Origin: Ignavibacteria bacterium
GTDB lineage: Bacteria; Bacteroidota; Ignavibacteria; UBA10030; SZUA-254
Direction: 5' to 3'
DNA length: 33,931 bases
Assembly: GCA_016178625.1 (NCBI GenBank)
Contig: JACOSX010000099.1
Location: 1-33,931, forward strand
A model generated the notes under the pieces. That model was not told the DNA's origin. It searched no databases and saw only the letters and a list, made by a program, of their open reading frames with translations. The position numbers were made by a program, and so were the translations under genes. Positions 1 to 33,931 of this stretch are shown piece after piece; the first letter of the stretch is position 1; each line of letters opens with the position of its first letter.

Positions 1-912
1 GCCTCATTTGCCATCGACACCTATACGATCACCGCTTCAGCTGGTGCCAACGGTACGATTTCACCGTCGGGTGTGGTATCGGTTAATCATGGATCGAATC
101 AATCGTTCACGGTCACAGCGAACACCGGCTACCATGTGGCTGATGTCCTCGTGGATGGAAGCTCTGTCGGTGCGGTAGCATCATACACCTTTACGAACGT
201 CACCGCCAATCATACGATTGCGGCAAGTTTTGCGATAGATGTCTTTACAATAACGGCATCAGCAGGTGCCAACGGTACGATCTCACCATCGGGTGCAGTG
301 AGTGTGAATTACGGGTCGAATCAATCGTTCACGATTACCCCGAACACCGGGTATCATGTTGATAGCGTATTTGCAGATGGTGTAAATCAAGGGGCAGTCA
401 CAAGCTACACATTCACGAATGTGACAACAAATCATACTATTAGGACAACATATGCCCTAAACACGTATACAATCACTGCAACCGCCGGAGCAAACGGCTC
501 AATTACTCCTTCGGGGATAATCTCTGTGAGTCACGGATCCAATCAGTCTTTCGCGATTTCAGCGAATACAGGTTTTCACATCTCTGATGTTGTCGTTGAT
601 GGAAGTTCAGTTGGTGCGGTAACGACGTATGACTTCGCCAACGTCACCGCTAATCACGCGATCTCGGTGAGCTTTGCAATCAATCCAGGCCCGCCCACGC
701 ATACGATTATTGCCAGTGCAGGTTCGCATGGGACAATTAACCCATCAGGTACAATAGTTCTTATCGAGGGTGACAATCAAGCATTTGTCATCACTCCTGA
801 GAATGGCTACTTTGTTGGGCAGGTGGTGGTGGACAGTGTGCTGCAAGATTCTTTGAGAAGTTATACATTCACGAACGTCACTGCCAACCACACGATCCAA
901 GCTTCGTTTACA
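1..912 (+). repeat. Four tandem 222-bp coding repeats
   Basis: The 74-codon repeat recurs four times and continues off the left edge of the window. Copies 1 and 2 are closest at nucleotide level, sharing for example GGTGCCAACGGTACGAT and TCGAATCAATCGTTCACG. Copies 3 and 4 are more diverged, and copy 4 is preceded by a short PGPP linker. The array is an intragenic domain expansion. Confidence 0.85.
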
Positions 913-2931
913 AGTTGTCCAGCCCTGACGTTCTTGCCATTGAAACTGCCCAACGGGATAGCAGGTGAGCCTTACAGTCAAACGATCAGCGCGAGTGGTG
1001 GAAGATCTCCCTATAGTTTTGCCGTGACCGCAGGTTCGTTGCCAGCTGGGTGCACGCTTTCTTCATCAGGGGTACTTTCTGGGACACCTTCGGTGGATGG
1101 TAGCTTCACGTTTACGGTCACCGCCACCGATGCAAATGGATGCTCAAGTAATAAGAATTATACTGTCTCGTTCACATTTCCAACGTTATCTATTGATGAT
1201 GTGACCGTCGTGGAAGGAGATACCGGCACGACAGACGCAATGTTTACGGTTCGTCTCTCATCCGCATCGAGCCAGATCGTCCGAGTTGACTTTGCGACGG
1301 CGGCGGGAACAGCGCGTGCGGATATCGATTATCGTTCAACGACTGGATCACTGACATTCAATCCGGGTATCACAACTGATACGATTAGAGTTGCGGTTGT
1401 GGGAGATACAAATATTGAATCCAATGAACGGTTTGTTGTGAACCTCTCGAACCCTGTCAATGCACGGCTCACGGACTCCGTCGGCAGTTGTACTATTATT
1501 AACGATGATCTTGATACTGTAACGTACAGGTCGTTTCGTCCAGATAGTCTTGTGCTCTCAAAAGATACGAGAGGTAAAGTTGGGAAGTTTGTGAAACGAA
1601 AACCGGACAAGGTGGATTTCGGCGTCAAAGTATTTGTGAATGTACAGAATTCACGTTCGCTCTTCACAGTATTTGGGAGTGCGATTGATACTACGCTTCC
1701 GTTCTATACTGTGCCTCCTTCGGTGAGTACTCCCGGCGATCAGAAGCGGATGAAGTGGAATTTCACTTTTGCTACCACGCTCCAACCTGGAGATTCAGTC
1801 TCTATCTATGGATATGGAAAGGGTGGAAAACCGCAGAAGGTGCAATCATATCGTTGGATTAACAGTTCAGGACAAGCGGGTTCGGTTCAAAAGAATGCTA
1901 TCTATGTCCGGAATATCCTCAAACTACCAATGCCAAATAGAATCAACGCGTTGTTTGAGGCATTTAAATATGGTGGATTCGTAGCGACGAATGGACTCAT
2001 CTTAGGGAAAGTTCGTGTTGACAGTGTGAAGTACTACGGGTGGACTCGCTTGACGGGCTATGGCTATGTCTTAAGGACACTAAGAGACAAAACGGGGCTT
2101 CATACGGGCGCGCCCCGGGGATTCGATTACTTCACCATTAGTCACAGACCTTTCATCGGACCACAGAGGTTGCTGCCGCCAACGAAGCAAAATAATAAAC
2201 TTGTTGCTGACTTGGCAGGATTAAAAATTAACATCATTGCCAGCGCGCTGGGCATCACTCCACCAGGCTTCGGTGAGTTGCTCTACGATGAAGGGAACGA
2301 TAACCCACTCAACGGAATGATGGTCAAGGACATTGCCGCCATGGTAGATAATGTGATGATGGGGTATTATACGCGGAATACCGTACCCGGTCAACATATA
2401 TTTCCAGATTTCGGCGTGTTTATGAATTGTGATACGGTGCTCCAAAAGATTAATTCCGCGTTCGAGGGAAGAATGGATACGGTAAGATTCGCCGACACTC
2501 TCAGGTTGAAAGGCACTCGGACCTTAGGCGCAGTGCCATTCCTCCATCGCAATTCGACAATTGCACCTGCGAGGATAACGCCGGTCGAAGTAACGGTAAC
2601 GGAAGAAAATGAAATTCTGGAGACTCCGCAGGCATTCGCGCTCTCACAGAATTACCCGAATCCGTTTAATCCGACCACAACAATCGAGTTCGACGTTCCC
2701 GGAACTTCAACGGTGACCCTCAAAGTGTACAATATCATTGGTCAGGAAATAGTGACACTTCTCGATCACGAGATCGTGGACGAAGGGCGTGAGGTAGTGG
2801 AGTTTAACGCAGCAGAGCTCGCCAGTGGCGTATACTTCTATCGGATCGTCGCCGAACCATTGAATGGTGAAGACGAGGAGTCATCACATCAGCCGTTTGT
2901 CGCTATAAAGAAAATGATGCTGCTCAAGTAA
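1..2931 (+). CDS. Secreted multidomain repeat protein with T9SS sorting tail (5' truncated)
   Basis: The reading frame is open from base 1, so the start lies outside the window; a GTG at 73 is internal to a repeat and is not a credible start. Four repeats of about 74 residues (222-bp period, near 1-234, 235-456, 457-681 and 682-912) share the pattern T-x-T-AGANG-I-PSG, GSNQSF, NTGYHV-D-V-VDG and YTFTNVTANHTI, typical of divergent InlB B-type repeats. A putative-Ig (He_PIG) domain follows (about 928-1170, GEPYSQTISASGG and LSGTPSVDGSFTFTVTATD), then a Calx-beta domain (about 1186-1515, VVEGDTGTTDAMFTVRLS, ESNERFVVNL). A region of unknown function spans about 1520-2620. The C-terminus (about 2630-2931) is a type IX secretion sorting domain: NYPNPFNPTTTIEF, VYNIIGQEI, GVYFYRI. 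The protein is therefore probably exported across the outer membrane and surface-attached or released. The ligand is unknown. The next gene on this strand is a tRNA. Confidence 0.9.
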   Translation, partial: ASFAIDTYTITASAGANGTISPSGVVSVNHGSNQSFTVTANTGYHVADVLVDGSSVGAVASYTFTNVTANHTIAASFAIDVFTITASAGANGTISPSGAVSVNYGSNQSFTITPNTGYHVDSVFADGVNQGAVTSYTFTNVTTNHTIRTTYALNTYTITATAGANGSITPSGIISVSHGSNQSFAISANTGFHISDVVVDGSSVGAVTTYDFANVTANHAISVSFAINPGPPTHTIIASAGSHGTINPSGTIVLIEGDNQAFVITPENGYFVGQVVVDSVLQDSLRSYTFTNVTANHTIQASFTSCPALTFLPLKLPNGIAGEPYSQTISASGGRSPYSFAVTAGSLPAGCTLSSSGVLSGTPSVDGSFTFTVTATDANGCSSNKNYTVSFTFPTLSIDDVTVVEGDTGTTDAMFTVRLSSASSQIVRVDFATAAGTARADIDYRSTTGSLTFNPGITTDTIRVAVVGDTNIESNERFVVNLSNPVNARLTDSVGSCTIINDDLDTVTYRSFRPDSLVLSKDTRGKVGKFVKRKPDKVDFGVKVFVNVQNSRSLFTVFGSAIDTTLPFYTVPPSVSTPGDQKRMKWNFTFATTLQPGDSVSIYGYGKGGKPQKVQSYRWINSSGQAGSVQKNAIYVRNILKLPMPNRINALFEAFKYGGFVATNGLILGKVRVDSVKYYGWTRLTGYGYVLRTLRDKTGLHTGAPRGFDYFTISHRPFIGPQRLLPPTKQNNKLVADLAGLKINIIASALGITPPGFGELLYDEGNDNPLNGMMVKDIAAMVDNVMMGYYTRNTVPGQHIFPDFGVFMNCDTVLQKINSAFEGRMDTVRFADTLRLKGTRTLGAVPFLHRNSTIAPARITPVEVTVTEENEILETPQAFALSQNYPNPFNPTTTIEFDVPGTSTVTLKVYNIIGQEIVTLLDHEIVDEGREVVEFNAAELASGVYFYRIVAEPLNGEDEESSHQPFVAIKKMMLLK

Positions 2932-2958
2932 CCCCCGTGGTGTAATGAGAAGAGGGGG

Positions 2959-3022
2959 CAAATCCTGCATGATGGTTGCGTGAACATCGCGTCCACTTCG
3001 TGCAGGATTTGTTATTATTGTT
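2959..3022 (+). terminator. Candidate terminator hairpin after the T9SS protein
   Basis: An 11-bp perfect inverted repeat (CAAATCCTGCA at 2959-2969, TGCAGGATTTG at 3001-3011) encloses a 31-nt loop and is followed by a T-rich tail (GTTATTATTGTTT). It sits 28 bp after the stop codon. The long loop is atypical, so the terminator call is tentative. Confidence 0.5.
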
Positions 3023-3113
3023 TGAAAGTCGTACATTTGACCGATTGATCTTCCCAACTCCAACCTCAACGGATTGCCTTCATCGAATCGAGGGTTAACA
3101 ACTGAATTGCTTT

Positions 3114-3187
3114 GCGCCCTTAGCTCAACTGGATAGAGCATCAGACTTCGGATCTGAGGGTTGGGGGTTCGACTCCCTCAGGGCGCA
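3114..3187 (+). tRNA. tRNA-Arg (anticodon UCG)
   Basis: A complete cloverleaf can be drawn. The acceptor stem is GCGCCCT / AGGGCGC with discriminator A at 3187. The D arm is GCTC-AACTGGATA-GAGC. The anticodon stem is TCAGA/TCTGA around loop CTTCGGA, giving anticodon TCG. The T arm has the TTCGACT loop. The 3' CCA is not encoded. It reads CGA arginine codons. A related tRNA-Arg lies on the other strand at 21091-21164. Confidence 0.95.
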
Positions 3188-3262
3188 CATGTATTCTTTC
3201 TTTCCGTCTGACGAAATTGATTTTTTGGGAATATGAAGCGAAGAGTTGAAGAATGGGTGTGT

Positions 3263-4519
3263 CTACCCCAGAGCCCGAGAGAGTTCCTCAATGGACGTAA
3301 TACCTGCGATAACTTTCTTCATCGCGTCTTGGAAAATATTCTCGAAGCCAATTGTGTGAGCGGCTTCCCTCAGTCTTAGCATAGGGGCGTGCTGGTAAAT
3401 CAAATCTCGTATCTGGTCATTGATGATTAAAATCTCATGCACAGCTGTTCTTCCACGGTAGCCCGTTCCTTCACAAAGATCGCATCCCTTGCCTCTAAAA
3501 AACTTTTTCGGGACAGAAGTTATGTTCGCGACCGACACGTGCTCTTCCGGACTCACCGTATATTCTTCTTTACATGAAGAGCAAATCTTTCTTACGAGTT
3601 GCTGATGCACCACACCAATTAACGTTGACGCCAACCAATATGGAGGAACCCCAAGGTTGGTCATGCGGAATATTGCGCCAATTGCATCACCCGAGAGCAT
3701 CGTGCTCAGCACAAGGCTGCCTGTTAATGCTGCTTCGGCGGCGACTGTCCCGGTTTCCGCATCGCGAATTTCACCAAGCATGATGATGGTCGGGTTCTGT
3801 CGCAGGATTGCGCGTAAGGAATCGACGAGCGTAAAAGTCTTATCTGTGGATGTGGTAACCTGCGATGCAAAATCCAACTTATATTCAACCGGGTTTTCTA
3901 CTGTGATGATGTTTTTCTCCGGCGATTGGATGTCATTCACGGCAGCATACACCGTCGTGCTCTTACCTGAACTGGATGGCCCGGTGACGAGGAAGAGCCC
4001 GTTCGGGCGGCGCAACAACTTTCGCACCTTGTCCAGGTTCTCTTTCGAGAAACCTAATTCCTCAATGTTTGACACACGAGCGTTTTTCTGTAAGATCCTC
4101 AACGCCACTCGTTCGCCATGCATCGTTGGCAAGGTACTCATACGAATATCGAATTCATGCACGCCGATCATCACGGAGAACCTACCCTCTTGTGCCTTTT
4201 TCTTCTCGAACGCATTGAGACTTCCTTTGGTCTTGAGGATGTTCGCTAAGTTCTCGGAAATGTCTTTTGGCAAGGTTACCAATTTCTTCATGATCCCCTC
4301 AAAACCCAAACGGATTCTCAGTTCCGATTCTCCTGGCTCGAAGTGTAAGTCGGTTGCACCTTCTTTTACCGCGCGCAAGATAATCTCATCGACCATTGCC
4401 TCGGCGGTAGGAACCCTCCCCGTGCGGAACAGCTCGCGAATTTTATCCTTCGCGAAGGAGCTCATATCCAGTTGTTCGAGTGGAACCTTGCTGGGAATAT
4501 CTTTGAATTCTTTGATCAT
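3263..4519 (-). CDS. PilB/GspE-like secretion ATPase with altered Asp and His boxes
   Basis: With the ATG at 4519 the protein has 418 residues. The frame stays open upstream to 4675, but that extension would run into the receiver gene and has no family resemblance. Family features are the N2-type segment (ATDLHFEP, residues 55-62), Walker A GPSSSGKS (180-187), Walker B with catalytic Glu IIMLGEIRD (245-253), and four zinc-ligand cysteines (313, 316, 346, 349) in the CSSC and CDLCEGTGYRGR motifs typical of PilB/GspE. The N-terminal MshEN domain is missing. The Asp box reads ITVENPVE instead of ITIEDPVE, and the usual STLHTNDA His box reads STMLSGDA (271-278), so the conserved histidine is absent. 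Such ATPases normally power type IV pilus or type II secretion assembly; no pilin, PilC or secretin gene is nearby. It lies 76 bp downstream of the receiver gene, probably in one operon. It may have altered activity or a regulatory role. Confidence 0.85.
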   Translation of the reverse strand: MIKEFKDIPSKVPLEQLDMSSFAKDKIRELFRTGRVPTAEAMVDEIILRAVKEGATDLHFEPGESELRIRLGFEGIMKKLVTLPKDISENLANILKTKGSLNAFEKKKAQEGRFSVMIGVHEFDIRMSTLPTMHGERVALRILQKNARVSNIEELGFSKENLDKVRKLLRRPNGLFLVTGPSSSGKSTTVYAAVNDIQSPEKNIITVENPVEYKLDFASQVTTSTDKTFTLVDSLRAILRQNPTIIMLGEIRDAETGTVAAEAALTGSLVLSTMLSGDAIGAIFRMTNLGVPPYWLASTLIGVVHQQLVRKICSSCKEEYTVSPEEHVSVANITSVPKKFFRGKGCDLCEGTGYRGRTAVHEILIINDQIRDLIYQHAPMLRLREAAHTIGFENIFQDAMKKVIAGITSIEELSRALG

Positions 4520-4595
4520 GAGCGTCGGGTTACATCTGAGTGAAGTTATGATGGTTGAATTTTTTTGGGAGGAATGAAGAGCATCGGCCTGTGAA

Positions 4596-4970
4596 TTACT
4601 CCTTGAGTGCCCGATCAATTGTCGATAAGATCTCTTCCAGCTGGTACGGTTTACTGATGAAATCAACTGCTCCAAATTCTTTTGCTTCCATGGCGTGCTT
4701 TAAATCAGCATATCCGGTGAGCATAATCGACTTCGTTGCAGGGAAATGCTGTTTGATATATTTCAAGACCTCGATACCGTTGAGGTTTGGCATCTGGATG
4801 TCGAGCAAGGTCAAATCGAACCGGTTCTTCTTCAGTAGGTTGATGGCCTCTTCACCGTTAGAAGCCGATTTTATCTCGTATCCTGTTTTCTCGAGAACGT
4901 CACTCAAGATGTTGCGTAAATCATCCTCATCGTCAACCACCAGAATGCGAAGTTTCGAATCTACTGCCAC
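4596..4970 (-). CDS. Stand-alone CheY-like receiver protein
   Basis: This 124-residue protein consists of one response-regulator receiver domain with no output domain. Key residues are present: the acidic pocket D13-D14 (ILVVDDEDD), phospho-acceptor D57 (LLDIQMPN), the Thr in SIMLTGY, and the conserved Lys in DFISKPYQ. The start is a GTG at 4970, chosen because AGGAG lies 6-7 bases upstream. An ATG slightly upstream is out of frame and stops after four codons. The gene is immediately upstream of the PilB-like ATPase on the same strand, so it may act by phospho-dependent binding to that ATPase or to another partner. No histidine kinase is adjacent; the nearest is at 19682. Confidence 0.9.
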   Translation of the reverse strand: MAVDSKLRILVVDDEDDLRNILSDVLEKTGYEIKSASNGEEAINLLKKNRFDLTLLDIQMPNLNGIEVLKYIKQHFPATKSIMLTGYADLKHAMEAKEFGAVDFISKPYQLEEILSTIDRALKE

Positions 4971-5063
4971 ATCATTCTCCTAAAATTAAACTGTAGTTTC
5001 ACTGAATAACTGTCCCCAAGGTACAGAAAACATGCTAAAAAAGCAAAAGATCTTTTTTTCCAT

Positions 5064-5813
5064 TCATTGTTTTTCGAATGTGTTTCGGATTGTGGCTTGC
5101 GTATAAGCATGGCGGGGTTGCTTAAGGATCTGTTCCGTATCTTGAGTCTCGACAATTACCCCGTTGTGCAGAACCGCAATGCGGTCACAGATAAGTGATG
5201 TTGTCGCAATGTCGTGGGATATGTAAAGTATGGCGATCCCCGTCGCGCGCTGGAGCATCGAAATCATTTTAAGAATTTGAATCTGTGTGATAGCATCAAG
5301 CGCCGATGTAGGCTCATCGAGGATCAAGATCCCCGGCGAGACGGAGAGTGCTCGGGCAAGTGCAATCCGCTGTCGCTGTCCTCCGCTGAGTTCATGAGGA
5401 TACTTGTCGAGTATCTCTTCGGGAAGTTCAACAAGCTTGAGCAGTTCTGTCAGTTGTGCTTTGATATTAGTGTTGAACTTCTCTTTAATCCCCTCGCGTA
5501 AGGAGGCTTGAATACTCAGGCACGGATCGAGCGAATCTGAGTGATTTTGAAATAGAAGCTGGATCGCCGTGCCGACCTGTGCACGATTTCGCGTTTCAGG
5601 AAAAATGTTTATGCCGGAATAAAAGATTGTGCCGGCAGTGGGCCGACTAAGTCCAGCAATACAACGGGCGATTGTTGTCTTACCGCTACCACTCTCGCCG
5701 ATCAATCCCAATGTTGAGCCAGAATCAAGAGAAATGGAAACATCCCTCAGAATTTCCTTAGTCCCACTCTGCACAGCTGAGAAGCTAATTTTGTTTACTT
5801 CCAATAAAGACAT
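5064..5813 (-). CDS. ABC importer ATP-binding protein, Opp/Dpp F-type
   Basis: This 249-residue ATPase belongs to the oligopeptide/dipeptide/nickel ABC importer family. It shows Walker A GESGSGKT, Q-loop LLFQNH, an intact signature LSGGQRQRIALARAL, Walker B ILILDEPTSALD and H-loop YISHD. It lacks the long C-terminal oligopeptide-HPY extension. Its start overlaps the end of the upstream ATPase gene by 19 bp (5795-5813), so the two are translated together and probably form the heterodimer that drives the permeases encoded divergently at 8680-10970. The imported substrate cannot be read from sequence; peptides are the usual cargo of this family. Confidence 0.93.
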   Translation of the reverse strand: MSLLEVNKISFSAVQSGTKEILRDVSISLDSGSTLGLIGESGSGKTTIARCIAGLSRPTAGTIFYSGINIFPETRNRAQVGTAIQLLFQNHSDSLDPCLSIQASLREGIKEKFNTNIKAQLTELLKLVELPEEILDKYPHELSGGQRQRIALARALSVSPGILILDEPTSALDAITQIQILKMISMLQRATGIAILYISHDIATTSLICDRIAVLHNGVIVETQDTEQILKQPRHAYTQATIRNTFEKQ

Positions 5814-6868
5814 CGTACTTCCCTTTCCCGTCCGATCTCAAGAAGCGCCGGTTCCTCGATCGAGCAATCACTCTTTACTTGGGGGCAGTGTGGATGAAAC
5901 TTACATCCCGTGATGGATTGAGGCGCTGCTTGGACGCTTCCTGAAGTCACGGAAAAGCTTTCGAGGGTAGCATCTCGAGCGGGCATACTTGCCAGGAGTC
6001 TCTTTGAGTATGGGTGATAAGGGTTAGAGAAAAATTCATGATTTGGCGCTGATTCAATAATCCGACCTGCATATAAGACAATGATCCGATCGGCGTAGGT
6101 TTGGGCGATTCGTAGATCATGTGTTGTTACGAGCAATCCCATGCCGTGGGATCGGCAGTGGGTGGAGAGGAGGTCAAGGATTTGATATCGCAGCGATGCG
6201 TCGACAGCACTGATAGGCTCATCTGCGATGAGGATTGGTGGTTCCTCGATAAGTGCCATCACGATGAGTATTCGCTGGAGAGTCCCAAGGCTGAGTTCAT
6301 GGGGGTACGAATGCAATACTCTCTCAGGCTCTTGGATTCCAACCATGACAAAGTAATCCTGAATAGCATCGAGTGAAAAACCCCCGGATTCTTCTGACTT
6401 GCTTTTCTTGAAGGACTGGAGAAGCTGAAACTGTGATTTGATCCTCAAAACAGGATTCAACGACGATGATGGCTCTTGGAAAATGTATCGGATCAATTTT
6501 CTCTTTTCAGTACTCAGCTGTTCGCGTTTCCCCGGAAGGACATCGATGCCCTTGACTGTAACTGTTCCCTCAACCCGCATTCCTGATCCAGTGGGGAAAA
6601 GATATGTGAGTGCCCGAACCAGTGTTGTCTTTCCGCTACCACTTTCTCCAAGGAGCATTACAGTTTCAGCGGGATTCACGCAAAAGGAAATTTCATGGAG
6701 AAGCTCCTCACGTCCTTTTGTATCTTCGATCCACACGTTTATCTGTCGCGCATTGAGCACGTTTTGACCTTCTATATTCGTATCGGCATCACAGAGTGAC
6801 CATGCAATTGTATGCAAAAAACTCCGCAATTTCAAATTCTTTGTAACAGAATGTGACATGTGTAACAT
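5795..6868 (-). CDS. ABC importer ATP-binding protein, Opp/Dpp D-type, non-canonical signature
   Basis: This is a 357-residue partner ATPase. It has Walker A GESGSGKT, Q-loop YIFQEP, Walker B ILIADEPISAVD, H-loop VTTHD, and a C-terminal oligopeptide-HPY segment with the cysteine pattern GCKFHPHCP. The ABC signature reads LSLGTLQR instead of LSGGQRQR, so this subunit's half of the composite ATP site may be weak. Roughly 37 residues precede the usual family start; the true start may be the ATG at 6868, the ATG at 6859, or one further in. A palindrome at 6861-6877 sits on this boundary. The gene is first in a two-gene minus-strand operon and diverges from the solute-binding protein gene. Confidence 0.9.
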   Translation of the reverse strand: MLHMSHSVTKNLKLRSFLHTIAWSLCDADTNIEGQNVLNARQINVWIEDTKGREELLHEISFCVNPAETVMLLGESGSGKTTLVRALTYLFPTGSGMRVEGTVTVKGIDVLPGKREQLSTEKRKLIRYIFQEPSSSLNPVLRIKSQFQLLQSFKKSKSEESGGFSLDAIQDYFVMVGIQEPERVLHSYPHELSLGTLQRILIVMALIEEPPILIADEPISAVDASLRYQILDLLSTHCRSHGMGLLVTTHDLRIAQTYADRIIVLYAGRIIESAPNHEFFSNPYHPYSKRLLASMPARDATLESFSVTSGSVQAAPQSITGCKFHPHCPQVKSDCSIEEPALLEIGREREVRCLYWK

Positions 6869-6877
6869 AATATTACA
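6861..6877. promoter_or_regulatory. Near-perfect palindrome in the divergent ABC promoter region (candidate operator)
   Basis: TGTAACATAATATTACA is a 17-bp palindrome with arms TGTAA/TTACA and one mismatched pair apart from the centre. It lies between the minus-strand ATPase start and the plus-strand -35-like hexamer at 6884. Related TGTAAC and TGTGAC motifs precede it. The position suits a regulator controlling both halves of the transporter; the binding protein is unknown. Confidence 0.5.
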
Positions 6878-6883
6878 ATATCA

Positions 6884-6912
6884 TTGACACTCCTTTTTCG
6901 TTTGATTAGATT
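6884..6912 (+). promoter_or_regulatory. Candidate housekeeping-type promoter for the transporter-kinase operon
   Basis: TTGACA (6884-6889) is followed after 17 bp by TAGATT (6907-6912), a fair -35/-10 pair just upstream of the solute-binding protein's ATG codons. The same TTG could formally start the frame, but it is better explained as promoter DNA. Confidence 0.4.
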
Positions 6913-6940
6913 GCAGCGGTCAATGAATGGTGATCGACCA

Positions 6941-8683
6941 ATGAGAAATCCGGAACAAGGAGATAAGACATTTTTCATCAAGATTCAGTGTTCACTGGTT
7001 CTTGCCGCCCTGGTATCTGTTCTCGGGGGATGCTCTCAAAAAAAGGGGCAAGAGACGGCAAACGCCAACACACAGGTTGTAATAGCGTTGGAAGGCGATA
7101 TTGATAGTTTCAATCCGTTGTTTGCCGAGGATGTAGCAGCAGGTGAAATCAATGATCTCTTCTTTCCAGGACTGACAACATCGCGGTTCGATACGGTGCT
7201 CGGCGTGTTAGAGTACGAACCATCGTTGGCGAAGTCATGGGAATATGAGAATGGCAATAAAGATATTCGCTTTCACTTGCAGACAAATGCGAGATGGCAA
7301 GATAGCACGAAGATGAAGGCAAAGGACGTTGAGATATCCTACGAGCTGTACGCAGATACAAGTGTGGCGAGTATCCGTCAAGCCTCGGTCGATGGTCTGC
7401 GGCGAACCTCGTCTGGTTCTCTTGATGTATCGAAGGCTGTGGAGGTTGTAGACGATAGCACAATTCTTTTTCACTTTGACCATCCCTATCCCGGGCAACT
7501 ATTCGATGCAGGACTGCCCATCCTTCCATCGCATGTATTCCAGAATCTCCCGCGAACATCGATGCGGGAACAAGGGCCGTCTCGACAGCCACTCAGCGCC
7601 GGACCATTTGTCTTAAAGTCATGGAAGCCCCTTGAGGAGATTGTCATCACATCAAATCCATTGTCTGTGGTGCCCCATTCGGCGAAACTCTCCGAAGTGA
7701 TTTTTCGCATCATCCCAGACTATCACTCACGGTTGATGCAACTTCGAGCGGGGGAAGTGGACGTTCTCCCTTATATCGAAGTTGAAGACGCGCTCGAATT
7801 GGCTCACAAGAACATGTCCATTCGGATTGTCCCGCTTGGTGAACGGTTTTACGATGCGATAAATTGGAATTCAATTGATCCTGAGGAATATCAACGATCA
7901 AAAGGGAAAGTTCTCCGCCCGCATTATCTCTTTGGAACCGCACGCGTGAGAAAAGCCTTGACCCTTGCGATCAATCGGAAAGAAATTGTCGACTCCTATC
8001 TGCGGTCGTATGGGAAGGAAGCCATCGGTCCGATATCACCATTGTTTCGCTGGGCATACAATGATACCCTGAAACCATTGCCCTTTGACCCATCACTAGC
8101 GTCGAAGTTACTCTATGAGGAAGGCTGGCGTGATACCGATGGTGACGGCGTCCTAGAAAAGGACGCACGGAAGTTTTCATTTGCTCTGAGAATTCCTGCA
8201 GGAAATCAGCTTCGCGCCACTATTGCATCGATTGTGCAAAGACAACTCAGTGCGATGAAGATCAGGGTGACGATCGAGCAGGTCGAACGGTCCGTTTTCT
8301 GGAGTGATCTTATGGAAAAGAAATTTGATGCGTGCATCGCCGGATTTAGTGTGCCGCTGCAGCTTCAGCTTGATGAGTGGTGGAGCAGCGATCTTGAACG
8401 ATCGCGGTTCAACCTGACATCATTCCGCAACAAAAGGGTTGATGAGATCCTCGCGGGCACTCGCCGTATCGTCAAAGAGACTGACCACGCTAATGCATGG
8501 AAAGAATTTCAGACAATATTGCAAGACGAACAACCATGTACCTTCTTGTACTGGATGAATGATTTAGTGGCTGTTAATACGCGCATCCAAGGGATTGAAA
8601 TGGGTATCCTGGGCATCGCATATCATGCAGGTGACTGGTATGTAGGTGATCAACGTGCTGATGACAAGGCACAATCGAAGTGA
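6941..8683 (+). CDS. Solute-binding lipoprotein of an Opp/Dpp-type ABC importer (SBP family 5)
   Basis: This 580-residue periplasmic binding protein has the family 5 pattern: IALEGDIDSFNPLFAED near the N-terminus, the SFNP core, SLAKSWEYENGNKDIRFHL, and the RVRKALTLAINRKEIVDS block. The N-terminus is a lipoprotein signal with a hydrophobic stretch ending in the lipobox LGGC (Cys31 from this start). The frame is open back to a TTG at 6884, and an ATG at 6923 is also possible; 6941 gives the most normal signal peptide. The protein captures the substrate, probably a peptide, for the two permeases downstream. Its stop overlaps the next gene's first possible start (GTGA, 8680-8683). It is the first gene of an operon that continues into a kinase and a sigma-54 activator. 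Confidence 0.9.
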   Translation: MRNPEQGDKTFFIKIQCSLVLAALVSVLGGCSQKKGQETANANTQVVIALEGDIDSFNPLFAEDVAAGEINDLFFPGLTTSRFDTVLGVLEYEPSLAKSWEYENGNKDIRFHLQTNARWQDSTKMKAKDVEISYELYADTSVASIRQASVDGLRRTSSGSLDVSKAVEVVDDSTILFHFDHPYPGQLFDAGLPILPSHVFQNLPRTSMREQGPSRQPLSAGPFVLKSWKPLEEIVITSNPLSVVPHSAKLSEVIFRIIPDYHSRLMQLRAGEVDVLPYIEVEDALELAHKNMSIRIVPLGERFYDAINWNSIDPEEYQRSKGKVLRPHYLFGTARVRKALTLAINRKEIVDSYLRSYGKEAIGPISPLFRWAYNDTLKPLPFDPSLASKLLYEEGWRDTDGDGVLEKDARKFSFALRIPAGNQLRATIASIVQRQLSAMKIRVTIEQVERSVFWSDLMEKKFDACIAGFSVPLQLQLDEWWSSDLERSRFNLTSFRNKRVDEILAGTRRIVKETDHANAWKEFQTILQDEQPCTFLYWMNDLVAVNTRIQGIEMGILGIAYHAGDWYVGDQRADDKAQSK

Positions 8684-9678
8684 ACGAGGGTATGATGAAT
8701 ATTCACCGCATGGGAAAGTTTATTACAAAAAAGGCTGCGTCAGCGGTTGTTCTTTTGTTCGGCTTGATGACAATCATTTTTGTCATCGCACACGCCGCAC
8801 CGGGGGATCCTGTGTCAGCGATGATCTCGCCAAAAACTCCCGCGTCGGTTGGGCAAGAGCTGCGGCACCAATTTGGGCTGGATCAGTCTGTGTTTCTTCA
8901 ATACCTTCGGTGGTTGGAGAATGCGCTGAAGGGCAACTTCGGGTTCTCCTTCAGCTATCAACGACCCGTCGTCGATGTTCTAATGAGTTTTTTCCCAAAT
9001 ACGGCGCTGCTCGCATTGAGTGCCATTGGTTTGGAGATCATTCTCGGTGTGGCGTTGGGAATTCTCGCTGTGAGTTATCAGAACTCGTGGCTTGATCGGA
9101 TTATCAACAATGCAAGCTTAGTCGCATACACCCTTCCCACATTTTGGGTTGGACTGATGTTCCTGGCTCTCTTCTCTTATGCTCTGGGATTGTTTCCCTC
9201 TTCTCAGATGAACTCGGTTGAAGCTGAACAGCTTTCGGTAGCGGGTCGATGTCTTGATCTGGTGAAACATCTGATACTGCCGGTCCTGACAATCGCTGTT
9301 TCGGGTGCCGCAGGCATTGCGAGATATTTTCGTGCAAGCCTCTTAACAGTGCAAAACGCCGAATACGTTACCTACGCTCGCAGTCTGGGAATTAAAAAAC
9401 GCGATATCTTTCTCTTCTATGAGCTCCCGAATTCCATCGCGCCGGTGATCACCATCCTCGGTCTCGAAATAGGGACCCTCCTCGCTGGCGCTGTGGTAAC
9501 GGAGACGATTTTTGCTTGGCCCGGTATCGGCCGTCTTGCAGTCTTGGCGATGCTGTCACGCGACTATCCGCTTATCCTCGGGTGTACTTTGGTCTCTGGC
9601 ATTGTCGTCATCGTCGGTAATCTTATTGCCGACTTGTTATACATGTATGTTGACCCTCGAATTCGCCTTCCAGTATGA
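8680..9678 (+). CDS. ABC importer permease, Opp/Dpp B-type
   Basis: This 332-residue inner-membrane permease has family landmarks: an N-terminal helix followed by AHAAPGDPVSAM, the periplasmic segment RHQFGLDQSVFLQYLRW, and the cytoplasmic EAA loop (YARSLGIKKRDIFLFYELPN) that docks the ATPase. About six membrane segments can be seen. The GTG at 8680 overlaps the upstream stop. A GAGGG at 8686-8690 would also serve the ATG at 8695, which would shorten the protein by five residues. It forms the channel with the next gene's product, with which it overlaps by 4 bp (ATGA). Confidence 0.92.
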   Translation: MNEGMMNIHRMGKFITKKAASAVVLLFGLMTIIFVIAHAAPGDPVSAMISPKTPASVGQELRHQFGLDQSVFLQYLRWLENALKGNFGFSFSYQRPVVDVLMSFFPNTALLALSAIGLEIILGVALGILAVSYQNSWLDRIINNASLVAYTLPTFWVGLMFLALFSYALGLFPSSQMNSVEAEQLSVAGRCLDLVKHLILPVLTIAVSGAAGIARYFRASLLTVQNAEYVTYARSLGIKKRDIFLFYELPNSIAPVITILGLEIGTLLAGAVVTETIFAWPGIGRLAVLAMLSRDYPLILGCTLVSGIVVIVGNLIADLLYMYVDPRIRLPV

Positions 9679-10970
9679 AATTTTTTTGGGGACATCCTGC
9701 ATCGTCACGATCACACATAGGATATCTTGCCGGTGTGTTGTTGCTCGTCGTCTTGATGACGTGGTGGAAATGGGGGATGCTTTCCATGTGCATCCTCTCG
9801 CTGGTTCTGAGCCTTCTTTCACTCGTGACCACTCACTTCGACATGTCAGGCACATTGCTCATAGAACTCGTTCCATATTGGTTATCATGCGGTACGTGGG
9901 TTTTTATTATAGTTTTTCTTGTAAACAAAATCCGTAAGGGATATGCTCATCGAGGTCGAGAATCAGTCCCGGTAGTCTTCGGTCGTCAATTTCCAAAAGG
10001 GTCGCGTGTCAAGAGGGTTCCTCTTTCTGTGATCCTCGTATGCGTCATCGTTGCACTTGAAGCACCTCTCTTAGCGCCGTTTGATCCACTTTCACAGGGA
10101 GACTTGCGATCAACGCGTTTTCTGAATCCGTTTGAGAAAGCGCTCGTAACAGAAACAACTCTTTCGGTGGAAAGTGGAGGTCGCTTCTCGAACAATTGGA
10201 TTGAGCAGTCACTTCATAATGCGAACAATTATCTACTGCAACACAATGAAAACTATACCCGCTGGAATAGTCTGATCGCGGGAGACGGTTCCTCTCATGT
10301 ACGGACGTTTCTCCTGGGCACGGACGGACTGGGGAGAGATGTCCTGAGCCGTTTGATATATGCGCTGCGGATATCGTTACTTATTGGATTTGCTGGGATG
10401 CTTGGCTCAATTCTTTTCGGATGTGTTGTGGGATTTATTGCAGGCATTTCAGGCGGTTGGGTAGACCATCTACTGATGCGTATCACCGATCTCTTCTTAG
10501 CTATCCCTTCTCTTTTTCTGGTGATCGTACTTGTTGCATTTCTTGGTAATTCATTGCTGCTTCTCATCCTCGTTCTTGCCGGAACTGGGTGGATGAGTGT
10601 TGCACGTCTCGTGAGGAGCGAGCTGTTATCTCTACGGGAACGCGAATTTATCCTCGCCGCTCGACTTCTTGGTCGTTCTCGCCTCCAGATCGTGCGCGAG
10701 CATATGGTTCCGAACGTGGTTCCCATCATCATCGTGGCATTGGTACTTCAATTCGGAAACGTAATTCTGGCAGAAGCGGCATTGAGTTTTCTCGGTTTGG
10801 GGATTCAGCCACCGACACCCACGTTGGGGAATATGATTGGCGAGTCTTATCAGACGATCAGTACTGCCTGGTGGGCAAGCATTTTTCCCGGGGTAGTTCT
10901 CTCCTTGATCATCGTCTCATTCAGTGGTATTGCCGAAAGTCTTCGGCGAGAGGTTCAGTTCTTGCGATGA
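9675..10970 (+). CDS. ABC importer permease, Opp/Dpp C-type, with extra N-terminal membrane domain
   Basis: At 431 residues this is clearly longer than the usual 280-310. The core is normal: APFDPLSQGDL, LLGTDGLGRDVLSRLIY, and the EAA loop AARLLGRSRLQIVREHMVPN followed by EAALSFLGLGIQPPTPTLG. Ahead of the core are about 115 extra residues with three hydrophobic segments (roughly 16-33, 35-52 and 65-82). A long soluble insert (about 150-205) precedes the GTDGLGRD motif. The ATG overlaps the preceding stop (ATGA at 9675-9678), and the stop overlaps the kinase gene's ATG (ATGA at 10967-10970), so translation is tightly coupled in both directions. The extra part could form a docking or sensing surface, but that is inference. 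Confidence 0.9.
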   Translation: MKFFWGHPASSRSHIGYLAGVLLLVVLMTWWKWGMLSMCILSLVLSLLSLVTTHFDMSGTLLIELVPYWLSCGTWVFIIVFLVNKIRKGYAHRGRESVPVVFGRQFPKGSRVKRVPLSVILVCVIVALEAPLLAPFDPLSQGDLRSTRFLNPFEKALVTETTLSVESGGRFSNNWIEQSLHNANNYLLQHNENYTRWNSLIAGDGSSHVRTFLLGTDGLGRDVLSRLIYALRISLLIGFAGMLGSILFGCVVGFIAGISGGWVDHLLMRITDLFLAIPSLFLVIVLVAFLGNSLLLLILVLAGTGWMSVARLVRSELLSLREREFILAARLLGRSRLQIVREHMVPNVVPIIIVALVLQFGNVILAEAALSFLGLGIQPPTPTLGNMIGESYQTISTAWWASIFPGVVLSLIIVSFSGIAESLRREVQFLR

Positions 10971-13900
10971 TCAACTTCCGGTACTATATCATCAAGAAGC
11001 TGGGCGAAGGTGGCAATGGGGAAGTCTACCTCGTTGACGATAGGCTAAAGAATTGCCAGCGTGCGATGAAGGTGCTCTCTTCATCACGGCATCTCGATGA
11101 AGACATGATCCGCAAAGAGTTTTCCGTGCTCTCGGGTTTGTTTCATCCTCATCTTATCCGTGTGTTCGATTTCGGGGTTGTTCGACAATCGGATGAGCAA
11201 CAATTCTTACACCGCCATTTCTATACAATGGAATATCTTGAAGGAACCAATGCTCTCGAATATGTTCGTTGCGTTCCGTTGGGAAAAGAAAAGGTTGAGC
11301 TTCTTGAAGATCTTTTTATTCAGACACTCGGTGTGATAGCGTACATCCATCGTAAGGGGATCATTCATTTTGATATTAAACCCCAGAACCTTTTTCTCGT
11401 CGAGGGTCATGGACACCATAAGAAAACTGTGAAGTTGACAGATTTTGGCTTTAGTGAAACGACGGTGCCGTCGGTTGACACCGCCGTCCGCGGAACACTC
11501 GAATATATCGCTCCGGAAATCGTGCAGGGGTTCCCAATCGATCATCGCATCGACCTTTATTCACTTGGCGCGACCTTTTACCACCTGTGGGAAGGACGTT
11601 GTCCCTTCGAAGCTTCCGCGCCTGTTGAACTATTGAGGATGGTGGTGTCAGAGAATCTTCCACCGTTAGCTGGTGTCGAGGGTGTCCGGTCACTGCTGCC
11701 CCAATTAATAGAAAGACTTTGTCGAAAAGATCCCTCAGAACGTTTTGAGGACGCACGTCAGATTCTGTCGAACTTTGCTTCGTCAAAGTACGAAGACAGT
11801 GTCAAGGAGACATTGTATTTTGGGCAGCGGTTACCGTTCGTTGGAAGAAGGAAAGAGAAAGGTGTTATCCAGGAAGCTCTTCAAGCGCTCGAAGGAGGTC
11901 GTGAACCGACGGTGACCTCCATACTCGTCATAGGGGCGCAAGGCAGTGGAAAAACTGAACTCTTGAACGAAGTTGCTACTGAAGCGCGGTCGCGCTCTCT
12001 TCTCACGTTGAAATCTGACAGAACAAGTGCCAACAGACCCTTCACTTCAATCGAGAGAGCACTTAGACGGCTCGACATGGAATTGTGTTCGCGCGATTTG
12101 CCGTCGCCGTTTCGCGAAACAGATGATGATACAATTTTCTCACCATCCCCATCTTCCACTGGCGAGAATGAACTTGCCGACCGAGCGCGCCGTTATGCGA
12201 GCCATATGCTGAGGGCTTCAACCCAGCTCCCGATACTTTTTATTTTGGATGATCTTCCTATAATGGATCCGTATTCTCTGGAGACAGTCCGATCGATTGC
12301 GGCAGATGACAAGGGGGGAAGAATCGTTCTCGTGGCAAGCATTCGAGACGACGATGCGGATAACTGTCCGTTCGGTGACCAGACGACCACGCGGATCATA
12401 CTGAAGGAACTTTCAGTGGATGAAACACTTGCTCTCATCGACTCTTCGTTAGGTCGGGCGTTTGCCTCGACGAACATTGTTCAAAGAATCCACAGCCTCT
12501 ACGGCGGCATCCCCTACATCATTATGGAGGCAGTTACATCCATCGCAAACGCATTGCCGCTGGCAGTTTTAAATGATCCTATCGGCCTCACAGAAAGAGG
12601 GGACGATTTAGTGGAGTTCCTTTCGCTGAGTTTCGAGGAGTTCTTTGCAACCAGATTTCGTGGTCTGCGGCGCGAGAAGCAAATCATACTGGAGCTTATA
12701 TCTTGCTTTGAGATTCCGTCTCCGGTAGAGATCCTCAAACGCGTGGTGCCATTCCAGAGCGACCGGCTGATCGATTATCTCGTTTCCCTTGAGCATCAAG
12801 GCTACGTTGTTTCACATGAGGAGCAGAGACGATTCCAGTTTCGCCATTTGAAGCTTAAGGAATACGTTTATCATTCCATTGAGTACGATCGCGCAGCTCT
12901 GCACAATTTCATAGCGACGACCCTCGAGACGTTGACTGCGGACATAGGATGGAGCGATCGTAATGAACTCGGTCGACAATTCAGATTGGGGAATACGAAC
13001 GCCAAGGCATTGGAGCATTTTGAAGCAGCAGGGGATCAGGCACGAGTTGAGGGTGCACTTGCAGATGCAGACGCTATGTACAAGAATGCACTTGGATGTT
13101 TGAGCGAAGACGAAAGGGAAGTCCGAGTTTCTCTATCACTCAAGCTCGCTGAGGTGTATCAGGCAAAAGGGTCCGATCAAGAGAGCATCACCATCTATGA
13201 ACAACTCCTCGCCGAGTTGAGCGCAGAGGATCCACGGTGCAAGACAATCAACAAATCTCTTGGGAAAGGGTTTGCGAGACTTGGGGAAAACGCGAAAGCG
13301 CTCCATAATTTTCAGGCAGCGTTACATGGTTTAGTTGAAAATGTAGATCGTCTTGAAATCCAACAAGAGATCATTTCATTGAAGATCGCAGAGGGGAGTT
13401 TCGATGAAGCGATCCATATGGGTGAAGTTCAGAAAACGCTTGCAGGCTCTCAGGGTGACAGGAATTTCTTGGCGCTCGTCGAGACGGACCTCGGCATTGC
13501 GCAGTTCTACAAGGGCAGCTTCAGGGAGTCTTTGGAGGCATTTCAGAGAGCACTTACCATTTATGATAACGCTGGCAACAAAAGTAAAACTATCGATGCA
13601 CTGAATAACATTGGTAATGTCCTAAGTGCAATGAAAGATTTCCGCGCTGCATTGGAAAAGTGGAAGCAAGCGCTCATCTTGGTGGGCGATCGGGATATTC
13701 ACCAGCAGCGTGCGATGATTCTGAATAATCTCGGTATCGCACATTATAAACTTCGTGAGTTTTCGGAGGCATGGTCGCATTACCAGAGTGCCAGAGAAAT
13801 CTTTCATCAACTCAATTCCAAGAGCGGCGTTGCAATGGCACTCACAAATCTGGGGGAAGTGACATACGCGGAGTGTAAATATGAAGAGGCTCTTCATTAT

Positions 13901-14656
13901 TGGACGGATGCACTTTCCATGTACGAGGAGATGCAAGACTCCAACGGTATTGGACAGACACTCCTCGAAACGGGACAATTACATATAACGGTAGGTGATC
14001 TCTCCCTCGCAGAGCAGGTGCTCGATCAGGTTGACACTGTCAGGGAGAAATTCAATCTCAAAACGTTTGAGGCACTTTCACAATACCTCCACGGTTTGGT
14101 TCACATGATCCGAGGCGATTATTCCGAAGCCCTGACGGCGCTGAAGTCGGCGGAGAAAGCGTTTCAGGTCGAGGGTTCATTCACTGGAGGGTGCGAAACA
14201 GAGTTTGAGAAACAACAAATCATTCTCCTGCGCATGGCTGAGATCTGTTGCCGGTGGAATGAGTATGAAAAGGCGATTTCGATTTTGGAGGGGATCTCGA
14301 ATGTTAAAAATGGAACCATCTCCCCTCTTATCATAGCCGAAGTCAATTTTCATTTGGGCGAGATCGCCCGATGCCATCCTGACCTGCTGCCGGCGAGGGC
14401 GGTAATGTATTTCAAAGAGGGGTTATCGTTAATAGAGGGCGAGCAGGTCTCTGAGATTAGCTGGAAACTTTCTAATGCCTTGGGACGAGAATTTGATCAT
14501 CGAGGGAATAGAGAGAAAGCACATGAATATATCATGAATGCGAAACGGATCCTTGAGTATTTTTCGTCACTCTTCACTTCAGAAGCATTGCGTGAACGAT
14601 ATCTCGCCTCCTATAGACGTCACGAAGTTCTAGAGTTGATCGAATCACGATTGTAA
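10967..14656 (+). CDS. Ser/Thr protein kinase-AAA ATPase-TPR regulator (PknK/HstK-like)
   Basis: This 1229-residue protein has three parts. Residues 1-280 form a Hanks-type kinase: glycine loop GEGGNGEV (13-20), K35, alphaC E51, catalytic loop HFDIKPQN (134-141, D136), DFG (159-161) and the APE motif (182-184). The residue before the catalytic Asp is Phe rather than Arg, so it is a non-RD kinase. Residues from about 289 form an AAA/STAND-type ATPase with FVGRRKE, Walker A GAQGSGKT (about 322-329) and Walker B LFILDDL. The remainder is mostly TPR repeats, including ALEKWKQALILVGDRD and YEEALHYWTDALSMYEE. No GAF or histidine-kinase part follows, unlike many relatives. The frame is open further upstream, but the ATG at 10967 begins exactly at the kinase fold and overlaps the permease stop by 4 bp. 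It probably senses transport or its ligand and signals to the adjacent activator. Confidence 0.9.
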   Translation: MINFRYYIIKKLGEGGNGEVYLVDDRLKNCQRAMKVLSSSRHLDEDMIRKEFSVLSGLFHPHLIRVFDFGVVRQSDEQQFLHRHFYTMEYLEGTNALEYVRCVPLGKEKVELLEDLFIQTLGVIAYIHRKGIIHFDIKPQNLFLVEGHGHHKKTVKLTDFGFSETTVPSVDTAVRGTLEYIAPEIVQGFPIDHRIDLYSLGATFYHLWEGRCPFEASAPVELLRMVVSENLPPLAGVEGVRSLLPQLIERLCRKDPSERFEDARQILSNFASSKYEDSVKETLYFGQRLPFVGRRKEKGVIQEALQALEGGREPTVTSILVIGAQGSGKTELLNEVATEARSRSLLTLKSDRTSANRPFTSIERALRRLDMELCSRDLPSPFRETDDDTIFSPSPSSTGENELADRARRYASHMLRASTQLPILFILDDLPIMDPYSLETVRSIAADDKGGRIVLVASIRDDDADNCPFGDQTTTRIILKELSVDETLALIDSSLGRAFASTNIVQRIHSLYGGIPYIIMEAVTSIANALPLAVLNDPIGLTERGDDLVEFLSLSFEEFFATRFRGLRREKQIILELISCFEIPSPVEILKRVVPFQSDRLIDYLVSLEHQGYVVSHEEQRRFQFRHLKLKEYVYHSIEYDRAALHNFIATTLETLTADIGWSDRNELGRQFRLGNTNAKALEHFEAAGDQARVEGALADADAMYKNALGCLSEDEREVRVSLSLKLAEVYQAKGSDQESITIYEQLLAELSAEDPRCKTINKSLGKGFARLGENAKALHNFQAALHGLVENVDRLEIQQEIISLKIAEGSFDEAIHMGEVQKTLAGSQGDRNFLALVETDLGIAQFYKGSFRESLEAFQRALTIYDNAGNKSKTIDALNNIGNVLSAMKDFRAALEKWKQALILVGDRDIHQQRAMILNNLGIAHYKLREFSEAWSHYQSAREIFHQLNSKSGVAMALTNLGEVTYAECKYEEALHYWTDALSMYEEMQDSNGIGQTLLETGQLHITVGDLSLAEQVLDQVDTVREKFNLKTFEALSQYLHGLVHMIRGDYSEALTALKSAEKAFQVEGSFTGGCETEFEKQQIILLRMAEICCRWNEYEKAISILEGISNVKNGTISPLIIAEVNFHLGEIARCHPDLLPARAVMYFKEGLSLIEGEQVSEISWKLSNALGREFDHRGNREKAHEYIMNAKRILEYFSSLFTSEALRERYLASYRRHEVLELIESRL

Positions 14657-14675
14657 AGATTGGAAGGAATGATCT

Positions 14676-16097
14676 ATGGCAAGAATTAATGAGAAGTTCA
14701 AAATCATGTTGTGTGGAAAGAAGGATTTGATGGAATCTCTGCAAAAGGCGATTGTGAAATCGCGCGAGGTTCATCTTCAGTTCACCTCATCGCCCGCGTT
14801 CTTGATGGGGCGAGCGGTATTTACTACTCCCGATGTGGTCTTGCTTGATGCAGCCATTGATCGGTCGCTCTTGCAAGAGGTGTTGGAGAGTTTTCGAATG
14901 CATTATTCACATGTCTCGCTCTTCCCGATCGCAACCGCTGCCCATCATCAGGATGTTGTGGACTTAATGAAGCATGGGGCAACAGGATTCTATGAATTTC
15001 CCAACGACTATAGGAAACTTAATGAACGGCTCAAACAACTGATCGAGGAATGGCGAATGGCGCATAGCCAGAAGCGCTTCATCCAGCTGCAACAGCGTGC
15101 GTACGACTTTAACCAGATCATCGGCTCTTCTCCACGACTCACTGAGACTCTTCATCGTGCGAAAAAAGTCATTGAAAACCCTGCAATGACTGTGCTCATC
15201 ACCGGCGAGACCGGAACTGGGAAAGAGCTTCTTGCTCGCGCGATTCATTATAATAGCAGCAACAGTAACAGCCCCTTTGTGGACATTGCCTGCTCAGCCC
15301 TGCCCGAAGCCTTGCTCGAGTCAGAACTATTCGGATACGATAAAGGTGCGTTCACTGACGCTCGAGAAAAGAAGCCAGGACTCTTTGAACTCGCCGCGGA
15401 TGGAAGCATCTTTCTCGATGAGATCGGTGACATTTCGCTCCCAATGCAATCAAAGCTCCTGAAGGTTATTGAAAGTCGTACAATGCGCCGGCTTGGAGGA
15501 TTGCACGATATCCCCGTAAAAGCGCGTATCATCGCGGCGACCAGCGTCGACCTTCAAGCAAAAATGAAGGCTGGCACCTTCAGGAAAGATCTTTTCCATC
15601 GGCTCAAGATCATTCCATTGGAGGTTCCTAGCTTACGTGAAAGGAAGGAAGACATCCCGCTCTTCGCATCGACGTTCATTGATTTGTTCAATAGATTGTA
15701 TAACAAGAAGATCAGTGGCGTGTCCCCAGATGCTCTCCACGTGCTTGCAGAACATGAGTGGGAGGGGAATATTCGCGAACTGAAACACAGCATCGAGCGG
15801 GCGGTTCTTCTCAAGGAAGATGGAACGTTGGAAAGAGATGATTTTGACTTTATGTCGAAGTCTAAGTCGGATCATGTTCCCTCGGGCAGAGGAAAAAATG
15901 GTAAAGGCATCTCTTTGTCTCAGGATGACGCGATTATTCTCAGCATTCCTCTCGCCGAAGCTGCTATGGAGGATGTGCAGCGTAAACTGGCGCTACGGGT
16001 GTTGGACTACGTCGGTGGCAACAAGAGCAAAGCTGCTTATATTCTCCGGATTTCGCGACCTCGGTTAGATCGAATCTTGCGCATCGCCCCGGATTGA
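14676..16097 (+). CDS. Sigma-54-dependent activator EBP1 with degenerate receiver
   Basis: This 473-residue NtrC-family protein is ordered receiver-like domain, AAA+ ATPase, Fis-type helix-turn-helix. The N-terminal 125 residues keep a receiver outline (VVLLDAAID, HGATGFYEFP). They lack the acidic pocket (IMLCGKKD where VDDD is expected) and the conserved Lys, so normal phosphorylation is doubtful. The AAA+ domain has Walker A GETGTGKE (177-184), Walker B SIFLDEIGD and the WEGNIRELKH segment. The sigma-54 contact loop reads GAFTDA (224-229) rather than GAFTGA. The C-terminus (LDYVGGNKSKAAYILRISRPRLDRIL) binds DNA. The gene starts 20 bp after the kinase gene with GGAAGGA upstream of the ATG. 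Its likely target is the -24/-12 promoter at 16313, 216 bp after its stop. Confidence 0.92.
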   Translation: MARINEKFKIMLCGKKDLMESLQKAIVKSREVHLQFTSSPAFLMGRAVFTTPDVVLLDAAIDRSLLQEVLESFRMHYSHVSLFPIATAAHHQDVVDLMKHGATGFYEFPNDYRKLNERLKQLIEEWRMAHSQKRFIQLQQRAYDFNQIIGSSPRLTETLHRAKKVIENPAMTVLITGETGTGKELLARAIHYNSSNSNSPFVDIACSALPEALLESELFGYDKGAFTDAREKKPGLFELAADGSIFLDEIGDISLPMQSKLLKVIESRTMRRLGGLHDIPVKARIIAATSVDLQAKMKAGTFRKDLFHRLKIIPLEVPSLRERKEDIPLFASTFIDLFNRLYNKKISGVSPDALHVLAEHEWEGNIRELKHSIERAVLLKEDGTLERDDFDFMSKSKSDHVPSGRGKNGKGISLSQDDAIILSIPLAEAAMEDVQRKLALRVLDYVGGNKSKAAYILRISRPRLDRILRIAPD

Positions 16098-16391
16098 TCA
16101 GGTGGTGCATTGAATCGTTACACATGTTGCTTCCAATCACTTCAAACCGTGCAAGGAGGATTTGTCGGACAACTCTCAATTCCCCCTAGCCCCACCCATC
16201 CTGTGCTTGTCCTCACGCAAGAACGTACATATTCACGTCGACGGATCCTCGATCCAGGAATGACATCCTCAATTTTCTCCTGTAATAGAATAATTCCATG
16301 AATTAGTCTGTCTGGCATACCCATTGCAGTGTTAAAAGGTATGAGATTTACTCAACGGAATTAGGCATTTTGAATATCGCTAGGTGAGAAT
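16098..16391. other. Intergenic control region between EBP1 and the lipoprotein operon
   Basis: I see no credible gene in this 294-bp stretch. It holds a small inverted repeat GGATC-CTC-GATCC (16243-16255), located about 70 bp upstream of the sigma-54 promoter, where an activator site would be expected. The promoter itself is at 16313-16328. A 63-codon open frame (16110-16301) has no recognisable features. Confidence 0.6.
16313..16328 (+). promoter_or_regulatory. Sigma-54 (-24/-12) promoter upstream of the lipoprotein operon
   Basis: TGGCATACCCATTGCA matches the sigma-54 consensus TGGCAC-N5-TTGCW, with the GG and GC elements exactly 10 bases apart. Transcription would start near 16338, giving a leader of about 53 nt before the ATG at 16392. 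A sigma-54 activator gene ends 216 bp upstream. Confidence 0.8.
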
Positions 16392-17045
16392 ATGAAAACT
16401 CTAACAATCTATTGTGCGCTTACGTTGCTGGTGCTGCTTGTTGCTCTCCTTTGCGGCTGCCAAAATCAAGGACCTTTCGACCCCTCAATTCGCGGTGGGG
16501 TAAATGAGGTTGGACAGCCGCGGTCTGCAGCGATCAGAGCCCCGATTGTCACTATACCGTTTGTGCCGGTGGTTCCAGAGGTTGACCTCGGGGTATACCA
16601 GATGCCCCCACCGAAAGACGGTGTCGTCGCTGTTGCCGCGGATTCACAGTATATCATCGCTGCAATTGGCGGCACTCTTTCCTGCGTTGACTCATACGTT
16701 GACTACAATGGCCAATTGGTGACACGCGCAGCAACTCTCACGATTCCACCTCTTGCTTTACGGAACGACGGGATGATCAGCATGTCTCTCAATCCAACCG
16801 AGCTCGCGGTTGATTTTGCACCTGAAGGGCTGGTGTTTCGGCATCAAATCGGTCTCGACTTCAGTGTCACCGGAATTAGCGAGCTGAAATCTGGCGCACC
16901 GGTTAACTTTTATTATGTGAACTACACAAACAATCAGTTATTGCCGGTATCGTACGACAGCCTTACGGTCGATACGATGCTTGGCAACGTGAATGTATAT
17001 AATGCGAGTATCCTGCACTTCTCTCGCTATGGATTCGCCCGATAG
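16392..17045 (+). CDS. ZU5-like lipoprotein 1 of 3
   Basis: This 217-residue protein has a lipoprotein signal with a long hydrophobic run ending in LCGC. After a Pro-rich linker, the C-terminal half follows the ZU5-like pattern found in bacterial lipoproteins: GGTLSC, an alternating strand, LTIPPLAL, ISMSL, FAPEGLVFRHQIGLDFS, NFYYVNYTNN and a closing ILHFSRYGFAR. It is the first of three adjacent paralogues that share the PFDPS segment after the lipid anchor and/or the HFSRYGF ending. It is presumably anchored in the outer or inner membrane and faces the periplasm or surface. The function is unknown. It is the first gene behind the -24/-12 promoter. Confidence 0.85.
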   Translation: MKTLTIYCALTLLVLLVALLCGCQNQGPFDPSIRGGVNEVGQPRSAAIRAPIVTIPFVPVVPEVDLGVYQMPPPKDGVVAVAADSQYIIAAIGGTLSCVDSYVDYNGQLVTRAATLTIPPLALRNDGMISMSLNPTELAVDFAPEGLVFRHQIGLDFSVTGISELKSGAPVNFYYVNYTNNQLLPVSYDSLTVDTMLGNVNVYNASILHFSRYGFAR

Positions 17046-17089
17046 AGCTTGTTAGCGAACTGAAAGCAACAGAACTAAGAAGATATAGA

Positions 17090-17743
17090 ATGAACATGAA
17101 GAATATACGCCTCCAACTGGTCCTGATCTTAGTAACTATAGCATTCGTAAGCGGATGCCATGACAGTACGCCGTTCGATCCCTCCTCGAGTCGATCAGGT
17201 GAACAGCCGATCATGCCCTTGCGCTCAGGGGCGGTGCGAAATCCCATTGTTGTCATTCCTACTGCTCCAACAGTTACTGAAAGGGATATCCAGCTCGTCG
17301 ATCTGCCGGCGGGGCTAGGGAAAGAGACGATCTTCTACGATTCCAAGCTCGTCACTGTTGGTGATGGGGGCGTGCTATCGTGCACAGGGGTGTATCTGAA
17401 TCTTTCCGGGAAACTTGTGAGCCGGACGGCAAAATTTGTTATTCCACCGAACGCTGTGAAACACGATGTGCAAATTACGATGGTCCTCGACACCGTCCAC
17501 CTTGGTGTGATGTTTGAACCATCGGGGCTATTCTTTGACCGACCCGCCGTTCTCAGTTTCCAAGCTGATGGCTTAGATCTAAGCGCGAGCGCATCACCGC
17601 TTGATTTTTACTACATCGATGATAATACAAATGTCTTCGTGCCAGTCGAACAAAAAATTCTTAACACAGATGTCGTACAAGGGACAATTGACCTCCAGAC
17701 CGCAGAGATTTATCATTTTTCACGGTATGGATTCGGACGATGA
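17090..17743 (+). CDS. ZU5-like lipoprotein 2 of 3
   Basis: This is a 217-residue paralogue of the preceding gene. The signal peptide ends in the lipobox VSGC and is followed by PFDPS, as in copy 1. The ZU5-like half shows GGVLSCTGVYLNLSG, FVIPPNAV, VQITMVLD, FEPSGLFFDRPAVLSF, DFYYIDD and IYHFSRYGFGR. It starts 44 bp after copy 1, with the ATG at 17090 (a second in-frame ATG at 17096). Its stop overlaps the first possible start of copy 3 (ATGA at 17740-17743). The three copies differ most in the linker and in loops, as expected for old tandem duplicates that have diverged in binding surface. Confidence 0.85.
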   Translation: MNMKNIRLQLVLILVTIAFVSGCHDSTPFDPSSSRSGEQPIMPLRSGAVRNPIVVIPTAPTVTERDIQLVDLPAGLGKETIFYDSKLVTVGDGGVLSCTGVYLNLSGKLVSRTAKFVIPPNAVKHDVQITMVLDTVHLGVMFEPSGLFFDRPAVLSFQADGLDLSASASPLDFYYIDDNTNVFVPVEQKILNTDVVQGTIDLQTAEIYHFSRYGFGR

Positions 17744-17784
17744 GAATTAAATTACATGATAATTACACCATTAAGAAAGCCCTA

Positions 17785-18390
17785 ATGAAAAATATCGTAA
17801 TAACTTTGCTGTTCGCATTACTTCTGATGATACACGCCATTGGCTGCGGACCAGTTGATGGTCCGATGGATTCTCAAGTCCCCATCAGCAGGGACCCTGT
17901 TCATCCATCGCCCTTAACAATACCCCTTCTTCAAAGTATTAATCTGGTCACCTTGCCGGATGGCAATGGGAAGGGAAATATTATAACGACGACACAACTA
18001 GCAACCGTTGTCGGGGGCGGAAAATTATCTCTTACATATTCGTACACATCAAAGGTAGGTACCACCGTCTATCGAACAGCAACTCTCACTGTACCGGCAC
18101 GGGCTCTGAGCAAAGACACCTATATTACGATGACGTTCGATACCTCGTATGTGGCAATCAAATTTAAGCCTGAGGGCCTCATCTTTAACCACCAGTCTTC
18201 TTTAGATTTTACCGCAAAAGGTTTGGATCCGGCAACATTAGTAACAGGGCTTGCGTTTTACTACTCCAATGACAACGGCTCCTTTGAACTCATTCCGAAT
18301 CTGAATTTATCTGTAGACCTGTTGAAAGGCAACGTCTACATGACTGGCGGTGTGATATCGCACTTTTCACGGTATGGTTTTGGCCGTTAA
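17785..18390 (+). CDS. ZU5-like lipoprotein 3 of 3
   Basis: From the ATG at 17785 the protein has 201 residues. An in-frame ATG at 17740 overlaps the previous stop, but the extra 15 residues are charged and would give a poor signal peptide. The signal has a hydrophobic run ending in AIGC. The PFDPS segment of copies 1 and 2 is not conserved. The ZU5-like half reads GGGKLSLTYSYTS, LTVPARALSKDTYITMTFD, FKPEGLIFNHQSSLDF, LAFYYSNDNGSFELIP and VISHFSRYGFGR. It is the last of the lipoprotein trio. The TPR gene follows within about 40 bp, suggesting one transcript. Confidence 0.82.
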   Translation: MKNIVITLLFALLLMIHAIGCGPVDGPMDSQVPISRDPVHPSPLTIPLLQSINLVTLPDGNGKGNIITTTQLATVVGGGKLSLTYSYTSKVGTTVYRTATLTVPARALSKDTYITMTFDTSYVAIKFKPEGLIFNHQSSLDFTAKGLDPATLVTGLAFYYSNDNGSFELIPNLNLSVDLLKGNVYMTGGVISHFSRYGFGR

Positions 18391-18428
18391 CGTATTTGAC
18401 ATTTACTGAAGCAACAAGTATAGAGCAT

Positions 18429-19685
18429 ATGGTAACACAGAGAGATACTATCGTCAATCGGGAGATTCTTACTCTTGTAAAGACCTATTGTGGATCGAAG
18501 GTGATCACGCGATTCATCGCCGACCAGAAGAGAATCCAACGGATGGAAAAAAAGGTGTTAGGGAAAAACAGTACATCATCAAGTGCTGCCCACGTACCCG
18601 AAACAAACCTCCACGATACAGTATCATTTGATCATCTGCTGACAGTTTGTAAGAATACACTGAAAGCGTACGAGTACCAAGAAGTATTGCTGGGGATCGG
18701 GAACATTTATAAGACCCATGCCATATTTCATCAAGCTGAAAAGATGTACAACGAAGTATTAACATTTGGTGAGAAACATCGGCAAAACGATTTCGTTGCC
18801 GAGGCGTTACTCCGAAGAGGTGAAGTGTACAGCTGCCAGGGACGCTGGAGAGAGTCGAACACCGACCTGGAACAGAGCCGGACGCTCTTTGTGATGAATC
18901 AGGATATGGCTTCCCTGGCAAAGCTGGAAAATATCTTGGGAACTTCGCTTGCTGAACAGGGTTTAATGCACGAGGCGAACGATCACTTCTCCAAGGCTCT
19001 CCGGAACTCCGAACAATCCTCCCAAAAAATGCTTTCGGCGATGATCTTCATGAATCTGGGAATCATTCAGAACATCCTCGGCAATTGGGATGAGGCACTG
19101 AATAACTATCACCGAGCATTGACCCTCTTTGAAGTTGCAGGTGACATGACAAGAGCCGCGGAGATCCATCATAATATAGGGATGTCCTATCTCTCGAAAG
19201 GCGATTTCGTACATGCGAACAGGGAGTTTGATCGGAGCCTCGAGTATTCAAGTCGACTCCATAATCCCGCACTGACCGGACTGGCGAAGCTCGGAAAAGC
19301 GACCGTACATTTTCGTTCATACGACCTTGCGCTTGCACTAGCGCTCTGCAATCAGGCCCTTGAGAATTTCAAGACATCTCAAAACCCTCTCGGTGTTGCC
19401 GATGCATACAAGGTAAAGGGAATGATCCTGCGGGAGTTAAAAGAGTACGATCTCGCCGAAACTCACTTCCAGTCTAGCCTTAGGCTTAATGAGGAGTTTG
19501 CGAATATGCTAAACCTTGGAGAGACACACTACGAAATGGGCATCATGGAAAAACATCGCCGGCGTTCGGAAGCAGTTGCAGAAGCTTTCTCGAACGCACT
19601 TTCATGTTTTAACAAAGTTGGAGCCCGCGTTGAGATCGAACGAACGAAACAAGAACTTGAACATATTGAAAGAAAACGAACATGA
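18429..19685 (+). CDS. TPR-repeat protein linked to a histidine kinase
   Basis: The protein has 418 residues from the ATG at 18429; the frame is open 33 bp further to a TTG at 18396. From about residue 75 to the end it consists of TPR repeats, such as MNLGIIQNILGNWDEALNNYHRAL, HHNIGMSYLSKGDFVHANREFD and YKVKGMILRELKEYDLAETHF. No signal peptide or catalytic domain is seen, so it is likely a cytoplasmic scaffold or sensor. Its stop overlaps the histidine kinase start by 4 bp (ATGA at 19682-19685), implying the two work as a pair. The repeats resemble in style the TPR half of the kinase at 10967. Confidence 0.85.
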   Translation: MVTQRDTIVNREILTLVKTYCGSKVITRFIADQKRIQRMEKKVLGKNSTSSSAAHVPETNLHDTVSFDHLLTVCKNTLKAYEYQEVLLGIGNIYKTHAIFHQAEKMYNEVLTFGEKHRQNDFVAEALLRRGEVYSCQGRWRESNTDLEQSRTLFVMNQDMASLAKLENILGTSLAEQGLMHEANDHFSKALRNSEQSSQKMLSAMIFMNLGIIQNILGNWDEALNNYHRALTLFEVAGDMTRAAEIHHNIGMSYLSKGDFVHANREFDRSLEYSSRLHNPALTGLAKLGKATVHFRSYDLALALALCNQALENFKTSQNPLGVADAYKVKGMILRELKEYDLAETHFQSSLRLNEEFANMLNLGETHYEMGIMEKHRRRSEAVAEAFSNALSCFNKVGARVEIERTKQELEHIERKRT

Positions 19686-21004
19686 GATTGCACGAACTCC
19701 TGAACCAGAATAAGATCGCAGGAACAACATCAGCCTCCAAAGAGGACGTTGCCGCTCAAGATCCGCATATCCCTCGAGGAGGGCAGTTGCAGGATCTCGA
19801 GACTGTTCTCAGTGTTATTCGTAAGATCAATACGTCCTTGGTGCTCTCAGATGTGTTGGCATTAGTGATCGATCATGCGATCCGCATTACTTCAGCCCAG
19901 CGAGGATTTCTCATGCTGTCCAATAAAGAAGGGCATCTTGAATACGTTGTCGGTCGCGATAAGAATGGCAATGTCATCGACTCTGATAAATTCCAGGTCA
20001 GCGGGACGGTCCTTGAGGATGTCTACACCACCGGCGAATCAATCTGTATCGAGAGTGCCCTCAACGATGAACGATTTGAGCAGCGACAGAGCATCATCAA
20101 CCTGGAGCTGCAGATGATTATGTGCGCCCCACTGCAAACACATGAAGCGACGATTGGGGTCATCTATGTCGACAGTCGTTACATCCACTCAGTGAACCGG
20201 GATGATATTCTCCGGTTGTTTGAAATTCTCGCCGGTCAAGCAGCCATCGCGATCACCAATGCCCGGTTGTATGAAGATCTCAAGAAGACATATGAGGAAC
20301 TCAAGAATGCGAACGAACACATTATCAAGTCAGAGAGAATGGCAATGCGCGGCGAGCTTGCCGCCGAAGTGAGTCATGAGCTCAAGAACATCATCAATAT
20401 AGCGCTCTTCCAGACTCAGAATATTCAACGCACCATGAGACGCGGGGAGATGGAAACATCTGAGAAAACCCTGAAAGATCTCATCGATACGATTCGAAGA
20501 ATCAATAATTTTTCAGATAATCTGCTTGTTCGCACGAGCATTAATTCTCAATGTGTGCCTTTGGAGTTGAACGGTTTTGTAAACAACTTCGCTTTCTTCA
20601 TCAAGCACTTACCAAAGTTCCGCAATGGAAAGATTGTGGTCGAAGTGGATCCGGAGGTACCCGAAGTGAGCGCTGACAGTGACCAGATCCAACAGGTTCT
20701 GCTCAACCTTGTCAACAATGCTATTGAGGCATGTGCCGAGGCGACGATTACACTGAGAACTGAATACGATTTCATCAATAACGCTGCGCGATTGATTGTC
20801 GCTGACAACGGTCCCGGTCTCGATCCACGAGTGAAAGAGAAACTCTTTATCGAAAAGGTGACGACCAAACCAAATGGTCACGGCTTTGGCTTGCCGGTGT
20901 GCCGCAAGATCGTCCAGAACCATAAAGGCGAGATCATCGTCGAATCTCAACAAGGACAAGGTACGAAGTTCATTATCACCATCCCTGTTTCATCACCGTC
21001 GTAA
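19682..21004 (+). CDS. Cytoplasmic GAF-domain sensor histidine kinase
   Basis: This 440-residue protein has a GAF domain at about residues 45-200 (VLALVIDHAIRITSAQRGFLML, MCAPLQTHEATIGVIYVDSR), a coiled-coil linker, and a histidine kinase core. The H-box is EVSHELKN with the phospho-acceptor H232. The N-box is VLLNLVNNAIEAC, G1 is VADNGPGLD and G2 is GHGFGLPVC. No membrane segment is present, so input is probably cytoplasmic. It lies last in the operon behind the lipoproteins and TPR gene. No cognate response regulator is adjacent; the stand-alone receiver at 4596 is the only intact receiver in the window. The two sigma-54 activators have degenerate receivers. Confidence 0.92.
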   Translation: MRLHELLNQNKIAGTTSASKEDVAAQDPHIPRGGQLQDLETVLSVIRKINTSLVLSDVLALVIDHAIRITSAQRGFLMLSNKEGHLEYVVGRDKNGNVIDSDKFQVSGTVLEDVYTTGESICIESALNDERFEQRQSIINLELQMIMCAPLQTHEATIGVIYVDSRYIHSVNRDDILRLFEILAGQAAIAITNARLYEDLKKTYEELKNANEHIIKSERMAMRGELAAEVSHELKNIINIALFQTQNIQRTMRRGEMETSEKTLKDLIDTIRRINNFSDNLLVRTSINSQCVPLELNGFVNNFAFFIKHLPKFRNGKIVVEVDPEVPEVSADSDQIQQVLLNLVNNAIEACAEATITLRTEYDFINNAARLIVADNGPGLDPRVKEKLFIEKVTTKPNGHGFGLPVCRKIVQNHKGEIIVESQQGQGTKFIITIPVSSPS

Positions 21005-21090
21005 GTAGGCACCCTGCTGCAGGTTATTCCGTGCTGGGTAACATAATAGGGAATAAGATGGTTGAGCGAGAGGTGATGACAGGGGGAAAG

Positions 21091-21164
21091 TGCGCCAGAA
21101 GGGAGTCGAACCCCTAACCCTCAGCTCCGTAGGCTGATGCTCTATCCAGTTGAGCTACTGGCGC
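21091..21164 (-). tRNA. tRNA-Arg (anticodon ACG)
   Basis: Read on the minus strand, the acceptor stem is GCGCCAG / CTGGCGC with discriminator A. The D arm is GCTC-AACTGGATA-GAGC. The anticodon stem is TCAGC/GCTGA around loop CTACGGA, giving anticodon ACG (inosine-modified in bacteria, reading CGU/CGC/CGA). The T loop is TTCGACT. No CCA is encoded. The body is nearly the same as tRNA-Arg(UCG) at 3114-3187. Confidence 0.95.
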
Positions 21165-21319
21165 AAGGTTGTTGAAACACATGTTGCTAAATGCTACAGA
21201 GTCCTCGTAGCATTTCCTCCCGGCTGCTAACGCCACATAGTGATTTCATTTGGTCTCCCAAAATACAAAATTTTGGCTGGAAATTCAAGAAGAATTTAGG
21301 TGGTGGCTCAGTTTCACAG

Positions 21320-21343
21320 GTGTCACGGTCCACACCGTGACAC
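21320..21343. repeat. Perfect 10-bp hairpin (CACGGT palindrome a)
   Basis: GTGTCACGGT is followed by loop CCAC and its exact complement ACCGTGACAC. No T-tract follows on either strand, so it is not a standard terminator. It shares the TCACGG/CCGTGA core with the hairpin 13 bp away and the CACGGT/ACCGTG core with the one at 22343. Confidence 0.75.
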
Positions 21344-21346
21344 AAG

Positions 21347-21384
21347 CACAGAATTCGGTCACGGAATGGTCCGTGACCGCTGTG
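21347..21384. repeat. 15-bp hairpin with a bulge (CACGGT palindrome b)
   Basis: The inner stem CGGTCACGGA / TCCGTGACCG around loop ATGG (21356-21379) is perfect. It is extended by CACAG/CTGTG with a 4-nt bulge (AATT) on the 5' side. This is the second member of the palindrome group flanking the membrane-protein gene. Confidence 0.75.
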
Positions 21385-21500
21385 ATTTCTCAAAGTGAGC
21401 CAGCACCAGAACTTTAATTCCGGTAATGGATCGATTCACGTTGATTACTCCCCCTATTGCCATCGACGGCATGGGTTGAGATGTTCGGAGGAAGTTTCGA

Positions 21501-22241
21501 TTAAACCGATGTTTGGTACTTGGTGATGTTTGCTCTCAAGATAGTGGCAATTTCATCTTTGTGTGATTGTACGATAGCATCGACTGTTCGTTTCGTCATC
21601 CGGACAAGATGATATCCTAACACAAGACTCAGGACAAGGTGAACGAGTGCAAACGCCCAATTTGCGGCGAATAAAGTTTTAGCATCGACGCCCAGTCCAA
21701 TCAGAACTCCGGTAAATGATTCCAACGTGAGCACAGTGAAGACGCATGTACCGTAGAGCGTAATCCAGTACCAGATCCAATACCGAAAAATGCCGCTGTG
21801 CAATAAAGCTCCGAACAGTTCATTGTCGCTGGCGAGCTGAGAGAAAATAGATTTGGCAAGCGCCCCCCTTGCTCCCGGCTCAATACTAACAATTGAGGTT
21901 CGTTCATCAGGCTCCAGCGCGTAGGTGAGCTCACCGAAAATGATCTCATTCGATCTCTTAAGAAATCCAAAAAATTTCTCATCGAGCCAGATATGCACGT
22001 CACCCAGCCAATGAATTGCCTTCATGCTTCGAAACGCGCCGAACAGAATCAATCCAGCGCCCATCAGGATAATGATGAGCCATGACAGTGGAATTGTTCG
22101 AACAAAATCAACTATTCTTTCTGCCCCCAGCAGCGCAACTGACGTTCCCAGACAGAACAAGGTTAGATAGACTGCGAGACCGAGTTTGATCGTCTTTTCT
22201 AAATTCTCGAAATATGTGTATTGACTTTTGGCGCTTAACAT
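21501..22241 (-). CDS. Four-helix membrane protein of unknown function
   Basis: From the ATG at 22241 the protein has 246 residues; the frame is open 21 bp further to a GTG at 22262. Four hydrophobic segments are visible: LGLAVYLTLFCLGTSVALLGA, a second around WLIIILMGAGLILFGAF, a third around YWIWYWITLYGTCVFTVLTL and a fourth around ANWAFALVHLVLSLVLGYHLV. Between helices 2 and 3 lies a soluble stretch of about 75 residues. I do not recognise the family. It diverges from the Sll1717-type ATPase gene, and similar hairpins lie on both sides of it. Confidence 0.75.
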   Translation of the reverse strand: MLSAKSQYTYFENLEKTIKLGLAVYLTLFCLGTSVALLGAERIVDFVRTIPLSWLIIILMGAGLILFGAFRSMKAIHWLGDVHIWLDEKFFGFLKRSNEIIFGELTYALEPDERTSIVSIEPGARGALAKSIFSQLASDNELFGALLHSGIFRYWIWYWITLYGTCVFTVLTLESFTGVLIGLGVDAKTLFAANWAFALVHLVLSLVLGYHLVRMTKRTVDAIVQSHKDEIATILRANITKYQTSV

Positions 22242-22342
22242 GTAGTTTAGTAGTGATAGCACTCACAGCTGTCGTCACCTAAGCATACGCTGGACAAAAG
22301 TAGCAATTTTATTCCATTCTATCAAGAGAGTCAGTTAAAACG

Positions 22343-22359
22343 ACACGGTATGACCGTGT
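22343..22359. repeat. Hairpin in the divergent promoter region (CACGGT palindrome c)
   Basis: ACACGGT-ATG-ACCGTGT is a perfect 7-bp inverted repeat with a 3-nt loop. It lies between the membrane-protein gene and the ATPase gene. It shares its core with the palindromes at 21320 and 21347 on the far side of the membrane-protein gene. It could be an operator or a small repeat element. Confidence 0.6.
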
Positions 22360-22511
22360 TTTCGGACCGATAATCCGGGGTTCTTCCTTGAGGGCGAGCC
22401 ATGTGAGCGCAACCACACTCTGGCTTGATGATTAGCAGTAAATTGAATAGGTTTTTGACATTATCGAGATGGGGACAAACACATGCGAAGAGGTTTTACA
22501 CCAATGATGGT

Positions 22512-22517
22512 AGGAGG
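22512..22517 (+). promoter_or_regulatory. Strong ribosome-binding site fixing the ATPase start
   Basis: AGGAGG lies 9 bases before the ATG at 22527. It identifies that codon as the start, rather than an in-frame ATG 102 bp upstream at 22425. Confidence 0.8.
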
Positions 22518-22526
22518 AACGCGCCA

Positions 22527-24125
22527 ATGATGGATCCACAACAAGTATTGACACGTCTGAATTTCGGGCGTGTGGATGGTGAAACTGACAATCGGTTTGA
22601 GAATTGTTTCATTGGGACCGAGATGTTGCGGCAGGTTCTTCTCCCTCAGCACTCTCTCGTCGTGGGCAATAAAGGCTCGGGCAAGAGTGCAATCTGTCGG
22701 CTTCTCAGTGACGACATCCAAAAGGTAAGACCACTCCTTCCCAAGGAGTTCGAAGAAATCTATACCATTCCGGCCTACGGCCTTCAGAGTGAGGAATACC
22801 TTCCCGGTGTCGAACTGCGTGAACTGAATCCTGAATCCGTTGATGAGTTTAGATACTTCTGGCTCTTGTACTTGGGATTGAAAACCGCTTCCACGTTGTT
22901 GCAGGATGCGAAGATGCAGGCGTTGCTCGCTAAATGCAAGGAGGAAAAAGTCAAGGACGCCGTCGGCACTCTCAAGAGTTTGCTCGTCGATGTTGGGCTC
23001 ATCGAAGAGACGAGCGCATTCGGAAGGGTGAAGCGACAATTAGGAAAGCTGCGACGGTCCAAGCGAGCTGAGAACACATCTCAAAAAAATGAAAAAGCCC
23101 TCGCTTCTGATTTCAAGCAAAAAACTGGAATTAGCATCATCGCCTTGCTGGACAGCATCGATACGATCCTTCGGGAAACGAATTGTCTTGCCTGGATCAT
23201 GCTCGATAAGTTGGATCTCCTCTTTGTTGATGATATTCAGAAACTGCGCGCATCGATCACCGGTCTCGTCCAATTGTTGGTCCAATATGGCAATCAATTC
23301 AAGAACATTCATTTCAAAATCTTCCTGCGAAATGATATCTACTCGCAGCTGCACATCGTCAATAAATCGCATCTGATCAGCTACACTACCGAGATGAAAT
23401 GGCGTGGTCCATTGCTCATGAAGCTCCTCGTTTCTCGCGCAGTTGTGGATTCGCACGTTCGCGCATATTGCGAAGAAGTGCTCGGGGAGAAGGTTGACGT
23501 CACGAATATTATTCTTGGCGCCGACGATTATGTTGAAAAAGTCTTTTACACGATTTTCGAGACCACGACAAACGGATCGTCGTCGCACCCACACCCACCT
23601 GCCCCAACACACCAATGGATACTGAAGCGACTCGTTGATGGTATGGGCAATAGTTTCCCCCGTGAGCTGATCCATCTCGGCAATCGCGCCGTGGAAAAAC
23701 AACGAGAGTATAACAGGCAGGGGGCCAAGCATACCTCCGCCAGGTTGATCAGTATCCGGGCGCTGAAGGAAGCCTTTGAATCAATTTCTGAATATCGATG
23801 CGATACCTATCTCTATTCAGAATTTCCTCATCTCTCGAAGCACTTTGATGTTTTCCGGGGAAGTGACACGGCAACGTTCCATCGTGAAGAACTGTATATG
23901 CTGTTCGAACCCCTTTCACCGAAGGGCGACGAAGCAATTCGAGCAGTGTACGATGCCGGTTTGTTGATGCCGCTTGGGAATAATGTTGACTCAAGCCGGA
24001 AGTTCAAAGTGCCGCTCCTGTATCGTGCAGGCTTAGGGATCACGGAACGACGGCAGAAACAAGATTACCACAAGAAACACAATCCTGTAGAGCACACGCC
24101 GGTTGACCAGCCGAAAATGAACTGA
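22527..24125 (+). CDS. P-loop ATPase, Sll1717-type
   Basis: This 532-residue protein begins MMDPQQVLTRLNFGRVDGE, followed by the family's characteristic FIGTE segment and Walker A VVGNKGSGKSAICRLL. A Walker B-like stretch (LAWIMLDKLDLLFVDD) occurs mid-protein, then FKIFLRNDIYSQL, which resembles a sensor segment. The C-terminus looks like a winged-helix fold (REELYMLFEPLSPKGDEAIRAVYDAGLL). The architecture matches P-loop ATPases of the Sll1717 family, which have no firmly assigned function as far as I know. The protein appears cytosolic. Its closest neighbour is the divergent four-helix membrane protein, a possible partner. Confidence 0.8.
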   Translation: MMDPQQVLTRLNFGRVDGETDNRFENCFIGTEMLRQVLLPQHSLVVGNKGSGKSAICRLLSDDIQKVRPLLPKEFEEIYTIPAYGLQSEEYLPGVELRELNPESVDEFRYFWLLYLGLKTASTLLQDAKMQALLAKCKEEKVKDAVGTLKSLLVDVGLIEETSAFGRVKRQLGKLRRSKRAENTSQKNEKALASDFKQKTGISIIALLDSIDTILRETNCLAWIMLDKLDLLFVDDIQKLRASITGLVQLLVQYGNQFKNIHFKIFLRNDIYSQLHIVNKSHLISYTTEMKWRGPLLMKLLVSRAVVDSHVRAYCEEVLGEKVDVTNIILGADDYVEKVFYTIFETTTNGSSSHPHPPAPTHQWILKRLVDGMGNSFPRELIHLGNRAVEKQREYNRQGAKHTSARLISIRALKEAFESISEYRCDTYLYSEFPHLSKHFDVFRGSDTATFHREELYMLFEPLSPKGDEAIRAVYDAGLLMPLGNNVDSSRKFKVPLLYRAGLGITERRQKQDYHKKHNPVEHTPVDQPKMN

Positions 24126-24509
24126 CTGCAGCGGTTCGCTTCGGAAACTCGAGTGCTTTTCTGAGAGTGGCGGGAAACTTACCTCGCTATGAAACTCGGC
24201 AGAGTTAGAACTCCGATTTCAGTCCGGGCATTACTCGGGGGGAGAAATCGCAGTTCGTGCCTATAGCTTACTTTCACATTTACAAAACCCGCCGAAGTCC
24301 TCAAGCCCGCGTTCACAGCCTGTCCAATGGACTCTTTCTGACCAAGCCATCCCTCCGGGAGGAGAAGGTTGTGGCTACCAGATTCTCGGGCAGACTCGTG
24401 GTATGTGACCGCAGTTCGGAAATGAAGTTAGGGGAGCTCCGAGCCTGCGTCTTCGCTTGATAGTTCTTCAGTTATTACCTACCTTTCTACACATTTTTTC
24501 CATCCAACG
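24126..24509. other. 384-bp intergenic stretch, no supported gene
   Basis: I find no recognisable gene, tRNA or promoter here. A 67-codon open frame (24257-24460) has no family resemblance and no ribosome-binding site. Small palindromic segments such as CTCCGGGAG near 24355 are present but unremarkable. Confidence 0.5.
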
Positions 24510-25718
24510 ATGAACGTATCGACGTACGTAGGACGCCTTCGAGCCGCGCTGGGATTGGAGCACAACATCGTCATCATGTTGGGTGCGATCGTTCTGCTTG
24601 GACTGGGTGAAGAGTTGTGGGCGCGATTCATTCCGAAATATCTGGAACTGCTCGGTGCGACCGCGTGGGGAATCGCTGCATATGGAACGCTGGTAGATTT
24701 TCTTGATGCTCTCTACCAATACCCCGGCGGCTGGTTCGCAGATCGCTTCGGCAGAAAAAAAGCTCTCCTCGTCTTCACACTTCTGACAATGCTGGGGTAC
24801 CTGGTCTATCTATTCAGCACTCACTGGGTCTGGATACTTGCAGGCACGGTGTTTGTCATGGCATGGGATAGTCTCTCATCGCCGACGATCTTCGCCATCA
24901 TCGGCGATCATCTTCCACAGGAACGACGCGCCGTCGGTTTCGGTGTTCAGTCATTATTGAAGCGACTGCCCATTGTGATTGCCCCGAGTCTCGGCGGCAT
25001 GCTGGTTGTCGCATTTGGGTTTGTTCAGGGGATTCACATCGGTCTGATGATCACGCTTCTGGCGGCGAGCATGGCGGTCCTGACTGTTCATCGATTGTTT
25101 CAAGAGTCGGAGCGGGTTGTTTCCGATCGATCGCACTTCACGGGCATCTGGCGCGAAATGGATCGTTCGCTCAAGCGTCTTCTGTTTGCCGATTGTCTCG
25201 CACGCTGGGCGGAGGGTATCCCCAAAGTCTTTATCGTTCTCTACACGATCGACGTCCTACATGCCACACCATTTCAATTCGGTTGGCTTACGAGTCTTCA
25301 GATGGTTGCTGCAATCCTCGTCTATCTCCCCATCGCAAAGCTTTCCGACCGAGTGAACCGTAAGCCGTTTGTCTTGCTGACCTTTGCGTTCTTTACACTC
25401 TTTCCTCTGGTGCTCGTGTGCTCCACGAGTTTCGTATGGATAGTGGTGGCATTTATCGTCGGCGGATTGCGAGAGATTGGCGAGCCGGCTCGTAAGGCAT
25501 TGATCGTTGATCTGGCAAGGGAGTCCGCACGCGGCAGAGCCGTTGGAGTGTATTATTTGATCAGGGGATTGGTCGTCTTTCCCGCATCCTTTGTCGGCGG
25601 TTGGCTGTGGACCATCGATAAACAGTTTCCGTTCTTTGCTGCATTCGGAGTCGGAGTGGCAGGATTTGTTGCGTACGCTCTTACAGGTCGGACGGGCAGA
25701 CACGTCACATCATCATAA
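24510..25718 (+). CDS. Major facilitator superfamily (MFS) transporter
   Basis: This 402-residue integral membrane protein has about 11-12 hydrophobic segments. The MFS signature between helices 2 and 3 reads GGWFADRFGRKKALL, and the equivalent in the second half is KLSDRVNRKPFVLL. The ATG at 24510 places the first helix at the expected distance. It is a secondary, presumably proton-coupled, transporter; the substrate cannot be inferred from motifs. It is followed 21 bp later by a ChrB C-terminal-type protein, a family linked to chromate resistance, so anion or metal stress export is a possibility. Confidence 0.9.
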   Translation: MNVSTYVGRLRAALGLEHNIVIMLGAIVLLGLGEELWARFIPKYLELLGATAWGIAAYGTLVDFLDALYQYPGGWFADRFGRKKALLVFTLLTMLGYLVYLFSTHWVWILAGTVFVMAWDSLSSPTIFAIIGDHLPQERRAVGFGVQSLLKRLPIVIAPSLGGMLVVAFGFVQGIHIGLMITLLAASMAVLTVHRLFQESERVVSDRSHFTGIWREMDRSLKRLLFADCLARWAEGIPKVFIVLYTIDVLHATPFQFGWLTSLQMVAAILVYLPIAKLSDRVNRKPFVLLTFAFFTLFPLVLVCSTSFVWIVVAFIVGGLREIGEPARKALIVDLARESARGRAVGVYYLIRGLVVFPASFVGGWLWTIDKQFPFFAAFGVGVAGFVAYALTGRTGRHVTSS

Positions 25719-25739
25719 ATTGTTGGAAAGGAGTACAGG

Positions 25740-26183
25740 ATGAAATGGATTACCCGAGAACGGGTCAAAGTTGATCGCGTTGCTTGCCCATGGCTGATCA
25801 AGAAGTTCATCGATCCAGAGGCAGAATTCATATTTGTACCTGCCGATAGCGTTCTGTCGGTGGCTAAACGCGAAGGCGCGATACCATTTGATGTCGAGGG
25901 AGTGGAGCTCGGGCATCACGAGGGTCGGTGCAGCTTTGAAGCTATCCTTCAAAAATATCATGTGACTGATCCTGCTGCGCAATTACTCGCAAAGATTGTG
26001 CACGGCGCAGATGTCACACACGATCTGTACGGACGTCCGGAAGCGTCAGGGTTGAAAGCAATCGCGGAAGGGTTCCGTCTTCTGGGTTTGAAGGATGATC
26101 ACGAAATTCTTGAGCATGAATTCATTGTCTACGATGCTCTCTATGCATACTGCTCTATGAAAGAAGGAACAATTCCTGCTTAA
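25740..26183 (+). CDS. ChrB C-terminal-domain protein (chromate resistance family)
   Basis: This 147-residue protein matches the domain found at the C-terminus of ChrB: RVKVDRVACPWLIKKFIDPEAEF, FVPADSV, GAIPFDVEGVELGHHEGRCSFEAI and KIVHGADV. The N-terminal regulatory part of full-length ChrB is absent. AAAGGAG lies about 7 bases before the ATG and fixes the start. In characterised systems ChrB-type proteins accompany the chromate exporter ChrA; no chrA is present here, and the preceding gene is an MFS transporter in the same orientation. The conserved His, Cys, Asp and Glu residues suggest metal or oxyanion binding. Confidence 0.88.
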   Translation: MKWITRERVKVDRVACPWLIKKFIDPEAEFIFVPADSVLSVAKREGAIPFDVEGVELGHHEGRCSFEAILQKYHVTDPAAQLLAKIVHGADVTHDLYGRPEASGLKAIAEGFRLLGLKDDHEILEHEFIVYDALYAYCSMKEGTIPA

Positions 26184-26324
26184 GGGAGACTATCGTAACG
26201 AGAAAATTGGGTAACACCGTGATTTTCGCGATGAGAAATTGATCAGAAATTACTCGGAAAATGTAGCAATATTCCTCTAACTCCTTTTCTCACAAGAAGT
26301 TAATCATGGTTCGGTATTTACCCA

Positions 26325-26352
26325 TTGACTTTTTAATATTTCCGAATATATT
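26325..26352 (+). promoter_or_regulatory. Candidate housekeeping promoter for EBP2
   Basis: TTGACT (26325-26330) and TATATT (26347-26352) are separated by 16 bp within A/T-rich DNA, about 240 bp upstream of the EBP2 start. Confidence 0.5.
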
Positions 26353-26462
26353 GCCCTTACGTTAGTCACCGCGTGTGAGAGTGAAGGTGTGATGGTTGGT
26401 TTCTTTGGAACGACGTAAGCGACGGTTGGATCAGCGATGTTCCTTTTCCATTCCTCGAAAAC

Positions 26463-26486
26463 TTCCTGTAGCGTCCCATACAGGAA
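26463..26486. promoter_or_regulatory. Inverted repeat upstream of EBP2 (candidate operator)
   Basis: TTCCTGTA (26463-26470) and TACAGGAA (26479-26486) form a perfect 8-bp inverted repeat with an 8-bp spacer. It lies between the candidate promoter and the EBP2 start, a plausible site for autoregulation or a leader hairpin. Confidence 0.45.
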
Positions 26487-26589
26487 CTCATAGAAGCCCT
26501 TCGTTTAAACCTTGCTCAGTGTTACTCATTTTATTTGTCATGAAAAAGAAGAGATCCCATGAAGTGTGGTTTTCATCGATCCTTATCTC

Positions 26590-27987
26590 ATGAAAGCATT
26601 GAGTATGATTAGTATTGTCCCATTCTGTCAAGATCCTTTAGAGAGATTTGGACCAGCGATCGAGACAATGATAAACCATTTTGGAGATCGAATTCAGTTG
26701 CACGAAGCCGATAGCGAGGTCTCTTATAGCTTGAGGGATGGCTCTCTTGTCGTGCTTCTGCTGCCTTCTGTACCCAATGAGTGGAAAGAACTCATCGATC
26801 CGCTTATTAAGAGCAACCACGGAAAACGGTTTCTTGCTGCGGTTTGTTCTGAGAACGAAAGGCACATATCAAGACTCCTCGAGACGAACATCGATGACTT
26901 CATCCTTCTTCCAACCGAAAGCGAAACATTAGTAGCGAAGATCGAGCGATTACTGCAACCGCGCAGGGTATCTGAATTAGATGAATTGAAACCGACCAGT
27001 CTTGCCCGCCCTGGCGGGCTTGTGCCACAAGGTCTGCATCAATTTGTGGGACAGTCTCGTGTGTTCCTCGAAGCCATTGACAAGGTTTCATCCATCAGTC
27101 GGGCACACTCCCCGGTTCTCATCACTGGAGAGTCGGGAACAGGAAAAGAACTTGCTGCTCGAGCGATCCATTATGTAGGAAGCAGGGCAGGCAAACATTT
27201 CATTCCGATCAATTGTAGCGCAATCCCCGAGAATCTTTTTGAGAACGAGTTGTTTGGCCATGAGAAAGGAGCATTCACCGATGCATCGAGCAGTCAACGC
27301 GGACTCATCCACATGGCGGATGGCGGCACGCTGTTCCTCGATGAAGTCGATTCGTTGAATCTCCAGGTCCAGAGCAAATTGCTACGATTCCTGGAAGACG
27401 GGATGGTGAGGCCTTTAGGATCATCTCGGTATGTCGAAGTCAATACGAGGATTATCTGTGCAACCAATGTCGATCTCCTGGCTGAAGTGGAAAAAGGCGC
27501 TTTCAGAGAAGACTTGTACTACAGGATCAACGTGTTATCAATCGAGCTACCACCCTTGAGATTAAGACAAGGTGATATTCCAATTTTTGCAAACCATTTC
27601 TTGGAGAAGTTCGCCGCTCAGAGCAAGAGAGGAGCGATCTATTTTTCATGCGATGCACTGGAAGCTCTCTCTGCGTATGACTGGCCAGGCAATGTGAGGG
27701 AGCTGAGCAACGTTATCGAGCGCGCGGTGATTATGTCGACAGCAAGCATCATCCAGCCACGCGATCTCTTAATCGACGCATCGAGGATCAAGAATGCAGA
27801 ATCCGACGGTGGATTCAACGAAGCGAAGACGCGTGCGATCGAGAATTTTGAGAAACAGTACGTATTGAAAATGTTACGCGACCATCAATGGAATATCAGG
27901 GATGCCGCTCGATCTGCCAAGAAAGACAGAAGGTCCTTCCAACGACTTATGAGAAAATATGGCATCGACTCTGCAGGTCTTGAGTGA
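26590..27987 (+). CDS. Sigma-54-dependent activator EBP2 with degenerate receiver
   Basis: From the ATG at 26590 the protein has 465 residues; a GTG at 26566 is an alternative, and neither has a clear ribosome-binding site. The order is receiver-like domain, AAA+ ATPase, Fis-type HTH. In the receiver-like part the phospho-acceptor position reads LLLPS and the conserved Lys is replaced (DFILLPTESE), so it is a pseudo-receiver. The AAA+ part has Walker A GESGTGKE, GAFTDA (227-232) in place of GAFTGA, Walker B TLFLDEVDS and WPGNVRELSN. The C-terminal HTH is KMLRDHQWNIRDAARSAKKD. The linker contains a G/C palindrome (27004-27019) encoding ARPGG. A -24/-12 promoter 276 bp after the stop (28263) is the likely target. 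Confidence 0.9.
   Translation: MKALSMISIVPFCQDPLERFGPAIETMINHFGDRIQLHEADSEVSYSLRDGSLVVLLLPSVPNEWKELIDPLIKSNHGKRFLAAVCSENERHISRLLETNIDDFILLPTESETLVAKIERLLQPRRVSELDELKPTSLARPGGLVPQGLHQFVGQSRVFLEAIDKVSSISRAHSPVLITGESGTGKELAARAIHYVGSRAGKHFIPINCSAIPENLFENELFGHEKGAFTDASSSQRGLIHMADGGTLFLDEVDSLNLQVQSKLLRFLEDGMVRPLGSSRYVEVNTRIICATNVDLLAEVEKGAFREDLYYRINVLSIELPPLRLRQGDIPIFANHFLEKFAAQSKRGAIYFSCDALEALSAYDWPGNVRELSNVIERAVIMSTASIIQPRDLLIDASRIKNAESDGGFNEAKTRAIENFEKQYVLKMLRDHQWNIRDAARSAKKDRRSFQRLMRKYGIDSAGLE
27004..27019. repeat. GC palindrome inside the EBP2 linker
   Basis: GCCCGCC-CT-GGCGGGC forms a perfect 7-bp hairpin within the coding sequence, in the linker between the pseudo-receiver and the AAA+ domain. 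The same CCCGCC/GGCGGG arms recur in non-coding DNA at 29683-29716. Confidence 0.55.
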
Positions 27988-28068
27988 CAAGCTGCGGTAG
28001 CCTTGCCGCAGGTGTGTTCTTATTGCTCTTTCATCCTCATCGACACACAGAACCATTGCCATTGTGGA

Positions 28069-28092
28069 GGGGCGGCAAAAATCCCGCCCCCC
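28069..28092. repeat. GC-rich direct repeat, copy 1
   Basis: This 24-bp unit runs GGGGCGGCAAAAATCCCGCC and ends in a C-run. It is self-complementary (GGGGCGG / CCGCCCC around an 8-nt loop). An identical copy lies 103 bp downstream. Confidence 0.8.
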
Positions 28093-28110
28093 GGCGGTAA
28101 ATTTACCGCC
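28093..28110. promoter_or_regulatory. Perfect 18-bp palindrome upstream of the second sigma-54 promoter
   Basis: GGCGGTAAATTTACCGCC is fully palindromic. It lies about 150 bp upstream of the -24 element at 28263 and directly abuts repeat copy 1. The distance suits an upstream activator site for EBP2, although it may belong to the neighbouring repeat element instead. Confidence 0.5.
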
Positions 28111-28171
28111 CCCCAAAAAACCTCAATTCTATTTCACCAAAGCCGAATAATTGCCTTTCGACCGTTTTCAA

Positions 28172-28195
28172 GGGGCGGCAAAAATCCCGCCCCCC
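28172..28195. repeat. GC-rich direct repeat, copy 2
   Basis: Identical over 24 bp to the unit at 28069-28092, with one further C. The two copies bracket the 18-bp palindrome and about 60 bp of A/T-richer sequence, like the ends of a very small repeat element. Confidence 0.8.
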
Positions 28196-28262
28196 CACCT
28201 CCTTAATACTTCTGAAGCTTCGAAAACAGAACCTATTCATGAAATGTAATGTGATTCTGTTC

Positions 28263-28278
28263 TGGCATTCCTGTTGCT
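28263..28278 (+). promoter_or_regulatory. Sigma-54 (-24/-12) promoter upstream of the small winged-helix-like gene
   Basis: TGGCATTCCTGTTGCT matches TGGCAC-N5-TTGCW, with GG and GC exactly 10 bases apart. It shares CTGGCAT with the promoter at 16313. Transcription would start near 28288, about 20 nt before the ATG at 28308. Confidence 0.78.
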
Positions 28279-28307
28279 ATGATTGTTGTCTATATCATTC
28301 CATCTCC

Positions 28308-28571
28308 ATGGTCAAAGAGGAAATAGCGCAGGTCATACTTCGCCATCTATCGAAACACCCCGATGCAGGTGATACCGTTGAGGGGATTGTCAATTGGTGG
28401 GTGCGGAAAGAAATGTTCGAGATGAAGAGCGAAGGGATTGTTGAAGTCATCGATAAGCTTACCATGCAAGGATTTCTGATTGCAAAAGTTTATGGTAGCG
28501 CACATAAAGTCTATTTTCTGAATAAGGAAAAGATGAGAGATATATCCCAGATGTTAGAGGGACTTGACTGA
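28308..28571 (+). CDS. Small winged-helix-like protein
   Basis: From the ATG at 28308 the protein has 87 residues and begins MVKEEIAQVILRHLSKHPD. The frame extends upstream to 28239, but that part would be encoded across the -24/-12 promoter and contains an odd Cys-rich stretch, so it is rejected. The sequence alternates helix-forming segments with VVEVIDKLTMQG-like and FLIAKVYGSAHKVYFLN segments, which fits a helix-turn-helix with a beta-wing (EGIVNWWV, then FLNKEKM). No DNA target is known. It is the first gene behind the sigma-54 promoter and might regulate the two surface-protein genes downstream. Confidence 0.75.
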   Translation: MVKEEIAQVILRHLSKHPDAGDTVEGIVNWWVRKEMFEMKSEGIVEVIDKLTMQGFLIAKVYGSAHKVYFLNKEKMRDISQMLEGLD

Positions 28572-28670
28572 ATCAATGTTAAGGGTGATGAAAAGTAAAG
28601 GAATAATTTTGGCTCAAGAATTTTGTCGAGTATAACTGTCATTTCAATCAATCATATAAAGGGATCCGCC

Positions 28671-29681
28671 ATGAGGTCATTCACTTCTTGCTGTATTGCA
28701 GTTTTCCTGCTGTTGACGTGTGTTTACAGGTCAACAGCACAATGGTCATATCCAACTTCAACGTTGCAGGTGTACTTGAGTACGACCACCGCAAATTATA
28801 GCGTAGGTGTAGGTGCGGGACTTAATAACACCCAATCTATTTTAGCAAAATTCCACGTCGCTAACGAAGCGCTGTTCTCGTCGACAGGGATGGTTGGAGG
28901 GCCAGGGCTCGGTGCAGGTAGTCTCAGTATTGCCGGCAGCGGCAGTAATGTTGGCTTAAGTATTTGGAAGAGAGGATTAACGACACTCACCGATGCATCA
29001 GGTAACCGCTGGATGCTCAACAATCCTGACGGGAGTTTACGCTTCACCACTGGTTCTGTTGACTACCTCACGGTCATATCAACAAATGGCGGTGGCGTCG
29101 GAATCGGGACAACGAACCCCCAAAACAAATTGGACGTCAAAGGCACTGCTGTCATAGGCTCTACATACGGAGGAACCAATACTGCCCCGGCAAATGGTCT
29201 TTTAGTAGAAGGTAATGTTGGAGTTGGGACAACAACTCCCCAGAACAAAATGGATGTCAAAGGCGCAATGGTCATTGGTTCTACTTACGGAGGAACGAAC
29301 GCTGCTCCAGCAAGCGGACTATTAGTAGAAGGAAACGTTGGCATTGGTACGACCAGCTTAGGAACAGCAAAACTCGCCGTCGAGGGAAAGATCAATACGC
29401 GGGAAATTATTGTCACTGCAACCGGCACGCCCTTCCCTGATTATGTGTTCAGCGACGATTACAAGGTTATGCCTCTCAATGAGCTCGAGCAGAGTATCAA
29501 GCAGAATAAACACCTTCCGAATATCCCGTCGGCGAGTGAGATCAAAGAACAAGGGATGAACCTCGGAGACATGCAAGTCAAGCTTCTCCAAAAGATCGAG
29601 GAATTAACCCTGTACATGATCGATCTCAAGAAAGAAAATGAAAATCTGAAGACCACGGTAGACGCTCTGACCAGGAAGTAA
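28671..29681 (+). CDS. Secreted fibre-like protein with GIGTT repeats and coiled-coil end
   Basis: From the ATG at 28671 the protein has 336 residues and a signal peptide (hydrophobic CCIAVFLLLTCVYRSTAQ). The frame is open to a TTG at 28623 but that adds nothing plausible. The middle has units starting VGIGTTNPQNKLDVKG. Two are complete 40-residue copies (29097-29216, 29217-29336), with a third partial copy following. Such units build triple-stranded beta fibres in tail-fibre-like proteins. The C-terminal block (PDYVFSDDYKVMPLNELEQ, NKHLPNIPSASEI, LLQKIEELTLYMIDLKKEN) is a conserved end domain of such proteins in Bacteroidota and finishes in a coiled coil, suggesting trimers. It probably sits on the surface. 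It lies upstream of the Rhs-type gene. Confidence 0.85.
   Translation: MRSFTSCCIAVFLLLTCVYRSTAQWSYPTSTLQVYLSTTTANYSVGVGAGLNNTQSILAKFHVANEALFSSTGMVGGPGLGAGSLSIAGSGSNVGLSIWKRGLTTLTDASGNRWMLNNPDGSLRFTTGSVDYLTVISTNGGGVGIGTTNPQNKLDVKGTAVIGSTYGGTNTAPANGLLVEGNVGVGTTTPQNKMDVKGAMVIGSTYGGTNAAPASGLLVEGNVGIGTTSLGTAKLAVEGKINTREIIVTATGTPFPDYVFSDDYKVMPLNELEQSIKQNKHLPNIPSASEIKEQGMNLGDMQVKLLQKIEELTLYMIDLKKENENLKTTVDALTRK
29097..29336 (+). repeat. Two tandem 120-bp coding repeats
   Basis: Each copy encodes a 40-residue unit (VG-GTT-PQNK-DVKG, VIGSTYGGTN, APA-GLLVEGN). They differ at about seven residues, indicating a fairly recent duplication inside the fibre protein gene. Confidence 0.85.
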
Positions 29682-29682
29682 A

Positions 29683-29716
29683 CCCGCCCTCGCCTGCTGC
29701 GAGCAGGTTTGGCGGG
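29683..29716. terminator. Double-stem GC hairpin after the fibre gene
   Basis: Outer arms CCCGCC (29683-29688) and GGCGGG (29711-29716) enclose an inner stem CCTGCT-GCG-AGCAGG (29693-29707). It starts 2 bp after the stop codon. No T-run follows, so it may be an mRNA end-stabilising hairpin or repeat element rather than an intrinsic terminator. Confidence 0.5.
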
Positions 29717-29790
29717 TAAACCCAGCACGTCATTTGTAATCTGTTGAAATTCTTGTCCCATCACGCGTTGAGCAATAGGAGACTTAGGTT

Positions 29791-32700
29791 ATGAAACGTA
29801 TGTTCATTCTTTTCTTCACGATTCTTTTTCTGTGCTTGTATGGTTCTCAGCACGCACTGAGCCAGGGAAATCTTGTCGATCCTTTTGACGGCTCTGTATC
29901 GTACTCGGTGCCCCTGTTGCAGGGAGTGACGCTGGGGTACTCAAGCTCACAGGTGCCCACATTGATGACCTCGGAGAATCGCGATATGCAGGCAAGCTGG
30001 GTAGGCGCGGGATGGTCGTTTGGCATGCCGGCCATAGAAGCTGATTTAAAAGGCACTGCAAGTACAGATGATGATGACTGGTTTTACGTTGACCCGAATG
30101 GCGGAAGGGCGAAAATTGTCAAAGATAACAGCAGTATCCTTCGCCTTGAAAATAATCCATATTGGAAAGTGGAACTGACAAAGGTTTCGGGTACAAATGC
30201 AGATTCCTATGTTACTGGAATAACCGTAACACGGGATGACGGCTCAAAGCTGATGTTCGGAGATTTTGCAGACGGGTCAAAAAAAGCGAATCGGTATGTG
30301 ATCAGATATGCTGGTCATGTTACTGATCTTCTCACTAATAGGTACACGGCCGGCACGATTTGTTATCGTTGGGATGTTTCCCAGAGTTTGGATCCTTACG
30401 GTGTAATCCTCCTTGATTATTATTACGAGCAAGAACAGGAGGCCGTGAATATGGAGGGCATTTTCCTTAATTATACGAGGGCATCATACATTGATTACAT
30501 CCTTAACAGGCGTACAGGGCAGAAGATTGATTTCGTTCTCGGTGACCGGAATGCTGCCGAATACCAGGACGTTGAGACGAGCCAATATAGAATCAAGAGC
30601 TACGAGAAAAAGTATCTTGACTGGATCAAACTCTATCCGTCTCAATCGGCAACGTCTCCTATTCAATCATGGGATTTCTCTTACCAAATCGTTGGAACAG
30701 GAACGAAAACGAAACGCTTGTTACAATCCATAACACAATACGGTAGTTCTAACATTCGCTCCCTTCCATCGTACGGTTTTTCGTACGATGCTGCAAACTC
30801 ATACATCCTTAATTCGGTGCAAAACCCCGCGGGTGGTACAACCCAAGTGACCAGTCAACCTTCAGTTTACACCTATTTAAACCAAAGTACTGATGGTGCG
30901 GCGACGTGCATTACAGCGGGCACGCTCCACGACGACGGATATCAAGTTGGATCGTCCGGCAACACGGTTGCAAATTATGACAAGATTGGCAATGTTCTAC
31001 GGATTCGGAAGTGGATAGGGCAATGGAAGGTCCAACCTGATATTCCGCTCACATTCCCCACCGGGGCAACCTTTCAAACAATGAAGGTAACAGACGACCA
31101 TATCTTCGTTGCCTCATCGAAGAACATCTTCGTGTATGACTGGCGGGATGATACCCAAGATTGGTATCTGGGTCTTTGTGAGAGTGCTGGAGAATTCGTT
31201 GCGGCAGGCGGACCGATGTTCGCAAACATGTCGGCTACTGGAAGTCATGTCGTCATGATCGGGGCGGAGGCGGGACCCAACCCCACGTACACCGGTGTGG
31301 TATGGGAAAGGAGTGATCTCACAAGATCATGGTCTTATTACCAAACCACGACGATCTCCTCGTTTCCTTCAACGATGTTAGAAGTATCAGACGATATGGC
31401 GTTCTACGATGGGGCTACCGCTTCGTATCTGCTGCAGTGGAAAAAGAAGGATGGTAGTTATTATTGGTATGGTCCTACCCAAGTCAATACGACGTCAAAC
31501 CCAACCAATGAGCAGTACTCATTTCAGAGCGAGTACATCGGTCGGTGGGATAAGACAAACGGCAATCTGTATGCCTACAGCTTCCGTTACAATAACGGTA
31601 CAGGATTCCAGGATGTAATAACCCAAACACTCGGCACGTCTTTCAACATAACGACCGGTTCGAACAATGCTCCCAAAACGTTCCCAGTGTTCACTGATGA
31701 GCGCATCCTTTTGTGCGAATATTCCAGTGCAACTCAAGCGAATATCCGGACGTGGAAACGAGACGGTGCAACCTCAACCTCGACCTTTGTCGCTCTACCT
31801 GCAATACAACTATCTGCTGAGTGGTCAAATTCTTGGGCTATGAAAGGTCAAATAAACAATGACTGGCTTTTCCTAATTAATCATCGACATGGTCCGGGGG
31901 AAGACGCTATACTGTACGATGGGAGGATGTGGGGATATAAGTGGAATCAGGGTAGTGGCGTATACGAGGCGCAAGGAACCTATGATTACGCCTATACCAC
32001 TTCGAACATCAAAGCCATAGACTCTGCAGACGTATCCCTCACCGACGACTTTGTCACAGTTGAAGGTATGGCTGAGACTGTCAATGGAGGGACGACGTAC
32101 GAAAACTTTACCGATGTATTTAAACTTGACCGAACCAGTCCTCTCAGCTGGAGCTCAAACAAGTCACGGATATTTTCTGTTTCGGAAAGTGCTATCCGCA
32201 AGCGAATCACTATTTCCGGTACTCAAATGGTTGGAAGCCAATCCCGCGATTATGCCCAGGCAAAAGTGAAGTTTTTCCACGGCACCGATAAAAATTGGAC
32301 CAATGACATTTCTGTTTACAAGGTAACGCAGGTCGTTGCAAATGATGGCATGGGCAATAATGTCACGGAAAACTACACCTACGATGCAAGTCCTACGTTC
32401 GATGATCCTTTGATCTCACCGGGGTACAGTTCAGCAACGAAGTCAATCGCTCTTGGAGGAACTCCTCCGAGCCAGACGGGACCCACAAAAATTTTTTTCA
32501 ATAATATTTTATCTGATCCTCGAAGACGCGGAGTTATCACAGCCGTTGAGAGCTATAAGCAGGATGGCACCACGCTCGTTAACCGTCAGGCTCCGGATTG
32601 GTCAGTTATTCAGGACCCCGTCGGACAAAATACCTATACGTGGTATCTCTTCCAATTAAGGAAGGCCTCTGAAACAAAAATGGTGGATGGGATCTCCACG

Positions 32701-33846
32701 TCGACTACCTATGAATACAATAATTCAAATGGTCGAGTGTCAAAAGTGACCGAGGATGTCGACGCTACATCGGACATCGGAGATTTGCGCGACAGGGTGA
32801 CCGAGTTCAAGTATGCATTCGAGCAACCGCAATATCCAAATATGCAAACTGCGAACATGCTTTCACAAATTTATCAGACAACTCAAACTGCAGTCAGACC
32901 ATTATCCCTATTGTCATCAGTTCATTGTGAGGCGCCTCCTGAGGCATGGAGCGGAGGGACATACGAAGACACGAAACAGTTTACAGCATCTTTCAGTCAG
33001 ACGGTTACCTACACAGTTTCCAACGTATGGGGGTGTGGCTCTGTCCGAATGGGAACAACGCCGGGTGGCAGTGAGATACCAATATTGAGCTCCAATGGTT
33101 CTGCATCAGTTACGGTTCCTCAGGGTGTAATTTACGTTACAGCTCGCTTCGCGCCGTACGGACAGACTACAACAGGTGGGGCAGCGATCAATGTGAATTA
33201 TGATCCTGGCGCTCCCCTCACTATCCTTCTCTCCGATCAACAGACGGAGTATGATGCAACTATGAAGTATCCCACACGAACGCTCGTGTGGAATGGAACC
33301 ACATGGGACGCTACGACCACTGTTGTTTCTCGTGATATTGTCGGCAACGTGAAAGAATCCGAAAACATCAATGGGGTTCGCTCCACAACAAAATGGGGAT
33401 GGAATAGCACGTTGCCAGTGGCACAGATCCAGAATGCGAGAGACGCGGAAACAAGCATTGTCGATTTCGAAGATGGCACGTCCGGTGACTGGACTAATGT
33501 GGGCGGCTCGAGTATCAGCACGGCTCACACAGGAACGAAAGGATGGTCCTTTACCGGCACTTCCCAATTCATCTCTAAGACTTTTCCGGTCAGCGCGCTA
33601 CCTAATACTAAGTATAAGTTCTCAGGCTGGTTGAAAACAGCAAGTACCTTGCCTAATCTCTATTGGGATATTCTGTATAACAATGGGACTACTCACGCTT
33701 ACATCCAATCAACAGCACCGCAAGCCACAAATAAATGGGAGTATTTGGAAACTACTGCTGATCTATCTTCTTACACGAACATCGTTCAAGTGACTCTCTG
33801 GAGTGACCCCATTAAACCGGACAGGCAGTTAGGCTGCTCTGTGTGA
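29791..33846 (+). CDS. Rhs/SpvB-type secreted surface protein, probably interrupted at the 3' end
   Basis: This 1351-residue frame has a signal peptide (MKRMFILFFTILFLCLYG, cleavage near ALSQG) and AGGAG 9 bases before the ATG. Just after the signal is DPFDGSVSYSVPLLQGVTLGYSS and ASWVGAGWSF, the N-terminal pattern of Rhs/SpvB-type proteins. Later parts include Rhs-like phrases (YEYNNSNGRVSKVTED, RVTEFKYAFEQPQYPN). Residues about 1222-1340 resemble a carbohydrate-binding jelly-roll (IVDFEDGTSGDWTNVGG, YKFSGWLKT, WEYLETTADLSS). The long middle region (about 330-900) is not recognised. The similarity-like sequence stops at VTLWSD. The last residues (PIKPDRQLGCSV) are encoded by DNA that looks like an IS end at 33804, so the usual Rhs repeat core and C-terminal domain are missing. 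It is probably a truncated gene. Confidence 0.75.
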   Translation: MKRMFILFFTILFLCLYGSQHALSQGNLVDPFDGSVSYSVPLLQGVTLGYSSSQVPTLMTSENRDMQASWVGAGWSFGMPAIEADLKGTASTDDDDWFYVDPNGGRAKIVKDNSSILRLENNPYWKVELTKVSGTNADSYVTGITVTRDDGSKLMFGDFADGSKKANRYVIRYAGHVTDLLTNRYTAGTICYRWDVSQSLDPYGVILLDYYYEQEQEAVNMEGIFLNYTRASYIDYILNRRTGQKIDFVLGDRNAAEYQDVETSQYRIKSYEKKYLDWIKLYPSQSATSPIQSWDFSYQIVGTGTKTKRLLQSITQYGSSNIRSLPSYGFSYDAANSYILNSVQNPAGGTTQVTSQPSVYTYLNQSTDGAATCITAGTLHDDGYQVGSSGNTVANYDKIGNVLRIRKWIGQWKVQPDIPLTFPTGATFQTMKVTDDHIFVASSKNIFVYDWRDDTQDWYLGLCESAGEFVAAGGPMFANMSATGSHVVMIGAEAGPNPTYTGVVWERSDLTRSWSYYQTTTISSFPSTMLEVSDDMAFYDGATASYLLQWKKKDGSYYWYGPTQVNTTSNPTNEQYSFQSEYIGRWDKTNGNLYAYSFRYNNGTGFQDVITQTLGTSFNITTGSNNAPKTFPVFTDERILLCEYSSATQANIRTWKRDGATSTSTFVALPAIQLSAEWSNSWAMKGQINNDWLFLINHRHGPGEDAILYDGRMWGYKWNQGSGVYEAQGTYDYAYTTSNIKAIDSADVSLTDDFVTVEGMAETVNGGTTYENFTDVFKLDRTSPLSWSSNKSRIFSVSESAIRKRITISGTQMVGSQSRDYAQAKVKFFHGTDKNWTNDISVYKVTQVVANDGMGNNVTENYTYDASPTFDDPLISPGYSSATKSIALGGTPPSQTGPTKIFFNNILSDPRRRGVITAVESYKQDGTTLVNRQAPDWSVIQDPVGQNTYTWYLFQLRKASETKMVDGISTSTTYEYNNSNGRVSKVTEDVDATSDIGDLRDRVTEFKYAFEQPQYPNMQTANMLSQIYQTTQTAVRPLSLLSSVHCEAPPEAWSGGTYEDTKQFTASFSQTVTYTVSNVWGCGSVRMGTTPGGSEIPILSSNGSASVTVPQGVIYVTARFAPYGQTTTGGAAINVNYDPGAPLTILLSDQQTEYDATMKYPTRTLVWNGTTWDATTTVVSRDIVGNVKESENINGVRSTTKWGWNSTLPVAQIQNARDAETSIVDFEDGTSGDWTNVGGSSISTAHTGTKGWSFTGTSQFISKTFPVSALPNTKYKFSGWLKTASTLPNLYWDILYNNGTTHAYIQSTAPQATNKWEYLETTADLSSYTNIVQVTLWSDPIKPDRQLGCSV

Positions 33847-33931
33847 ATGAAATTTATCTTCGAACTCAGCGGGTGAGCAGTAGCCCAACGATGAGTGAAG
33901 ACGTTTTTTGTTGTACAGTGTTTCAATGAAC
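33804..33931 (+). mobile_element. Possible left end of an IS3-family insertion sequence (partial)
   Basis: TGACCCCATTAAACCGGACA at 33804 has the form of an IS3-family terminal repeat: TG start, CCCC run, then an AAA/GGACA segment. It begins exactly where the Rhs-type protein stops making sense. The 100-odd bases after it carry no long frame. An ATG at 33926 at the very edge could be the first transposase frame. Only the left end lies in the window, so the call is tentative. Confidence 0.45.

Follow-up and report, generated by a model that had tools for sequence, protein, structure and literature searches.

Three tandem lipoproteins with a ZU5-like fold and a predicted self-cleavage motif in a conserved signalling cassette of an Ignavibacteria bacterium

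Three adjacent genes on a 33,931-nucleotide stretch of Ignavibacteria DNA (the window, here taken as a whole) most likely encode stand-alone lipoproteins that cleave themselves as they fold and serve a signalling cassette; sequence and structure models together tip us, by a modest degree of belief, towards this reading. The proteins would be anchored in the envelope, would stand alone as members of the ZU5/GAIN/Nup98 autoproteolytic superfamily and, transcribed from a sigma-54 promoter, would form part of a single conserved cassette. After export and folding, a serine hydroxyl would attack the strained Phe-Ser bond of an H-F-S sequence, assisted by the histidine two residues before the nucleophile, which an aromatic residue perhaps holds in place, and the bond would end hydrolysed. 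The seven C-terminal residues, SRYGF(A/G)R, would stay in the fold as its last strand, held non-covalently, and could be lost later. This fixed tail is the standout feature of the three proteins. The first-pass annotation had overlooked the self-cleavage register that lies behind it, as well as the conserved permease-kinase-sigma-54-TPR-histidine kinase cassette. The features are as follows.

5064-5813, minus strand: OppF-like ABC ATPase (domain search)
5795-6868, minus strand: OppD-like ABC ATPase with oligo_HPY (domain search)
6884-8683, plus strand: OppA-like SBP_bac_5 peptide-binding protein (domain search)
8680-9678, plus strand: OppB-like permease (domain search)
9675-10970, plus strand: OppC-like permease, overlapping the kinase start by 4 nt
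10967-14656, plus strand: Ser/Thr protein kinase-AAA_16-TPR protein (domains); ATG 10967 was chosen as start, the listed reading frame opening at GTG 10589
14676-16097, plus strand: sigma-54 dependent activator with a weak receiver-like N-terminus (domains)
16313-16328, plus strand: sequence of the sigma-54 promoter type (-24/-12), TGGCATACCCATTGCA, lying 79 nt upstream of lipoprotein 1
16392-17045, plus strand: lipoprotein 1 (signal peptide with Cys23, Pro-rich linker, ZU5/GAIN-like domain)
16635-17042, plus strand: ZU5/GAIN-like domain of lipoprotein 1, residues 82-217 (AF2 model, structure comparison)
16914-16916, plus strand: Tyr175 codon of lipoprotein 1, possible GAIN-aromatic column (alignment offsets, spacing)
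17016-17024, plus strand: H209-F210-S211 of lipoprotein 1 (register, conservation); after the predicted scissile bond F210-S211, the tail SRYGFAR runs to 17042
17090-17743, plus strand: lipoprotein 2, 38% identical to lipoprotein 1
17333-17740, plus strand: ZU5/GAIN-like domain of lipoprotein 2 (alignment with modelled copies 1 and 3)
17714-17722, plus strand: H-F-S of lipoprotein 2 (sequence, conservation), with the tail SRYGFGR to 17740
17785-18390, plus strand: lipoprotein 3 (other possible start: upstream ATG 17740)
17983-18387, plus strand: ZU5/GAIN-like domain of lipoprotein 3 (AF2 model, structure comparison)
18361-18369, plus strand: H193-F194-S195 of lipoprotein 3 (model register, conservation), with the tail SRYGFGR to 18387
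18396-19685, plus strand: TPR_12 protein, no signal peptide by eye, 5 nt past lipoprotein 3
19682-21004, plus strand: GAF-HisKA-HATPase histidine kinase (domains)

The open reading frames of the lipoproteins, of 217, 217 and 216 amino acids, lie head to tail where the first-pass annotation had placed them, although for lipoprotein 3, whose signal peptide begins at ATG 17785, that codon is a likelier start than ATG 17740. Their paralogy, asserted from the start, holds: the folded halves are 38-39% identical, lipoprotein 2 matches lipoprotein 1 with an E value of 5e-42, and the other paralogue does so at 36% identity (E 9e-24). A search of the genome with lipoprotein 1, at E up to 0.01, returned these three copies only, and in a tree they form a single clade (support 0.75). 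The lipobox seen in all three is also there, read from the sequence as a Cys after the signal peptide (LCGC, VSGC, AIGC), and on these grounds the proteins are predicted lipoproteins. The lipobox Cys is invariant in 30 copies selected for alignment; one copy in the 27-member alignment, L025:5415, lacks it. The linker is indeed Pro-rich (Pro makes up 14-17% of it and 3-4% of the domain), and the common HFSRYGF(A/G)R end was found in each protein, the last nine residues being 89-100% identical. The linkers had further been described as strongly diverged; they have diverged, but not generally more than the domain (identities of 40, 23 and 40% in the linker against 38, 39 and 39% in the domain). 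Searches of Pfam, NCBIfam and PADLOC with the lipoproteins gave no match over any cut-off; one Sigma_reg_N match in lipoprotein 3 (E 0.023) is located on the signal peptide. The family has no name yet, and among named records its members are Bacteroidota, mostly MAGs labelled Ignavibacteria.

The ZU5-like character proposed for the C-terminal halves is borne out at the level of the fold. AF2 models of lipoproteins 1 and 3 (pLDDT 86.2 and 88.6) have ankyrin ZU5 as their best structural match, with Z scores of 10.4 and 12.3 over 115 and 118 aligned residues. UNC5b (Z 8.1 and 8.8) and adhesion-GPCR GAIN domains follow, the latter matching lipoproteins 1 and 3 with Z scores of 8.6 and 8.0 for CD97 and of 8.1 and 7.8 for BAI3. 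Since the unrelated glycoside hydrolase domain GH98 is on a par with the GAIN domains (Z 7.2 and 7.7), only the ankyrin matches stand clear. Foldseek returned nothing at E 0.001 or better, its best E value being 0.012. At the profile level, the comparison with ZU5 came out in favour of kinship: in a one-template comparison by hhalign, the family aligned with four PF00791-positive bacterial domains at a probability of 98 and an E value of about 1e-12. In addition, PF00791, over its cut-off, and the family profile match the same domain in another Bacteroidota genome (G095:C22), at most 11 candidates per genome being scored in the family-profile search. PF00791 itself matches none of the three window proteins at E up to 1 and nothing in their own genome at E up to 10, and it matches two of the 27 members of the family alignment (best E 0.005). 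Membership of the ZU5 superfamily is supported by the modelled fold and the profile link, with scores that stay below the Pfam cut-off. Neither a single protein nor the full or the tail profile brought up a ZU5, GAIN or Nup98 chain among the matches listed from PDB sequences. A galectin-1 construct found there (E 6e-4) was rejected, two weak repeats underlying the match. Nup98 is absent among the structure matches listed, which weighs neither for nor against kinship.

In structural alignments, the HFS sequence sits at the self-cleavage register of GAIN and FIIND/ZU5 domains. With both models, the last strand aligns without gaps, placing H-F-S over H910-L911-S912 of BAI2, the His over R855 of BAI3 and the Phe over L677 of UNC5b. 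The roles of the BAI2 and BAI3 residues are those given in sections of PMC13062082, and passages of PMC3210808 equate UNC5b L677 with the P1 Phe of CARD8. The register was read from the range ends of the alignments, and two GAIN alignments are off it (GPR56, 209 to 382, for lipoprotein 1; latrophilin-1, 192 to 837, for lipoprotein 3). In both models, DSSP interrupts the strand precisely at F-S. Thus, by sequence and model, the proteins appear to carry the H-x-S/T (or HFS/SFS) signature at the cleavage register that marks autoproteolytic domains. The column of Tyr175 may match GAIN position S10.49, that of the aromatic touching the His base (BAI2 S876, BAI3 L821, L1 F803, by alignment offsets), at which F, Y or W favours cleavage, according to parts of PMC13062082; the Tyr-to-His spacing is 34 residues in lipoprotein 1 (Tyr175-His209) and 33 in lipoprotein 3 (Tyr160-His193). 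In Nup98, excerpts of PMC3210808 report that changing the His lowered cleavage only slightly, so such chemistry would not by itself require a fixed His.

The motif is nevertheless among the least variable parts of the domain. For the conservation count, 96 of 102 copies were kept, the rest covering too little of the profile. HF(S/C) occurs in 75 of 79 small copies (HFS in 74, HFC in one), with H, F and S or C each in 75; other conserved columns are P144 (77), F149 (74) and Tyr/Phe213 (79). After clustering at 50% identity, 50 of 51 have it. The scan for relatives used HFSRYGF as search word, and all 27 alignment members carry the motif; a profile with that part left out found 52 further small copies, 48 of them with HF(S/C) (47 HFS, one HFC). 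Seventeen larger proteins have S (14), T (2) or V (1) in the Ser column. The tail after HF is exactly 7 residues long in 58 of the 75 copies and 9-26 in the other 17.

These data bear on a competing explanation, possible though doubtful, in which HFSxY serves structure alone: its His, Phe, Ser and Tyr would pack the last strand of a bacterial ZU5-like domain, and the proteins would never be cut. What would remain, with the same doubtful standing, are plain surface or periplasmic lipoproteins controlled by the neighbouring regulators. Parts of PMC3210808 and PMC13062082 lend this weight, since UNC5b, with Leu677 in place of the Phe, retains the fold, and BAI2 carries HLS and yet barely cleaves, so that in a GAIN relative the motif alone is insufficient for cleavage. 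The tail length also suits the need of a last strand. Moreover, the Tyr175 column is F, Y or W in 78 of 79 small copies, the four motif-less ones included; these four, all from genome G192, have lost H-F-S while keeping RYGFTR and the Tyr, so the aromatic residue is not tied to the motif. Against a purely structural role stand the near-invariance of H, F and S/C, and the fact that, outside the four small copies that lost the whole motif, the sole replacement of Ser is Cys, itself a nucleophile.

The lipoproteins that we take to be self-cleaving belong to a conserved cassette, comprising an oligopeptide permease, the Ser/Thr kinase-AAA-TPR protein, the sigma-54 activator, one or more lipoproteins, a TPR protein and the GAF histidine kinase. 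Among the 18 kinase loci whose upstream sequence extends to 1.5 kb or more, 17 have an Opp-like gene within 6 kb, and in 14 of those 17 OppB lies within 2.3 kb. For lipoprotein neighbourhoods, 37 of 57 loci were long enough (at least 9 kb), and 30 of the 37 have a TPR gene. Across 60 genomes, that of the window included, kinase and lipoprotein occur together in 12, neither in 47 and the kinase only in one (G004), whose contig stops inside the kinase gene (at most 11 candidates scored per genome; Fisher p 9e-12, a value inflated because copies and genomes are related). PADLOC and NCBIfam matches for the kinase, the activator and the TPR protein cover their kinase, AAA and TPR parts only, and a defence-system reading was dropped.

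The site upstream of lipoprotein 1 was assigned to sigma-54 on the -24/-12 consensus, and rpoN is found in the genome. Of 77 regions upstream of lipoprotein genes, 10 contain an exact match, compared with 4 of 325 controls (p 2e-5, inflated by kinship); at 7 of 8 bases the figures are 41 of 77 and 48 of 325. Exact sites are thus a minority, and four of the ten belong to two genomes within a single genus (L038, L039, L042 and L043, in G054 and G042). Three of 80 copies, which had no usable Cys, and 24 of 349 controls, which fell short of 200 nt, were excluded from the count. Start codons were assigned by pattern; for lipoprotein 1 an internal Met was picked, so that its region ended inside the gene, and its site was checked separately. 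Sigma-70 promoters and terminators in the region are at chance level. While fold, register, conservation, gene linkage, co-occurrence and promoter-sequence enrichment come from the computation itself, we infer that the lipoproteins cleave themselves, that they release the tail and that the sigma-54 activator of the cassette acts on the lipoprotein promoter.

Why three copies are kept was first explained by three binding specificities or a hetero-oligomer, an idea we regard as quite improbable. Three tandem copies with domains about 39% identical have been retained, several copies per genome recur in relatives, and in 12 of 18 multi-copy genomes the copies are not one clade, so some paralogues are old. 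Relatives L030, L032, L041 and L043, however, have the same cassette with a single copy, the three copies of the window are one clade, and their tails are almost identical. In the main reading, copy number has risen through local duplication, at times along with the TPR gene. A bolder proposal, drawn by analogy and in our judgement unlikely, stems from the location in a peptide-uptake and signalling cluster, which is why the tail of a self-cut protein might act as a signal. The freed heptapeptide would be imported by the linked permease and sensed by the TPR kinase and the TPR protein, which would switch on the sigma-54 activator and, with it, the lipoprotein genes, closing the loop. Such a Gram-negative peptide circuit, equally unlikely, would have a precursor that cuts out its own signal, a "Stachel without a receptor". 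The Opp genes stand in the same block, the window OppB is the only match in its genome at E 1e-10, the TPR gene is adjacent among labelled genes in 28 loci (counted from maps), and the prevalent 7-residue tail falls within the 5-15 residues of RRNPP signals, which enter Gram-positive bacteria via Opp-type permeases (PMC10569065, in part). On the other hand, the tail, as one of the strands, would lie buried, and the tails are too alike to be private signals; the best solved matches of the TPR protein are generic TPRs, Rap coming near the end of 33 listed; seven of the 37 loci have no TPR gene; and in G023 and G028 the lipoprotein and the kinase cassette are on different contigs. The same circuit would equally run cell-autonomously, reporting on lipoprotein folding or on envelope force.

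ZU5 (Pfam PF00791) proteins include ankyrin, UNC5b and ZO-1; the domain is autoproteolytic in PIDD, and CARD8 and NLRP1 have the ZU5-like FIIND. The window proteins share the ZU5 fold (Z up to 12.3) but fall below the Pfam cut-off and are secreted lipoproteins with nothing after the last strand. In FIIND and PIDD ZU5-UPA proteins, a UPA follows the site, whereas the window proteins stop 7 residues past HF. With the GAIN/GPS of adhesion GPCRs they have in common the H-x-S/T register, a possible aromatic second-shell position and a predicted cut after which the last strand would stay in place as a bound peptide; unlike GAIN, they have no helical subdomain A in the two models, no disulphides (0-1 Cys per domain), no 7TM receptor, and Phe at P1 where BAI2 has Leu. 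The residues after HFS in Nup98, a nuclear pore protein and in this respect different, are presumably similar to those of the lipoprotein tails. Passages of PMC3210808 give the HFS motif of Nup98 and the HFS or SFS site, cut before Ser, at the end of ZU5/FIIND domains. Zhang 2012 (PMC3482391, in part) predicted bacterial ZU5 autopeptidases in polymorphic toxins and in surface proteins: these are likewise bacterial, secreted and predicted to cleave themselves, but are described there as large proteins, with ZU5 typically near the N-terminus and a CxH motif, whereas the window's lipoproteins of about 200 residues end in HFS plus a few residues and lie in a regulatory cassette. RRNPP/Rap-Phr systems of Bacillota offer a likeness: an Opp permease, TPR proteins without signal peptide and a short C-terminal peptide of a secreted precursor, several pheromones inside one propeptide being known (PMC11343458, in part). 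They differ in that here the putative precursor folds as a lipoprotein and carries a predicted cutter of its own, and in the Ser/Thr kinase and sigma-54 output. Among the matches listed from the open-access PMC literature, no paper deals with the lipoprotein family or the Opp-kinase-sigma-54-lipoprotein cassette.

Research on self-cleaving ZU5 and GAIN domains deals with animal receptors and with proteins of the inflammasome. Small lipoproteins of bacteria that shared their fold and catalytic register would offer a simple setting for studying the chemistry of cleavage. If cleavage feeds the permease/kinase cassette, this would be a Gram-negative peptide signal whose precursor needs no separate protease. 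The cassette gives this lipoprotein family of Bacteroidota a testable regulatory context.

The three consecutive open reading frames at 16392-18390 of the window encode lipoproteins of 217, 217 and 216 residues:

16392-17045 (+), lipoprotein 1
17090-17743 (+), lipoprotein 2
17785-18390 (+), lipoprotein 3

In translation, each consists of a signal peptide followed by a cysteine, a linker of 46-59 residues (14-17% proline) and a C-terminal domain of 135-136 residues, which ends in HFSRYGFAR in lipoprotein 1 and in HFSRYGFGR in lipoproteins 2 and 3. A search of the window's own genome with lipoprotein 1 recovered lipoprotein 2 (38% identity, E 5e-42) and lipoprotein 3 (36%, E 9e-24), and no fourth paralogue at E up to 0.01. 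The first-pass annotation was thus right in describing three tandem paralogues with a Pro-rich linker and an HFSRYGF(A/G)R end. Its further claim that the linkers had diverged strongly is only partly borne out: linker identities are 40, 23 and 40% vs 38, 39 and 39% for the domains, and identity rises to 89-100% over the last nine residues. The three copies form one clade in the tree (support 0.75). Where the tree includes several small (~200-residue) copies from one genome or contig set (18 cases), they form a single clade in 6 (the window, G012, G204, G364, G491 and G525) and not in the other 12, so the paralogues stem from local expansion in some cases and from older paralogy in others. In the G204 array, lipoprotein and TPR genes alternate.

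The fold assignment rests on AF2 models of two copies, lipoprotein 1 (built from 27 sequences; mean pLDDT 86, above 90 across most of the domain) and lipoprotein 3 (30 sequences; pLDDT 88.6). The top Foldseek match of the former was ankyrin ZU5, a weak one (E 0.012). VIA-align placed lipoprotein 1 with ankyrin ZU5 (Z 7.5-10.4), CD97 GAIN (8.6), UNC5b (8.1) and BAI3 GAIN (8.1), closely followed by an axonemal protein (7.3) and a GH98 glycoside hydrolase domain (7.2); for lipoprotein 3 it gave ankyrin ZU5 (9.0-12.3), UNC5b and ZO-1 ZU5 (8.8 each), CD97 (8.0), BAI3 (7.8) and GH98 (7.7). A Z of about 8 could by itself reflect a common arrangement, so by this score the GAIN rows do not stand out, while the best ankyrin rows (10.4 and 12.3) do, in keeping with the ZU5-like fold suspected earlier. 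Profile comparison led to the same link, though Pfam ZU5 itself matches none of the window proteins and only 2 of the 27 members of our family set (best E 0.005). The domain at G095:C22:74020-74220, from a comparison genome, exceeds the Pfam ZU5 cut-off and is also matched by the family profile (E 5e-7); when the family was aligned by hhalign with four Pfam-ZU5-positive bacterial domains cut out by hand, the probability was 98, with an E of ~1e-12 that applies to that one comparison. We class the domain as ZU5-superfamily rather than as a member of Pfam ZU5.

By its position, the tail of the lipoproteins is a predicted self-cleavage site. According to PMC3210808, CARD8 is cleaved at SF|S, Nup98 and PIDD cleave themselves at an HFS motif, the Phe of the site is a buried anchor (Leu677 in UNC5b), and changing the Nup98 His lowers cleavage only slightly. 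The VIA rows end with UNC5b 684, BAI2 918 and BAI3 863 opposite residue 217 of lipoprotein 1 and residue 201 of lipoprotein 3. Read from these ends, on the assumption of an ungapped last strand, Phe210 (lipoprotein 1) and Phe194 (lipoprotein 3) fall on UNC5b 677, and the His-Phe-Ser of both models on BAI2 910-911-912, with the His on BAI3 855; in each model the DSSP strand is interrupted at F-S. Two rows disagree: the GPR56 row misses its cleavage site by one residue in the lipoprotein 1 alignment (209 to 382), and the latrophilin-1 row misses by two in that of lipoprotein 3 (192 to 837; site T838, PMC13062082). The excerpted text of PMC13062082 gives H910-L911-S912 as the BAI2 site and R855 as the base position of BAI3, and places an aromatic residue that stacks on the His (F, Y or W supports cleavage) at S876 in BAI2, L821 in BAI3 and F803 in latrophilin-1. 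Provided the alignment has no gap in between, Tyr175 of lipoprotein 1 falls by the same offsets on BAI2 876 and BAI3 821. This Tyr precedes the His by 34 positions in lipoproteins 1 and 2 and by 33 in lipoprotein 3; from the published residue numbers, the corresponding distance is 34 for both BAI proteins and 33 for latrophilin-1.

To limit bias in finding relatives, we searched with a profile that ends before the motif. Relatives turned up in 39 of the 197 genomes sampled from the class and in 29 of the 395 sampled from the phylum, the two samples overlapping; of 102 distinct copies, 96 could be aligned, namely 79 small proteins (with those of the window counted) and 17 larger proteins. HF[SC] occurs in 75 of the 79 (HFS 74, HFC 1), in 50 of 51 clusters at 50% identity, in 48 of the 52 small copies outside the family set and in all 27 members within it, the last being expected from how some were found. 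Column 175 holds Y in 63 small copies, W in 10, F in 5 and H in 1. The larger proteins have H in 15 of 17, F in all 17, S (14), T (2) or V (1) at the nucleophile position, and F, Y or W at column 175 in 14. All four small copies lacking HF[SC] belong to one genome, G192; they keep RYGFTR and the Tyr at column 175, and F142 and F149 are changed. These G192 paralogues (L097, L098 and L067), with a different stretch in place of H-F-S before the retained tail, are natural candidates for non-cleaving copies. Few positions vary less than those of the motif, but the same holds for P144, F149 and the aromatic residue at 213, so the conservation may reflect a structural role; and BAI2 shows that having the motif is not enough for cleavage (PMC13062082). 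Proteins of ~400-600 residues in other Bacteroidota (L083, L085-L088, L116, L119 and others) carry the same domain mid-protein; their site reads HFSDW or HFTxF, and more sequence follows on its C-terminal side. Pfam gave no match for L083 and L086 at E 1e-4.

The lipoprotein genes lie in a cassette that begins with a transporter, identified by Pfam:

5064-10970, complete oligopeptide permease: two ATPases (-), then binding protein and two permeases (+)

A 4-nt overlap joins this block to a Ser/Thr kinase-AAA-TPR gene, after which come the genes of a sigma-54 activator, of the lipoproteins themselves, of a TPR protein and of a GAF histidine kinase. At E 1e-10, the OppB of this block has no other match in the window's genome. 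We surveyed 37 lipoprotein loci of 9 kb or more, the window's among them; several are truncated by a contig end or by the limits of the fetched stretch. A TPR gene was seen in 30 and not in the other 7, the kinase and the histidine kinase in 20 each, the activator in 17 and OppB in 15. For 18 kinase loci, 1.5 kb or more of upstream sequence was available; an Opp-like gene lies within 6 kb in 17 of them, in 14 of these as OppB within 2.3 kb. L130 has no Opp-like gene within 6 kb, and three links are weaker (L123, OppC 4.7 kb away; L124, only an OppF-like ATPase; L096, divergent OppD and OppF). Across 60 genomes, the window's own included, the kinase (E 1e-70) is present in 13 and a strong small lipoprotein in 12, all 12 having both (Fisher p 9e-12, the genomes being non-independent because they are related). 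The exception, G004, has the kinase without the lipoprotein on a contig that stops within the kinase gene; a weak lipoprotein-profile match in G001 (E 9e-7, in a 1203-residue frame) was left out of the count. In G023 and G028, lipoprotein and kinase cassette are on separate contigs. The spread is patchy, over four families (f1, f4, f5 and f6) that each also include lipoprotein-free genomes. Around the cassette, tRNA-Arg genes with different anticodons (3114-3188, +; 21090-21164, -) flank the Opp-to-histidine-kinase block; 73-2931 encodes a 952-residue protein with He_PIG, Calx-beta, Flg_new_2 and a Por_Secre_tail sorting domain, and 22425-26183, downstream of the cassette, an ORC-CDC6-like protein, an MFS transporter and a ChrB_C protein.

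At 16313-16328, 79 nt upstream of lipoprotein 1, lies TGGCATACCCATTGCA, which has the spacing of the sigma-54 promoter consensus. Of 77 regions upstream of lipoproteins, 10 contain an exact TGGC-N7-TTGC, vs 4 of 325 controls (p 2e-5), four of the ten coming from two genomes of one genus; sites with 7 of 8 bases are present in 41 of 77 vs 48 of 325 (p 1e-11). The window's genome has rpoN, and we infer that the neighbouring activator uses the 16313 site. A second sigma-54 activator is encoded at 26566-27987, and an exact -24/-12 sequence at 28263 precedes an ORF at 28623-29681, itself followed by a 1351-residue ORF at 29791-33846; Pfam matched neither ORF at E 1e-4.

The ZU5 superfamily is not new in bacteria, since toxins and large surface proteins were already predicted in 2012 to contain ZU5 autopeptidases (PMC3482391); among the papers listed in our literature searches, none was seen that describes these lipoproteins in their short form, their HFS register or the cassette. 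In 58 of the 75 copies, exactly seven residues follow HF. RRNPP signals, as described in the available portion of PMC10569065, are 5-15 residues long and imported by Opp-type permeases; the lipoprotein tail falls within this range and its gene is linked to a permease of this type, and one could speculate that, once released, it acts as an imported signal peptide. Its length may instead reflect the last strand only. The best-supported reading is that of self-cleaving-type lipoproteins under sigma-54 control within a peptide-uptake and kinase cassette.
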